Assembly (NCBI GenBank): GCA_030710605.1
Contig: CP092879.1
Location: forward strand, 44,087,151 to 44,151,150
DNA from: Cordylochernes scorpioides
Lineage: Eukaryota > Arthropoda > Arachnida > Pseudoscorpiones > Chernetidae
Direction: 5' to 3'
Length of the DNA stretch: 64,000 nucleotides
Positions 1 to 64,000 of this stretch are shown here, piece by piece (position 1 is the first letter of the stretch; each line of letters opens with the position of its first letter). Made by a program: the position numbers and the translations under genes. The notes below the pieces were generated by a model. The model was given only the letters and a program-made list of their open reading frames with translations, was not told the origin of the DNA and did no database searches.

Positions 1-107
1 GTACACATTAATATATACATATTTTAAATGCTTATTATATATTGAAAGAAGAATATATTAAATTATTTCTGTTTGAATATATATTTCTTATATTGTTATA
101 TTCTTTA
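1..107. repeat. Truncated copy of family C repeat
   Basis: AT-rich stretch that resembles the distal parts of the longer copies at 43440-43735 and 63390-63665. Shared words include tatacatattttaaat and attatttctgttt. It is cut by the window edge. The ribozyme-like motif of the longer copies is not included here. Confidence 0.5.
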
Positions 108-400
108 ATTTCAAAAAGAATCTTACGCCTTCAAAATAGTTTCGAATTTTGATAACAGATGGCGTGCTAGTGCATCATATTATAATTGTTCTAATAAAAT
201 ACACAATTTGAAATTTGCGGAAGAGCGATTGCTCGAAGCATATTATATATTTATAATTGTATGTAATTTTACTGTCTTCAAAGCTTATGTCCATAGTTCT
301 TCTAAAATACCCATTCCAAGAGTCTAGCAACAGTATCACTATAAAAGGAAGTTCCAAAAATGCAATATAAATGCTCCGGAACAATTGCCAAAAATGCAAT
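108..400 (-). repeat. Dispersed repeat R1, broken copy
   Basis: Positions 108-180 (caaaaagaatcttacgcc through ttttgataacagatggc) recur at 833-907, 25130-25170, 53098-53160 and 54280-54335. Positions 180-400 match the inner part of R1 as seen at 16290-16657 and 36108-36420: a gcggaagagc word, a tactgtc word and a tctagcaacagtatcac word. R1 is a non-coding dispersed family. The copy is degenerate and its ends are unclear. Confidence 0.55.
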
Positions 401-429
401 AAAGGATAAAAGCAAGACGATAAAAGCCA

Positions 430-650
430 GACCTCTTGAGCTCTGGGTCTTGATCTCCGGTCTCGATCCCTGATATGAACTCTTGACTATTTTTGAAGCC
501 TGCAGCGCTTTAGTTGTGCTTGGCGCTGCCTTGGTTCCCTCAAAACGGCGTGCACTAGCCCTCCTCTCCCCCGGGGCGCCAACGGCCTCGCCGTCGCCTC
601 TCCAGCCCTCTCCTTGGCCCTCCTCTGCGGCGGGTTGCTCGGAGACACCT
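430..650. other. GC-rich patch of unknown origin
   Basis: About 540-645 is strikingly rich in G and C compared with all flanking DNA, with runs such as ctcccccggggcgcc. It is bordered by R1 debris on both sides. The plus strand has a short open frame at 483-713 with no recognisable domain, and the minus strand has short open stretches. It could be a fragment of a gene or of a mobile element; I cannot assign it. Confidence 0.4.
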
Positions 651-689
651 AACTATGAGTTATGCCTTAAAAAGCTTACCGAAGCTTGT

Positions 690-907
690 AGAAGGCACAA
701 TAATAGTATATAAAATGCAATATAACAGCGGTATGGTAGATTAAACTGGCGAAACCGCTGGGAGGGTTCACCACTGATGAGCCAGGCCCTCCCATTAATT
801 TTTCGATTGCAGTAAGGACAGTAGAAATTGTTTCATTTCAAAAAGAATCTTACGCCTTTAAAATAGTTTCGAATTTTGATAACAGATGGCGCGCTAGTGC
901 ATCATAA
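690..907. repeat. R1 short foldback form
   Basis: Contains the R1 core (gtagattaaactggcg, then ccactgatgagccaggcc, then gcagtaaggacagtag) followed by the arm aaaatagtttcgaattttg. The copy at 24950-25170 shows the same centre flanked by both inverted arms, so this is one arm plus centre. Confidence 0.6.
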
Positions 908-1704
908 TTCTTATATTGTTATATTTAGAAATCTGAGAGAATTATCATTTCAACAGAAATAAAGGTGTGAAAGATCAGTGCATGGAGGGTGGTTATTTAG
1001 ATCATGGGGATTGGCCACATTCTTAGAGAGGACTCGCGCGCCAACTTTACATAATTTTTAAAGAAGGAATTATTAGAAACAACGAGGTTTACCGAAGAAA
1101 AAGATATATTTTATGTATATTTCAATCGGTATTTATATAATATATCGTTCAATCGATGATTTACTAAATAGGGGATAAATAAATTGAAATTAGGCTGTGC
1201 ATTAATAAAGATAATTTCGAAATGAAGATGCTTTATATAAGAAATAGAAGCGAATGCAAACTCCAAAAACTTTCAATAAACAACATTGGTTTATAAACCT
1301 ATAAAATAAAGTTCGTCTCTTCCATCAAAATAAACACTATAACAGCGCCATCTATTGATCGTCTCTGCAAACTAGCAGACTAAGATAGGAGATAAATCTA
1401 TAACACTAGTTTTGGCAAACTGAGGAACGTCCATTAGGAGACCATAGTTTCGGGCTAATGGCCCTCGTAGGCCCGGGACAGACTTTATTTTATGAGATCC
1501 ACAAGGGATCTAATGGAATCTTCACAATCACAAAGAGGTCTTTAGCTGGTAGAATGGCTAGGCCAAATCTATGGCCAAAATATAGATGGATATTTTTCCG
1601 GGAGGAAATTTATCTATAAAAAAATCACCTCTAGATAACTTTTATTTTAGCTTATATTTTTATCTATATTTAATTATAAGGCGATAACGAGTCATCTATA
1701 TATA
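908..1704. other. No gene; one ribozyme-like relic
   Basis: AT-rich DNA with no open frame of note. At 1448-1471 the minus strand reads a damaged hammerhead-like core: CCTACGA, stem GGGC/GCCC with loop cauua, then GAAA. One core base is missing, so it is a relic of the R2-type motif. Confidence 0.45.
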
Positions 1705-1740
1705 CAGGGTCCATTATGAAAGTAATGAGCATAATGTTAT
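1705..1740. mobile_element. Mariner terminal inverted repeat fragment
   Basis: These 36 bases match the right terminus of the mariner at 10470-11762 (read inward from 11762) base for base, beginning cagggtccattatgaaag after a TA. The rest of the element is absent and R1 sequence follows at once. It is a truncated copy of that family. Confidence 0.8.
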
Positions 1741-2333
1741 TGCCTGTACATGCCATTTATTTTTTTAAAAATGGAGGCAGTAAAGCACGATTTTTCTTTT
1801 AAACATAAAAACAAACTTCTACGGTTATTTCTATGATGAAAAAGTATTGGCAGAACTTTGCTCATCAGTGGTGAATCATCCCAGCGTTTTCGCCAATTCA
1901 ATCTACCAGGCCGCTTCTTAGAGCTCTGATACTGTATTGGACTATCTTGCAATTGAAATATATATATATGGCGCGTTATTGCTTTATGTTAATTATGTTT
2001 AACTGGCTTTGTCCTTATTGTTTGTGGAAGAACATTTCTCGATGCGAATATTATATATAATTCTACTGTCCTAAAAGCCTATGTCTATAGTGTTTTTGAA
2101 AACCATTTTTTAGATTCCACCCTTCAGTGCAACGTATATAAGCAGAATCGTCCAATACAGTATTATAGCTCTAAGAAGCGAGCTGGTAGATTAAATGGGC
2201 GAAACCGCTGAGAGGATTCACCACTGATGAGCAAAGCCTTCCTAATAGTTCTTCATCGCAGCAAGGACAGTAGTAGTTTGTTTTTTGTTCAAAAGAAACA
2301 ATCGTGCTTTATTGCTTCCATTTATAATATACA
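1741..2333. repeat. Two R1 copies head to head
   Basis: 1741-1955 runs through the R1 core in one direction and 1965-2333 in the other. Both contain a tcatcagtggtgaa core (or its complement), the ccgcttcttagagctct word and a tactgtattgga word. Between them lies atatatatggcgcgttattgctt, the R1 end seen at 16570-16610. The Ty3/gypsy element at 2339 lies directly beside the second copy. Confidence 0.6.
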
Positions 2334-2338
2334 TAGTG

Positions 2339-2506
2339 TGTTGTGTCGCCTCCCAGTATTAGTCACGACACGCAGCCTATATTTACTGGTCAATTTCCCT
2401 TTAATTGCACTGTTAATGTCCTATATATACAAATATATATTTACATATTAATAATAAAAAAACATGCAAAATACATACAGATATTTAACAATTTACATAC
2501 ACAACA
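2339..2506 (-). repeat. 3' LTR of the gypsy element
   Basis: Direct copy of 6556-6723, starting TG and ending CA, preceded by target duplication TAGTG. A tatatatacaaatata stretch could hold a TATA box. Confidence 0.93.
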
Positions 2507-2517
2507 CATCTCCCCTC

Positions 2518-3549
2518 TTAATAGTAGTGCAGCCGGTCTGGCGGTCTTCTGGATCGCTGCGGTCTTGGACTGCGCACAGGGACAGGGACAGCCGCAGCAG
2601 CAGGGCCCGGTTCTGGTTCTGGAGTGTCCTCTTGTGCTGAAGACTCCGCTCCTTTCAATTCTTCGTCCACCTCCGGGGCTTCTTCCATTGTCTTCTCCTG
2701 TCCTCCAAGCCTAGGGTGATCTCGAGAAGTGCCAGGCAGTATAAAATCTCTTGATGTACCCGGCAAAACCAAATCTCTCACTTCAGGAACTTCTTTCTTG
2801 ATAACTGGCCTTAGTTGATTTATGTGTCTTTTCACATAACGGCCTTCGTCTTCTATAAGGTAATGTCGGCTGCTCAGTAGTTCCATGACCCTGCCCCTTT
2901 TCCATTTTGGTCCGTTAGCAAAACTCCGAAAATACACATCAGAGCCGACCGCAAAATGCTCTTGCTTCCTCATGGCATCATGGTACACCTCTCCTACCTT
3001 CGCCATTTTCGGAATCAAATTTGAAAATCTTGATCTTAGACTTCTTTTCATTAAAAGTTCCGCGGGAGACTCCATTAATACCGTTTGAGGAAAAGCTCTA
3101 TGGGTGAATAAAAATCGCTGTAGATTGATTTCTATACTGTCCTTTCCTTGGTTCTTTCGTAAAGAGTTTTTAAATTCACGTACATATCGCGCAGCTAAGC
3201 CATTAGTGCTGGGATTGTACGGACTCGTTTTTGTGTGTCTTATACCATCTATTTTTGTAAATTCCTCAAATTCACTTGAGACAAATTGTCTGCCATTATC
3301 GGTTACCAAAGGTTCAGGTAATCGAAATCTGGCAAAGATCTCCCTAAGATGTCCTATGATAGTCCTGCTCGTAATGTCCTTTATGATGACAATCTCCAGC
3401 CATTTGTTGTACGCGTCTACAAGGACCATAAACATTCGTCCCATAAAGGGACCTGCTGATTCTAAGTGTAGACGGTGCCACGGCTTCTCAGGCCAAGTCC
3501 ACTCTGAAATGGTAGACGGCGGCATACTTACAGATTCTTGGCATATTCT
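2518..3549 (-). pseudogene. pol: Integrase catalytic and C-terminal part of gypsy pol
   Basis: Integrase core with first Asp in MVLVDAYNKW and second Asp in LVTDNGRQF. Where the family has Glu in a G-x-A-E-R motif, this copy reads TNGLAARYVREF, so the third catalytic residue is Ala. The C-terminal part (ASN to GRVMELLSSRHYLIED) is a chromatin- or DNA-binding SH3-like barrel in the family. The tail is Pro/Arg rich and ends at 2518-2520, eleven bases from the LTR. The integrase would be inactive even without the upstream stops. Confidence 0.88.
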
Positions 3550-4410
3550 TCAATCTCTAGCCAACTCTTCAATGTTCTTATCTATGCCTGGCCACCAAAA
3601 ATACGGTCTAGCAATCATTTTCATTTTCACCATCCCTAGGTGCATCTCATGTAAATCGTTCAAAATTAAGGTTCTTAATTTCTGGGGAATTACCACTCTT
3701 TCACGCCATTGAAGACACCCAAACTCACAACTTAATTCGTCTTTTATCCTATAATAGGAATAAAGTGGATTTTCCTGCGATACCTTTGGAATTTGCCAAT
3801 TATTTTCCCTAACATTTCTCAACACAATTGATAGTAATTTATCCCGGCGTGTCTCAACTGCCACATCCAGGAATGAGAAGGGGACCTCACTCATTTTCCG
3901 AAGGAGAAGCACCTGATCCTCATCCAAAGATTCCGTGGTCTTTGAGACTAAAGGTAATCGTGATAACGCGTCTGCATTGCCATTATCATCAGTTTTTCGA
4001 AACTCCACAGTGTATTTAAATGCAGATAATTTTAAAGACCACCTCTTAATTCTTGATGCAGCACATATGGGGATCGGTTTCTGGGGTGAAAAAATGTGCA
4101 TTAAAGGTCGGTTGTCTGTGATCAACACAAATTCACGTCCCAATAGATATTGTCGGAATTTCTCACAACCAAAAATGATGCTTAAGGCTTCTTTTTCTAA
4201 TTGCGAATACCGCCTTTCCGCTTCAGTTAGCGTTCTTGAAGCAAAGGCTTTAGGAGTTTCTTCCTTTCTATCGTTCCTGTGACTCAGAACCACTCCTAAA
4301 CCATAGCTAGAGGCGTCACATGCAAGGACTAGTTCCCTAGTTGCATCATAATGTGCCAGCACCGACTCGTTAGTTAGCAATGCTTTGCATTTTGCAAATA
4401 ATATACGGTG
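3550..4410 (-). pseudogene. pol: RNase H and integrase zinc-finger part of gypsy pol
   Basis: RNase H motifs are intact: LACDASSYGLG, then LEKEALSIIFGCEKFRQYL, then LITDNRPL, then GNADALSRLP. The linker leads to the integrase N-terminal finger: LHEMHLGM supplies the two His, followed by RPYFWWPGID. The in-frame TGA at 3550-3552 sits exactly where the first Cys of the HHCC finger is expected (ARD-stop-RIC). A single substitution in a Cys codon would explain it. The frame is unchanged across the stop. Confidence 0.9.
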
Positions 4411-5219
4411 TTAGCTAGTCCAGTTCCATTTGGAATTCTTTTTTAAGAGGTGATAGAAGGGCGCTAAAATATCTGCAATATTTCTTATAAACCTAGAGTA
4501 ATACATAAGGAGACCTATAAAAGATCTCAATTGAGAAACGTTTGTAGGTTCAGGCGCCTCTACCACCGCTTCTATTTTACTACTTATGGGATGCAGTCCT
4601 TTTTTATCTATTTTAAAACCTAAATATTCAACAGCATTTACTGCGAATTTGCATTTATCCTTGTTTAATCTTAAACCTTTTTCTTGCAGCCTTTTAAAGA
4701 CCAATTCCAGCTTTTGCTCGTGATCCCTATGATCCTTTCCGGCTACCAGGATGTCATCGAGGTAGCAAGCCACTCCCGACATATCTGCAAATAGATTGTC
4801 CATTTCTCTTTGGAACTTATTTGGTGCTACAGCTACTCCATAGGGTAGCCTTTTAAAGGCAAATAACCCCTTCGTAGTATTTATGTTCACCACTCTTTTG
4901 GTCTCTTCAGATAACCTGACCTGCAAATAAGCTCTGGATAAGTCCAATGACGAAAACACTGTATTTCCAGACAATTTTGAAAATATTTCGTCTATTGATG
5001 GAAGCGGGTACTTATCCAATTCTATGGCCTTATTTGCGGTGCATCAAAAATCGCCGCAAATTTTAAGGCTTCCATCTTTCTTCAGTACTGGTACTATAGG
5101 TGCGGCCCAGTTTGCATACTCAATAGGTTGTAAAATTCCCTCGTTAACCATACCATCGATTTCATTTTCTACTTTTTTCTTCAAAGAAAAAGGAAAACTT
5201 CTCGCCTTACAAAATACAG
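4411..5219 (-). pseudogene. pol: Reverse transcriptase part of gypsy pol, interrupted
   Basis: After the frameshift the RT reads CKARSFPFSLKKK, then EGILQPIEYANWAAPIVPV, then KKDGSLKICGDF, where an in-frame TGA falls (about 5046-5048). It continues DKYPLPSIDE, then SSLDLSRAYLQV, then LPYGVAVAPNKFQ, and reaches the catalytic YLDD (about 4755-4766). All RT blocks are recognisable. A second in-frame stop (TAA) at 4411-4413 ends this piece just before RNase H, in the same register as the next piece. The family makes cDNA from element RNA; this copy cannot make the full enzyme. Confidence 0.9.
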
Positions 5220-6467
5220 GAGTCGTATTTTTTTTTTTAAATAAAAATCAATATGGACGTTTTTTAAGCAACCTAATTCTTTGCTAAATAAATTAGCATA
5301 CTTATTTATTATAAATTTGATATCGGACTCGCTTACTTGTATAATGTTCAATAACCTAGAAAAATCAAGATTTGAACCTTTTAGCCATTCTCGTCCCAAC
5401 AAAACTATCGAAATATCTTCATCTACAACTATCAACCGCAAATCTTGATTTGCCTCCTTCACAAAAACTCTTTTCTCACCAATAATTTTTATTGGTTTTC
5501 CGCAAAAGGACCTCAATCTTAAATAAGATGGAGATAATTTATTATCTTTCCAGTATTTTTCATAAATTGTTTTCGGTATCAGTGTGACGGGACTTCCCGT
5601 GTCCACCACAAAACACAACTGATACTCGTCAACATGTAGATTTATTTTTGCATCAGTATCACCTTGTACCGAATAAATAAATTCGTCCTGCACATATCTG
5701 CAGTCTGGCAATGATTTACCCGTTTTGCACACCCTGCTCAAATGTCCAATTCTCTTGCATTTGAAACAGGATTTTGTTTTATGTGGACATGCAGGTGCCA
5801 GGTGAGAGTTTTTTTCGCCGCATCGGAAACAAATTGTCTCCCTTCTTTGCATACCGGGCCCATGCTGCCATCCACTACGAGCTTCATTCTTTCTATTTCC
5901 TCCCGGAACAATATCCATCTTAGCCACTAGTCCATCCTGCAGCTCCTTAGCATTTTGTTCAGCTAGCTCAAACGAGACTGCTATAGAAAATACCCTGTCC
6001 AAGGTGAAATCGTCATCCTCCTGTAACAATTTCTTCTGAAGGCTTTCCGATTTTATACCAGCCACAAAACGGTCTCGTAACATGACCTCCAACATTTCAC
6101 CAAAGGTGAAATCCATAGCCAAATGCCTGAGCTCACGCAGGTATTCTGAGACGGATTCATTCTCTAGTTGTATTCTCTTCAAGAACCTGCATCGTTGAGG
6201 AATCACCTTCTTTCTCGGAGCTAGATGTAGTTTTATTCTTCGTATTAACCGTTCATAAGGCTGTTCTTTCATTGTACTAGGGAAAAACAAATTATTGCCC
6301 AGCTTCAACATTTCCGAATCCAGAAGAGAAACAAAGATGGGCATTCTTTTTCCTTCTTCCAATGCATTTGCCTCAAAAGCTGCTTCAAACCTCTGAACGA
6401 AAATCTCAAAGGATTCTTCCCCTGGCCTGAAGAAACAGAACGGTACAATCATTGGACCCCCAGACAT
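5181..6467 (-). CDS. gag-pro: Gag and protease of the gypsy element (428 aa)
   Basis: Encodes the capsid/nucleocapsid protein and the aspartic protease that would process the polyprotein in a cytoplasmic particle. Residues 1-180 are a gag matrix/capsid-like region (RFEAAFEAN, then SEYLRELRHLA). Two zinc knuckles follow: C213-C216-H222-C227 and C234-C237-H242-C247. The protease active site DTGS begins at D289. The frame stays open until about residue 410 and then runs out of register at an 11-A run (plus-strand T run 5228-5238). The pol frame takes over there, so the last residues up to the stop at 5181 are out of frame. Homopolymer slippage is the likely cause. A programmed shift cannot be excluded but is less likely, because related elements have one continuous frame here. 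Confidence 0.85.
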   Translation of the reverse strand: MSGGPMIVPFCFFRPGEESFEIFVQRFEAAFEANALEEGKRMPIFVSLLDSEMLKLGNNLFFPSTMKEQPYERLIRRIKLHLAPRKKVIPQRCRFLKRIQLENESVSEYLRELRHLAMDFTFGEMLEVMLRDRFVAGIKSESLQKKLLQEDDDFTLDRVFSIAVSFELAEQNAKELQDGLVAKMDIVPGGNRKNEARSGWQHGPGMQRRETICFRCGEKNSHLAPACPHKTKSCFKCKRIGHLSRVCKTGKSLPDCRYVQDEFIYSVQGDTDAKINLHVDEYQLCFVVDTGSPVTLIPKTIYEKYWKDNKLSPSYLRLRSFCGKPIKIIGEKRVFVKEANQDLRLIVVDEDISIVLLGREWLKGSNLDFSRLLNIIQVSESDIKFIINKYANLFSKELGCLKNVHIDFYLKKKIRLLYFVRREVFLFL

Positions 6468-6555
6468 ACTGTTGGCTTCTCGTTCGCTTTATATTTCTGT
6501 TTTCCTCCACCTGTGAAAGAGCACTTGAATCGGTTCCCACACACTCGTCGCCAGT

Positions 6556-6723
6556 TGTTGTGTCGCCTCCCAGTATTAGTCACGACACGCAGCCTATATT
6601 TACTGGTCAATTTCACTTTAATTGCACCGTTAATGTCCTATATATACAAATATATATTTACATATTAATAATAAGAAAACATGAAAAATACATACAGATA
6701 TTTAACAATTTACATACACAACA
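6556..6723 (-). repeat. 5' LTR of the gypsy element
   Basis: In element orientation this is the promoter LTR. It differs from the other LTR at four positions, which suggests a fairly recent insertion. It is followed by TAGTG at 6724-6728. Confidence 0.93.
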
Positions 6724-6788
6724 TAGTGTTTATAAAGAGCTATTATAAAAAAATCATTTTTATTATTTATATATATTAGGCCTATTAG

Positions 6789-6923
6789 AGTTCGAGGGGG
6801 AAGAGACGACGGGGATACACAGACGATCTAAAACAATGGACTGGGCGAGACACATACGAGGAGATGAAGAGGATGGTGGAGGACCGGGAAGTATGGAGAG
6901 ACCATGTGGCCCACCATCAGTAG
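6789..6923 (+). pseudogene. C-terminus of a LINE reverse transcriptase ORF
   Basis: The frame reads RRRGYTDDLKQWTGRD, then MKRMVEDREVWRDHVAH, and ends in TAG at 6921-6923. This is the typical C-terminal end of RTE/craniofacial-protein-2-like LINE ORFs (established family knowledge). Everything upstream is missing: a stop lies at 6786. The copy is 5' truncated, and its last codons were then amplified in the tandem repeat that follows. Confidence 0.7.
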
Positions 6924-7335
6924 AGAAATGCATTGAAGGATGGAGAATGGAAAGACCATATGGCCAATCCTCGGTAGAGGAAGGCATTGAAAGAGGGAGA
7001 TATGGAGACACCATGTAGCCCACGCTCAGTAGAGGAAGGCATTGAAGGAGGGAGATATGGAGAGACCATGTGGCCCACCCTCAGTAGAGAAATGCATTGA
7101 AGGGGGGAGATATGGAGAGACCATGTGGCCCACCCTCAGTAGAGGAAGGCATTGAAGAAGGGAGATATGGAGAGACCATGTGGCCCACCCTCAGTAGAGA
7201 AATGCAATGAAGGAGGGAGATATGGAGAGACCATGTGGCCCACCCTCAGTAGAGGAAGGCATTGAAGGAGGGAGATATGGAGAGACCATGTAGCCCACCT
7301 TCAGTAGAGGAAGGCACTAAAGGCGGAGGAGAATT
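6880..7335 (+). repeat. 54-55 bp minisatellite derived from the LINE ORF end
   Basis: About eight units of 54-55 bp: accatgtggcccacc recurs at about 6902, 6956, 7012, 7066, 7121 and onward. Each unit repeats the end of the LINE ORF (tatggagagaccatgtggcc, then cag-tag) plus the bases just after the stop, ggaaggcattgaagg. The array therefore expanded from a LINE 3' end. Confidence 0.85.
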
Positions 7336-7614
7336 TGAAAACTATTCTAGATTTAATTATTTTGACGTCAAACCATAAATACTCGAATAAAAATAAATAT
7401 GTAAATTAATAGATATTATTCTATCAAAGATATATTTATAGAAAATGTTTATTTTTGACGATTGGCCTTCGTATCGCTCTACGTCAACAAGTTTTGAAAT
7501 TTCACATCGATGATGGCGGCACGTTAATTGACACATCTCGACATCGTAAAGTTCTAGAAATAGTTTCGTAAACTCTAGGAAACCATGTGATGTCAAAAAA
7601 GGTTATTCAGTTAG
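7336..7614. other. No recognised feature
   Basis: AT-rich sequence with a 79-codon minus-strand frame (7357-7596) that shows no motif. I see nothing to support a gene. Confidence 0.4.
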
Positions 7615-7985
7615 AGATTTATTTTGCCAAAGAGATTGAGATTGAAGCTACTTTATTTCAATGCCCATGTAAGATTATATAAGGTTAAATACAGAATAAA
7701 TATAAATATGAATAAATAAATGATTATATAATGATAAATATATGAATAAACAGATATAACTGTAAATAGATAAAAATAATTGATAAATATACATATATAT
7801 AAAATATATATACAAGGTCTTCCAAAGAGAGAGAGGGGGTTGTACCAGGATGAAAGAAAAATGTGAAAATGAAAGCTGAACGGACTACATGGTCTATCAC
7901 CTCTGCTATTTATTCATTGACGCTCGCTAGAAATCAACAATCAAATAATTTGAAGTCCAATAAAATATTTTGCCTACACGAAAAA
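7615..7985. repeat. Repeats R7 and R6
   Basis: R7 (7615-7800: gagattgaagctactttatttc, then taagattatataaggttaaatac) recurs at 10333-10460 and inverted at 9441-9620 and 19633-19715. R6 (7815-7985: gttgtaccaggatgaaag, then acatggtctatc, then gaagtccaat) recurs at 10085-10230. Both are non-coding dispersed repeats. Confidence 0.65.
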
Positions 7986-8318
7986 AAATAGAGTGAGTTT
8001 TATCAATTTTTGAGTGAAGATAAGAATTAATAAGAAAATATTAATATTTTTAAATGCTTCTCTATTTTTCAAGGTAACAATTGAGTTAACTTGAAGATAG
8101 AGGTTGCCTGGCCGGCATTGATAGTTGAGTGAAGAGGTAGAAAAAGGTCAATATGTAAATAATAAAATTTGGTCATAACACTATAAGATCGCGACGAAAA
8201 ATTAAGACTATTTAAAACTCAAATTGTGTCTTTATAGTAGATTCTTACATTGCTAACATTTAGCATATCTCAATTTATCTGTGAAAAATAGACACTTCGG
8301 CCAGTTAGAATTTTTTAT

Positions 8319-8363
8319 TTTCTCAACGTTTCGACAAAAATCTTTTGTCTTCGTCAGGAGAAA
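8319..8363 (-). ncRNA. Hammerhead ribozyme-like motif, R3 left arm
   Basis: Read on the minus strand: stem I strand TTTCTC, core CTGACGA, one extra A, stem II GACAAAA/TTTTGTC, core GAAA, stem III ACGT, cleavage triplet GTT, then GAGAAA, which pairs with TTTCTC (6 bp). The conserved positions of a type I hammerhead are all present. The differences from the classical form are the extra purine before stem II and a stem III that is a 4-nt palindrome, so it would need a dimer. Predicted cut is between 8325 and 8324. Confidence 0.6.
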
Positions 8364-8445
8364 TAAATAAAAATAAAACATTTGGCAATGCGATAAAAAA
8401 TAGAACAATTTTTAACTCCTTGCCAAATGCTTTATTTTTATTTAT

Positions 8446-8489
8446 TTCTCCTGAGGAAGACAAAAGATTTTTGTCGAAACGTTAAGAAA
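8446..8489 (+). ncRNA. Hammerhead ribozyme-like motif, R3 right arm
   Basis: Plus strand: TTTCTC, CTGAGGA (8451-8457), extra A, stem II GACAAAA/TTTTGTC, GAAA (8476-8479), CGTT, then AAGAAA. The core fits CTGANGA. The first pair of stem I is lost (C opposite A) compared with the left arm. Confidence 0.5.
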
Positions 8490-8700
8490 ATAAAAAATTC
8501 TAACTGGCCGAAGTGTCTATTTTTCTCAGAAAAATTGAGATATACTTATAATAAATGTTAGCAATATAAGAATTCACTATAACAACAGATTTTGAGTTTT
8601 AAATAGTCTTAATATTTCATCGCGATCTTATAGCATTATGACCAAATTTTACTATTTACATATTGACTTTTTTCTACCTCTTCACTCAACTATCACTATA

Positions 8701-9137
8701 TTTTATGTCATAGTCACATCCTATAGATGACAATTTTCGAGCTATTTTAGGTTTCAATTATTTTACGTAATTAAATAACTCAGGGTCAAAATGAATAATT
8801 TGTATTTAATTACATCATTGTCCACCGAGTATAAAATAATTATTAACTTCAAGGCCGGACATTCTAAAATATTTTCCAACTTTTTATTTCCTCCTCATTT
8901 TGAGAATTCAAATTTACCAGAGAATTTTGTGTTAATTACGTTTAAACCTCCTCTTTTGTATACACAAACAGCACACATGAATATACAAGTGTATAATAAT
9001 ACACGATACAAGTCACAAATATAAACAACAATACAGGTGTATATTGATTTTAATATTTTATGTAATTTAGTAATTATGTACCTGGGTTAATCCTTTGTAG
9101 GGCATAGATCCTTAATAAAAGGCTTGTTGTTGTTGAA
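8701..9137 (+). mobile_element. LINE 3' end with TTG tail
   Basis: Ends in aataaaaggc followed by ttgttgttgttg (to about 9136), the 3' terminus shared with 13676, 31495, 36540, 36694, 40254 and 62395. A weak hairpin (agg/cct) precedes the tail. The 5' limit is not visible. A 77-codon frame at 8791-9024 shows no recognised domain and may be chance. Confidence 0.5.
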
Positions 9138-9288
9138 TATGATAATATTCCAAAAATTTACTTGTGTATTTGTGTGTATTTTAAGATTATGCAACTTCTT
9201 TTACTCTGGCGTGTATTCAGGTTATACTTTTATGAAATATTTGCGTGCTCCAATTATTTAACTCTTCTTAGATCTCTCTCTTTAACAA

Positions 9289-9620
9289 GTGTGTCGAAGG
9301 CTACCATCTACAAGTATCATTTTGGTTTTGAGTTGGGTAATGCCAGCTACTTAATCGACCTGTCCACTCTGTGAGAAAAACTCTCGCAGTCCACCGGTGG
9401 CGGAGTCTTTCCCGCGGTGGACGCCACCAATGAAGACTTTATAAATTTAATATATATGTATATATATCAATGTATTCATATATTATCTCTATTTATTCAT
9501 ATATTTATCTTTATTTAATCTTATTTATTGATATTTACTCGTTCATTTTGTAATTTACTTCATATAATCTTATATGAACGATATAATAAAGTAGATTCAA
9601 TCTAAATCTCTCTCTTTCTC
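9289..9620 (-). repeat. Repeat R5 followed by inverted R7
   Basis: 9289-9441 is a minus copy of R5, found also at 12328-12486 and 47918-48080. It is GC-richer than its surroundings and reads on this strand as an open frame (KATIYKYH, GNASYLIDL) ending TGA. 9441-9620 is R7 inverted, ending near gattcaatctaaatctctc. Confidence 0.65.
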
Positions 9621-10084
9621 TGTAGATAAACAGAAAGGCAAACAATATCATTAATATATTGGAGTTATGCTAGTTAATAGATAGTTAATATACTTTTAAA
9701 TAGAGGGATTAGTAATTTTATATAAACTAATGTTTTTATTATTATTTTAGTGTGCTTTTATCGATTTACAAGTCCATTACATTCCGCTAGATGATTGGCA
9801 CACAGGGAGGCCAATGTTGCTGGACAAAGTATGGTGACATCGATCAGAAAAATGTGACATTCAAGGTGAAGATGGCAGTAACACAGAGGTCGTGTGACGA
9901 CACCCTTTGATAAACAACTTTATTTTTACTGAAACGTGTTTAACACTACTAGGTTGTGTTATCCTAAATTGATCTTCTTTTCAGCATGTTCGAAAACACG
10001 CGAAGAGTAAAAGAGAAGAATAACTTATTTCAAAAATGGTCACACGTTGAAACGGCCCACTACCTTATGTTCAACTTCATGGTA
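9621..10084. other. No recognised feature
   Basis: No convincing gene. 9780-9910 is somewhat GC-richer (cacagggaggccaatgttgc) but carries stops in all frames that I checked. Confidence 0.35.
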
Positions 10085-10460
10085 GTTGTACCAGGACGAA
10101 AGAAAAATGTCAACATGGAAGCTGATGGAATACATGGTCTATCGCCTCTGCTATTTATTCATTTATGTTCGCTAGAAATCAATACTCAAATAATCTGAAG
10201 TCCAATGAAATATTTTACCTACACACGTTTGAATTCAAAGCACATTGATAATATAGAAACCTATTACAATAGAATGAATTGAATCATAACAATAGAATCA
10301 ATATCCCATGAGAGAGAGAGAGAAAGAGAGAGATTGAAACTGATTTATTACAATGTCCATATAAGATTATATAAGGTTAAATACAGAATAAATATGAATA
10401 AAGTTATATAATGATAAATTTATGATATATATATTAAATAGATATAAAATATTAAATAAC
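10085..10460. repeat. R6 copy, GA microsatellite and R7 copy
   Basis: 10085-10230 repeats 7830-7985. A short GA tract lies at 10311-10332. 10333-10460 repeats R7. The order R7-R6 at 7615 is R6-R7 here, so they are separate units. Confidence 0.65.
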
Positions 10461-10469
10461 TGATAAATA

Positions 10470-11762
10470 CAGGGTCCATTATAAAAGAAATGAGCATTTA
10501 CTGGCAAAATACATTTATTGATCGTAATTTGTGCAAATGTTCAATATTCTTCAAAATACATTCCTCCTGCATCAATACACTTGCGGAGACCCGTTTGCCA
10601 CGCCTGAAAGGCACCCTGAAACTCCTCGACAGGAATGCTTCCCAGGAACGTTGTAACATGGTGTTGGATGTTTTCCACGGTTTCCCAATGTTTTCCTTTC
10701 ATCTCTCTCTTGAGTCGCGGAAACAAAAAGAAGTCACATGGAGCTAAGTCGGGACTGTAAGGGGGGTGAGGGATCACCGAGGTGTTGCTCCGGGCCAGGA
10801 AGTTGGTAATGATGAAGGCTGTGTGGCTGGTGGCATTGTCATGGTGGAGCTTGACCGTGTCTTTAATGTCAGTCCTCACGCGTGCGATCCGGCGTTTCAA
10901 TCTCCTGAGCACATCCAGGTAAAAGGCTGAGTTTACAGTTTGTCCCTGCGGTACAAACTCACAATGGACTATTCTTCGGATGTCAAAGGAGACAATGATC
11001 ATCGTTTTGATGCGCGACTTGCTCATTCGCGCTTTCTTGTGTGCCATGCACAGCTATGCCTTCTCGACTCTGGGTCGTATTCAAACATCCAGGATTCGTC
11101 TCCGGTTACTACAGAGTTCAGAAAGTCCGGTTCATTTTGAATCATATCCAACATCTTGACAGCGCAAAACTCTAAGTTCTTTCTGGTCTTGCGTCAACAC
11201 TTTCGGCACAAGCTTCGCACAGACCTTACGCATTTGCAGATCCTCGGTCACTATCCCATGTACCACAATGTGGACATGTGTAATGTGTCAGCAATTTGCT
11301 GGATGCTTAATCGACGGTCGGTACGCAAAACTTCGAGCACACGATCCACGTTCTTGTCAGTTCTGGCCGTTGTTGGGCGTCCTGAACGGGGTTCGTCGGC
11401 GACCTCCTCCCGGCCCTCCTTGAACGCCTTGTGCCACTTCCCAGACTGTGATCTTGAAATGCAATCGTCCTTGAAGGCTTTTTGCAGCATCTGGAATGTT
11501 TCGGTTGCATTTTTTCCAAGCCTCACGCAAAACTTTATGGCGTATCGTTGTTCAAGCGAACGCTCCATCGCGCTATGTTACAAAAGTTGAAAACACACTT
11601 CAAGCGGAGGCATGTATCTCCCCTCACACTGCTCGAACTCAACTGACGACCGGATGGATTGAAGGGCATATCCCTCCACCACATTTCCCACGGTTTTACC
11701 GTGCTGCCATCCATCGTCGCGTCACAATAACATTATGCTCATTACTTTCATAATGGACCCTG
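10470..11762 (-). mobile_element. Mariner DNA transposon, complete ends, frameshifted
   Basis: 1293 bp between TA dinucleotides. Terminal inverted repeats start cagggtccattat at both ends and match over about 28 bp with two mismatches. Length and TA target fit the mariner family. It carries one transposase gene on the minus strand with at least two frameshifts. Confidence 0.93.
10541..11568 (-). pseudogene. Mariner transposase, DD34D type, frameshifted
   Basis: N-terminal helix-turn-helix part (11251-11568): MERSLEQRYAIKFC, then GRPTTARTDKNVDRV, then SIQQIADTLHMS. The frame is lost near 11265 and continues in another frame (VTEDLQMRKVCAKLVP). The first catalytic Asp is in VTGDESWMFEYD near 11110. 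A second frameshift lies near 11050. The 10541-11047 piece holds HDNATSH and SPDLAPCDFFLF; the two Asp are separated by 34 residues. All three catalytic Asp codons are present, so the damage is limited to frameshifts. The enzyme would cut and paste the element at TA sites. Confidence 0.9.
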
Positions 11763-11791
11763 TATATATATATGTTATATTAAAATATTAT

Positions 11792-11842
<51 letters not shown>
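11763..11842. repeat. AT microsatellite
   Basis: Long alternating TA run next to the mariner TA target. Confidence 0.85.
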
Positions 11843-11845
11843 TAC

Positions 11846-12300
11846 ATTTCATAGATACAAATACTCTGCTAATTCGACCGCCAGAGGTCTCTCTTTCCCA
11901 ATAAAACCTCATTATTGTTGTTTCCCGATGGCTGGCTCAAATATTTTGTACATCATGTAATAATGTATATGGCCAATTATGGAATAATTAAAAATCAACG
12001 AGAATTGTTGATATTTATTCCGATAGATGGCGCAAGCCATCAGCAACTTTCAGTTGCACGATAAGGAGATGCCTTTTTCTTAAATTATGTAATAAGTTTT
12101 TCATTTTTTAGATTCTTACGCCTTAATCCGGGCAGTACATTAATCAAATTATGTTTTTTTTTAAATATATATATTCCATAAGTTCAATTAAAGCAATATC
12201 TGATCAAAACTATTTTTATTATTATTCTTTCAAGATTTTTAACCACGATTGCATTAACATAGTATAATCTTCAAGATGATAAAAAATCAACAGAAATATT
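11846..12300. repeat. Repeat R10 interrupted by small MITE R11
   Basis: Matches 20886-21225 (caaatactctg, aatcgaccg, ttgttgtttc, cgatggctggctcaaa, then aagattttaaccacga). The copy is split by about 124 bp (11963-12086) that is absent from the other copy. The insert is flanked by atgtaata on both sides (11955-11962, 12087-12094), an 8-bp duplication as made by hAT-type transposons. The insert resembles 25713-25832. Confidence 0.7.
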
Positions 12301-12327
12301 TTTTTTTATTTATAATATATATATATA

Positions 12328-12486
12328 CAAGGTCTTCATTGGTGACGCCCACCGCAAGAAAGACTCCGCCACCGATGGACTGCGAGAGTTCTTTCCCACA
12401 GAGTGGGCAGGTCGATGAAGTAGCTGGCGTTACTCACGTCAAGACCAAGATGGTACTTGTAGATGGTAGCCTTCGCCACACTGGTC
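12328..12486 (+). repeat. Repeat R5
   Basis: Second copy of R5, starting acaaggtcttcattg and ending gtagccttcgccaca. It is closely similar to 47918-48080. A GA-rich tract follows at 12500-12525. Confidence 0.7.
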
Positions 12487-13030
12487 AACAGTCAAACAAG
12501 TCAAAGAAAGAGAGAGAGAGATATTTGAGATTTTAAATAATTCATTAACTACATACACAAGTCAATGGTAGTATAGATAAAATAAAATATATAAAAAAAG
12601 ATAATACAAAATATATAGTAAAAAGATAAAATAAAAGAGTAAACTATATACAGTTATTAAAAATAAAGAAGGCTAATCCTGACCAGCAGCACATGTGATT
12701 TTTAGATGGCAGAGCGCCATCTAGTGGAACAGAAATCAACTGCCTGTTTTATTTTTAATATCAACACCTGAACTTTTTTTTTTCTACTGTTTTTTCATAT
12801 ACAGTTATGTGAAGTCCAGGTGACTCCCCCAAAGACAAAGAGTCATTTTATACAGACCTTATACCGCAAGTACAAAATTAAAGAAATGAAGGGCATGGCT
12901 CATCAGTGATAAACCTTCTCAGAGGTGTGGCTAGCTTTATGGACTTTAAAATGGAGGTTTTACCACTAATAAGTCTCCCCATTTCAAAATTTATCTATTG
13001 AAGCATAAGGTCTGTAGAATTATATATATA
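12487..13030. repeat. R2 and R1 fragments
   Basis: 12665-12785 is the end of R2 (gagcacatgtg-like word, agatggcagagcgccatct, then aatatcaacacctga). 12890-13020 holds a degenerate R1 core (ggctcatcagtgataaacc). The rest is AT-rich with nothing recognised. Confidence 0.5.
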
Positions 13031-13037
13031 TATATCA

Positions 13038-13345
13038 AAAATAAAAAAGGCATTCCCTGACCAGGAGCACATGTGCTTTTTAGAAGGCAGAGCGCCATCT
13101 GGTGGAACAGAAATCAACTAAACATTGATTTAGCCTATTCCCTGATATTTGGCCAACCCAATTTTTTGATAAATCAAGAAAAGCCATCCACGAAGGCGTT
13201 TGTTCGCTGTTGGCGCTCGTCAACGTGGAGTAGGCTGTATCACTGCGACCAAAAAGATATTTGGTCCCAGAGGCTTCTTGAGAAACCAAGAAATGGGTAT
13301 TTAAGGCCAAACTTGCGTAAATACGCTTGAAAACAATAGAAAAAA
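13038..13345 (-). repeat. R2 repeat with decayed ribozyme motif
   Basis: R2 runs agcacatgtgct, agaaggcagagcgccatctg, gcctattccctgatatttgg, aagccatcca, then gggtatttaaggcc. The ribozyme position (13187-13229, minus) reads TTGACGA and GAACAAA, so two core blocks are mutated. Confidence 0.75.
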
Positions 13346-13659
13346 ATATATATTAAAATGAAAAATATGGGTAAATATTTCTAACTCTCTAGCTCAATAT
13401 ATTGGACGCTAAGTTAATAATGATATTTGAAATGTGTTGTCTTATTCTATGAATACTTCATCTACTAACAAATTAGAACTGATTTTCTATCAGACTATCT
13501 TCAATTTATATGTTAATTATCAATAAAAAAATACACCATGGCATAGTACTGTTGAATTTGGATATTTCAAAGCCCAAGGGACCAAAGGAAATTCGAATTA
13601 TCAAAAAATTCAAATTAAAAAGGTTTTGAATAAAAGGCTTAAAGGTCTAGGGAACAGAA
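13346..13659. other. No recognised feature
   Basis: AT-rich; nothing seen beyond short A/T runs. Confidence 0.35.
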
Positions 13660-13675
13660 TGAATATTCGAATTAA

Positions 13676-14093
13676 CAACAACAAAAACCTTTATTAAGAC
13701 ACTATTGTCTTACAAGGAAATTCTCCTAAAAGGTTATATATGCACATGAAAGAGAAGAAAAAGCAATTTAGAGGGGAGGGGGAGCAATCAGCCGTTGTCT
13801 GTGGAGTTGAGGACTTCTCTCATTTTATCAATCGCCTTTAAAAATTTGAAATATTTATAAACAAATGTTTTATCCAGCAGGAGAGGAGTGAAGATTTTAT
13901 ATACATGTTGTTCATTTTAGTGAGTTGGCCCCGAAATTTCGCGAATTTCCAGTCTCTTTTCATGTAGGAATGGGCAATGGAATAGATAGTAGACCAAATT
14001 TTCTTGGATGCCAACATTGCAGAGGTAGCAATTTAAAGGGTCTCTGTTTCAAAATCTCGTGATATCATCTCGGAAAAGTAGCCATAGAATCCT
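13676..14093 (-). mobile_element. 5'-truncated LINE insertion with 16-bp TSD
   Basis: Flanked by the direct repeat tgaatattcgaattaa (13660-13675 and 14094-14109). In minus orientation it ends with aataaaggttt and (TTG)n, preceded by the hairpin AAGAC/GTCTT. No long frame survives. The perfect 16-bp duplication shows a clean target-primed insertion. Confidence 0.88.
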
Positions 14094-14109
14094 TGAATAT
14101 TCGAATTAA

Positions 14110-14575
14110 AGACGTCTATGAATTAAAAACGTTTGAATTATCAAGTCCTACTGTATTACAAAATGGTGAGAGTGTAAATAACTATTTTCAAAATGGTCGT
14201 CTTGACGTCAGTTCAAAGAACACTACAATAAAATTCTGATTTTAATGAATAAATCCAAGTTATAATAGTCCTTTTCTGCTAGTGAACATTATTTATATTC
14301 GTTTAGAATTAAGATAAAGGATTTTCCCTTTGTCGTGAAGAGAGAGAATAAAAAAGACAAATGGACCTTGGCAACTTCAAGGACTATGTCATGGGTTTGC
14401 TATGTTACGTCTAATATAATCCGGCCTTGAATCTGTCAGCAATAAGATTTGTTAGCTTTTGGATAAATGTTCTTGGAAAGTTGAGAATAATGTTGGAAAA
14501 TTGGAAAGATGACTAAAAGAATCATACAATGTTTGTTAAACTTGTTCAACAAGACTCTATATTGCCGATGGCTTG
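14110..14575. other. No recognised feature
   Basis: AT-rich DNA without a supported gene or repeat. Confidence 0.35.
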
Positions 14576-14725
14576 CTTACGCACGCGCGCACATACACAC
14601 ACGCGCACGTACACACAAACGCAAGCACGCACACAGACACACATAGACACACACACGCTCTAACACATACACACACGCGCGCACAAACACACGCACACAA
14701 TGCACAAACTCACACATACACAAAT
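14576..14725. repeat. CA-rich microsatellite
   Basis: Imperfect CA/CG alternating tract (acacacacgcgcacgtacac and similar). Confidence 0.9.
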
Positions 14726-14749
14726 GTTGATACTATCTAACATTAAGAA

Positions 14750-14945
14750 ACACTTCGGTCAGTAAATATTTTTATTCTATCGACATTTCGACAAAACCTT
14801 TTTGTCGTTGTCAGGAAAAAAACAACAACAATTAAAGCAATTAGCATCATAAATACCAAATATATATTTATTATACCTTGCCAAATGTTCTAATTTTTAT
14901 TTTTTTCATGACGATAACAAAATATTTATGTTGAAACTTGATGTG
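14750..14945. repeat. R3 fragment
   Basis: Contains cacttcggtcag, cgacatttcgac and cgttgtcagg in order. On the minus strand the core reads CTGACAA rather than CTGANGA, so the ribozyme motif is damaged. Confidence 0.65.
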
Positions 14946-14994
14946 TTCCGTGATATTTATCCTACCCAATTTCTTGATAAAATCAAGAAGAGCC

Positions 14995-15038
14995 AATCAT
15001 GAACGAGTTTCGGGCTGTTGGCCCTCGTCAGCGTGGTT
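14995..15038 (-). ncRNA. Hammerhead-like motif in R2, weak stem I
   Basis: Minus strand: CACG, CTGACGA, stem II GGGC/GCCC with loop CAACA, GAAA, CTCGTT, then CATGATT. Both core boxes and stem II are intact, and stem III is AC/GT with loop TC. Stem I has mismatches. Stem II differs from the copies at 19412 and 50945 by a compensated change (GCGC/GCGC to GGGC/GCCC). Confidence 0.5.
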
Positions 15039-15333
15039 CAGTCTGTATCCTAAAGGAATGGAAATAGCTTTATTTACGGGGCTTCTAACCAAAATAAAAT
15101 TATTCTTTTAGCCCTAAAATGTATCCTAAAAAAATATTGGCCCAAGAAGCTTCCTGAGAAATCAATAAACAGGTATTTACAGCCAAATTTAAGTAAATAT
15201 GCTGTTCATGTGAAAAATTAAAAAAAAAGTATAAAAAAGATCAGGTGTTGATATCAAAAACACCACCACCAACAACAAAAAAGCATAAGCTGACTGCTTA
15301 TTTGATCATTTTATATGGCAGAGGGCCATCTAG

Positions 15334-15595
15334 TTGTTGTTGTCGTGTCCAATGAAGAGCCTCAGATGTCCCCATGCATCTTTATCACAGCAGCAGCAAT
15401 GTCCACTATCTTGGGCGTGTAAAGCTGCTGCTCTGGGTCTATTTCAATTATCTGCAAGGCTGAGGCCATTGCTGGACATGAGAATATGTGGGTAGGTGTT
15501 AATTCCACACCAGGACAAATGTTGCATGTCCTGTAGGTTCTTGTGCCATCTGAATGCATCGTCATTCCTTTATAGTGTTCTGTTCTAAGTCTTAG
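15334..15595 (-). mobile_element. LINE 3' fragment inside R2
   Basis: Flanked by atggcagagNgccatctag (15315-15333, 15596-15614; 19 bp, one mismatch). On the minus strand it encodes LRTEHYKGMTMHSD, then CNICPGVELTPTHIFSC, then QQLYTPKIVDIAAAV, then HGDI and stop, followed by gacacgacaacaacaa. This is the C-terminus of a LINE ORF with a CCHC finger. Same family as 22787, 39321 and 42697. Confidence 0.88.
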
Positions 15596-16059
15596 ATGGC
15601 AGAGCGCCATCTAGTGGAACAAATATAAGCCAAACTTTGACTTGTTCTGTGATATTTAATCAAACCAATTTCTTGATTAATCGAGAAAAGTCAACAACGA
15701 ACGCATTTCGGGCTGGTTGGCTCTTATTATCGTGATGTAGGCTGTGATGTGTAGTAATAATATTGTTTTTGAACACCAAAAATTCCCATCTATTTGAATT
15801 CTATCTTTAATACGTCATCGTCTAATCGATCAAAATTTTGAAACTCTTGCACACATTTGATGCTTGAAGCAACTACAAGACGTTTCTAAAAATTCGTGGA
15901 ATGGTCAAAAATAGAATATATAGTGATGTCAATATGAATAATAATAAATTAATATAATTTTCAAATTACTTCCGTGTCGTTTCTATACAGAGTTTCCATA
16001 GTTTCTACAATGATTCAAAAACTATTGAAAATCCTCCAATTTATTATTCACCTAAGACA

Positions 16060-16205
16060 CGGGGCTATAGCACATTTGTAAATGCAAAGTCGAACTGCTT
16101 TCATATGCGTAGACATGTGGAACACTTACAGTAAAAGTAGTCGCCTATTTCTACCCACCATACCAAGGCTCGTACTACATGTACTAGGGATAAGCAAAAA
16201 AAAAA
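16060..16205 (+). repeat. SINE 3' part
   Basis: Matches the 3' body of the SINE at 20140-20439: cgaactgctt, cttacagtaaaagtagtcgc, ctacccacca, tactagggataagc, then A10. The tRNA head is missing. Confidence 0.8.
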
Positions 16206-16289
16206 TCACTTTACACAGAGAGAAGAGTTCTTCCATTTTTGAATGGTTGCACAAGCTTCCGGTCAATATGCCCTTTTACGTGTACAATA

Positions 16290-16657
16290 TATCGAATTTA
16301 ATACTGTATTGGATCATTATGCTTATGTATTCTACACTGAAGGTGGAATCTTAGAAATGGTATTCAAGAAAACTACGGAAATAAACTTTTAGGACTGTAG
16401 AATTACATTTAAATATTNNNNNNNNNNNNNNNNNNNNNNNNNNNNNNNNNNNNNNNNNNNNNNNNNNNNNNNNNNNNNNNNNNNNNNNNNNNNNNNNNNN
16501 NNNNNNNNNNNNNNNNNTGCATCGAGCAATACTCTTCTGCAAACAATGATACAACTTAGGCATAAATTAATATGAAGCAATAACGCACCATCTATATATA
16601 TAAAAAATGAAACATTAAGACGCGAATTTTTCTTTTCAAAAATAAATCAAAATTCTA
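16290..16657 (+). repeat. R1, left part, containing the assembly gap
   Basis: Runs from tactgtattggatcatt through gaatcttagaaatgg, ggactgtagaattac, gaagcaataacgcaccatc and on to aaaattcta, where the Mos1-like mariner is inserted. R1 resumes at 17949. Confidence 0.7.
16418..16517. other. Assembly gap of 100 N
   Basis: Exactly 100 undetermined bases, a common placeholder length. The R1 copy at 36108-36420 reads through the same point (taaatatttgcgtcgat), so the flanks aaatatt and tgcatcgag would join directly. The real gap may be near zero. Confidence 0.95.
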
Positions 16658-17946
16658 TTGGGAGTACAAATAAGTTTTGAGGGATTTGCAAAAGAAGCCA
16701 CAACAAATATTATATAAATAGCATCGGACCTTGTAAGGTTTCATGTTAAGGCTTCATCATTTCCCCAAAAAAATCAGAAGAAGTCTTTTCACTCAAGTGT
16801 AAGGAACTTTTTTTTTTTTTGGTGCTCTAACCATGTCAACCTTTTTGCCAACAAAACACAATTTGCGGGAAGCGCTGCTTTTTTGTTTTAATTTGAAGAA
16901 AAGTGCAACTGATGGACATCGATTGCTGTGTGAGGCATATGGAAAACATGCTCTATCAATAAAATCATGTGAGTACTGGTTTCGGCGTTTCAAAAGTGGC
17001 GATTTTGACACGAGAGACAAAGAACGCGGAGGGAGGCCAATAAAGTTCGAAGACGCTGAGTTGGAGGCTTTATTGGACGAAGATTCAAGCCAAACTCAAG
17101 AGGAGCTCGATGAAACCTTGGGAGTGACTCAACAAGTGATTTCGAACCGTCTCAAGGTCATGGGTATGGTGCAAAAACAAGGAAATTGGGTTCCATATGA
17201 ACTCAAGCCAGGAAACATCGAGCGCCGTATTTGCACGTGCGAACTACTGCTCAAAAGACAAAATCGGAAGGGTTTTTTGCATCGAATCGTGACGGGGGAC
17301 GAAAAGTGGATTCACTACGACAACCCAAAGCGCAGAAAATCGTGGGTTAAGTCCGGTCATGCATCAACTTCAACGGCCAAACCGAATATTCATGGCAAGA
17401 AGCTAATGCTGTGCATCTGGTGGGATCAGCTCGGAGTGATCTACTATGAGCTACTTCAGCCTAACGAAACCATCACTGGAGAACGTTACCAACAACAATT
17501 GATGCGATTAAGCCGAGCATTGAAAATTAAGCGCCCACTATATGCCAAAAGACACGACAAGGTGATCTATCAGCACGACAACGCTCGGCCACATGTTGCA
17601 AAAGTTGTCAAGGAGACTTTGGAGGCGCTTCAATGGGATGTCCTACCCCACCCGCTGTATTCACCAGACATTGCTCCTTCAGACTACCACATGTTCTGTT
17701 CGATGACACATGGCCTAGCCGAGCAGCACTTCACTTCTTTCGAAGAGTCGAAAAATTGGGTAAATGTTTGGATCGCCTCAAAAGGCGAGGAATTTTTTCG
17801 ACACGGAATCCGTATGCTGCCTGAAAGATGGGAAAAAGTCGTAGCTAAAGATGGACAATACTTTGAAAGAAATATATTGTACTGATTTCTCTGAATAAAG
17901 CTTCGAATTTATAAAAAAATCCTTCAAAACTTATTTGTACTCCTAA
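16658..17946 (+). mobile_element. Mos1-like mariner transposon, apparently intact
   Basis: 1289 bp between TA dinucleotides (16656-16657, 17947-17948). Terminal inverted repeats read ttgggagtacaaataagttt and ttaggagtacaaataagttt and match over about 30 bp with two mismatches. It sits inside an R1 repeat whose two halves continue on either side. Transposase occupies 16833-17885. Confidence 0.96.
16833..17885 (+). CDS. Mariner transposase, mauritiana (Mos1) subfamily, 350 aa
   Basis: Nuclear cut-and-paste transposase that binds the element's inverted repeats and inserts at TA. The frame is uninterrupted. Residues 1-110 hold the two DNA-binding helix-turn-helix domains (FCFNLKKSATDGHRLL, SCEYWFRRFKSGDFD, then the linker GRPIKFEDAELEALL and TQQVISNRLKVMG). 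The linker WVPYEL leads to the catalytic domain. Catalytic Asp are D156 (VTGDEKWI), D249 (YQHDNARPH) and D284 (IAPSDYH), the same positions I know for Mos1, with 34 residues between the last two. Also typical are WWDQLGVIYYELL and the C-terminal LPERWEKVVAKDGQYFE. Length equals the family norm. No promoter was identified. Whether it is active cannot be read from sequence. Confidence 0.95.
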   Translation: MSTFLPTKHNLREALLFCFNLKKSATDGHRLLCEAYGKHALSIKSCEYWFRRFKSGDFDTRDKERGGRPIKFEDAELEALLDEDSSQTQEELDETLGVTQQVISNRLKVMGMVQKQGNWVPYELKPGNIERRICTCELLLKRQNRKGFLHRIVTGDEKWIHYDNPKRRKSWVKSGHASTSTAKPNIHGKKLMLCIWWDQLGVIYYELLQPNETITGERYQQQLMRLSRALKIKRPLYAKRHDKVIYQHDNARPHVAKVVKETLEALQWDVLPHPLYSPDIAPSDYHMFCSMTHGLAEQHFTSFEESKNWVNVWIASKGEEFFRHGIRMLPERWEKVVAKDGQYFERNILY

Positions 17947-17948
17947 TA

Positions 17949-18185
17949 TTATCCTTATTGCGATGAAAAAATATTGAGAGGGCTTGGCTTATCAGTGGTG
18001 AACCCTTCTAGTGGTTTTGCCAATGTAATCGACCAGACTGCTTCTTAGAGTTCTAATATTGTATTGGACGATTCTGCTTATATTTGCTATACTGAAGGGT
18101 GGAACCTTAGAAATGAAATTCAAGAAAATTATTTGTGTGTTAATGTTTTCATATTATATTTATATATGGGGCGTTATTGATATCT
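17949..18185 (+). repeat. R1, right part
   Basis: Continues R1 after the mariner: tccttattgcgatgaaaa, ggcttatcagtggtgaaccc, ccgcttctta-like word, tattgtattggacgattctg, gggtggaaccttagaaatg. Ends near ggcgttattg. Confidence 0.7.
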
Positions 18186-18549
18186 GAGATATATGCCAAG
18201 ATATTATGAAGAAAATATGTATAATTGAAAATAACACATTTTTATTCTTCATATTTGATTATTTCGTTCGTTGGTTCACCATTTGAATATTTTTGTAACA
18301 GAAAACCAGCGTACACTTCCTAAACCAAGCAGTCTTCTTGTTTCCTGCCTTTAAACAAAGGAGGTTCTGTTTTGTTCAATTAATAAAATACAAAATTGAA
18401 TCGCTTATTTCTTTTTCCTTGAACCTTGTTAAAACTTCCATTGTTTTAACTTAGGAAAACGTAATACAAACTTGTTTTCTTTCAATTTTGTTAATGTTAA
18501 CTCAAATTGTATAGTGACAATGTTTCAAATTTACTTTGTAACTTAGATA
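18186..18549. other. No recognised feature
   Basis: AT-rich, no supported gene. Confidence 0.35.
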
Positions 18550-18551
18550 TA

Positions 18552-18728
18552 CAGTTAAACCTGTCTATAGCGCTCCCTCTAAATAGCGCCTCCCTCACTA
18601 TAGCGCCTGATTTTCAATAAGTAGTACAATGCGATTTACATTAAAAGTGACCTGTCTATAGCACCCCCTCTCTATAGCACCCTATTTTGGTGAGTCCCGA
18701 AAGGGGGCGCTATAGACAGGTTTAACTG
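18552..18728. mobile_element. Pogo-like MITE
   Basis: 177 bp between TA dinucleotides with inverted ends cagttaaacctgtctatagc and its complement. The interior repeats the box ctatagcgcc several times, so it folds almost fully. TA target and CAG ends fit pogo/Tigger-derived MITEs. A second copy lies at 53090-53501. Confidence 0.85.
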
Positions 18729-19002
18729 TACATTGATATATTCCTCTTATAATAATGGTAATAATTTTTAAATAAATATACAAATTGTGAATATTCTTTT
18801 GGTTGGAAGAGCTATTTAAGATTACATTAAAAAACCAATAATAAAGGTAAAAAGAATTTCAATTAACTTTATTAAATATTTGGCAAAATTTTGAAGATCA
18901 ACGCTTCTTCAAGACTCTATCTTTCTCTTATTATTATATCAATTATTTTGAATATTTATATTTATGTGTGTGTGTTTATCATTATATAATCTTATTCACA
19001 AA

Positions 19003-19156
19003 AAAAGGTATGAGAATCCGGAACTCTTTTTAATTAATTGCATAAAGTAGCTTTCGGGCATGCCCTTCCTCAGGTTTTAAATTGCTGAGGAAGAACTTGC
19101 CCGAAAGCTACTTTATAAAAATATTAAAAAGAGTTTCAGCGTCTTATACCTTTTTG
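19003..19156. repeat. Foldback with hammerhead-like arms
   Basis: Inverted arms: aaaggtatgagaatccgga / aaagagt and complement. Inner arms read gtagctttcggg on the left and cccgaaagctac on the right. Each arm shows CTGAGGA, stem II, GAAA, GCTA. On the minus strand stem II is GGGC/GCCC. On the plus strand it is damaged (AGAACTTGCCC). Stem I pairing is weak. Confidence 0.65.
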
Positions 19157-19199
19157 TAATTTATCGAAATCCGCAAACCGTGATCATGAATAATATTAT

Positions 19200-19597
19200 T
19201 CATTCATATATATATGCTCGTGTGCTCGTGGTCAGGAAATGCCTTTTTATTTTAAATATCAACACCTGACCCACTTATCTTTTTTTTCTATTATTTTTTT
19301 TTTTATTTGTAAAGCGTATTTACGCAAATTTGGCCTTAAATACCCATTTCTTGATTTCTCAAGAAGCCTCTGGGACCAAAAATATTTTTGGTCGCAGTGG
19401 TTACAGCCTACTCCACGCTGACGAGCGCCAACAGCGCGAAACGCGTTCGTGGATGGCTTTTCTTGATTTATCAAGAAATTGGGTTGGCCAAATATCACGG
19501 AGCAAGTTAAATAAACGTTTAATTTATTTTTGCTCCACTAGATGGCGCTCTGCAATCTAAAAAGCACATGTGCTCGTGGTCAGGACATGCCTTTTTA

Positions 19598-19612
<15 letters not shown>
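19200..19612 (+). repeat. R2 repeat, near-complete copy
   Basis: Begins and ends with the same box gtgctcgtggtcagga followed by tgcctttttatttt. Between lie aatatcaacacctga, gcgtatttacgcaaat, the ribozyme, gggttggccaaatatc, and the box agatggcgctctgc. Other copies are at 13038, 14946, 38580, 50790 and, as fragments, at 12665, 49650 and 62290. No coding capacity. Confidence 0.85.
19412..19453 (+). ncRNA. Type I hammerhead ribozyme motif, all core positions present
   Basis: In order: stem I strand TCCACG (19412-19417), CTGACGA (19418-19424), stem II GCGC-caaca-GCGC (19425-19437), GAAA (19438-19441), stem III ACG/CGT as a palindrome (19441-19446), H17 T (19447), stem I strand CGTGGA (19448-19453), which pairs perfectly with TCCACG. 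Every conserved hammerhead position is met and the triplet is GTT. Predicted cut is between 19447 and 19448. The loop-less stem III suggests a dimeric form, as known for Penelope-like and retrozyme hammerheads. Activity is inferred. Confidence 0.8.
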
Positions 19613-19632
<20 letters not shown>

Positions 19633-20127
19633 CTGTATTTAATCTCATATAATCTTATATGGACATTGTAATAAAGTATTTTCAAGTCCCAATCTCTTTC
19701 TCTACTTAATAAGAAAATAAAAAAATAAAATATATCAATGCTAATTAATTGGTTTACAAATTAATTTGTGAATACAATTTGCCAATCTCTTCTTCTCTAT
19801 TAATTATCATTGAAATCTTTTATAGAATTGTCATTTTCTGATTCAATAGGTCTTAGAAAGAGTTAATGTTATAGACTTCCAAGTTATTTAATATTGAAGC
19901 AAATTTGTTATTATTTTTTCATTTTTAATAAATATTTTCAAATATATTCCGTATTTAAATCTTACTGAATCTAGTATTGAACTGGTCTTGTTGTTTTAAC
20001 CATAAATATCGTCTTTATTTAAAAAATAATCATAAAAATACATTACTTTTCATTCTCATATAACTGAGTGAGCTTTCAAAAGCCAAATGGTTATTTTCTC
20101 ATTGCACTAACTGCAATTAACTACAAT
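19613..20127. other. TA run, R7 fragment, then nothing recognised
   Basis: A TA tract precedes R7 inverted at 19633-19715 (aatcttatatggacattg). The rest to 20127 is AT-rich with no supported feature. Confidence 0.45.
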
Positions 20128-20139
20128 AAGTTATTTTAT

Positions 20140-20439
20140 GGGGGGTCGGTAGAGGGATGGTCTAAACCGTTGGTTTACGACCGCTACGGACCGGGTTCGA
20201 TTCCCGCATTGGGCACTTTTTCTGATTAAAAAAAAAAATACGGCCCCCGATTCTTGCAAAAGTCCAACCCCACCAGCGAGTGCAAGTAACCAAACGGGGA
20301 TCTGGCACATTTTTAAGTGCAAATTCGAACTGCTTTAGGCATGTGCAGACATGTGGTGCACTTACAGTAAAAGTAGTCGCCTTCTACCCACCATGATTAG
20401 CATGCCTGTACCATGTGTACTAGGGATAAGCAAAAAAAA
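20140..20439 (+). mobile_element. tRNA-derived SINE with 12-bp TSD
   Basis: 300-bp unit flanked by aagttattttat (20128-20139, 20440-20451). The head is tRNA-like with a clear B box gggttcgattcc (20193-20204) and a weaker A box. The body carries cggcccccgattcttgc and cttacagtaaaagtagtcgc. It ends with A10. Such SINEs are copied by Pol III and moved by LINE enzymes. Partial copies lie at 16060 and 49285. Confidence 0.9.
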
Positions 20440-20451
20440 AAGTTATTTTAT

Positions 20452-20885
20452 CGTAGTTATGGCTTAAAACCTTTCCCCCTTTTACAAACAGGATTAAAGC
20501 CTAATTTAAAAACCTTATGTAATAACTAATTGTCTACGTGTACAAGTACATTTGCACAAGTACATCTCTATGCATATACAGTCACCGTTCAGAGGAGATT
20601 AATAGAATCGCCGAATATAATGATCCATTTGGATGAGGAAAGCGAAGACTAGATGCGGATGATTCCACACTCGCCTTTTCAGTGATACGCTAAACTATGT
20701 AAGGTGGATTCTGTGGCCACTGGACATGTTTAGGAACTGGAGGCTGTTTTGTTCTGCGCTGTTGGAGTATAGGATCTCCATCTATGCTTTCTTCCTGTGG
20801 TGGATCTGTATAAGACTGATGGACTTAATAAAGCTGCATGTGTATCTATATGAATATATATCTTATATTAAAATATAACAATATT
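20452..20885. other. Unassigned sequence
   Basis: 20580-20840 is less AT-rich and ends near aataaagctgcatgtg, which could be a poly(A) signal of an unknown 3' end. No frame or repeat partner found in the window. Confidence 0.3.
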
Positions 20886-21225
20886 TGAAATTATATTTCA
20901 TAGATTCAAATACTCTGTTAAATCGACCGTCAGAGGTCACGCTTCCCCTATAAAAACTTATTGTTGTTGTTTCTCGATGGCCGGCTCAAACCTTTTGTAC
21001 ATTATGTAAATAAGTTTTTCATTATTTTTTATTATTACGCCTTAAATCAGGCATACCCATATCAAATTATGTTTTCTAGATTCCATAAGCTCAATTAAAG
21101 CTATTTCTAATGCTCACCATTTTTATTATTATACTTTCAAGATTTTAACCACGACTGCATTACCATAGCATAATCCTCAAAATAATTAAAATCAACAGAA
21201 ATATATTTTCTTTTATAACATATAT
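20886..21225. repeat. Repeat R10, uninterrupted copy
   Basis: Same sequence as 11846-12300 without the R11 insert, about 340 bp. Non-coding. Confidence 0.7.
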
Positions 21226-22655
21226 ATATAAAAAAGAAACAGTTTTATTATCCCTTGTGTCATTATACAATGTCATGGAGACTATTTACATGTATCTTGT
21301 TTAGAATTAGTTGTGATACAAGTCATTCTTGGTGATAGTCAGGGGTTGCCATGTTCTCAGTAAAGTTTCAATATTTGAAACTATTTTATTTGAAGTAGAA
21401 CTAAAATCTATCATAGAGGCCTTTTACACACATCACAAACCATGAATTATTTTTTTTAAATAAAATGAAACAAATTTTCTACTATCCTTACTGCGATGAA
21501 AGATATGTGGGCCTAAATGTGTTTTCGAAGTAGTTTTTATGATGAACCAGGGAGTTTATTATCTGGTAACATATTTGAAGATAAAGATAGAAGGTTTTTT
21601 TAATCGTTTTTCCAAAGAATTTAATCATAGAATAACAACCTTTGATTCACGCTTTCAGAATATCCCAATGGAATTTTATATCGCAATTTACTATATATAA
21701 TTATCCTTCATTTTGTTTGAAAGAAATGCATCGTTAATAGTTCTTTTGGTTTTAAATAGCCTCTGCGATTGAAAGTCATTTTATTAAGTTGGAGGGTTCT
21801 TGGATCACCTTTTATGATTGTTTGGATACAGCTTTTTCTCTACCCTATCGATGGACCTACAGTTCAAAACGTGTTTGGATTTTGTTAATTTATCTGACAA
21901 AGATTCTTTGAAAATAAAAGGGCAAGTGTTTATCGTGAAACTGAAAGATGATGATGAATTGTATTCCAAATATCAACTCATCGTTGAGTTTTAATTTTTC
22001 CAGATAATATTCAGGAATGATAATTCAAAATATTCTGGAAATATATATATAAAACTAAAAATAATGTTTAAAAAAGAGAAATATAATGAGTAAGATAAGT
22101 GTAAATTATTATTTTTGAGATGAAATTTATGAATGTATAAATAAATATTTATATTGTTTAACAGCATTTTTAAGAAGCATCACCTTTTTCTTTTTGATTG
22201 AAGAATATCTGGTTCGTTACCCCAGTTGTTTTTTGGATAAGCTCAAGACGTGTCAAAGCCGATTTAAATGCTTGGTTCCGTTGTTAAATCTTGCTGTTAC
22301 ACTCTTTAAATATTTATCGATGTATTCATTATATTCACCTCAAAAATAATAATATAATTATTATCTGTGGATAGAGAAGGTGTTAAAAAATATAGTTAAA
22401 CGATGTTTTTGCTTCAGATTAAAGATTCTAGAATAATTGTAAAAATATAAAAACAATTTATCAATAAAAAGATATAAGATGCTAGTAGAATTGAAAATTG
22501 CTATAAATCATAAAATTAGAATATAAACAGTATCAATGTGTGCGTTTAGAGGAATTGTGGAGATCCGAAAGCTTATACTTTGCACAAATAAAGAAACGCA
22601 TTGCTACTGTTTATATACTTATTTTATTTAATAAGATACTATATTTAGTATAAAA
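21226..22655. other. No gene seen
   Basis: AT-rich with stops throughout. 21258-21300 (tgtcattatacaatgtcatg, gagactattta) resembles 63115-63155. 21480-21510 carries a short R1 word (actatccttactgcgatg). Confidence 0.4.
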
Positions 22656-22659
22656 TGGC

Positions 22660-22692
22660 AAGCTTTTAAGAGTGTCAGCTTATCATCAGGTT
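22660..22692 (-). other. Decayed hammerhead-like motif
   Basis: Minus strand reads CTGATGA, a weak stem II (AAG/CTT), then AAAA in place of GAAA, then GCTT. Probably a relic of the same motif class. Confidence 0.35.
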
Positions 22693-22786
22693 AGATTGTT
22701 TTTGTATTCGATTCCTTTGACCTAGAGTAAAATAACGATGCCATGATAAGCAACAATTTGTATTATAGATTATAACTACAAGAAAA

Positions 22787-22993
22787 AATGGCACAAGAAC
22801 CTACAGGACAATTGTCCTGGTGTGGAACTAACACCTACCCACATATTCTCATGCCCAGCAATAGCCGCAGCCTTGCAAAAATTTACTTGAACCCAGAACA
22901 GCAGCTTTACACACCCAAGATAGAGGACATTGCTGCTGCTGTGATAGAGATGTATGGAGACATCTGAGGCACTTCATTGGACACGATAACAAC
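22787..22993 (+). mobile_element. LINE 3' fragment with 13-bp TSD
   Basis: Flanked by aactacaagaaaa (22774-22786, 22994-23006). Carries the finger ELTPTHIFSC and the tail QQLYTPKIEDIAAAVIEM, and ends gacacgataacaac. Same family as 15334, 39321 and 42697; point changes disrupt the frame upstream. Confidence 0.88.
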
Positions 22994-23714
22994 AACTACA
23001 AGAAAACAAGACTTAATCCAAATAAACTAATGTGTGACTAGGGCTTCCAATCCCGGTACATATTTTCAATCCCGGGATTCGGGATTGCTTTTTTCTCGGA
23101 TATCCCGGGATTGAAAAACATTTTCGTCTTTCTACGCCAAGAGGTATATCGTTTCGTTTGTTATATTTTTATTTTTTAATTTTATATAATGCCAATGACG
23201 TGGCGCTTACTTCGACGAAAACAACCTGAAAGCCATATATTTTGCGCCTGCTTATGAACTAAATCATTGCCTTTGGGTTACAGTTTGAAATTATCTGTCA
23301 ATTACTGTACACACATCTAGAAAAAAAATAGTGTTCTTGGAACTCTTAGACCACATCTCTTAATGCAGTGTTGAGCAGTAATCCATTCAAAGTAATACAT
23401 TACCTTGTAATTACGATTAATTTGCAAAAAAAAATTAATTGCATTAGAATGTAAACATAATTACTCGTAATTCTATATATAATGATAGCAATTGTGATTA
23501 AAATAACTTGTAATTGTAATTATAGCAAATGTAATCTGATTATTTGCAATTGTGATTATAGAAAATGTAATCATTATTGCATTTTGCCCAACTATGTATT
23601 AATGTTTAGAAAGAAGAAAACACCGTTTTAAAAACCATGAATTACTTTATTTTAAGGATAAAAATTCAATTTAGAGAAAGATTTGAGCGTAGGAAAGATA
23701 ATTTGTCAAGAGTG

Positions 23715-24128
23715 TCACATGCAAACTAGAACGTATCTTATTGCATAGGTATCCAGAGGAGGAGAAGACTCTTTCCGATTCCACGATTCCACAGACGTTG
23801 GAGGAATTGTCAGCAAGTATTGATACACACTCTCTAAATGGGGTCCTCGTTTGCCTGACTGAGCAGCAATATTAAGTTCGTGGTTAATCATAGTTGAGTA
23901 GGATGCGGAGTCTGGTGTAGGTATTGCAATAGAAGTTGAAGAGGCAGCCTCAATAGCTTCTTGCAATCGGCGCTCAATTGTAAGATGGTCATTCGATTGT
24001 GATGGCTCTTGGCGTTCTTGTAAACTCCGAGGAAGTTGCGAATTATCAGCCTGAATTCTTACTTCGGCCATTTGTTCCTGTAACGGTTTAAGACGCAAAA
24101 GCAATTTCACGCTAAAGTCTTTGGCCAT
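23715..24128 (-). pseudogene. hAT transposase C-terminal side fragment
   Basis: 137-codon frame (MAKDFSVKLLLRLKPLQ, then SLQERQEPSQSND, then LESVYQYLLTIPPTSVES). It lies just downstream of the middle fragment. The family dimerisation motif (ERVFS-like) is absent, so the 3' part is also deleted or diverged. 23360-23610 beyond it is an AT-rich stretch of aattgtaatt-like words. Confidence 0.55.
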
Positions 24129-24186
24129 CTTCTTTTTTTCTAACTGTGCTTGCGGATTGTGCAGATATTGGAGGACTAAAGATGTT

Positions 24187-24648
24187 TTATTGCATCGCTC
24201 TTCTGAAATTATTTTTTTGAAAAGATTTTTGCAGATCTTTGCTGAGAGAATGAGATTGTGCTTGCAGTTCCTCTAGAAGAAACTTTACTGTTGCTTCTGC
24301 AGTCAAAAGCGTAGCGTCGCGTCTACAGATAGCCGCCACAGCTGCCCGAAATGGTTTCAGTGCGGAAATTACTTGCGTCATGATATCAAAATCTTCATCA
24401 GTTAGACGGACATTTGCATTCACATCTATTAGCGCCTCCTGAATCGCTGACTCCACACTAAGAAGTCTCTCCAACATGTTCAATAAACTATCCCAACGCG
24501 TTCTGCAGTCGAGAATGAGACACATAATGGTGGAAATGCGATTATTTTGCCGCATGTAGTTCAGTAAGATCTCGTTCTTCAGCGACGATCGTTTGAACAA
24601 TTTCACAACCACACGAGCTTTTTTCGTCACTTCATTTATATTTTTCAT
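24187..24648 (-). pseudogene. hAT transposase middle fragment
   Basis: Contains the hAT landmark DCRTRWDSLLNMLERL and the following helical segment (FDIMTQVISALKPFRAA, then LTAEATVKFLLEEL). In the family this lies in the RNase H-like catalytic region. The upstream zinc-finger and first catalytic part are missing, and the frame ends in a stop at 24187. It could not act alone. Confidence 0.75.
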
Positions 24649-24949
24649 TGAAAATACTGGGGATTGTGGATAAATTGCTTCAGGGAACGAGGGATGTGCT
24701 ACCTCTAGGCTAACGTTAAATGGAGAAGTGTCCTTATTGTCATCCTCGGAAAGGTCAGATTCTGCTTCATTTATCCCAGTAATCCCGGGATTTTTCGAGC
24801 AGAATCCCGGGATTGGAGGCCCTATGTGTGACGTTTAGGTAACAGCGTTGTTGCCATGATCAGACAAAAGAATATATGAGAAATAATATCACAGTATGCT
24901 CTTAATTAGAAGATTTGGTCTTTTCTTTTGGTTATAAGGATGTCATTAT

Positions 24950-25170
24950 ATTATGATGCATTAGCGTGCCATCTATTATCAAAATTCGAAACTATTATAG
25001 ACGCGTATGACAGCGGTATGGTAGATTAAACTGGCGAAACCTCTGGGAGGGTTCATCACTGAGGAGCCAGGCCCTCCCATTAATTTTTCCATCGAAGTAA
25101 AGACAGTATAAATTGTTTATTTCTAAAAAGAATCATACGCGTCTATAATAGTTTCGAATTTTGATAAGGA
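24950..25170. repeat. R1 short foldback form, complete
   Basis: Inverted arms: atcaaaattcgaaactatta (left, to about 25015) and its complement (25130-25165), enclosing the R1 centre gtagattaaactggcg, gaggagccaggccctccc, aagacagta. This copy defines the foldback form seen in part at 690 and 53098. Confidence 0.75.
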
Positions 25171-25712
25171 TGTCATACAAACAAAGTTGCATACTTATAG
25201 ATGCAAATTCAACTAAGGTTATTTTAGATTTATCCAATACCAATGTATTTAATTTCTTCAATATGAAGTGAAACAGGTTTTTTATATAATTTGTACTATC
25301 AGATGAATTGTAAGGCAAACACACCATCATGAATGCTAACATACCGTATTTATAGCTCTTAAAAACACATTATTTCCTTGTTGCTTTTTTTAAAACTAAT
25401 TATGGGGAATTATATTGGTAGGAATGAAATCTTTTTGTGTATATGAGATGTTTGAAAACAATGTTTCAAATATGTATCTTTATAAATCTAAAAGATATTT
25501 AATAGTTATATCGAATATATGCAAGTAATAGTTATGTAGAAATTATTTGAATAAGAAAAATGAGCTTTTTTGGGAGTGAAAGAGTTTCTTTATTTGTTTT
25601 GAGGTATTGCAAGCTTTCAAACAAATTTTGCTTTTCAACTAACAAATCAAACTATAATAATAATCAATCCGTGGGCTTGAATCAGACTATATCACTTATA
25701 AATATATATTCA
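25171..25712. other. No recognised feature
   Basis: AT-rich; a 69-codon minus frame at 25133-25342 overlaps the R1 arm and shows no motif. Confidence 0.35.
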
Positions 25713-25832
25713 TGAAAAAGGCATATCCTTATCGGGGAACTGGAAGTTGCTGATGGCTTGCGCCATCTTCAGTTTGCAGATATATTGCAGATTTTCAGTT
25801 GCACGATAAGGAGTTGCCTTTTTCATAATTTA
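25713..25832. mobile_element. Small MITE R11
   Basis: About 120 bp with inverted ends gaaaaaggcatatccttatc and its near complement (gataaggagttgcctttttc). A related insert lies at 11963-12086, where an 8-bp duplication is visible. Confidence 0.65.
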
Positions 25833-26684
25833 TGCACCTTATCCCAGTACAATATCACATTTGTACTATTTTTCAAATATATAATCATAATTTTATATAT
25901 AGCTGTAATATACAGTCTGACAAAAATCCACGCGTTGATTCTTGTTGCTTAGATTTGCCTGTTGAAAAGCAAAATTTGCTCAAAACCTTGCAACAACTCA
26001 AAACATATGAAGAAATTATTTGCCTTAAAAAAGCTAGTTTTCCTTATATCGAATATATCTTTTAAAATATGATGTAGAAGCGTTTTTATATATTTATTTT
26101 AAAATATGAACAATTTAAAAAAGAAGAAGAGATTCGTCTTTTTCTTTTTAAAATAAAACAATTAAGTATTTTATTACTGCCTTAAAGCAATGATAGAAAT
26201 ATTGATAACATCTAGAACATCAGTGGTGAACGCTGGGTTTTAGGTATTGTATATTTTGTTGATATATTTTCATTAATACTATCACAAACATCTATTCATG
26301 AATCCTAAACACACTGAGACGAAGGACGGTCATTTTCAGGGTGTGAAATTTCCCAAGAGACTTTCGAAACCAGCCTAATAAATAACATTTCTCCATAATG
26401 AAATAAGAAAGATACAATAGTAATAAGATATATAGGGTATAATTAAACGTTGGCTGGAGAAAATAAGACTAAATTATAGGTAAGCCTCAAGTTCAAGGCA
26501 GGAGGACTCTAATCACCATCTTAATGACCGATCCTATCTTTGAAAGGAAGGAAATTTTCTTTTTAAATTATTCCCGACATTAAGTAAATAACCAAACGAG
26601 GAAGTTGGAGATCTTCTGGCGCTAGGGATGTTGGTGGCGGTCGTCATCGCGTTGGCCTCTCTAGGTAAGTCCCCGGTCACGACG
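25833..26684. other. No recognised feature
   Basis: AT-rich; no supported gene. Confidence 0.35.
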
Positions 26685-28570
26685 TCCGTAGGTCTGGCTG
26701 GGTAGTTCTCCGTCACTGCTCCGTACTTCTGTCTGGGTAGTCCTCGTCGTTTGTTCGTAGGTCTGTGTAATTCTCCGTCGTTGGTCCGTAGGTATGGCTG
26801 GGTAGTTCTCCGTCACTGCTCAGTATGTCTGGCTGGGTAGTTCTCCGTCACTGCTCCATACATCTGTCTCTGTAGGTTCTCCGTCGTTTGTCCGTACATC
26901 TGTCTGTGTAGGTTCTCTGTTGTTGGTCCGTACATCTGTATGTGTAGGTTCTCTGTTGTTGGTCCGTACATCTGTCTGTGTAGGTTCTCTGTTGTTGGTC
27001 CGTACATCTGTCTGTGTAGGGTTTCTGTTGTTGGTCCGTACATCTGTCTGTGTAGGTTCTCTGTTGTTGGTCCGTACATCTGTCTGTGTAGGTTCTCTGT
27101 CGTTGGTCCGTACATCTGTCTGTGTAGATACTTTGTCGTTGGTCTGTACATCTGTCTGTGTAGATACTTTGTCGTTGGTCTGTACATCTGTCTGTGTAGG
27201 TTTTCTGTCCTTGGTCCGTATATCTGTGCAGGTTCTCCGTCTTTAGTCCGTACATCTGTCTGTGTAAGTCTCTGTTGTTGGTCCGTACGTCTATGTGGGT
27301 AGTTCTCCGTCGTTGGTCCGTACATCTGTCTGTGTAGGTTCTCTGTTGTTGGTCCGTACATCTGTCTGTTTAGGTTTTATGTTGTTGGTCCGTACATCTG
27401 TCTGTGTAGGTTCTCTGTTGTTGGTCCGTACATCTGTCTATGTAGATTTTCCGTTGTTGGTCCGTACATCTGTGTAGGTTCTCTGTTGTTGGTCCGTACA
27501 TCTGTCTGTGTAGGTTCTCTGTCGTTGGTCCGTACATCTGTCTGTGTAGATTCTCTGTCGTTGGTCTGTACATCTGTCTGTGTAGGTTTTCTGTCCTTGG
27601 TCCGTACATCTGTGCAGGTTCTCCGTCTTTAGTCCGTACATCTGTCTATGTAAGTATCTTATGTTGGTCCGTACGTCTATGTGGGTAGTTCTCCGTCGTT
27701 GGTCCGTACATCTGTCTGTGTAGGTTTTCTGTTGTTGGTTCGTACATCTGTCTGTGTAGGGTTTCTGTTGTTGGTCCGTATATCTGTCTGTGTAGGTTCT
27801 CTGTTGTTGGTCCGTACATCTGTCTGTGTAGGTTCTCTGTTGTTGGTCCGTACATCTGTCTGTGTAGGTTCTCTGTTGTTGGTCCGTACATCTGTCTGTG
27901 TAGGTTCTCTGTTGTTGGTCCGTACATCTGTCTGTGTAGGTTCTCTGTCGTTGGTCCGTACATCTGTCTGTGTAGATTCTCTGTCGTTGGTCTGTACATC
28001 TGTCTGTGTAGGTTTTCTGTCCTTGGTCCGTACATCTGTGCAGGTTCTCCGTCTTTAGTCCGTACATCTGTCTGTGTAAGTCTCTTATGTTGGTCCGTAC
28101 GTCTATGTGGGTAGTTCTCCGTCGTTGGTCCGTACATCTGTCTGTGTAGGTTTTCTGTTGTTGGTTCGTACATCTGTCTGTGTAGGTTTTCTGTCGTTGG
28201 TCTGTACATTTGTCTGTGTAGGTTTTCTGTCCTTGGTTCGTACATCTGTGCAGGTTCTCCGTCTTTGGTCCGTACATCTGTCTGTGTAATTATCTGTTGT
28301 TAGTCCGTACGTCTATGTGGGTAGTTCTCCGTCGTTGGTCCGTACATCCTTTCGGGTAGATTCTCTGTGGTTGGTCCGTACATCTGTGTAGGTTCTTCGT
28401 CGTTAGACCATAAGTATATCTGTGTAAGTTTCCGTCGCTAAGAATGATCGGAAAGTTCTTTGGGTAGATTCTCTGTGTCTAGATAAGCACGTCTTTCTGG
28501 GCAAGTTCGTCGTGGTTAGGTCAGTATGTCTTCTTGGGTAGATATTTCTGTCTCTAAGTCCATTTGTGGA
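26685..28570. repeat. 36-bp minisatellite array with higher-order pattern
   Basis: About 1.9 kb of units near 36 bp, with words ggtccgtacatctgtctgtg and taggttctctgttgtt. The period is a multiple of three, so long frames stay open on both strands; on the minus strand the unit reads MYGPTTENLHRQ. Units of other length break the frames. A variant box gtacgtctatgtgggtag recurs at 27285, 27671, 28097 and 28307, showing block duplications of about 390-430 bp and a shorter one. Units decay toward 28570. I see no start, splice site or domain that would make this a gene. Confidence 0.92.
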
Positions 28571-28845
28571 GGTTGTCAATTTCTAGGTACATAGGAGTCT
28601 CTGGGTGGGTTTCCCCGTCGTCAAAGTAAATACCTGTAAATTCCCTTTTCTTACCCTGGCTAATTCTCTTAGTACGTTTAACTAAGCCTCTAAATATATA
28701 TCTACCGAATATCTCAGTCCTATTGTGTAGTTTATATTCTTCTCGAGATGACCTTTCCAATACACGCATTGCCAGGTGCATATTCTTTTCAGATCTATAA
28801 AAAGAGAGATTAAGAGGAACGTGGTAAGTTTCTTTATTAAGCAGT

Positions 28846-28884
28846 ATACGAGCTTTCGGACGTCAGCCGTCCTTCATCAGGTGA
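28846..28884 (-). ncRNA. Hammerhead ribozyme-like motif, left arm
   Basis: Mirror of the right-arm motif with the same core, stem II and stem III. Its stem I is shorter (CA against TG) because the bases that pair lie in the loop of the palindrome. Confidence 0.5.
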
Positions 28885-28889
28885 TAACC

Positions 28890-28928
28890 ATACCTGATGA
28901 AGGACGGCTGACGTCCGAAAGCTCGTAT
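28890..28928 (+). ncRNA. Hammerhead ribozyme-like motif, right arm
   Basis: Stem I strand ATAC (28890-28893), CTGATGA, extra A, stem II GGAC-ggctgac-GTCC, GAAA (28917-28920), GCTC, then GTAT (28925-28928), which pairs with ATAC. Stem III is AG/CT without loop and the triplet is CTC. Predicted cut is after 28924. Confidence 0.6.
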
Positions 28929-29014
28929 ACTGCTTAATAAAGAAACTTACCACGTTCCTCTTAATCTCTCTTTTTATATTCCAAACGTGGCTTATCATGT
29001 CTTTTCAGATCTAT

Positions 29015-30590
29015 TCACAGTTACAAAGCTCGTACGTCACATTCCAAGTATACTGTATATCTCGCACTCCCTATACCAGAAATGCATTTCTTCGATGTAT
29101 TTCTTTCTCTGTGCACCTTTACATGTATTGACAAGATGTCAATAGAATTAATTTAATTGTCAATTGTCTTTCCCTGTTATCTAGTGTTCACGCAAGGCCC
29201 GTATCCCCCTACTTTGAAATTGTTTACATCTCAAACTAGGTTAATTCTAAGAACTTGTGTTCTCATTTTGATCACACCACAAAAAACGAATTTATGATGA
29301 GAAATCATTTTTCAAATCGTACATCTACAGGAAAAGAATATTAAAAAGATCAATGAATATTCGATGTTAGATCGTTATAATATAACAAAAGGAAATCAAA
29401 GAAATCTATTGATCACAAAGGAATCAATAGATCCATATATTTGCCCGACATATATCATAGTATAATTCCTCCTACCTAAACAATAATCTCCGGCTTTCCA
29501 ATTTGTTATTTACTGTAATCACATAACCTCAATAAAACATTAGCATTAACCAATAATCCATTGGTTTTTTTTAACTGTACTATGTAAATCAGGTTTTTGC
29601 ATATCTATCTTATATTTCCTACTTCATTGTATATATAACTATATATATGTAGTATTGTAGTTGTTGTTGCTGTTGGATGACTGTAGTGTGGCATGTTGGT
29701 TGCAGTCGTTGTGGCCACAATGTTTTGAGTGGTTTCAGGCGTGATTGGGATTACACAAAAGGACGAGGCATGTTGGATGTCACCAAAGAGATGGCGAGAG
29801 AGTAAGTGAAACTGACACCGGTCAGGGGAGATCTGTCTAGAGGGGTCTGTCAATCCTCGTGTCTCAAAGCGGACTAATCTGTTTTAGAAAGAAGGGGGCA
29901 TACCGACTTGTTTTTCGGACCTTTTTCCTCTACAGGCGCCGACTGTAACTCACTCGAAATTTTATTTATGTCAACTTGGCAAGTACGTTATAACTATACA
30001 ACACATGGCGATATAGTATATATAGGTATATATTGGAATAAATTACAACATATAAATATATAAGAATTGGTTTAAAGTCCAGAAAACCTCATTAGCATAG
30101 ATATACCTGTCGAAGGGCTGTTGAGCCAGAAAGATTGTGTTACCGTTATATATTTGAAAGAAACTCTTACCTCAGCGAATTGTCTTTTATTCATAATTTA
30201 ACAAAATATAGAACCAGATGATTGATATTTATCAAATCGTACCTTCGTTATCATATGTTGATAATCTACTTCTTGTGATAGTATATACTCGTATCTTGTC
30301 TATCTTTATTTAAATTGTTACATGGTGTTGCAACTTTGTAGTGCCATCCACCTTGATCCAATCCTTCTTTGTGTCATACACGTTTCCCGATCGAGTTTCT
30401 ATAATCAAAGTAAATAATAAAAGTAAATAATAAATAATCTCTTAAAGTTACTATGTTTATTTGTTTACTTTTTCGTAGTTGATGAATCTTTCAGTCTTCA
30501 CGTCCGTGGATTATCTTCCCAAAATTAATAATCAATATATAAACAATAACAATAATACGCGTACAATATAATGCGGTTTTTGATAGTAGA
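29015..30590. other. No gene identified
   Basis: 29115-29160 (gtcaataga, taatttaattgtcaattg) resembles 62920-62950. 29640-29960 is less AT-rich (gtggccacaatgttttgagt, acgaggcatgttggatg) but no frame shows a domain. 30107-30141 (plus) is a hammerhead-like relic: CTGTCGA, stem GGGC/GCC, GAAA. Remaining DNA is AT-rich. Confidence 0.4.
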
Positions 30591-30953
30591 ACGACGTTTG
30601 ACAAGTTTTACCGCACATGTTTCTTTTGAATGAAAAAGCGTAATTTATTTAAAGGAGAAATAACAACTATTTCAATCCTTAGGGATGAAAAATAAAAGGA
30701 TGGATTGTGAAGAGTAATGATGAACAGAAAAATAAAAGTGTCCAGGGATGGGAAACGAACCCACAGTGTTCCTTTTATCGGGTAGATGTCATGTCCACTT
30801 GGCTACGCTGGACATATTTTTCCGTTTGTAAAAATATATTATATAAAGTTAAATTTAATAACATATAATGCGTATAATCGTTATTTCTCATTTAAATAAA
30901 TTACGATTTTTCGTTCAAATCAAAAATTTGCGGTAAAACTTGTCAAACGTCGT
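30591..30953. repeat. R4 foldback with tRNA-like centre
   Basis: Inverted ends acgacgtttgacaagtttta and complement, 363 bp. The centre (30741-30813, minus) is tRNA-like. Further copies: 45441-45922 and one arm at 32035-32205. Confidence 0.8.
30741..30813 (-). pseudogene. tRNA-like sequence in R4
   Basis: 73 nt: acceptor strands TCCAGCG and CCCTGGA (one mismatch), A-box-like TAGCCAAGTGGAC, B box GGTTCGTTTCCC. The anticodon stem (TCTAC/AAGGA) does not pair, so it cannot be a working tRNA. Confidence 0.7.
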
Positions 30954-31054
30954 TTAACAATAACAATGTTACAAAAGGAATGATACTATAGTGCATATTC
31001 TGTATGAAAAAAAAAATAATATCATTGATATCATTTAGAATAAATAAAGAGACG

Positions 31055-31495
31055 TAAGAGAAAGTCACATTCAAATAATTAAAAAGGAAGATGTAATTTG
31101 TAAATTATGCAAAACTGAAAGCATAGAAGAAATGACCCACTACATCTCTGAATGCACTATTGTTAACGAGGAACGAAATAAGATCTTAAAGAACATTATC
31201 CAAGTTTACGTGAACCCAGTTCAGTTGATCAGAATAATGTCCGAGAAAAAATATATAGCGATAGAAGTGTTCAACTTTCATAAAGCGTTAGAGAACAAGG
31301 TAATCTCTAAGAACTAAAATTACAGAACAATTTCCATCCATAGTTAATTTGTATAGTTATGTTGAAGACTTGATTTCCTTTCATTTTCCCTTCTCTCCTT
31401 TGTTTATGATTTTTTCCATGCCCTTTCTCCATAAAAATGATGTATGGCGAGTCCTTACAGGACGGAAATGACTTAAAAAGCCGTTGTTGTTGTTG
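31055..31495 (+). mobile_element. 5'-truncated LINE with 13-bp TSD
   Basis: Flanked by aaataNagagacg (31042-31054, 31496-31508, one mismatch). It encodes the ORF end from a CX2CX9HX4C finger (CKLCKTESIEEMTHYISEC) to the stop near 31317. The 3' UTR ends with gtccttacaggac, aaaaagcc and (GTT)n. The finger spacing equals that of the LINE at 40254-41962, so they are one family. Confidence 0.85.
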
Positions 31496-31508
31496 AAATA
31501 GAGAGACG

Positions 31509-32034
31509 CGCGCATCAAGTATTATGTAGCATCATCCACTTTATAGAGTTAACGCGTCTTTGCTACACTATGTGAGTAAGAGCAAAAGACCTTCCATACT
31601 CTTTGGTGATATCTAATAGACATAACATTTTGCCTTTGATTATAGGTTTATTTTTTATATATTAATTATCAGACTGATTATTGATTATCTCTCCATAAAA
31701 TTGTTGATAACCTTCAGCGGGTAAATAGAGGTGATGGCCTTCGTTATAATTGATTTTAATAATGGTTATTAAATGGATCTTTTGTTCATGTTTTTCATGA
31801 TACAATTCCCTGTGGGAAATATAACTTTAGATTAAGATTTGAAAAGTGACGTTGAAGTATCTTAAAATAATTTGTATCTTTATCTATTTCTCTTTTAGAG
31901 TATATTGGTTAGGAATCAATAAATATTTACAACTACCCCACACACACATCTAAATATTTTCTAAGGTTTTAATAAGTTAAAAAGAATCACCACACAATAA
32001 ATTGATTGAACAATATTTGTTAATAAAATAGAAT
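31509..32034. other. No recognised feature
   Basis: AT-rich, no gene. Confidence 0.35.
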
Positions 32035-32205
32035 ATTTCCATCCCTGGACACTTTTATTTTTCCTTTTATCATTACTCTTCACACTTATCCTTTCATACT
32101 TCATCCCTAAGGTTAGAAATAATCGTTATTTCTCCTTAAAATAAATTTCGATTTTTCGTTCAAAAGAAACACATGCGGGATAATTTTAAAATGTCGTTCT
32201 ACAAT
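32035..32205. repeat. R4 single arm
   Basis: Begins at the tRNA-like end (catccctggacac) and runs ttttatttttcc, cattactcttcacac, ttcatccctaaggttag to acatgcgggat. No opposite arm next to it. Confidence 0.65.
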
Positions 32206-32497
32206 TATAAGCCGTATTATATTGTATTATAGAATCTAATTATGAAAATAAATTCAATATATATTTTAGCTGATAGATATTGAATGTATTCTTACAATCG
32301 AAATATTTCAAGATAGAATAAAAAATAGTGTTTTTAATCATTAGGTCTTTCTAAGACATCATGTTGAGAAAAATAGAACATGCCAACTTTATATGATACG
32401 TATTTTATCGACTTAATCGATTTAAATATATTTAATTCATTTATATAAATGGAAAATTTATTAATAAATATATATTTTTTATTTTTTATATATATTA

Positions 32498-33207
32498 TCT
32501 ATATTAATAAAATGGAAATTTCATAAGTGGACATCACTAAAAACTTTCGTTACAATGCATCAATTTCAACCAAATTTTCAACATTTATGTAAAACGAGAT
32601 GGAGCAGGTTTTGCTTAACATCAAAATATATTTCCTAACATTAACATGCGTAACTTCGCTGTTATCGATTAAATACAAAAAAAAATCAACAGAGTTAATT
32701 TTATTTATATATAAATACAAAATTAAATTTCAACAGAGTTAATTTTTTTACATACTAGCTAATAATCTCAATCTAAAAATAATTCAAAACAAGCAATTTT
32801 AAGATAACACCATATGTAAAACAGTCGGCCAAGAAAACAACAACGATATTACATCTTTCTCACATATTCACACACAATCTTGATTAATAATTAAAACTAA
32901 TCTTTAACATTGTTTATTATACTTCAACTTTTATTTCTACATTTGTTTTTAAATACCCAATTGTTATATCATGTTTCTAATTTCGCCTAACAAATATACA
33001 AATTTTAGTGACCAACATATGCAAATTTTATCTTTGTTTTTATTTAACTTGATATCGTAAACATAACATCCATTGTAAGCATTTTTCTGTTCACCTTCCG
33101 TGGTTTCTCTTTTCTCTGATAGTTTTTAGGTGTAGTATATTTTCTTATTACTAGACTACAAACATTCCCTCGAGAAAAACCTGGGCGAAGCCGGGTACAT
33201 CCGCTAG
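32498..33207 (+). mobile_element. Non-autonomous Helitron-like element
   Basis: Starts tctatattaataaaatgg (TC 5' end after A) and ends ccgctag followed by T, with an imperfect hairpin cctgggcgaagccggg about 10 nt before the end. Helitrons insert between A and T without duplication, and both flanks fit. No Rep/helicase frame inside. Confidence 0.75.
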
Positions 33208-33857
33208 TATAATATATAAATTAAGAAATGTCATTATTAGACCCTAATTGTTTTGTTTTTAAACTTTTAAGGATTAAAAAGGTAAGGAAATAATGGGTAT
33301 ATTTTGTTCCAAAATACGTGACATGAGATAAAAACCTAACAGACGTGTTAATGCAACCTCTAATTGAGGGTCACATGTTAACGTAAGATATCATTGATAC
33401 ATAGGTAGGGAATTCACCGGACTATGATTCACGTTAGTTGCTCTCCTTGGATATTTTCTATAAAAACAGACAGAGTGTTTCTCATTTTATGATTATTCTA
33501 ACTGGTTAAAAAAAAAACTTTTCCCTAGAGGCTTTGTGTTTTTATTTTAATATTTTAACTGGTGTTGAAACATATATTAAATTACTTGATTCATAGCTTC
33601 TATCATTGTGTTTCTTATCATAGTTTATTTTAATGATTCCCTGAGTGCATTGTCTGCGTTTTTTAAAATTATTTTGATTCTTTCCTGAGTCTTCGTGGTT
33701 TTAACAACTACTTGTTTCGTTCATGGTATTTTATCCAAGTAATTTTCTATGTATTCATCTTTCTCCTAATCTCCCGTGCTGATGTCATATGAGATATTAT
33801 CGTCGTTTAAAAGGAGCATATATTCTAACCCAAACAAAAGAAAAATTGGAAAATAAC
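33208..33857. other. No recognised feature
   Basis: AT-rich, no gene. Confidence 0.35.
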
Positions 33858-34262
33858 TCATGGTTTAATGAATGATTGTATTGTACGAATGGGTAAAAAT
33901 AGGAGGATTTCGTCCCAATTCTTCTGGCACGTGTTCACATACATGCTGGGCATGTTAATGAATGTTCTATTAAACTGTTCTGTCATTTTATTGATCTGGG
34001 GATGGTAGCTTGTTGTCAAGATGTGCTTAATATTGCACATCTCCATTATTTCTTCCATCAATTTACTAGTAAATTGAAATCCTCTGTCGCTAATGAGGAA
34101 CTTTGTAGCTCCGTGACGTATAAAAATATCTTTAGTTAAAAATTTGAAGATTTCTTCTAATGTCGTTTCTGAAACTGCCTTTGTTTTTGCATACCTTTTG
34201 TAATAGTTTGTCAGCACTATTATCCGTTTTTCTTTTTTTTTTTTATGGCAAGGGGCCAACAA
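33858..34262 (-). pseudogene. Integrase core of a decayed gypsy element
   Basis: Frame of 134 codons with integrase landmarks: IVLTNYYKRYAKTKAV, then KFLISDRGFQFTS, then TSYHPQINKMTEQFNRTF. The first catalytic Asp (family V-D-Y/F) is Asn. The second Asp and the Glu remain. The N-terminal K-rich stretch comes from an A run. No LTRs found, so this is an old relic. Confidence 0.75.
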
Positions 34263-35620
34263 AGTCTATTTCTATTCTCTCAAAAGGATAGCTAGCTGGC
34301 GGAATAAGTTTAGTTATTTCAGAAGATAACTTATCGAGAAATTTCTGTTTTAACCTCTAGGCAGACATTTAACATACGAATATGATATTTTCTCATTATT
34401 TCATCTCTATTCTTCTTTGGAAATACAAGCAACCATACTCTACTTTTAGGGTTTGGCTTTTTCCTTATGAAGACATTCAATTTCCTTAAATTTCTGTGTG
34501 TTTAATCTCTTGTTTCCACTAAGACCTTTCTTAGAATTTTCAATAAAGTCTTCCTGGTCGTTTATTATTTGATTAAAAAATAGTCTTTCGCAATCTTCAT
34601 CTTAGTCTGTTTCCGGTAAGAGTTCCTTTTACAAACCGTCGACGTTAAGATGCACATTTTCTCGACTTATGTATTAGTTCGAAATCATATTCCTGGATCT
34701 TTTATGCCCATCTTTCCGATCATTTCCGATCAAAATTTCTGATACAAGACGTATCTATCAAATTCTCTAGTTAAAAAAGTGTGCAATGGTCAATTATCAT
34801 TTTGAAGTACCTTAAATATAGACAGAGTCGTAATTTTGATATCAACCATACAACGGCTAAGCATTTCTTTTCGGTAGTCGAATAATTTTGTTCGGGTTTT
34901 CTCAGAGTTCGAATCAAATAAGAGATCATTTTTCTTCACCGCAGATATTTTGATAAAGGTTGCACCCAAGCCCATGATGGACGCGTTAGTATTGGATCAA
35001 AGTGACTCAAAATTGGTGGATATATGAGTGATTGTTTCAGGGTTTGGAATATTTTATTGATTTTACTATTCAGGTAAAGGTACATTCTTTTTAATAAAAA
35101 TGGTCAATCGGTCATATATTTCTGAAAACTGATTACCTTTCTTTATAATATGAGCACATATATTCTTTTTTTTTAATTATTGGACTTCTTTGGAATTTCT
35201 AGGCTGAGGAGAAAAATGTTGTTAGAGCTTTAATATAATTTTGCAAGGGTATAACCCTTTGGTCTCGTTATATGGTCGATAACAAATCATCGTTCTTTTA
35301 CAAATCTTATTTCAACTGCTCTTTTTCTTTATAATAAACATATTTATTTATCTAACATCCAACTATATTTTTCCTATTCACAACGTGGATTGACCTTTTT
35401 TTCTAATTGAAATTCCTTTATTTGGAACATTTTGCTGTTCTCCTCGATGCTATATTCGCCATCCTCTGCTTCTACAAATGCCTTAATCAACTTAAATGAT
35501 GATATCTTTAGCGCCTTTTCTGCAAACCTGTTGATAATTAACTTTGTCACGATTATTTATTAATTATATTTATTGTTTCGAGCTATTTGTCAATTATATG
35601 TATTCATTTTCTAGAAGGCA
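34263..35620 (-). pseudogene. Decayed pol remainder
   Basis: 34790-34975 reads MGLGATF, like the G-L-G-A-V motif of RNase H, followed by a degenerate frame. Upstream DNA to about 35620 gives only short minus-strand frames that could be RT or protease remains. Boundaries are uncertain and no LTR pair was seen. Confidence 0.4.
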
Positions 35621-36105
35621 TCTCTTCCAAGTATAAAAGTATGTAAATGCATTTTCATTACCATAAATTAAGGTGATGCAGCTTTGATATCAATATTTAT
35701 ATTTGAAAAAAAAATACTTAGTACAATAGTTTTCTAATTTTTGCCATTGGATCCAGAGCATCTGTATCGAGGGTAGTGTCTAGAAGGGGGGACCTGGGGC
35801 TTGGAATAGTCCTGGCAGTGTTTTATTACAGAGGGAGAGAAGTCCTTTGTTACCCTTGTTGATGGGGTCGAGTATAACGTGGCTTTTTGTTTAAAAGCCT
35901 GGGTATTTCCACACGTTCCTGATAATCCTTCTCAAGCGAGTTCATATTCTTACACATGTCACGAAATAGATTGATAGAACATTAGGAAGATTTAGATAAA
36001 GAGCAAAGGAATACTCTTTTTTTCACCCCCCCCCCCCCTACACAATATAACTCATTTTATTCTTTGGAAAGCAAAGCATATGAGTACCAATGTTTATTTT
36101 ACACA
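35621..36105. other. No gene; poly-C run
   Basis: Includes a run of eleven C at 36027-36037. Otherwise AT-rich. Confidence 0.4.
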
Positions 36106-36107
36106 TA

Positions 36108-36420
36108 AATTAAACTTCTACTGTCCTTACTGCGATTAGAAATTATGGGATTGCTTGGCTCATCAGTGGTGAACCAGCGGTTTTACCAATTTAATCTACC
36201 AGACCGCTTTTCTTAGAGCTCTAATACTGTATTGGATTATTCTGCTTTTATATATACTGCAATGGTTGTTAGAGTCTTAGAAATGAAATTCAAGAAAACT
36301 AAAAGAATAAGTGTTTAAGGACAGTAGAATTACATATAAATATTTGCGTCGATAAATGCTCTTCCGCAAACAATAAGGAAAAGGCCAGTTTGGCATAAAT
36401 TAATATCGTAACGTAGAAAG
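36108..36420 (+). repeat. R1, long uninterrupted copy
   Basis: Runs cttctactgtccttactgcg, ggctcatcagtggtgaacc, ttaatctaccagaccgct, ctctaatactgtattggatt, aggacagtagaattac, gctcttccgcaaacaataag and gcataaattaatatcg. It is the best reference copy in the window and bridges the sequence across the N gap at 16418. Confidence 0.75.
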
Positions 36421-36539
36421 TCAGGAAATGCAAACTTTAGGATGCCACATAAATTTATTTAAGGCACAAACACAAATCAACATTTATAAGATACAAGTTA
36501 AGCAATGAGGGAAGTTTCCAGAGTAGCAAACTATATATA

Positions 36540-38546
36540 CAACAACAACAACAAAAAGCCTTTATTGAGGACCTCTCGTCCTATATAGGATTCGCCAGTT
36601 TACAGAGTAATTGAAGAGAAGAGAACTAAGAATACAGAGAAAAACCTATATGTAGTAGGTATAGTATAGTATTTTATACAATTTGACTATATACAACAGC
36701 AGCAACAAGCCTTTTACTGGAATCAAAGTCCCATACAGGATTCGTCATTCTAATCCTGACATAGATTATTTGCATATAATTATTTACATCAATTAGATTG
36801 TGTATATAGCCTCCTCTTCTCCTCAGCCGTCTTCCAGAATTTGAACAACGCAAAAGCTCCAGCTCTGTTTCTCACCACCTCATTCAACAGGAGCCCCAAA
36901 GAGAGTCCCTCAAGGCCTATTTCACTGAGGAGCACTTCTCGTTCGTCTTTCAGCCCCATACATGAGAGTATATGGTGATGTAGCCCCGGCTCCATTCTTG
37001 TCCCGCAAATCTTGCATGTCCATCCATCTGTTCTAAATATTCTGGGGCGATCATCAGCAAAGAGCACCGAGAGGATTCTCAGTCCGGCAATACACCGTTT
37101 GACCCAGAGAGGGAAATCGCTGGACAGATAGTGTTCCGGTAACGGAGTTGAGCAGATATTTTTATAGTGGGGGTAAAGTCTTGAATTTATTATTCTTGTG
37201 TGATCCTTTTGCAGAGACTGGTCTATTGCAGTCCTGATCATGTAGGGAATTTCTCTTTGTAATGTTCTATAGTCTGTGTAGCAATTCAGCCATTGAAATC
37301 CGGTGTGTGTGTTGTTTAAAATACTAACTATACCTCCCGTGAAACCTATATATTTTTTCGTTGCGTTTGAGATTTCCCACAGCTGTGACAAGCAGAGCAG
37401 CGGCAGTCTAGTTTCACTTATTCCCAGCATTCTCAACCAAAACTTTAAGGTAAGTTTCAAGACTGTAACGCTGAGTGACACTCTTCCCAATTCTATCCTG
37501 AGCATGTATCCGGGGGTATATCTTGGTAGATTTAGATATCTTCGCATAAATGAATCCTGAATTTGATCAACAATTAATGTATGCTAATTTGCCCAAACAG
37601 GTGCCGCGTATAGCAGGGTTGATAAAACCATCGCGTCAAGAAGTTTCATAGAGGATTTAAGAGAGTTCATCTTCGACCTGGTCAGAATAGGCCATACCGC
37701 ACCACTGGCCGCGAGAGCTTTACCCTTGTAGTATAATGCGGCTTGCTTAAAAGAGTTTGTTGAGGTGAGTGGATATCCTAGATACATGTATCTTTCCGTG
37801 ACATTCAGTGTTTATTGTCCCCAATACCAATTATCGGATTTTGAGCGCTTCCCACCATTGCGAAATACCATTATTTTTGATTTGTTTTCGTTCAGCGTTA
37901 GCATATTTTCCTCAAAATATTTTCGTATCATATTGATTTTTAATTGCAAATTGTTCTTAGATTCGCCTATCAGTACAATATCATCTGCATATAGTAACAA
38001 ATGGATATTTCCATGCTTTGGCAGATAAATACCAGGTATATCCGAGCAGTCAAAAGTACTAATCAGGTCGTTAATAAAAGGTATGAATAAGTAAGGAGAT
38101 AGTGGTTCACCCTGTAACACTCCGGATTTTATTTTAATAAATTCAGTGAATGAATTGTTCCATCTCACCGCAGCTGTCATGTTTTCGTAGTAATTCTTAA
38201 GTAGATTTATAAATCGGAAATTCAATCCGATGTCTAACAGTTTTTTCCATAGGAGAGCTTGAGGCACCGTATCAAAAGCCTTTTTAAGATCAATAAAGAA
38301 AGCGTAGAACTTTCGTCTTTTACGTCTGAGTGTTAAAGGCATGAATGTTCTTTTCTGAAACCCGCTTGATTTTCCGGTATAATTGCTCTATTTTCGGTCC
38401 AGTTGCTTAGCCGTATTTTCAGTATTGATGAGAAAAGCTTAGCGAGGTTGCTTAGAAGTGCTATTCCCCGATAATTGTGAGGATTGTCGGCATCACCATT
38501 TTTAAAGATGGGATGTATAATTGTTTTGCACCAGGTTGTTGGAAAA
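36540..38546 (-). mobile_element. 5'-truncated LINE with 15-bp TSD
   Basis: Flanked by agcaaactatatata (36525-36539, 38547-38561). The 3' end carries caacaacaacaac and the hairpin AGGAC/GTCCT. A second tail-like unit (caacagcagcaac with its own hairpin) lies at 36690-36730, so the 3' UTR end is duplicated. Coding part: 36789-38546. Confidence 0.88.
36789..38546 (-). pseudogene. LINE reverse transcriptase, two stops and a deletion
   Basis: Reads from RT block 1 (NYRGIALLSNLAK, ENQAGFRKEHSC) to a deletion/frameshift near 38342, then FFIDLKKAFDTVP, SGVLQGEPLSPYLF, catalytic YADD, and GYPLTSTN. Stops interrupt at 37812-37814 (TAA) and 37584-37586 (TAG) without change of frame. The C-terminus has a finger CKICGTRMEPG-HHHILSC and ends at 36789. 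It is a paralogue of the 40254 element (for example NLPRYTPGYM against NLPRYIPGYI). It would prime cDNA synthesis on nicked target DNA; this copy is dead. Confidence 0.9.
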
Positions 38547-38579
38547 GCAAACTATATATATGAAAAAATTATAGAAAAA

Positions 38580-38955
38580 AAGTCAGGTGTTGATATTAAA
38601 AGTAAAAAGGGCATATCCTGACCAGGAGCATATGTGTTTTTTTAATTTTCACATGTTTAGCGTATTTACGCAAGTTTGACATTGAATACCCATTTCTTAG
38701 TTTCTCAAGAATCCTCTGGGACCAAATATTTTTTTGGACGCAGTGGTACAGCTTACTCCACGCTGAAGAACGCCAACCGCGCGAACGCGTTCGTGGATGG
38801 CTTTTCTTGATTTATCAAGAAATTGGGTTAGCCGAATATCAGGGAACAGGCTAAATCAATGTTTAGTTGATTTCTGTTCCACTAGATGGCGCTCTGCCAT
38901 CTAAAAAGCACATGTGCTCCTGGTCAGGACATACATTTTTTTATTATTTTTAATA
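38580..38955 (+). repeat. R2 repeat with damaged ribozyme
   Basis: R2 from caggtgttgatatt to cctggtcaggac. The ribozyme position (38757-38797) keeps TCCACG/CGTGGA and CTGAAGA, but one A of GAAA is missing and stem II has a mismatch. Confidence 0.8.
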
Positions 38956-38999
38956 TATGATACAACTATAAAAATATTTCCGTACATTGAAATGTAATA

Positions 39000-39190
39000 A
39001 ATACTTTCTACACTATGAAGCAATAACGCACAATATATGCATAGGAAATGAAAGCATTTAAGTATGAATGTTTGTTTTACACACAAACAAATATTTACTG
39101 TTCTAACTGCAATGGAAAAATCTTCGGGAGTGCTTGTCTCATTAGTGATGAACCAATTCACCAATTTGGCGAATTTAAGATAGGATTAAT
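39000..39190 (+). repeat. R1 fragment
   Basis: Contains gaagcaataacgcac, then ttactgttctaactgcaatg and ctcattagtgatgaacc. Degenerate. Confidence 0.6.
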
Positions 39191-39320
39191 TCCATAATGA
39201 CACCAATCCCTACATTATAAAGTTTCTACTAAAGATGAACGTCCCTATAATTAAACAAAAAAAAAAAAGAAAAGATCAAATATGCGAAATAAACTCTGAG
39301 AGAAAAATGACAAAAACTAT

Positions 39321-39583
39321 AACAAGACTTAGAACAAAACACTATAAAGGAATGGCAATACATCCAGATGAGACAAGAACCTATAAGTCATGCAACAACT
39401 GTTCTGGTGTGGAACTAACACCTACTCACATATTCTCATGCCCAGCAATGGCCGCAGCCTTGCAGAAAATTGACATGGACCCAGAGCAGCAGCTTTACAC
39501 ACCCAAGATAGTGGACATTGCTGCTGCTGTAATAGAGATGCATGGAGATATCTTAGGCTCTTCTTTGGACACGACAACAACAA
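39321..39583 (+). mobile_element. LINE 3' fragment, copy A
   Basis: Encodes RLRTKHYKGMAIHPDE, CNNCSGVELTPTHIFSC, QQLYTPKIVDIAAAV, HGDILGSSLDTTTT and ends gacacgacaacaacaa. It starts at aacaagacttagaac, the same point as copy B at 42697, with which it is nearly identical. No clear TSD. Confidence 0.85.
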
Positions 39584-39599
39584 ATACGAGGAAATAAAT

Positions 39600-40242
39600 A
39601 CGCAGGCAGCGTCTATTAATTATTCAATGTTTTTTTTTTCTTTAACGACATATTAGTAAGCTTCAATCTCTCTCTTAATCTCTAGTGAGACGTTATTAGA
39701 GTCAATTCTTTATTCAAGATCGCAACTCGCTGAATTTTTTTTATTTCGAAGTATAACCTATACATTATTAAAGAAAGACATCACAGATAATTGAATATGT
39801 ATTCTATTTTTACAGACACAAGGAAAATATACGCGAGTAAAACTAGTTAGTTATGTATTCATTTCAACATACACATTTTAATATTTATTAATCTTTGTTC
39901 TTTATCAAGAAATGTGGAAAAAATAACCAAGCTATTTTTGCTTTGTCTTGTGAAGTAACCTTTTCAATAAATTTTCTTTTTATAGATGTTGATACGAGTG
40001 TAGAAATTAAGTATGCGTTAAAAAACTCTTCAAAAAGCCTTATTTCATTATAATACAGATATCGAGAAGGTATATGAAAACAGGGAATATCATATTGAGC
40101 AAAAAATGAACTAATCTTTAAAAAATATAGAAATAACCATATGTTTGTTTACTGTGTAATAAATCGATAAAGAGGAAGCAATCTCTCGAAATATTTTGAG
40201 AAAAAAATTGTTTTTTTTTTTTTAATTTACAGATCCAGGTAC
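39600..40242. other. No recognised feature
   Basis: AT-rich, no gene. Confidence 0.35.
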
Positions 40243-40253
40243 GCCCTTTTTCA

Positions 40254-41962
40254 ACAAACAAACAAAACAGCTTTATTAGGGCATCTTGCCCTGTACAGAT
40301 TCGCCTTGGAATTACTGACAATATTCAACACAAGAGAAAAAGGAGAGATGGAGTATTTACAGTTAAGGTATGGCAAATATTTTTATTGTGCCCCTGTTCT
40401 TCTCTCTTCCACGAGTGCAATTTTATTTACAACCGATTTTGGTAGTTGAACAGTTCTATTGCCCAACTTTTCTTATCTGAAACAGTTTTTATTGTCTTTA
40501 ATGAGTTCAAATGCGGTCTAGGAAGACTTTTCAGGATCTTTTTTCTCTCACCTTCCAGCTCCCCGCACTCAGCAGTAAAATGGTATATTTCATCGGTTAT
40601 CTGACTTCCGCATAACCTACAGTACAAATCTTCTTTCTTAATTACGTAGATATGATTTTCTTTGATCAATGTTGATATTATCCTGATCTGTGCAATAAAA
40701 CTCACTAAAGCTGAGGACAGATTGTATGAAAAATAATGTTCTGGAATGAATGAATCATAAAGTAACCTATAGTTTGAGTATGTTTTCTTAAGAGACAATT
40801 TTGCCAGATCTTGTTGCAATAGCTGTTCAATTTTTATTTTTAGTATATTCGGAAGTTCGATCTGTATGTCATCATAATTTAACCTAAAGTTTAGCCGTGT
40901 GAGTCCACAATGATTGATGATATCCATGATATTTTTACAGAATCCTATAGGTTTTTTTGTCATTAAGGAAATTTCCTTCAATCTATTCCAGCATAGCTTA
41001 GGTAATCTATTTTCTTCCATTTCCTGTAATCTAATGAAATATTTCAGAATTAGTTTGATCGTTGTAAAAGTCAGAGATATTCTGCCTGTTTCCAACCTTA
41101 CAATATACCCCGGTATATATCTTGGCAGATTCAGAAAGTTTTTGATAAACGTATTCTGTATTTGGTCTATAATATCGGTATTGTCCCAAGCCCACACAGG
41201 GGCCGCATAGAGTAGTATTGATTTAATAACTGAGTCAAATAAATTCAGTGCAACTTTTAATGAATTAATTTTTTCCCTTTTTATCAGTCTAATAGTTGCA
41301 TTTATTGCCGTATTTGCTTTGGCTTTATAAAAGAGGGCTACCTTTTTGCTATTATTAGTGGTAGTGAATGGAAATCCCAAATACATAATATTGGAAGCAA
41401 CAGTCAGTGGGATGTCCCCCCAGTACCAGTTTTCGTGTCTTGCCGGTCTTCCTCCGTTTCTAAATACCATCACCTTGGACTTATTTTCATTTAAAACTAA
41501 TTTGTTATTGTCCAGATAAGACTTTAGTAAATTGATTTTAGTTTGTAGGTTAATTTTAGATTCTCCAATTATGGCTATGTCATCCGCATACATAAGTAGG
41601 TGTAAAACGCCAAAATCAGGGAGATGAAATCCTGTAAGTGCTGATTTATTATAAAGTTCTATTAGGTCGGCCATATATAATATAAATAAAAGTGGGGAAA
41701 GTGATTCTCCCTGCAACACTCCAGAATTAATTTTCACATTACTTGAATATTGCCCTTTCCATCGGATAGTAATCTTAGCTTCTTGGTAAAAGTTTTTTAT
41801 CGGCATTACAAATTTATTGCTAATGCCCATTTTATGCAATTTTTGCCAAAGTAAATCATGTGGTACTGTGTCGAAAGCTTTAGTCAAATCGACGAAGAAG
41901 ACATATAGCTTGCCTCGTTTTCTTCTCAAAGATAATTGGATGAGTGAATTCAATAGTAGTAA
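40254..41962 (-). mobile_element. 5'-truncated LINE with 11-bp TSD
   Basis: Flanked by gccctttttca (40243-40253, 41963-41973). The 3' end reads aataaagctg followed by (TTTG/TTG) tail, with a perfect hairpin AGGGC-aaga-TGCCCT just before. Confidence 0.92.
40427..41962 (-). CDS. LINE reverse transcriptase ORF, 3' part, uninterrupted
   Basis: About 511 codons without a stop, from mid-RT to the natural end. RT landmarks: VFFVDLTKAFDTVPHDLLW (first catalytic Asp), SGVLQGESLSPLLF, MYADDIAI (catalytic YADD), LNENKSKVMVFRNGG and MYLGFPF. A long thumb/linker follows, then the finger CRLCGSQITDEIYHFTAEC (CX2CX9HX4C) and the stop at 40427. The endonuclease and first RT blocks were lost by 5' truncation at insertion. 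The Met near 41974 lies in flanking DNA and is not a real start. The open frame implies a young copy; it would need an active source to have moved. Clade not assigned. Confidence 0.9.
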   Translation of the reverse strand, partial: LLLLNSLIQLSLRRKRGKLYVFFVDLTKAFDTVPHDLLWQKLHKMGISNKFVMPIKNFYQEAKITIRWKGQYSSNVKINSGVLQGESLSPLLFILYMADLIELYNKSALTGFHLPDFGVLHLLMYADDIAIIGESKINLQTKINLLKSYLDNNKLVLNENKSKVMVFRNGGRPARHENWYWGDIPLTVASNIMYLGFPFTTTNNSKKVALFYKAKANTAINATIRLIKREKINSLKVALNLFDSVIKSILLYAAPVWAWDNTDIIDQIQNTFIKNFLNLPRYIPGYIVRLETGRISLTFTTIKLILKYFIRLQEMEENRLPKLCWNRLKEISLMTKKPIGFCKNIMDIINHCGLTRLNFRLNYDDIQIELPNILKIKIEQLLQQDLAKLSLKKTYSNYRLLYDSFIPEHYFSYNLSSALVSFIAQIRIISTLIKENHIYVIKKEDLYCRLCGSQITDEIYHFTAECGELEGERKKILKSLPRPHLNSLKTIKTVSDKKSWAIELFNYQNRL

Positions 41963-41989
41963 GCCCTTTTTCATATAAACATATAGAAA

Positions 41990-42235
41990 TTATTTCTGTG
42001 AAAAATAGACACTTCGGCCAGTTACAGTTTTTTTATTTTCTTAACGATTCAACAAAAATCTTTTGTCTTCGTCAGGAGAAACAAATAAAAATAAAGCATT
42101 AGGCAAGGCGTTAAAAATTCCGAATTATTTATTTTTATCAATTTATCCTGACGAAGACAAAAATCTTTGTTGAAACATTGAGAAAATAAAAAAAAAACCT
42201 TTAACTGGCCGAAGTGTCTATTTTTCACAGAAATA
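41990..42235. repeat. R3 foldback
   Basis: Arms start ctgtgaaaaatagacacttc and end with the complement, about 245 bp. Both ribozyme positions are damaged: GAATC on the left (minus), and CTGACGA with GAAACATT and poor stems on the right (plus). Confidence 0.8.
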
Positions 42236-42695
42236 TGAATACAGGCCAGACAACCTCTATCTTCAGGTTAAAGAAATTAATTATTTGAATCTTAAAATCT
42301 TTTGAATACAACTGAAAGAGTTACTGTATAAAGTTGTTTGTCCTTTTTAAATTTATTACTTCAACATTCACTCCAGAGTTTTAATATATTTCAAATCCTA
42401 TATCACTATTTACTATTCGTCTTTCTATCACATCTCCAAATATTTGAGACATTTATTTGCTCACACAAAATTATAAAAGAAACTACTTCTGGCGCAAGCA
42501 TTTATTTAAAGAGAGTTCATTTAGCAATACAAATCTATTTTGTATTTACATTTAAAATTCAATTGCCATCTATCGTTAAAATTTGTAATAATTATTTTTG
42601 GAAATCTGTTTATTTTCACATATCAAATATTATCTCCACAGACCTTTATTTTTTACTGTATGTGTGCAATGATAAAATTTATTGAATTCAAGACT
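42236..42695. other. No recognised feature
   Basis: AT-rich; a 115-codon plus frame at 42338-42685 shows no motif and is probably chance. Confidence 0.4.
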
Positions 42696-42696
42696 A

Positions 42697-42959
42697 AACA
42701 AGACTTAGAACAAAACACTATAAAGGAATGGCAATACATCCAGATGACACAAGAACCTATAGGTCATGCAACAACTGTTCTGGTGTGGAACTAACACCTA
42801 CTCACATATTCTCATGCCCAGCAATGGCCGCAGCCTTGCAGAAAATTGACATGGACCCAGAGCAGCAGCTTTACACACCCAAGATAGTGGACATTGCTGC
42901 TGCTGTAATAGAGATGCATGGAGATATCTTAGGCTCTTCTTTGGACACGACAACAACAA
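42697..42959 (+). mobile_element. LINE 3' fragment, copy B
   Basis: Same start, same end and almost the same sequence as 39321-39583; I count two differences in the first 90 bases. Flanks differ, so these are separate insertions or copies of a unit with a fixed 5' end. Confidence 0.85.
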
Positions 42960-43439
42960 TTGCAGTAAGGTCTGTAGAGATAATATCTGATATGTGAAAA
43001 GAACCACATTGCCAAAAATAGTTAATACACATTTTATTTTGTTTTTAATAAAAAAAACCAGAGAGGGATTTTTCTAACTTGGTTATATTGTGTGTCTTTA
43101 ATAAAGGTCACTGTGTATCAAATATCTTTCAGAGTTAATGTCTAAATACCGATATATATGTTAAAAGGTACAATTTCCTTAAGTTTGGCCCATGAATGTA
43201 TTTGGTGATGGACCACTCGAGAAGTTAGGTACACAAGTCATCTATTTTATTATTCTCTTACTAATCTAACTAAAATATAATTCTATAAAATAAGCCTTTG
43301 TATCAATATTAATGTGAAAATATCAAGCTTCAAGGGGATATTTTTGTTTATTTAAAACATTTTAATTGACAAATCTTTAGCTTTCGGGTTACGAAAGATC
43401 TTCCACAGGAGAAAATAATTTACATTAAATCGCAAATAT
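42960..43439. other. Unassigned; ribozyme-like relic at 43380-43415
   Basis: Minus strand at 43380-43415: TTCTC, CTGTGGA, stem with mismatches, CCC, GAAAGCTA. It has the hammerhead layout but T in place of the invariant A6. The rest is AT-rich. Confidence 0.4.
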
Positions 43440-43735
43440 TATAAAATAAATAAAGCTTCCAGGGTTAAATTTCTTGTACAACTTTTTATTTTCATGGTTT
43501 CGGACTTGTCAGTCCTTCAACAGGATTATCACTTTAACTATTTAATAATAAATACATTTTTATATACACGTTCTTATATACATATTTTAAATACTTACTT
43601 TATACTGAGAGAAAACTATACTACATTATTTCTGTTTAAAAATGAAAATTTTTTGAAAATATACGTGCGTGGTGGATGGATGATACGTGCTGGTTGAATG
43701 ATATCTCGAGACTTCAAATTCTATTTAAATCGCCA
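43440..43735. repeat. Family C repeat
   Basis: Shares gcttccagggttaaatttct, tgtacaac, gacttgtcagtccttcaac and tatcac with 63390-63665, and then AT-rich DNA to cttcaaattctatttaaat. Minus strand at 43498-43530 reads CTGTTGA, stem GGAC/GTCC, GAAA. Confidence 0.7.
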
Positions 43736-44100
43736 ATAAAACACCCGATGCATTTGATTTTAATTTAATTTTAGTTGTATTGGGGCCTTTTAATGTAACA
43801 TATTTTTCCTTGTAAAAGAGCTTCAGTGCCCAAAAGCTCTAGAGATTTCAATTAAAAATTTTGAAAATAAAATTTTCCCAATAGCCTGATATTTTCACCT
43901 AAATAAAAAAACAATCGCATCTTTTCACGTCTCTAGGTTTTATGCTAGACACCATCGACAAATCTACACGGAAGTTTTTGTTATTGTCTTCACAAAAAAA
44001 GATAGCCGTTACATTAAGCTTTCCTTATACTCAAGGAAACCGATTTTAATGGAAGGATTTGAACGTATGTCTCTCTCTAGACTGGCCTTTTCACTTTTTT
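43736..44100. other. No recognised feature
   Basis: AT-rich, no gene. Confidence 0.35.
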
Positions 44101-44104
44101 TAGC

Positions 44105-44700
44105 TTATCCCAATTTGTCATTTGGTTAATTTCCATATTCACTATTTTACCTTTAAAATTTTGTCAAAATTGTCATTTTGTTAGTTTCCATATCCTCAAT
44201 TTTACCTTTATACACAAAGTTTTGTCAAATTTGTCATTTGGGTTGTTTTCGTATCCCCTATTTTACCTTTCCACACTATATTTGTCAAAATTTGTCATTT
44301 GGTTAGGTTCTATAGCCACTATTTTACCTTTACACCCAAGGTTTTGTCAAAATTTGTCATTCGGGCTGTTCTCGTATCCTCTATTTTACCTTTTCACATT
44401 ATATTTGTCAAAATTTGTCATTTGGTTAGTTTCCATAGCCACTATTTAACCTTTAGAATAATTTTAACGCTTTGCAAATTGTTTTATTTTTAATTCTCCT
44501 GGCAAAGACAAAATCTTTTTGTTGAAACGTTCAGAAAATAAAACTTTAACTGGCCGAAATGTCTATTTTTTAAGAATATAAATGCCGCCCAGGCAACCTC
44601 CATATTCAATATTTACAAACAAAGTTTTGTCAAAAATTGTCATTCGGTAGTTTCCATATCCACTATTTTATCTTTACACACAATGTTTTAGCATCATATA
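44105..44700 (+). repeat. Minisatellite of about 60 bp, interrupted by R3 DNA
   Basis: Six units of about 60 bp at 44105-44470 (ttttgtcaaaatttgtcat, ttggttagtttccata, actattttacctttacac), and one or two more at 44605-44690. Between them (44475-44600) lies an R3 fragment with CTGGCAA, GAAACGTT, aactggccgaaatgtc and a family end. The R3 piece inserted into the array. Confidence 0.82.
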
Positions 44701-44979
44701 TTTATGGGATAAAAAAATGGTTATCTCTATCTCTAAAAACTAATTTCAATAGTTTTACAACTGAGTTATAAGCTCAAAACCAAAATATTCCAAAACGTAA
44801 TGAAAACAAGTATTTGAAAATATGGGAAATTCAATTATTACAATATCTATTATATAGTTGTAATTATACAATAAAACCTATTTGAAATAATATAATAATT
44901 GAAATTATTTGTTTATATAACTATATATGTATATTTGAGTAAAATTATTCAGGCCTCCAGGGAAAAGTGTATTTTCAAA

Positions 44980-45352
44980 GCATTTTGATGCCCCTGCTTA
45001 TAGAGCCATTATTGTTCAAGACTATTTAGCCAAACACTCTGTATTTGTCTTGCCGCATCCTCCTTACTCTCCTGATATCGCCCCATGTTATTTCTTATTC
45101 TTTCCAAAACTTAAAATGACGTTAAAAGGGAGGCGCTTTTCATCGTCATCAGAAGTATTTGAAAATGCGACGGTGGAGCTAAACAAGCTTAGAAAAATTG
45201 ACTTTGAACTAGCATTTCAACAGCATTTTTCACGCTGGAAAAAATGTGTAGATAACCAAGGCTCCTAGTTTGATAATATTGATGTTTAAATTACTATACT
45301 ATGAATAAATAATTAATTTAGAAAAATAATTCGGGAACTTTTGATTCTATCT
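44980..45352 (+). pseudogene. C-terminal third of a mariner transposase
   Basis: Reads FDAPAYRAIIVQDYLAK, then LPHPPYSPDIAPCYFLFFPKLK, then FQQHFSRWKKCVDNQGS and stop (45268). In mariners the first motif is HDN and the second PCD; here the last catalytic Asp is Tyr. The element's 3' end (gggaacttttgattctatct) follows at 45333-45352. The 5' two thirds are missing. Different family from 10470 and 16658. Confidence 0.8.
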
Positions 45353-45360
45353 TGTATTCC

Positions 45361-45410
45361 AGGTTTTCTCCTGTAGAAGGGCGTCCGTGCCCGAAAACTA
45401 GAGAATAATA
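45361..45410 (+). other. Hammerhead-like motif with T at core position 6
   Basis: TTCTC, CTGTAGA, extra A, stem II GGGC-gtccgt-GCCC, GAAA, ACTA, GAGAA. Stem I pairs TTCTC with GAGAA (5 bp). All helices hold, but A6 is T, which should abolish classical hammerhead cleavage. Confidence 0.45.
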
Positions 45411-45440
45411 TAAATACATTATAAAGGACTGCGGCGTATG

Positions 45441-45922
45441 ATTATAAAACAACACTTAAAGTTTTACCGCATAAGTTTCTTTTCTGTGAAAAATAAATAT
45501 TTATTTCAAAGAGAAATATTTACTATTTCAAACTTTTTTGGATGAAGTATGAAAGGGTGAAAATATGAAGAGTAATGGCGAACGGAAAAATAAAAGTATC
45601 CAGGGGCGGGAATCGAACCCACAACGTTCCGCTTACCGTATTATATGTATTATAAGTTACTTTAAGTATTATTTACGAACGGAAAAATACGTCCAGGGTA
45701 GCCTAGTGGACATGGCATCTGCTCGGTAAGCGGAACGTTGTGGGTTCGATTCCCGCCCCTGGATACTTTTATTTTTCCGTTCGCCATTACTCTTCATATT
45801 TTCACCCTTTCATACTTCATCCAAAAAAGTTAGAAATAGTAAATATTTCTCTTTAAAATAAATATTGATTTTTCACAGAAAATAAACTTATGCGGTAAAA
45901 CTTTAAGTGTTGTTTTAATAAT
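45441..45922. repeat. R4 foldback with intact tRNA-like centre
   Basis: 482 bp with inverted ends attataaaacaacacttaaa and complement. The left arm ends in the 3' half of a tRNA-like sequence on the minus strand (45599-45640). The right arm begins with a full one on the plus strand (45692-45764). Confidence 0.85.
45692..45764 (+). pseudogene. tRNA-like sequence, foldable cloverleaf
   Basis: Acceptor TCCAGGG/CCCTGGA (7 bp), T8 A9, D arm GCC/GGC with loop TAGTGGACAT, anticodon stem TCTGC/GCGGA, loop TCGGTAA, T arm GTGGG-TTCGATT-CCCGC. A and B box motifs are present. Position 33 is C instead of T, and the arm sits in a dispersed foldback, so a Pol III promoter or SINE head is likelier than a working tRNA. 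The D arm resembles tRNA-Arg. Confidence 0.7.
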
Positions 45923-46175
45923 ATAAATGTTTTGAAAAGACACTTTTCCCTGGAGGAATGATCAATTTTACTCAATATCAATGCAAGGGATTATTTTATA
46001 GAATATGTATATTTGTTACAATTTTAGTTTTCATCACAATTTATTCGTAAATGTCCATACAAATTTTGAAAGGCCTTGTGCTATATATTGATATTGTCAC
46101 GGTAGTGATAACGAGTATTATAAAAGTTTAAGAGAAAATAATTTATTGATTAAAATGTAAACTATTTTATAATTC

Positions 46176-46327
46176 AGAAAAATAAAACGAAGATTGAGGA
46201 GGAGTATCTTGTGCGAATTTTATTAGCAAACTTTTGGACGCATGCGTCCTTCTACAGGCTTTTTCGAAACTAAAGGCTAATAAAATTCGAACAAGATACT
46301 CCTCTTCAATCTTCGTTTTATTTTTCT
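46176..46327. repeat. Foldback with ribozyme-like left arm
   Basis: Arms agaaaaataaaacgaagatt and complement. Minus strand of the left arm: CTGTAGA, stem GGACGCATGCGTCC, then AAAA. The right arm has lost the motif. Confidence 0.7.
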
Positions 46328-47060
46328 ATTTTAACTCTAAGAGTTTATTTTATTCTATTTTATAATTTAATCTACAAGTGATAATATACAAGCATGGTAA
46401 TGGAGTGATGACGAGGCAAATATTTATGATGATAAACAACAGAGTATTCAAAATAATAATTCTGTGACATTGCCCCCTTCCTAGATGGACAGCGTCCCGC
46501 TGTAATTATCACTTGAACAGATCAGATGTGGCAATATATCTATCTATTTTGCCGCGGGTGGATAATGATCTATAAAATTTGTCTATCTCTTTAAATAGTA
46601 GCAGCTATGATGATAAAAATATGATTGAAAAAGATTATTTTTTTCCCATTATCATTAATTAATGACTCAAAAGTTTCATATTATTTTATTTTGACTTGAT
46701 TTGTAAGGATATATTTGAATATTCTATGCAAATACAATTATATAATTGATATTTAAATAATATGCTAATAATTACCTCAAAGTAGTTGATATAAAATTTA
46801 AAACAACTCTTTGAGCATATATAAAAACATTTTCAGAAATTAAGAGTTATCATATACCTAACATATAAGGAACAAACCTAATTCTATCAGGTGAAAACAT
46901 GAAAAACCACAAAAATGCTCCATAACGCTGCCGTTTAATAAAACACAGATAAGAGATAAAATGACAAAAATATTTACAATTTAATATTTAGTCGATAGCA
47001 TAGCTTTTGTATCTTATTCTATTCAAGAATTTAAAAGTTTTAGTTATTTATATTATATAA
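46328..47060. other. No recognised feature
   Basis: AT-rich, no gene. Confidence 0.35.
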
Positions 47061-47337
47061 TATAAAGGCATATATTGGATATAATAAAATATTTATTTTG
47101 CCAATATTTCGGCTGGCTGAACGCCAAACCTTTATCAAGACATTACATTTTTGTATACACAAACTCAGCGCCGCATGTGTTATAGTATCACAGTTGAAAT
47201 TATAACACTATTTATAACACTATGCGACGCTGAGTTTGTGTATACAAAAATGTAATGCCTTGATAAAGGTTTTGCGTTGAGCCAACCGAAATATTGGCAA
47301 AATAAATATTTTATTGAATCAAACATATGCCTTTATA
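47061..47337. repeat. Foldback, 277 bp
   Basis: Arms tataaaggcatat / attttgccaatatttcggc and complements. Inner arms read ccgaaatattggc preceded by a TTGATAA box. This keeps the layout of the hammerhead-like motif with two core changes. Confidence 0.75.
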
Positions 47338-47734
47338 TACCTTATAATGAATTAAATATGGATTGCTCAATTTTCAAAACATTTATTTATTCATTTCATT
47401 GTTTCAGGCCCGAGTCGATAAATTCGAAAGTGCGTCGGTTTTTGCTATCAAAAGAAAGGTATTTCAATAAAACATAACTTTGGTGTCTCCCGGCTGAAAT
47501 ATTCCACTTTCGGTTAGATTATTTCAGTTCAAGCCAATTTTGTTTTTATAGAGATGATCCCTGAAAAAGATGGTTGCTAATTAGATGTTTACCTGAATTA
47601 TAAAACAGGTTCTCATTCTAATATTGTTTTATTATTTCAATTTTTAGCTGATCTAAAAGAGAGATTAAGATTGAGTTCGAATTTATATGGTTAAATACAA
47701 ATTAAGTTATAAGGATATATATATGAATTAGTTC
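47338..47734. other. No recognised feature
   Basis: AT-rich, no gene. Confidence 0.35.
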
Positions 47735-47882
47735 TTCAAATTAAAGACACTTCGGCCAGTAAATCCTTTTTAGACGTTTCGACAAAAATCGTTTGTCCTC
47801 GTCAGGAGCGAACAGATTTACTGGCCGAAGTATCTTTAATTTGAAGAACTATGAATTCCGGCCAGGCAGCCTTAATCTTTAG
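47735..47882 (-). repeat. R3 short copy with ribozyme-like core
   Basis: Outer stem ggccagtaaatc (47754-47765) pairs perfectly with gatttactggcc (47815-47826). Inside, the minus strand reads CTC, CTGACGA, stem GACAAA/TTTGTC, GAAACGTC. The inner three pairs of stem I (CTC/GAG) are lost. Ends with the family terminus ccggccaggcagcc. Confidence 0.75.
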
Positions 47883-47917
47883 ATAGATGGATTAATATAT
47901 AAATTGATAAATACATA

Positions 47918-48080
47918 TACAAGGTCTTCATTGTTGTCGCCCACAGTGGGAAAGACTCTGCCACCGATGGACTGCGAGAGTTCTTTCCCACAGAGTGAGC
48001 AGGTCGATGAAGTAGCTGGCGTTATCCACCTCAAGACCAAGATGGTACTTGTAGATGGTAGCCTTCGCTACACTGTGGAC
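47918..48080 (+). repeat. Repeat R5
   Basis: Third R5 copy: acaaggtcttcattgttgtc, gatggactgcgagagttctt, cgatgaagtagctggcgtta, gtacttgtagatggtagcct. Confidence 0.75.
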
Positions 48081-48364
48081 TGAGAGCTTTAGTTAAAGGT
48101 TGTGCAATATTATTGACAATTTTTCCCTAACATATAACTTAAGGAAATTAAGATTCAAATTATAGATTGAGATAATTAACATGAGAATTTTCCTTTTAGA
48201 GTAGTAGTGTTTTTTCATTTATAGAATTGTACAGAGGATCTGAACCTTAAACTTATTTTCAAGGTCCGTGTAAAAGGCTCGAAATTTCCTGTTGAAGCTT
48301 TTTGAAACGTTCATTGTTACTTCTTCTGTGTTTAGAAGTAGTTCAAAATGTTTCAATTAGTAGA

Positions 48365-48475
48365 TCTAAGTAGTTCCATTTTCTAGATATTCGGCCAAAA
48401 AAAGTTTTATTTTTCTTGGCCGAAGTGTCTCTTATTTTAAGAAATATGAATCCCAGCCAGGCAATATCTATCTTT
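48365..48475. repeat. R3 end fragment
   Basis: Short hairpin tcggccaa/ttggccga followed by agaaatatgaatcccagcca, the R3 terminus. No ribozyme core. Confidence 0.6.
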
Positions 48476-49284
48476 AATATAAACGTTTTCTACTCAATCT
48501 TATTTTGTGTGTGAGAAGGTTTTTTTACAATAAATATATTGTAGCGTAGAAATCAAGTCTTTGTATATCTTAAGATGTAAGCGTATTTATTGATGAAGTC
48601 AGCACGACAAGTCGACAATTATCAACAAAACTATCTACAGCTAGGGAATCTTGAACAAGCAAGTAAAGAAATATTTTCAAGATGATTTTACAAATACAAA
48701 GTAATATATATTCTTATAATCTGTTGAATATTTTCATTGAATAATATTAAATTAAATAATAAATTATTTCTTCGCCACAATATACAGTTGGATTAATTTT
48801 ACGTATTTCTTCAACATAAAAGAGGCAACTATTACTTTACATTTAAGATGAAAATGGTGTCACTATATTTAAACTGGTGGCTCAAATTTCGAAACTGATT
48901 GGAACGTCAATAAGATGCTTCATAATTTTTGAATAATCTTTTATGTACTATCGGTTAATAAGGATAGTATTTTTTTCTGAAACATTCGAGACTTATTAGA
49001 AACATAAATCTTGTGCAAGTGTTGGTTCTTGGTTATTTGTTTTAATAAATCAATCTTTATATTTGATATTGTTGTAACTTCTCAAACATTGTAATGTTTG
49101 AAGTTATCCAAGTTGTACCTGTGCAATAATATGGTACCATCTAGGTTAATAGGGATAGTATTGCGTGTAAATCACAATGAATCAAATAAGAAGATGGTGA
49201 TGATATCTTCTTTGAATACAGACGATAAATGGAGATTTAGCAAACACTTTATAATTCCTTTTGATATACAATGTTGACATTAAA
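48476..49284. other. No recognised feature
   Basis: AT-rich, no gene. Confidence 0.35.
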
Positions 49285-49395
49285 AATATATATCCCTAGT
49301 ACACGTGATACAGTCCATTATATTCAGGTGGGTAGTTAGAGAATGCTTTTACTGTAAGTGCACCTCATTTCTACACCTGTGAAAAGCAGATGTTG
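49285..49395 (-). repeat. SINE 3' part, minus strand
   Basis: Complement of the SINE body: atccctagtacacgtg, ggtgggtag, cttttactgtaagtgcac, cacctgtgaaaagcag. Diverged. Confidence 0.65.
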
Positions 49396-49649
49396 AAATT
49401 AATAATTGTTGGTCAATCCTTTCAAATTATTTCGTTCAACGCAAAATTTCTCCATCATTATTCTAGTCATTCGCTTCCTTTTTTCCTCGAATAATTTAAT
49501 AATTTATCTTTCGAGAAGTATTGCCAAACTAATATTATAATTATTAGGAAAACATTTTAGATGTTTATACAGGGATAATGGAAAATATCTTCCAGGAGCA
49601 CATGACACTTATTTACACGAGAATTTCTATAATTATTTACAGATACAAC

Positions 49650-49830
49650 TAATAAGAACAAAATTGACATAGCCTGACCACTCACGTGAACATTTTTAGA
49701 TGGCAGAGCGCCATCTACAGAAACAAAAATCAACTATATGACGCTCTGCCATCTAAAATGTTCATTTGGCGTTCAGGATATGCCTTATTTGTTTTTACTA
49801 TCAACATCTGACCAATTTTCTATTTTTTAA
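49650..49830. repeat. R2 end fragments in inverted order
   Basis: agatggcagagcgccatcta on the left and acgctctgccatctaaaatg on the right, with tatcaacatctgacc beyond. No ribozyme core. Confidence 0.65.
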
Positions 49831-50785
49831 TTCTATGTTTTCTTCCCTTCGTAAAACGCATAGATATAAATAATTGAATAGGAGGGCGTAACACTAGTTT
49901 TGTTAAATTTGCACAAAGGCCTACACCTGTTTACCATAATTACATACTAAGAACCTCAAAGTACAAGGACAGCTTCGATTTCGTAACGTCCAACGGAAGT
50001 AATTGTGAAATCGGCCAAATCTGTAAATAAGAAAAGGTATTTTACAGATATTTCACACACACAAAACGGACTTTTTTACTTATAAATACAACTGACCTCG
50101 TCAAAGCAAGATTCGAGACATTTTTAATATCCCCGACAAATTTCTATCTTAGGGAATTCCCATCAACCGTTCCTTGTGATTATCTCTTATCCCTGAAGGA
50201 TTTTCCTTCTTTGAAGGAAGCATAACTTTCCTTGTTATAAATTTGACTACATTTATCGTGAGTTTCTTCGTGATTACTAATACATATTCCATTTATATAT
50301 AGAGGTACACAAATAGGTGAATACTTTAAACTAAACAATATCTTCTTCTTTCTTATTTCCACACTGGGTGAAGTAACATGCATCTGCCTTTGTCATTAAG
50401 ACTGGGAGCACTACTCAGTGGCAGATTGCAAATTGAGGATGATCTTGAAAAAAAAAAACTTAAGAAAAATTTTAATTAATGATACAGAAGGAGTCTATTT
50501 AAATGCCCTTTCATGAATAAACAAGGCTATTTTTATGCACTTATATTCCTGTTACGGTTCCAGAAAATTGATCATTTACATGTCTTTATGTTCTTATTAT
50601 GAACATTTTGTGAAACTATTCTAAATTGTTTATAGGTGATGCAAATTTTTTGGTCGCCAGTATATATACATTGTTGTTGTTGTTTTTTTTTTATAAAGTA
50701 TATTTTCACATAATAATGTATTTTTGGGTTGGGGAGATGTATTTAATCAATTCAGATATCTACCTTATATGGTAGCAATATTCTG
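49831..50785. other. No recognised feature
   Basis: AT-rich; a short (TTG)n run lies at 50675-50690. No supported gene. Confidence 0.35.
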
Positions 50786-50789
50786 AAAT

Positions 50790-51185
50790 ATTAAAAATAA
50801 AAGAGGCATATTCTCTGACCAGGAGCACATGTGCTTTTCAGAAGGCAGAGCGCCATCTGGTGGAACAGAAATCAACTAAGCATTGATTTAGCCTGTTTCC
50901 TGATATTTGGCCAACCCAATTTCTTGATAAATCAAGAAAAGCCATCCACGAACGCGTTTCGCGCTGTTGGCGCTCGTCAGCGTGGAGTAGGCTGTACCAC
51001 TACGACCAAAAAATATTTTGGTCCCAGTGGCTTCTTGAGAAACCAAGAAATGGGTATTTAAGGCCAAATTTGCGTAAATACGATTAAAATGTGAAAAAAT
51101 AATAGAAAAAAAAATTAGGTGTTGATATTAAAAATAAAAGAGGCATATCCTGACCAGGAGCACATATGCTTTTCAGAAGGCAGAT
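50790..51185 (-). repeat. R2 repeat, near-complete copy
   Basis: Contains gaggcatattctctgacc, gcacatgtgct, the gcagagcgccatctg box, the ribozyme, gggtatttaaggccaaattt, then a second start of the end box (51135-51185). Nearly the reverse complement of 19200-19612. Confidence 0.85.
50945..50986 (-). ncRNA. Type I hammerhead ribozyme motif, identical to 19412-19453
   Basis: The 42 nt are identical to the motif at 19412-19453: TCCACG, CTGACGA, GCGC-caaca-GCGC, GAAA, CGCGTT, CGTGGA. Flanking R2 sequence differs at several places while the motif does not. Predicted cut is between 50951 and 50950 on the minus strand. Confidence 0.8.
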
Positions 51186-51626
51186 TTATTTTTTATTCTT
51201 TTCTTTTATATTTTAACATTCTCTCTGAAATATAAATTTTTTAAAATGTTCTCACTTTATATCAAGGATTATTAAATTATATCTATTGCTATATGGATAA
51301 AGATCTAAAACCTCTCTTTAAAACCATTACCTTATGATAACGTTTTATTGTAGTGGTTGATCATTATTCAAGCTATCCCCTGGTGATTAATATTACTTTA
51401 AACGTATACAGATTCTTTTTAAAACAATCTATGATTGATATCAGGAAGATTGTAAATTATCTTGTCATATCTGTCTTTGATAAGTTTGGAAAAGAGCCAA
51501 TTCCTGATTGAAGTATCAATATGGATTGATACAACTACAAGCAATGGAAACAATATATATTAATATCTCTTTTACAAAGGATATATCTTTTGAGCATGTG
51601 CATTTATGTTTTCTTCTCTTATATAT
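51186..51626. other. No recognised feature
   Basis: AT-rich, no gene. Confidence 0.35.
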
Positions 51627-52307
51627 TGTAGCAAAATATTTGTTATTTTATTAACAGAGTATCATTTTTTATGTTTATATTTTGTTACTCTGTAAATCTT
51701 CCTCATTGCTTATCTTTTGTTTATTATTTATAGTTAGTTCTTGCCTTAAATAAATTGCTGTGTCATCCTGAAGTTTGTCTTTCCTCATTCTCCATGTGGC
51801 ATTTTGGTGGAGATTCTGGATAAATTAGGGAAGACAAACTGAAGATCGCCGAGAATATCTTGAGGCCATGGTTGCTGTGATCTACATTTTCGGAGACTGG
51901 TTCCAGGATTCCACCACCTTGTCAAAGTCAAGACCTTCCTCCAAGAAAACGATGTCCCTATAGATGATACGACGACAAAGCCGCTCTTCACGCTGCAAGA
52001 AAAAAGACGCAAAGATACTAGGGACAAAGTTTCAAGACTTCAATGGAGTCCTAGGCCGAAGCACATCAGATACATGTCAGTATCTACAATATTTGCAAGC
52101 TGTGGGCCACAGCTCCCATAGGGAAGGAGTTATGTAGCAAAGTATTTGTTATTTTATCAACATAGTATCATTTTTTATGTTTATATTTTGTTACTCTGTA
52201 AACTTCCCTTATTACTTATCTTTTGTTTTTCATTCATAGTTCGTTCTTGCCTCAAATAAATTGCTGTGTTATCCTGAAGTTTGTCTTTACTAATTTTCCA
52301 CTTGGCA
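51627..52307 (+). mobile_element. TRIM: miniature LTR retrotransposon, 681 bp
   Basis: Two 175-bp direct LTRs (51627-51801, 52133-52307) start tgtagcaaa and end ggca, flanked by atat on both sides. The 331-bp interior begins ttttggtggagattctgg, a good tRNA primer site, and ends with the purine tract agggaaggagtta. No coding capacity. It must be moved by an autonomous element. LTRs show about a dozen differences, so it is older than the 56474 element. Confidence 0.9.
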
Positions 52308-52597
52308 ATATAGATGGCCCAATAGTGTCCTATAATTAAGTTCTAAAGTAAAACTGCTTCTAAACATGTAGACTTGTATTTAGCCAATTGTATAAACACT
52401 TGCCCATTAACATGAACTGTACAATAGAACATCCTGAGAGAGAACGTCCAATAAAATATATACACACTCCTGATTCTTTACAAGCTTCTCTTTGAGAAGT
52501 TAACGGACATTGCCTACTTATACTCCCAGTTACATAGTTCAGCATAAAAGAAGAGATAATTGTTAGAAAATGTAAAAGAAAACTAAAATAAACACAT

Positions 52598-52722
52598 TTC
52601 TTCAAATAAAATACATTTCGGCCAGTAAATCTTTACTACAGTAATAATTTACTGGCCGAAGTGTCTTTTATTTGAAGAAATATGAATGCTGGCCAGGCAG
52701 CCTCTATCTTTACGATAAAATA
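52598..52722. repeat. R3 end fragment, short hairpin form
   Basis: tcggccagtaaat and atttactggccga form a stem with only a short loop; the ribozyme core has been lost. Followed by the terminus ggccaggcagcctctatc. Confidence 0.7.
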
Positions 52723-53089
52723 AACACAGTATTCCACCTTACCAAAACTATATAAATTTATTTATAATTTTTATTGTTGATAACCTTTTAATACCTCTTG
52801 GACTCTGTGACGAGAATATGTAAGAGAAAATGTCTTATTAAGTGAAAATATCAGTCTTCAAGGGAAAAGTTTCATTTTAATTTTTAATTCATAAATCTAT
52901 AGTTTTAAGACCTCAAAGCTCTAGCTTAGTGAATTTCAAAAAGAAACCTATATCCCAGGAAGCCTGATATTTTAACCTTAATATTGATACGAGCGATTAT
53001 TTTATTGGATAAAATATTTTGTTATTCTCATAGAAACTCCTAGTCTCTTCTAGAGATAATATTTTGAAAGTTGTATATACAGTTAAACC
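52723..53089. other. Unassigned AT-rich DNA
   Basis: 52850-52975 faintly resembles 43320-43420 and 43880-43910 (cttcaaggg, gcctgatatttt), probably a decayed family repeat. Confidence 0.35.
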
Positions 53090-53501
53090 TGTCTATCTAT
53101 CATCAAAATTCGAAACTATTTTAAACACGTAAGATTCTTTTTGAAATTAAACAATTTCTACTGCCCTTACTCAAAGAGGGAAAAATTAAAGGGAGGGCCT
53201 GGCTCATCAGTGGTGAACCCTCCCAGCGGTTTCGTCAGTTTAATCTACCTAAATTCTCTCTAAATAGCGCCCTTCTCTCTATAGCGCCCGATTTTGAATA
53301 CGTAGTACGATGCGATTTTACATTAAAATTGACCTGTCTATAGCGCCCACTTTAAATAGCGCCTTCCTCTCTATAACGCCTGATTTTAAATACGTAGTAC
53401 GATGCGATTTACATTAAAAGTGACCTGTCAATAGTACCCCCTCTCTATAGCACCCTATTTTGGTGAGTCCCAAGTTGAGGCGCTATAGACAGGTTCAACT
53501 A
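53090..53501. mobile_element. Pogo-like MITE split by R1
   Basis: Ends cagttaaacctgtctat and agacaggttcaact match the MITE at 18552-18728. The interior is longer by a nested R1 foldback part (53098-53247: atcaaaattcgaaactattt to tcagtttaatctacc) and by a duplicated inner segment (ccgattttgaatacgtagta / cctgattttaaatacgtagt). Confidence 0.8.
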
Positions 53502-54532
53502 TATTTGTTTTTTGTTTTTTTCATCATTTTGTATTTTCGAAATGTAGTCGTTCAGAGAAATGGTTGCCTACCAGATTGATAGTTCATGGGAATTTTTATT
53601 GGACTATGGGCGCATCTTCAAACTACGCTTCTACATGTGTAGACGCTGATCCCCTTGGTAGCATGAGTATAAACAGTCACAAACCCCATTCACAATGGTA
53701 TCATAGCCTCTACCGTATACGTATTGGAAAAATACCAATAACCAGCTAGGTAAGTAAGCATGGATTCATCTTTCTTATCGAATCATAAAAAAGTCGAGAT
53801 TCAGTTACTTATTATTTTTAAGAAAAAAGGTTTTCAATTCCAGAAATAAGAGTATAATTTACCCACAGAATATGTTGGCGAAGTAATTTTCCACGGAGAT
53901 CACGACTGTTGATGAAATCACCATGTCTTGCTAGAAAAATCACCTCCATATAGACGTTTCTTTCATCGTTCCATCATTTACTAATCCATTAAAATGTCAA
54001 CGTCTTTCTTTCTTCTGACGGACGTCTTTGTCACGTCTGGTTGAAAAAATAACTTCTTGAATAATGCCATTTTATCTGGCATTTCTTTTTTAAATGACAT
54101 GAGAATTAATATTTTTAGAACATGATCCCATATATCAAATAATACTTGAGAGTCTTGATATTTCATTGATTCGTTTACCGTATTTTTGAATATATAAATT
54201 TTGCTTGAATACTTTTGGCATTAATTTAAAAATTTGAATAAGGTAAGAAATATCAAGGTATTCTTATCTTATAAACACCAAAATTCGAAACTATTTTAAA
54301 GGCGTAAGATTCTTTTTGAAATTAAACAATATAAATATACTTGAGAATAATTTGAATTAAAATATATTTATATTTTTGAATCATCGTTAATTAGAAAATG
54401 ATTTGATTTTTGGTAACTAGCATATTCTCCATTGTTTCATCTCTGGTAATGGTTAGAGAAGAGAGAAGAACATAAGACTAATAAAAGAATATAGAGAAAT
54501 ATATTTCAAGTCGAGATTAAATTAAATGTTAT
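53502..54532. other. No gene; R1 arm fragment
   Basis: 54275-54335 carries an R1 arm (aaattcgaaactattttaaa, ggcgtaagattctttt). The rest is unassigned. Confidence 0.4.
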
Positions 54533-54700
54533 CACATTGCAAGAATTACACAAGAAAATGCCTAATAATGATGACAATGTATTAAAACAAACGAAATTAA
54601 AATTAACATACTCCTCATAGAACAAGGCGTCTGAAATTTTGCATACTTGCATTGTCATTGGGATTGAGCTAGTGTGAAAATGTCTTGAAAGCTGTTTGAA
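54533..54700. repeat. Repeat R8, inverted partner of 55965-56110
   Basis: Shares, in opposite orientation, aattaacatac, caaggcgtct, gcatacttgca, tgtcatt and gattgagc with 55965-56110. The pair is 1.3 kb apart. A third partial copy lies at 55820-55900 (ctcaatcctgatgagaatgc). Confidence 0.7.
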
Positions 54701-55289
54701 ATTCTAATTACTGCTCTGTATATTATTGTAGATGGGCGTATCTCTGGCGGATTAGGTATTGGATACTCAGGAATACGAGGAACAAGAACAATGGATGAAG
54801 GAATATCTGAATAGATGATAGCATGTGTATTCTTGCCTCTTCGCCGTTTAGAAGGGTCCGCTATTCACAAGTAGCAGTTATTCGAGTCATCAGTGGGCTC
54901 TCGCCAAATTCTTAGAACAAGAAACCTCATTGCTCTCTATTCACCTCTATGCCATGCTTCCCGTGTTTTAGTGCAAAGACAACAACTAAGGTGAGGTACT
55001 CAAAGTTTATCTTAGTTGCCAAATGGCATGCCGATTTGTTATACTTAACACATCTTGACAGCAGAAAGCAATGAGTATATTTTTAACATCTTTCCCAAAT
55101 AATGTATATATTTAAACATATATTTATTTTTTACACACAAAACCTATATTTTTATAAAATACCAATAAAAATAGTTGAACAACTCACTGATATTTTTAAT
55201 GGCGATTTTGCTTTCTATATTTATAATCTGTGAGGTATTAATTCATTGAAATATTGCAATAATTTATTTTAGAAAAAAAATGTTATATA
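54701..55289. other. No recognised feature
   Basis: 54820-55010 is less AT-rich (cagtgggctctcgccaaatt) but no frame is convincing. Confidence 0.35.
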
Positions 55290-55537
55290 CACCAATACCT
55301 CGCTTTGCGTTTTTTTTTCGAAGTTGCGTCGCTGCTTAATTTTTTTTAATTTTCACTGTGCGTCGTTAGATTTTCGAAGTTGCGTTGTTTTGTATTCGAG
55401 CTTTAATTTTTTTTTTTCCTAAAATATGGCAACACCTTTGTTTTTGATTGCGCCTTCACATATTTTCACTTTGCGTCGTTTCAATTTGCGTCGTGTTTTT
55501 TTGGAACGTAACCCCGACGCAAAGCGAGGTATGGGTG
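55290..55537. mobile_element. MITE with TA target, second family
   Basis: 248 bp between TA dinucleotides; inverted ends caccaatacctcgctttgcg and complement with one mismatch. The interior repeats cgaagttgcgtcg and tgcgtcgtt. Probably pogo/Tc1-derived. Confidence 0.8.
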
Positions 55538-56473
55538 TATATCAACTATATTATTTTATTCATTAGAAATTAATTTATCCCGACATCTCGGTGACAAACT
55601 GACACAAATCTAGAGGTTTTTCTTAAAGAATTATAGACACATGTATATAAGAAATTAATGAGGTTTGTTAGTGCAATTGTTGCTGTAAAATTTATATTGT
55701 AAATTTTTAATCATGGTTATTAAATCGCATAAACGCACACGCAAATATAAATATATATAAAGATTTTATTCAACTTACCTACATGAATGTCCAATAATCT
55801 TGTAATCAATTTTTTACATACTTCCAGAAGACGTAGAAGCTTATATATTTGCACACCAGCTCAATCCTGATGAGAATGCAAGTGTATAAAATATTAAGAA
55901 TTCAGGAAGTATGTTTGGAAGAGAATATAGTTTCCGAATGTTGTAATTAATATTTAACATAATTTCAGACTACTTAGAAATCTATATATTTGCACACTCG
56001 CTTAATCCTAATGACAATACAAGTATGCAAATTTTTAGACGCCTTGATCGATCGAAAGTATGTTAATTTTAATTTCGTTTTTTTTTTTTCAATACATTGT
56101 TATCATTATTATGCATTTTCCTGTGTCTTTCTCACATTTTTCTAATAAATAGATATCCTAGACTCAAAACCGAAGTTTAAGTGTATAATGGCTATTTTTC
56201 AATTGTATGTCTTAATACACCATAAAAACATAGTAAGAACTAAGGAACAAAATGTTGGAAAATAAAAAGAAGAATAGAAAATCAATGATCTTGAAATACT
56301 TTTAGACTGACAACGCTGTAATATAAAAACGAGAACAAAGGTGTGTTGGTTTTGTTTACAAAATTAGTAATTGTAATGTAAATTGTTAATATAATAATAT
56401 AATAAATTTAAAATACTTTCTTAAAAGGTAAAATTGCCTAATTCTTTAAAACCCCTTCAGCTGTAAGTAAACT
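55538..56473. repeat. R8 copies and unassigned AT-rich DNA
   Basis: 55820-55900 and 55965-56110 are R8 units (see 54533-54700). The remainder has no recognised feature. Confidence 0.5.
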
Positions 56474-56819
56474 TGTAGTCGTACTCTTCATTTTGACTAT
56501 TTTAAACATGTTTATAATTAAAAAATATATAATATTTTAAAAGTGTTTTAAAAACTATAATTTTATTAAATAATGAATATGCAAAATAATATACTTCATT
56601 ATTTTATTTATTTTATTTTATTTTAAAATCAATAATAATTTGTATATTTTTGATAACTCTGTGACCTAAAAATATAGAAGTCATTAGATACGTAGTTAGT
56701 TCGTTGCTGGTAGATGTAAATATTAACCACCATTTTAATTTATCAATTTGTATTGTAAATAAAAAATAATTAATTTGATTTAAAAAGGCTAAGGCTATTT
56801 CTTTAAAACATCTACCACA
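56474..56819 (+). repeat. 5' LTR
   Basis: AT-rich LTR. A tatataatatttt stretch near 56528 could be the core promoter. Contains cgttgctggtagatg near its end. Confidence 0.93.
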
Positions 56820-56887
56820 ATTGGTGAGCCGGAATTAAAAAGAACAATTAAATCAAGACGAACAAACATTATTATTAAAATTTCAAG

Positions 56888-57721
56888 ATGGCGACCGAAG
56901 AGGAGTTAACGAGCGGCGGCGGATCGGAACCCTACCATGAAGCCTGCAAGGTAAGCATTAAAATACCTCCATTTTGGACAGATAAACCTGAAATTTGGTT
57001 TTATCAAGTTGAAGCTCAATTTAACATAAATGCGATAACATCCGAAGAAACAAAGTTTAATTACTTAATTGCACAACTTGAGCCAAAATACATTGAAAAT
57101 ATTTGGGACATAATTACTCTCGATAGTAAATTTAAATACACTGAATCTAAAACACGCCTTTTAAATATATTTAAAGATAGTGAAAGTGTTCGAATTAAAA
57201 AACTTATCTCAGGAATAGAACTTGGAAATATGAAACCAAGTCAATTGTTACAAAAATTGAGATCTTTAGCCACTAGTGATATATCTTCTAATTTAATTAA
57301 GACCTTATGGCTAGAGAAATTACCTGACTCAATGAGAAACATATTGCTTGTAAGTGATGAAGATGTGACAAAATTAGCATCAATGGCGGATAAGATTATG
57401 GACATGACTTTTTCTCCTGATGTCTGTGAGGCTAGTTCTTCACAAACCTCTCATAATGTTATGGAGAACCTGTTAGAAAAAATATCTTCACTTGAAAAAC
57501 AAGTAGCTGAAATTAACCTGTCAAGATCAAGGGCATCATTTAGAACTCAACGCCAACGATCTAGATCCAGTAGCCGAATCCGTAGAAAATACGATCCAAA
57601 TGGCAGCTTTTGTTATTACCACTTTCGATTTGGAGCTCGTTGTATTCCTGAAAAATGCAAGCCTCCTTGCAAGTGGGTAATAAATAAGACGAATAATCAG
57701 GAAAACTCCATGCTGCCGTAG
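56888..57721 (+). CDS. gag: Gag polyprotein, 277 aa
   Basis: Forms the cytoplasmic particle that packages element RNA. The first Met is at 56888, 68 nt after the LTR. Residues 20-150 match the arthropod gypsy gag fold (IPPFWTDKPEIWFYQVEAQF, then ETKFNYLIAQL, then PSQLLQKLRSLA, then LWLEKLPDSMRNIL). Residues 195-215 look coiled-coil forming (ENLLEKISSLEKQVAEI). An Arg/Ser-rich RNA-binding stretch follows, then an atypical zinc finger (CYYHFRFGARC, then CKPPCKW). The frame ends TAG at 57721. Pol is open in the -1 frame from about 57692, so the two overlap by about 30 nt, which fits -1 frameshifting. Confidence 0.92.
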   Translation: MATEEELTSGGGSEPYHEACKVSIKIPPFWTDKPEIWFYQVEAQFNINAITSEETKFNYLIAQLEPKYIENIWDIITLDSKFKYTESKTRLLNIFKDSESVRIKKLISGIELGNMKPSQLLQKLRSLATSDISSNLIKTLWLEKLPDSMRNILLVSDEDVTKLASMADKIMDMTFSPDVCEASSSQTSHNVMENLLEKISSLEKQVAEINLSRSRASFRTQRQRSRSSSRIRRKYDPNGSFCYYHFRFGARCIPEKCKPPCKWVINKTNNQENSMLP

Positions 57722-60516
57722 AAGACGCAGCACATTCTACAGCAGATAATTTAAATAGTTGCTGTAAATATCGTCTATTTATAAAAGATAAAAATTCTGG
57801 CCTACAATTTTTAATCGACAGTGGAGCTGATGTCAGCATTGTACCTCCTAATAAAAATGATAAACGTAAAAACGACTACAAGCTCTATGCTGCGAATGGT
57901 TCGGAAATTGAAACCTATGGTGTCAAAATTTTAACCTTGGATCTAGGGTTACGCCGGGAATTTCAATGGCCATTTGTGGTAGCCAAGGTGAACAAAGGCA
58001 TCTTAGGAGCTGATTTTCTAAACAAATTTAACTTACTTATCGATATAAATAAAAGAAAATTAATTGACGGTATTACCAATTTAGCAATAAATGGAGTTAT
58101 AACATCTATTACAGAAAATAATAATATAGTGACACTTTGCAATAATGTAAATTTTTCAAAATTATTATCTAATTACCCTAATATAACCAAACCTGCATTA
58201 TTTCCGACTAAACCAGAACATGATGTAAAACATTTCATAATAACTGAAGGACCTCCTGTACACTCAAAAGCAAGACAGCTTGATCCCAAATTTATGTTGG
58301 AAAATGATATAATACGACCATCAAAATCTCATTGGGCTAGTCCATTACATATGGTTGCCAAGAAAGATGGTTCTTTCCGATTATGTGGTGACTATAGACA
58401 ACTTAATGCTAAAACTGTCACAGACAGATATCCTATACCACCCATTGAAGATTTTCATCATATTTTAAAAGACGCCAAGATATTTTCCAAAATTGATTTG
58501 CTGAAAGCCTATTTTCAGATACCAATCGAGGAAAAAGATAAATGCAAAACAGCTGTGATTACACCATTTGGACTTTTTGAAAATAATGTAATGAATTTTG
58601 GCCTTAAAAGTGCACCATCTTTCCAACGATTTATACATGAAGTTTTATGGGGCTTAGATTTTGTCTTTTCCTATTTAGATGATATATTAATTGCATCGGC
58701 TAGTGAGGTAGAACATTCTAGACATCTCAAAATTATTTTTGAAAGACTAAATAAATATGGTCTCAAAATAAACGTTTCGAAATCTATATTTGGTGTAACT
58801 GAATTGAATTTTCTAGGATATCTTGTTACACCAGAAGGTTCAAAACCTTTGCCTGATAAAGTACAAGCAATTGTTGACTACAAGTTACCTGAAACTGTTC
58901 ATGACCTTCGAACTTTTCTAGGCATGATCAATTTTTATAGAAGATATTTAAAAGATGCGGCACAAACTCAAGCAATTTTACATGAATACCTTAGAGGTGC
59001 AAGGAAAAAAGATAAGCGTAAAATCCATTGGACAAAGGAAGCTCAGATTCAATTTGAAAGGTGTAAACAAAGTTTAATAAATGCAACCTTATTATCCTTT
59101 CCCCATCCTGAACTACCCCTGTCACTAAGTGCAGACGCATCGGAGACAGCAATTGGAGGGGTAATTCAACAAAAAGAAAATGGAATGTGGAGACCAGTCG
59201 CATTTTTTTCTAAAAAATTAAATAATACACAAAAGAATTACAGCACCTATGATAGAGAACTTCTTTCAATTTATCTCTCAATTAAACATTTCAAATATTT
59301 GTTAGAAGAAAGAGAGTTTGTGATTTTCACAGATCATAAGCCATTAATATATGCTTTCGTGCAGAAATCTGAAAAAGCAACTCCAAGACAATTGCGACAA
59401 TTGCAGTTTATATCGCAATTTTCAACTGATATTCGGCATATTAAAGAACAAGACAATATTGTTGCTGATGCTCTTTCAAGAATTGAAGAATTAACCTTGC
59501 TTGATTATGATGAAATTGCAGAAAGACAAAGAAATGATGAGGAGCTTAGAAACTTACAAAGTACATCAAAATCATTGAATTTCAAGCAATATCCTCTTTC
59601 ATCTGGGAAATACTTGTGGTGTGACACATCTACAAATCATATTAGGCCTTATATTCCAGAATCTTTTAGATTTAGGATGTTTCAACAAATTCATGGCTTA
59701 TCCCATCCAGGTATCAGATCTACTGTTAAGCAAATGTCATCAAAATTTATTTGGAGAAGCATAAAAAAGGATGTTCAGCAATGGTCTCGATGTTGCATCC
59801 CATGTCAAAAAAATAAGGTTACACGACATACTAAGTCAAATATTGGAGAATTCCAAGACCCTATGGAAAGATTTACCGAGGTACATATTGATCTTGTAGG
59901 TCCTCTACCTCCATCTAATGGCAATACTTATTGTCTAACTTGTATAGACAGATTTTCAAATTGGATGGAGGTTGTTCCTTTGGAAAATATTTCAGCTGAG
60001 AGAGTAGCTAGGGCTTTCTATGAAAATTGGATTTCACGATTCGGTACCCCACACAGACTGATTTCAGATCGAGGAGCACAATTCACCTCTGAAACATTTA
60101 AATGCCTGTCAAGACTCTGTGGATTTAAATTACAGCATACTGCAGCTTACCACCCACAGTACAATGGTAAAGTGGAGCGTCTTCATAGAACAATAAAAGC
60201 AGCACTGAGAACTCATGATAATTTAGCCTGGAGTGAAACGCTTCCAACTGTTCTTCTTGGATTACGCACTGCGTTACGGGAAGACACGAACCTCACAATT
60301 GCTAAAATGGTTTATGGACAAAATATCCGTCTTCCAGGAGAATTCTTCTGTGAAACTAAGATCCTGCCATCATCAGAGACTTTTGCAAATAAACTCCAAA
60401 AGCAAATGGAATCTATGGGACCAAGACAAAATAAGGTAAAATCTTCATATAAGATATTTGTGCCCAAGGATTTGTCATCGTGCTCGCATATTTTCCTTCG
60501 TGTTGATAAAAGGTAA
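57693..60516 (+). CDS. pol: Pol polyprotein: protease, RT, RNase H, integrase
   Basis: Open from the gag overlap; the internal Met at 57937 is not the true start. Protease: FLIDSGADVSIVP (57808-57846). Numbering from the Met at 57937: RT with YRQLNAKT and catalytic YLDD at 246-249; RNase H with D400 (SADAS), E441, D466 (TDHKPL) and D511 (ADALSR); integrase zinc finger H586, H590, C619/C620, C623; integrase core D652 (HIDLVG), D711 (ISDRGAQF), E747 (GKVERLHR), with 35 residues between D711 and E747. All catal­ytic residues are present. The frame ends early at 60516 because of the frameshift described next. Confidence 0.93.
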
Positions 60517-60794
60517 AGAAATCTCTAGAACCATCATATAATGGACCCTTTCCAGTACTGACTAGAACTGAAAAATACTTTACAATTTGTGTAAAAGGAA
60601 GAGACATGACAGTTTCTATTGATAGATTGAAGCCAGCTTATTTATTAGGAGATTTTAAATCAGACAATTTTGTTACGACACAGCCAGTTGTGACAAGACC
60701 AAATATTTCAGAACAGACTCAAGTACCCTCTGATATCAAGACATCTCGTTCTGGAAGAATCATTCAACTTCCTGTTAGATTTCAAGACCAATAG
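60507..60794 (+). pseudogene. pol: Integrase C-terminal tail, out of frame
   Basis: Continues pol in another frame: RKSLEPSYNGPFPVLTR (the GPY/F module), then DMTVSIDRLKPAYL, ending TAG/TAA at 60792-60794. The upstream frame stops within HIFLRVDKR. A two-base gain or one-base loss near gataaaaggtaaag (60506-60519) would explain it. The tail normally contacts DNA or chromatin at integration, so this copy probably lacks that function. Confidence 0.85.
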
Positions 60795-60886
60795 ACTTTA
60801 ACCTATTTAATAAGTAAATATTGATGTACATCCAAGTAGCTGAGCAGCTGTAAATATACGCAACTTAGTTACTGGGAGGAGAGTAA

Positions 60887-61231
60887 TGTAGTCGTACTCT
60901 TCATTTTGACTATTTTAAACATTTTTTTAATTAAAAAATATATAATATTTTAGAAGTGTTTTAAAACTATAATTTTATTAAATAATGAATATGCAAAATA
61001 ATATACTTCATTATTTTATTTATTTTATTTTATTTTAAAATCAATAATAATTTGTATATTTTTGATAACTCTGTGACCTAAAAATATAGAAGTCATTAGA
61101 TACGTAGTTAGTTCGTTGCTGGTAGATGTAAATATTAACCACCATTTTAATTTATCAATTTGTATTGTAAATAAAAAATAATTAATTTGATTTAAAAAGG
61201 CTAAGGCTATTTCTTTAAAACATCTACCACA
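60887..61231 (+). repeat. 3' LTR
   Basis: Near-identical to the 5' LTR. Followed by aact. Confidence 0.93.
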
Positions 61232-61605
61232 AACTTGTTATTTGTTGTTTCATTGTCTGAACTAAAAGAGATTCCCAACACAAAAATCGTATTACGCAGT
61301 ATTTTTTTTTGTTGTTGAAGAAATCATATTTATTCTATTTTCTAATTTTGTTGTCCAATTCTGAATTGTATCACTATATTATAGAATGCTTTAATTAATT
61401 TTTTGATTTTCATTATATACCATAAAGTGTTTTAAGCATTATTTGTAGGGAAAACATTCATTTGAGGAGATCCCGGGTGAAGCCGTTTCATAATTTTAAT
61501 TTTAACGAAAATATAATTTTAAAAAACATTTTAAAAATATATACGCACTCAGGGGAAAGAATGCTCTTGGGTAAAACCCGGGTGTTGAACGGGTCATTCA
61601 GCTAG
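61232..61605 (+). mobile_element. Helitron-like 3' end
   Basis: Ends cattcagctag followed by T (61606), with hairpin acccg-ggtgttgaa-cgggt just before. An inner gatcccgggtgaagccg box resembles other Helitron ends. The 5' end is not visible; the gypsy element may lie inside it. Confidence 0.55.
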
Positions 61606-61929
61606 TTATAAATAATTCCAAAAACCGTTCATAGATGGCGTTAGTAATTCTAGGTACAGCCTTAGATAAAATGTTTGAAGGTTAAAAAGTACAACTTCCT
61701 TTAAGGCTGGCTGACAATAAATATATATGCTTCTGGTGTTTTCTGGAGATGGCCTCTTATAATCTTTAAGAAAATATATTGCAATGGTGATATTTGAAAC
61801 GCTTTTGATTGATTCAGATTTTTTTATTGACACACATTTTGGGGGTTTGAGAAAAAAAGTCTAAAATGATATTTTTAAAAATTACCTTTCGTCTCTCAAC
61901 GAGATCGTAATTGAAATCCCACAATATCA
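61606..61929. other. No recognised feature
   Basis: AT-rich, no gene. Confidence 0.35.
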
Positions 61930-62160
61930 TGTTAAACAAACTTTCAATTGACTTTACTGCGATATAAACTATTGGAAGGGCTCTTTTGCTAATCAGAGGT
62001 TAATCTTTCCAGCGTTTTGCTAATTTTTCATCGATGTAAAGGAGAAATCACTAGTATAGTTTAACACTGATGAGCCAAGCCCCCCCCCCCCCTCCCTCCC
62101 CAGTATTTTACACTGCAGTAAGGACTAAAGTTATGTTTATTTGAAATATAAAAACTCGTG
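61930..62160. repeat. R1 fragments, inverted pair
   Basis: ttgactttactgcgatataa on the left and cactgcagtaaggactaaag on the right, with gctaatcagaggttaatc and cactgatgagccaagcc between. A C-rich run lies at 62080-62100. Confidence 0.6.
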
Positions 62161-62199
62161 TGTTTAATAGTTGTTGTTTTTTTTATCTAAAGGAGAATG

Positions 62200-62390
62200 T
62201 TGTATGACACTACATAATGTACATGACGCCTCTGCTACCGCTGCAGAGTTTGGTGGAGAATCGCCAGCGGGTCTTCAGCGACACCAAGCTAAAATCAATG
62301 TTTAATTGATTTTTTTTTCCACTATACAGCGGTCTTTTATTTCTGAAAAGCACATGTGCTCCTGGTTAGGATATGCCCTTTTTATTTTTA
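62200..62390 (+). repeat. R2 3' part
   Basis: Contains aaaatcaatgtttaattgat, gaaaagcacatgtgctcctg, ttaggatatgccctttttat. The ribozyme region is replaced by unrelated sequence. Confidence 0.65.
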
Positions 62391-62394
62391 ATAT

Positions 62395-62820
62395 CACACA
62401 CACACACAAAGCCTTTATTAAGACGTTAGTCTTATACAGATTCTCCATACAAGGTGCAATAACAGGAAAAGAGCAGCACAGGAAACCAGTAGTTCCGCAA
62501 CTATATACAATTATTAGTAATATAAGGAAAAGTAAGATTTAATATGAAAGGTCGACGCCATCGCCTCAAGTCTTCAATTCCATAAGCGCGGAGCAGAAAT
62601 AGGGACTAAGTTATTTAGTTCGCCATAAATATAGCATCCAGACACAAAAAGGAGGTTTACTCCAGCACAGCCATCCCTATCACCAGCTCCGCAATCTCAT
62701 CGTCGACCAACACGATGGCCCCTCGATGTTTCGTCATCATTATGAGGTGTAAGAACAATAGCTTCCAAGTTCTCTTTTCTCCCTCTTTACACCTACTGCC
62801 TTGTAAAAATTATATATTAT
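62395..62820 (-). mobile_element. LINE 3' end, minus strand
   Basis: In minus orientation ends aataaaggctttgtgtg with hairpin AAGAC-taa-CGTCTT before it. Upstream an ORF end reads VLVDDEIAELVIGMAVLE and stops near 62660. Part of the TTG-tailed LINE group. No TSD identified. Confidence 0.65.
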
Positions 62821-62968
62821 TTTTAATATCAACACCTGAATGTTTTTTTTTTACATATATGTATGATTATCTTTTTAAAATAGTGAAAACTGTGCACTTT
62901 TGTATGTATCGACACGATGTCAATAAAATTATTTTAATTGTCAATTGCCTAAAGGAGAATATATACAG

Positions 62969-63089
62969 GGCAGAGCGGAGCCGACATGGCATGCGACCCC
63001 TGGAGACTTCACGAATGCGGTCGGGGCGCCCTACAGATCTTCCTTGCCAAACCCTACAAGAGGGAGAAGGAGTTGACAATATTCTGTCA
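62969..63089 (+). other. Candidate host exon, weak
   Basis: 121-bp GC-rich island between atatacag and gtaagtatt, which fit acceptor and donor sites. Two frames are open; one reads ADMACDPWRLHECGRGALQ, then FLAKPYKREKELTIFCQ. I do not recognise the product. The upstream pyrimidine tract is poor. Confidence 0.25.
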
Positions 63090-63159
63090 GTAAGTATTAT
63101 TCCCATTATATACCATATGTCATTATACTATGCCATGGAGACTACATACATTAATTACT

Positions 63160-63355
63160 TATTTGTCGAAAAAAAAAGATACTTCACCCATTAAATCTTT
63201 TTATTACCTCGACGTTTCGACAAAAACCTTTTGTCCTCGTCAGGAGCAAACAAAAATTAAAACATTTGGCAAAGCGTTAAAAATATTTACTGGCCAAAGT
63301 ATCTTTATTTTAAAGAAATATGTATGCCGGCCAGGCAGCCTCTATCTTTACGATT
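63160..63355 (-). repeat. R3 copy with intact ribozyme core
   Basis: From cttcacccattaaatc through ccgacgtttcgac-like words, cctcgtcaggagcaaac and tttggcaaagcg to tttactggccaaagtatc and the terminus ccggccaggcagcctctatc. Confidence 0.8.
63206..63247 (-). ncRNA. Hammerhead ribozyme-like motif, R3
   Basis: Minus strand: GCTC, CTGACGA, extra G, stem II GACAAAA-ggt-TTTTGTC, GAAA, CGTC, GAGGT. Stem I is CTC/GAG (3 bp) followed by an internal loop and a further A/T helix. Stem III is AC/GT without loop; the triplet is GTC, the most common hammerhead cleavage triplet. Predicted cut is after 63211 on the minus strand. Confidence 0.62.
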
Positions 63356-63389
63356 AATTACTTATTTGTTGAGTTTTATAAGACAATTT

Positions 63390-63665
63390 AATAAACAATG
63401 CTTCCAGGGCTAAGTTTCTTGTACAACCTTTTATTTTAAAGCTTTCCGACTTGTCAGTCCTTCAACGGGAGTATCACGTTAACAAATTAATGATAAATAT
63501 TTTAATACAAATTATTATTTACCTATTTTAAATACTTATGATATTGAGAGAGATAAATATATTTTAACATTCAAAGAAACATTTAAAAAATATATATACA
63601 TCTTAGATACGCGCAGGTTTAACGGTATCTCTAAACTTCAAACTAAATCTAATAAATTCCTGAAC
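63390..63665. repeat. Family C repeat, second copy
   Basis: gcttccagggctaagtttct, tgtacaacc, gacttgtcagtccttcaac, gagtatcac, then AT-rich DNA parallel to 43440-43735. Minus strand motif: CCGTTGA, stem GGAC/GTC, GAAAGCTT. Confidence 0.7.
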
Positions 63666-64000
63666 TATTTTGGCATATATAGAAGACTGCCTACATCTAT
63701 GGGATAGTATTTGTTCAGATTGTTTCGTATGTATTATGATACATTTTGTCTCTAGGGTCCCCTGTAGTAAAAAAAAAAAGAGGTTCTGCCTCCTCCCTCT
63801 TGCAGATGGTACAGGTTGGGAAAATCCTCACCCCGCCTTCAAATTTGATTTGCATACTGCGTCCTGTGTGCAGTCTGGATAAGCACCTGTCATATGTTGT
63901 GGTAAACTCATTGTATGTTATTTACCGTTGAATGGTTTTCCTATGGTTTACAGCGCCGCCTAGTTAACGCATACAAATTTCATTTGCTTTTCAGCCAGAC
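63666..64000 (+). other. Possible host exon at 63806-63901, weak
   Basis: A good pyrimidine tract (ctgcctcctccctcttgcag) is followed by 96 bases and a gtaaac donor-like site. Frame 0 is open for 32 codons (MVQVGKILTPPSN...); another frame reads DGTGWENPHPAFKFDL then stops. No domain recognised. Window ends before context is clear. Confidence 0.25.

Follow-up and report, generated by a model that had tools for sequence, protein, structure and literature searches.

The locus raises two questions: whether a short motif inside a repeat family called R2 is a hammerhead ribozyme, and, if it is, what kind of element carries it and which enzyme copies that element. The motif is a 42-nt hammerhead sequence at 19412-19453 on the plus strand of the window, by which we mean the whole 64-kb stretch of DNA that was analysed. 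The earlier note had placed an identical sequence at 50945-50986, and both positions were borne out, the second copy lying on the minus strand and agreeing letter for letter with the first.

The hammerhead motif and its copies

The two identical sequences belong to R2 copies A and B, and both possess the CUGANGA core, stem II, GAA, the A15.1-U16.1 pair, an NUH cut triplet and an open-ended stem I. We scanned the 64-kb window for type I folds, defined by a CTGANGA core, a stem II of at least 3 bp, GAA, A15.1/U16.1, H17 and a stem I of at least 4 bp, and obtained two matches, which were copies A and B only. The same fold scan gave one match in total among 60 dinucleotide shuffles of the window, and none among the 60 shuffles when a stem II of at least 4 bp and a stem I of at least 5 bp were demanded. 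A first generic pattern (CTGATGA with fixed spacing) had matched once against 1.9 matches expected, which is nothing beyond chance; this pattern was blind to R2 because the R2 core reads CTGACGA. The cut triplet in R2 is GUU, a weaker cut triplet than GUC.

An Infernal search against Rfam, named as a check in the earlier note, gave a divided result. At gathering score no hammerhead was found in the window, but a permissive search matched RF02275 (Hammerhead_HH9) to both A and B with 27.9 bits and an E value of 0.0083, which already counts all 4227 families. The 27.9 bits stand against an HH9 gathering cut-off of 52, which is the curator's and not a defining feature of the fold. HH9, the best Rfam match, is built like R2 in its outer stem I, UAC internal loop and 4-bp stem II, whereas stem III is much shorter in R2. 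Two elements absent from the earlier note fall within the alignment, an outer helix of stem I (AGCC/GGCU) and a UAC/U internal loop; the predicted fold of the R2 hammerhead contains this internal loop together with a stem II pentaloop.

A ribozyme is carried by six R2 copies (A to F) and is intact in two of them, A and B. The right and left ends of the copies were read on a probe of the R2 end region, on which site 1 is position 73-74, after TTTTTAATAT, and site 2 is position 106, at TTTTTTC. The R2 features of the window are as follows.

19412-19453, plus strand: ribozyme A, intact type I hammerhead with 6-bp stem I, 4-bp stem II and A[CGCG]U stem III
Between 19447 and 19448, plus strand: predicted cut of ribozyme A, after GUU
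19402-19460, plus strand: ribozyme A with outer stem I helix AGCC/GGCU and internal loop UAC/U, from the Rfam HH9 alignment
50945-50986, minus strand: ribozyme B, intact and identical to A, from the fold scan and Rfam HH9
19217-19607, plus strand: R2 copy A, 1.1 units (unit 348 bp), right end at site 1
19221-19259 and 19569-19607, plus strand: 39-bp direct repeat of copy A
50788-51184, minus strand: R2 copy B, 1.2 units (unit 335 bp), direct repeat of ~60 bp, right end at site 1
13032-13352, minus strand: R2 copy C, 5'-truncated, right end at site 1
13180-13239, minus strand: damaged ribozyme of copy C
38556-38960, plus strand: R2 copy D including 8-bp flanking repeats, with an inverted 5' tip (38564-38642) and a direct body ending at site 1
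38747-38804, plus strand: damaged ribozyme of copy D
14944-15334, minus strand: R2 copy E, downstream unit of a tandem dimer, with a 76-bp nested insert
14989-15047, minus strand: ribozyme of copy E, stem II GGGC/GCCC
15592-15746, minus strand: R2 copy F, upstream part of the same dimer as E, with a decayed ribozyme at 15687-15746
15334-15591, minus strand: repeat fragment between F and E, probably the 3' part of a LINE, not part of R2
12646-12808, minus strand: R2 fragment H including a 12-bp target-site duplication, inverted tip to site 2, right end at site 1
62341-62860, plus strand: R2 fragment G, with a 420-bp insert, running past site 1 and aligned to probe position 93
49650-49831, plus strand: R2 fragment I, a diverged head-to-head copy whose arms align as far as probe positions 73 and 102

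A model derived from the six ribozymes scored 71-91 bits on these same copies and 15.7 bits on the next match in the window. In copy C, C3 is changed, the closing pair of stem II is broken and one base is inserted; copy D has lost one A of GAAA and has one broken stem II pair; copy F has lost the core. At the copy E ribozyme Rfam gave no hammerhead even at E 10. Pattern searches for R2 elsewhere yielded no match in viral or genome contig collections, which is expected for an animal repeat.

The earlier note had stressed that the motifs were identical although their surroundings had diverged. This is true for A and B, with 42/42 identical positions in the motif against 102/115 in the left and 104/120 in the right flank, but the identical block is ~96 nt long. 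The remaining five pairs that can be formed from A-D are 83-90% identical over the motif and 83-96% over the flanks, roughly the same range. Conservation of the motif as proof of selection was rejected, as over A-D the motif is not clearly better kept than its flanks. A different kind of evidence comes from paired changes. The second pair of stem II is C-G in A-D and G-C in E, with A-C in F, as if decayed from G-C, and the outer stem I pair is U-A in A-D and A-U in E and F (15687-15746). The stem II change that the earlier note had described in a third copy (14996-15037, minus strand; copy E) is real and compensated, but this copy is damaged, with two C-A mismatches in stem I and a stem III that is not palindromic. 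Two subfamilies, A-D and E-F, differ by two compensated pairs. In a count over 15 pairs in five distinct rows (75 cells), 89.3% of the cells were paired against 25-47% with slid partners. The covariation score was reached by 6/500 shuffles and the paired percentage by 19/500, the number of cells changed on both sides by 57/500, that of further pair types by 146/500 and that of pairs changed on both sides by 203/500. As these few rows are related to one another and also served to define the structure, we regard this covariation as support for the fold and not as proof.

The R2 unit, its relic dimer and its stem III

The unit of R2 has a GC content of 38% in copy A and 40% in copy B. Both copies exceed one unit, so that their ends repeat 39 bp and ~60 bp, respectively. 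The claim of the earlier note that R2 has no coding capacity agrees with its open reading frames, the longest from an ATG being 60 aa in copy A and 35 aa in copy B.

Copies E and F are arranged head to tail, both on the minus strand, at a distance of 699 bp from ribozyme to ribozyme. The 15334-15591 insert between them, a repeat also found at 39326-39583, at 42702-42959 and in part at 22788-22995, has on either side a copy of a 23-bp R2 stretch, the two differing at two positions, and copy E holds a 76-bp insert flanked by TTTAGGATACA. After removal of the two inserts, each together with one copy of its flanking repeat (281 + 76 bp), the E-F spacing is 342 bp, which is one unit, and the locus without its inserts aligned to a doubled B unit in one piece over 462 columns (73% identity, E 5.7e-73). 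This spacing and the continuous alignment therefore indicate that R2 once existed as a tandem with two ribozymes, the form needed to release unit-length RNA. The relic dimer E-F is the one case of tandem units with a ribozyme each, copies A, B, C and D having one ribozyme each, and no intact tandem pair was found within the window. Within the window R2 seems to be represented by dead ends: the intact ribozymes of A and B are single and the sole tandem pair is damaged. Neither the tandem dimer nor the insertion ends described below were part of the earlier note.

A dimeric form is also suggested by stem III. The palindrome ACGCGU is present in A, B and D, and a single change separates each of C, E and F from it. 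The palindromic stem III of the earlier note stands as far as this palindrome is concerned, but the lone ribozyme has no stem III beyond a single A-U pair (A15.1-U16.1) closing a CGCG tetraloop. As ACGCGU cannot fold on itself any further than this, it points to a ribozyme of the dimer type. The Amex1 hammerhead of the axolotl has the same stem III arrangement and, according to excerpts of PMC7229834 and PMC6155905, cuts poorly alone and well in dimers. For R2, a predicted energy of -45.1 kcal/mol for the double hammerhead compares with twice -18.9 kcal/mol for the singles; left unconstrained, the dimer prefers a different shape (-47.7 kcal/mol), and in the most stable monomer fold (-20.3 kcal/mol) part of the ribozyme core is paired. 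The circular unit folds far better than 60 shuffles (z -7.1 for A and -6.6 for B), and forcing the active hammerhead within it costs 1.4 kcal/mol in both A and B. The reverse complement of the unit is equally stable (z -9.2 and -6.6), so the stability of the unit reflects inverted repeats, and the stable fold was rejected as strand-specific evidence.

In unit size, GC content, absence of an ORF, tandem arrangement and duplication, the sequence of R2 fits the features of metazoan non-LTR retrozymes. These elements, as excerpted from Cervera and de la Pena 2020 (PMC7229834), have the same type I hammerhead in a non-coding unit of 150-450 bp, the same low GC (<50%), head-to-tail units and self-paired RNA, and those of the axolotl/newt type share the one-pair stem III with a palindromic tetraloop. 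Their target duplications of >4 bp find a counterpart in R2 fragment H (12 bp). R2 is unlike metazoan retrozymes in that most copies comprise 1.1-1.2 units with one ribozyme, beside one old interrupted dimer, and in its GUU cut triplet; its stem III is weak, whereas in the same excerpts of PMC7229834 most invertebrate retrozymes reportedly have a stable one. Plant LTR retrozymes, in the passages available from PMC4918200, are likewise non-autonomous hammerhead elements with a proposed movement via RNA circles, but unlike R2 they carry a type III hammerhead in LTRs, a primer-binding site and 4-bp duplications. R2 was accordingly rejected as a plant LTR retrozyme, given its type I topology and the 12-bp duplication in H against type III and 4 bp. 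An assignment to DNA-transposon MITEs was also rejected, as there are no inverted ends in A, B and C.

The identification made in the earlier note, a type I hammerhead in a retrozyme-like repeat, is thus supported by the fold, by covariation among few sequences, by unit size and low GC, by the lack of a long ORF and by the relic dimer, and it is the best reading of the motif at the level of sequence.

Insertion ends and the copying machinery

Site 1 is the right end of A, B, C, D and H, five of the seven copies in which a right end could be read. Fragment G, once the 420-bp insert between exact 15-bp repeats is allowed for, continues past site 1 and is aligned to position 93, near but short of site 2, so that G itself is no marker of site 2; in the diverged fragment I the inverted arm is aligned to 73 and the direct arm to 102. 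No right end is available from E, which is truncated at 14944, or from F, which continues into E. Both D and H start with an inverted head-to-head tip, which ends at TTTTTTC (site 2, 106) in H and at or within 2 nt of it in D. The two sites lie ~32 nt apart, CAACACC stands just after site 1, and the targets are AT-rich. The insert in G (62397-62816) has its exact 15-bp repeats right at site 1. A similarity to the R2 end region is seen at 12010-12085 on the plus strand (AGATGGCGC...AGGAGATGCCTTTTT), where the surroundings gave no ribozyme match; this is perhaps another element with the end signal of R2.

Fragment H is flanked by an exact 12-bp duplication (12646-12657 and 12797-12808), a word that occurs nowhere else in the window, and 29/2000 random placements scored as high. 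The 8-bp duplication of D is weak, with 77/2000 random placements as high and the word occurring 11 times in the window. The search for duplications returned AT repeats only for A and C, nothing better than 6 bp for B, none that was clear for G and none for I.

In all six copies with a ribozyme the cut site is internal. These internal cut sites, together with the extension of A and B past one unit, indicate that the template was a multimeric or circular RNA and not a linear cut monomer. Private variants common to both ends of one copy (two columns in A and one in B, with three other pairs also sharing one) lean weakly towards one template molecule or a circular template.

Ends with these traits are known from Penelope-like elements. 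In excerpts of PMC3846280 and PMC11167929 these elements share with R2 the partial tandem, the head-to-head inverted end, the tail of 30-40 nt on one arm, an AC-rich start region, AT-rich targets and short duplications in some copies. The combination of partial tandem, inverted end and a 30-40 nt tail between two start sites was seen in D and H, a small sample. For Adineta vaga, the available part of PMC3846280 describes some Penelope-like copies with an inverted pLTR and a 31-bp tail on one pLTR, duplications of 8-10 bp in some copies and none in others, and inverted ends which its authors explain by self-priming. Excerpts of PMC11167929 report that the purified Anolis Penelope protein cleaves both strands of AT-rich DNA. 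Its reverse transcription begins within an AC-rich loop, at two internal sites, and the distance between these sites accounts for the tail; mutating the hammerhead left insertion in vitro unchanged, and there were no reads at the cut site. R2 fits this Penelope behaviour in the ~32-nt spacing of its two sites, in the CAACACC beside site 1, in its AT-rich targets and in its head-to-head tips. R2 is unlike Penelope-like elements in lacking an ORF and in having a hammerhead with an outer stem I helix, and we did not file it among them, as it has no ORF with RT and GIY-YIG. Within the literature excerpts consulted, no description of Penelope-like insertion ends was found for retrozymes. Nine ORFs of the window were scanned, seven of which match RT, integrase or transposase families and two none; a GIY-YIG domain was found in none of the nine.

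As a whole, the explanation that we consider probable is that R2 is a non-coding, non-autonomous element of the metazoan non-LTR retrozyme type, copied by a Penelope-like RT. Read-through RNA of tandem units would be cut by the hammerheads, two neighbouring ribozymes pairing through the ACGCGU palindrome into a double hammerhead, which we propose since a lone ribozyme all but lacks stem III. The resulting monomers would then be closed by the host tRNA ligase, an enzyme given for the closure of RNA circles in an excerpt of PMC7229834. On the multi-unit or circular RNA, as the ends suggest, a Penelope-like RT may start at fixed internal sites ~32 nt apart, beside the AC-rich stretch; it would prime at AT-rich nicks and might run past one unit, leaving short direct repeats, and head-to-head inverted tips would result from priming, or self-priming, at the other end as well. 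As inverted ends and a tail of 30-40 nt are seen in Penelope-like elements, a Penelope-like enzyme may mobilise R2. The more specific claim, that the R2 junctions record Penelope-like machinery copying a hammerhead retrozyme from circular or multimeric RNA with a closed cut site, is tentative, and we would give it slightly less than an even chance.

R2 might instead stem from an autonomous Penelope-like element of the same genome, either as its solo pseudo-LTR or as a derivative without an ORF, and the hammerhead would then belong to the pLTR of that element. The ends, inverted tips and tail do resemble Penelope pLTR anatomy (PMC3846280, in excerpt), the weak stem III is as in pLTR ribozymes (PMC7761336, in excerpt), and the window itself holds the palindromic element at 28784-29014, with its minimal hammerhead-like motifs, its tail and its 15-bp duplication. 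The R2 hammerhead, however, combines a pentaloop on a 4-bp stem II with a stem I that is paired in its outer part and carries an internal loop, the relic dimer is spaced by one unit length without an ORF between its ribozymes, and there is no Penelope ORF among the window ORFs scanned, so that we consider this origin unlikely. A further possibility is that a LINE mobilises R2 by ordinary target-primed reverse transcription and that the inverted tips reflect LINE-style twin priming. RTs matching LINE chains are present at 40427-41989 and, by Pfam, at 37812-38387, and 5' truncation, duplications and inversions also occur with LINEs. This possibility appears quite improbable, as the LINEs of the window end by eye in TTG- or TTTG-rich tails while R2 ends at TTTTTAATAT or near TTTTTTC without such a tail, and twin priming does not predict the same second site for the inverted tip in both clear cases, D and H. 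The LINE beside copy D was rejected as the autonomous partner of R2, as by eye it appears flanked by its own repeat TATATATAGTTTGC.

A chance motif, or a non-functional sequence inside a structured repeat, could explain the Rfam score below gathering and the damage in four of the six copies, but hardly a core with stems found twice in the window against one match in 60 shuffles, nor two compensated pairs that separate two subfamilies; we give this very little credence.

Other elements of the window and what the R2 ends may tell

The window contains further hammerhead-like sequences outside R2, one of them in an element with a duplication of its own.

28784-29014, no strand assigned: separate element, a palindrome of two minimal hammerhead-like motifs, including an exact 15-bp target-site duplication

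The 201-bp element proper (28799-28999) consists of a near-perfect 177-bp palindrome and a 24-nt tail on one arm, and we read it as a candidate Penelope-type insertion, inverted and pLTR-like. Its motifs carry an extra A after CTGATGA; one viroid hammerhead has an extra A after CTGANGA. A second repeat family, partly in inverted pairs, occurs at 8181-8633, 41980-42231, 44462-44608, 47745-47851, 63171-63283 and 14750-14941, and its copies at 8357, 8451, 42148, 47805 and 63243 show a minimal hammerhead-like CTGANGA in which an additional purine precedes stem II. At 19002-19155, immediately left of copy A, lies an imperfect palindrome with arms 80% identical and two CTGAGGAAG..CCGAAAGCTA motifs, by its letters another minimal hammerhead-like pair. 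The sequence at 1426-1487 (minus strand; 15.7 bits, E 0.036) is possibly the relic of a different type I hammerhead with two core changes. By eye it shows an outer stem GTCC/GGAC, stem II GGGC/GCCC, stem III AC/GT with a tetraloop, and a GTC triplet, and it lies ~70 bp upstream of AGATGGCGCT, as in R2. The window also holds mariner, LINE and Gypsy content, including a Gypsy-type polyprotein ORF at 57697-60516 (939 aa stop to stop, with RT, RNase H and integrase), and a 36-bp minisatellite of ~48 copies at 26684-28387. The mariner, LINE and Gypsy sequences, taken with the type of retrozyme, suggest an animal genome.

For the enzyme that moves animal retrozymes, the candidates in excerpts of PMC7229834, PMC7761336 and PMC11722881 are LINEs or Penelope-like elements, on the grounds that hammerheads are shared, that copies stand in tandem and that the elements co-occur. 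In the open-licence literature searched, which does not include two original Penelope-hammerhead papers, we found no report that used insertion ends to settle this enzyme. While the kind of element, a metazoan non-LTR retrozyme, is already known, the insertion ends of R2 are what is new here. If the end pattern of these few R2 copies holds genome-wide, the question of the enzyme would become a simple count of junctions, and the RNA template would be shown to have had a closed ribozyme site. If the Penelope reading is true, the junctions themselves would mark the partnership between retrozyme and Penelope.
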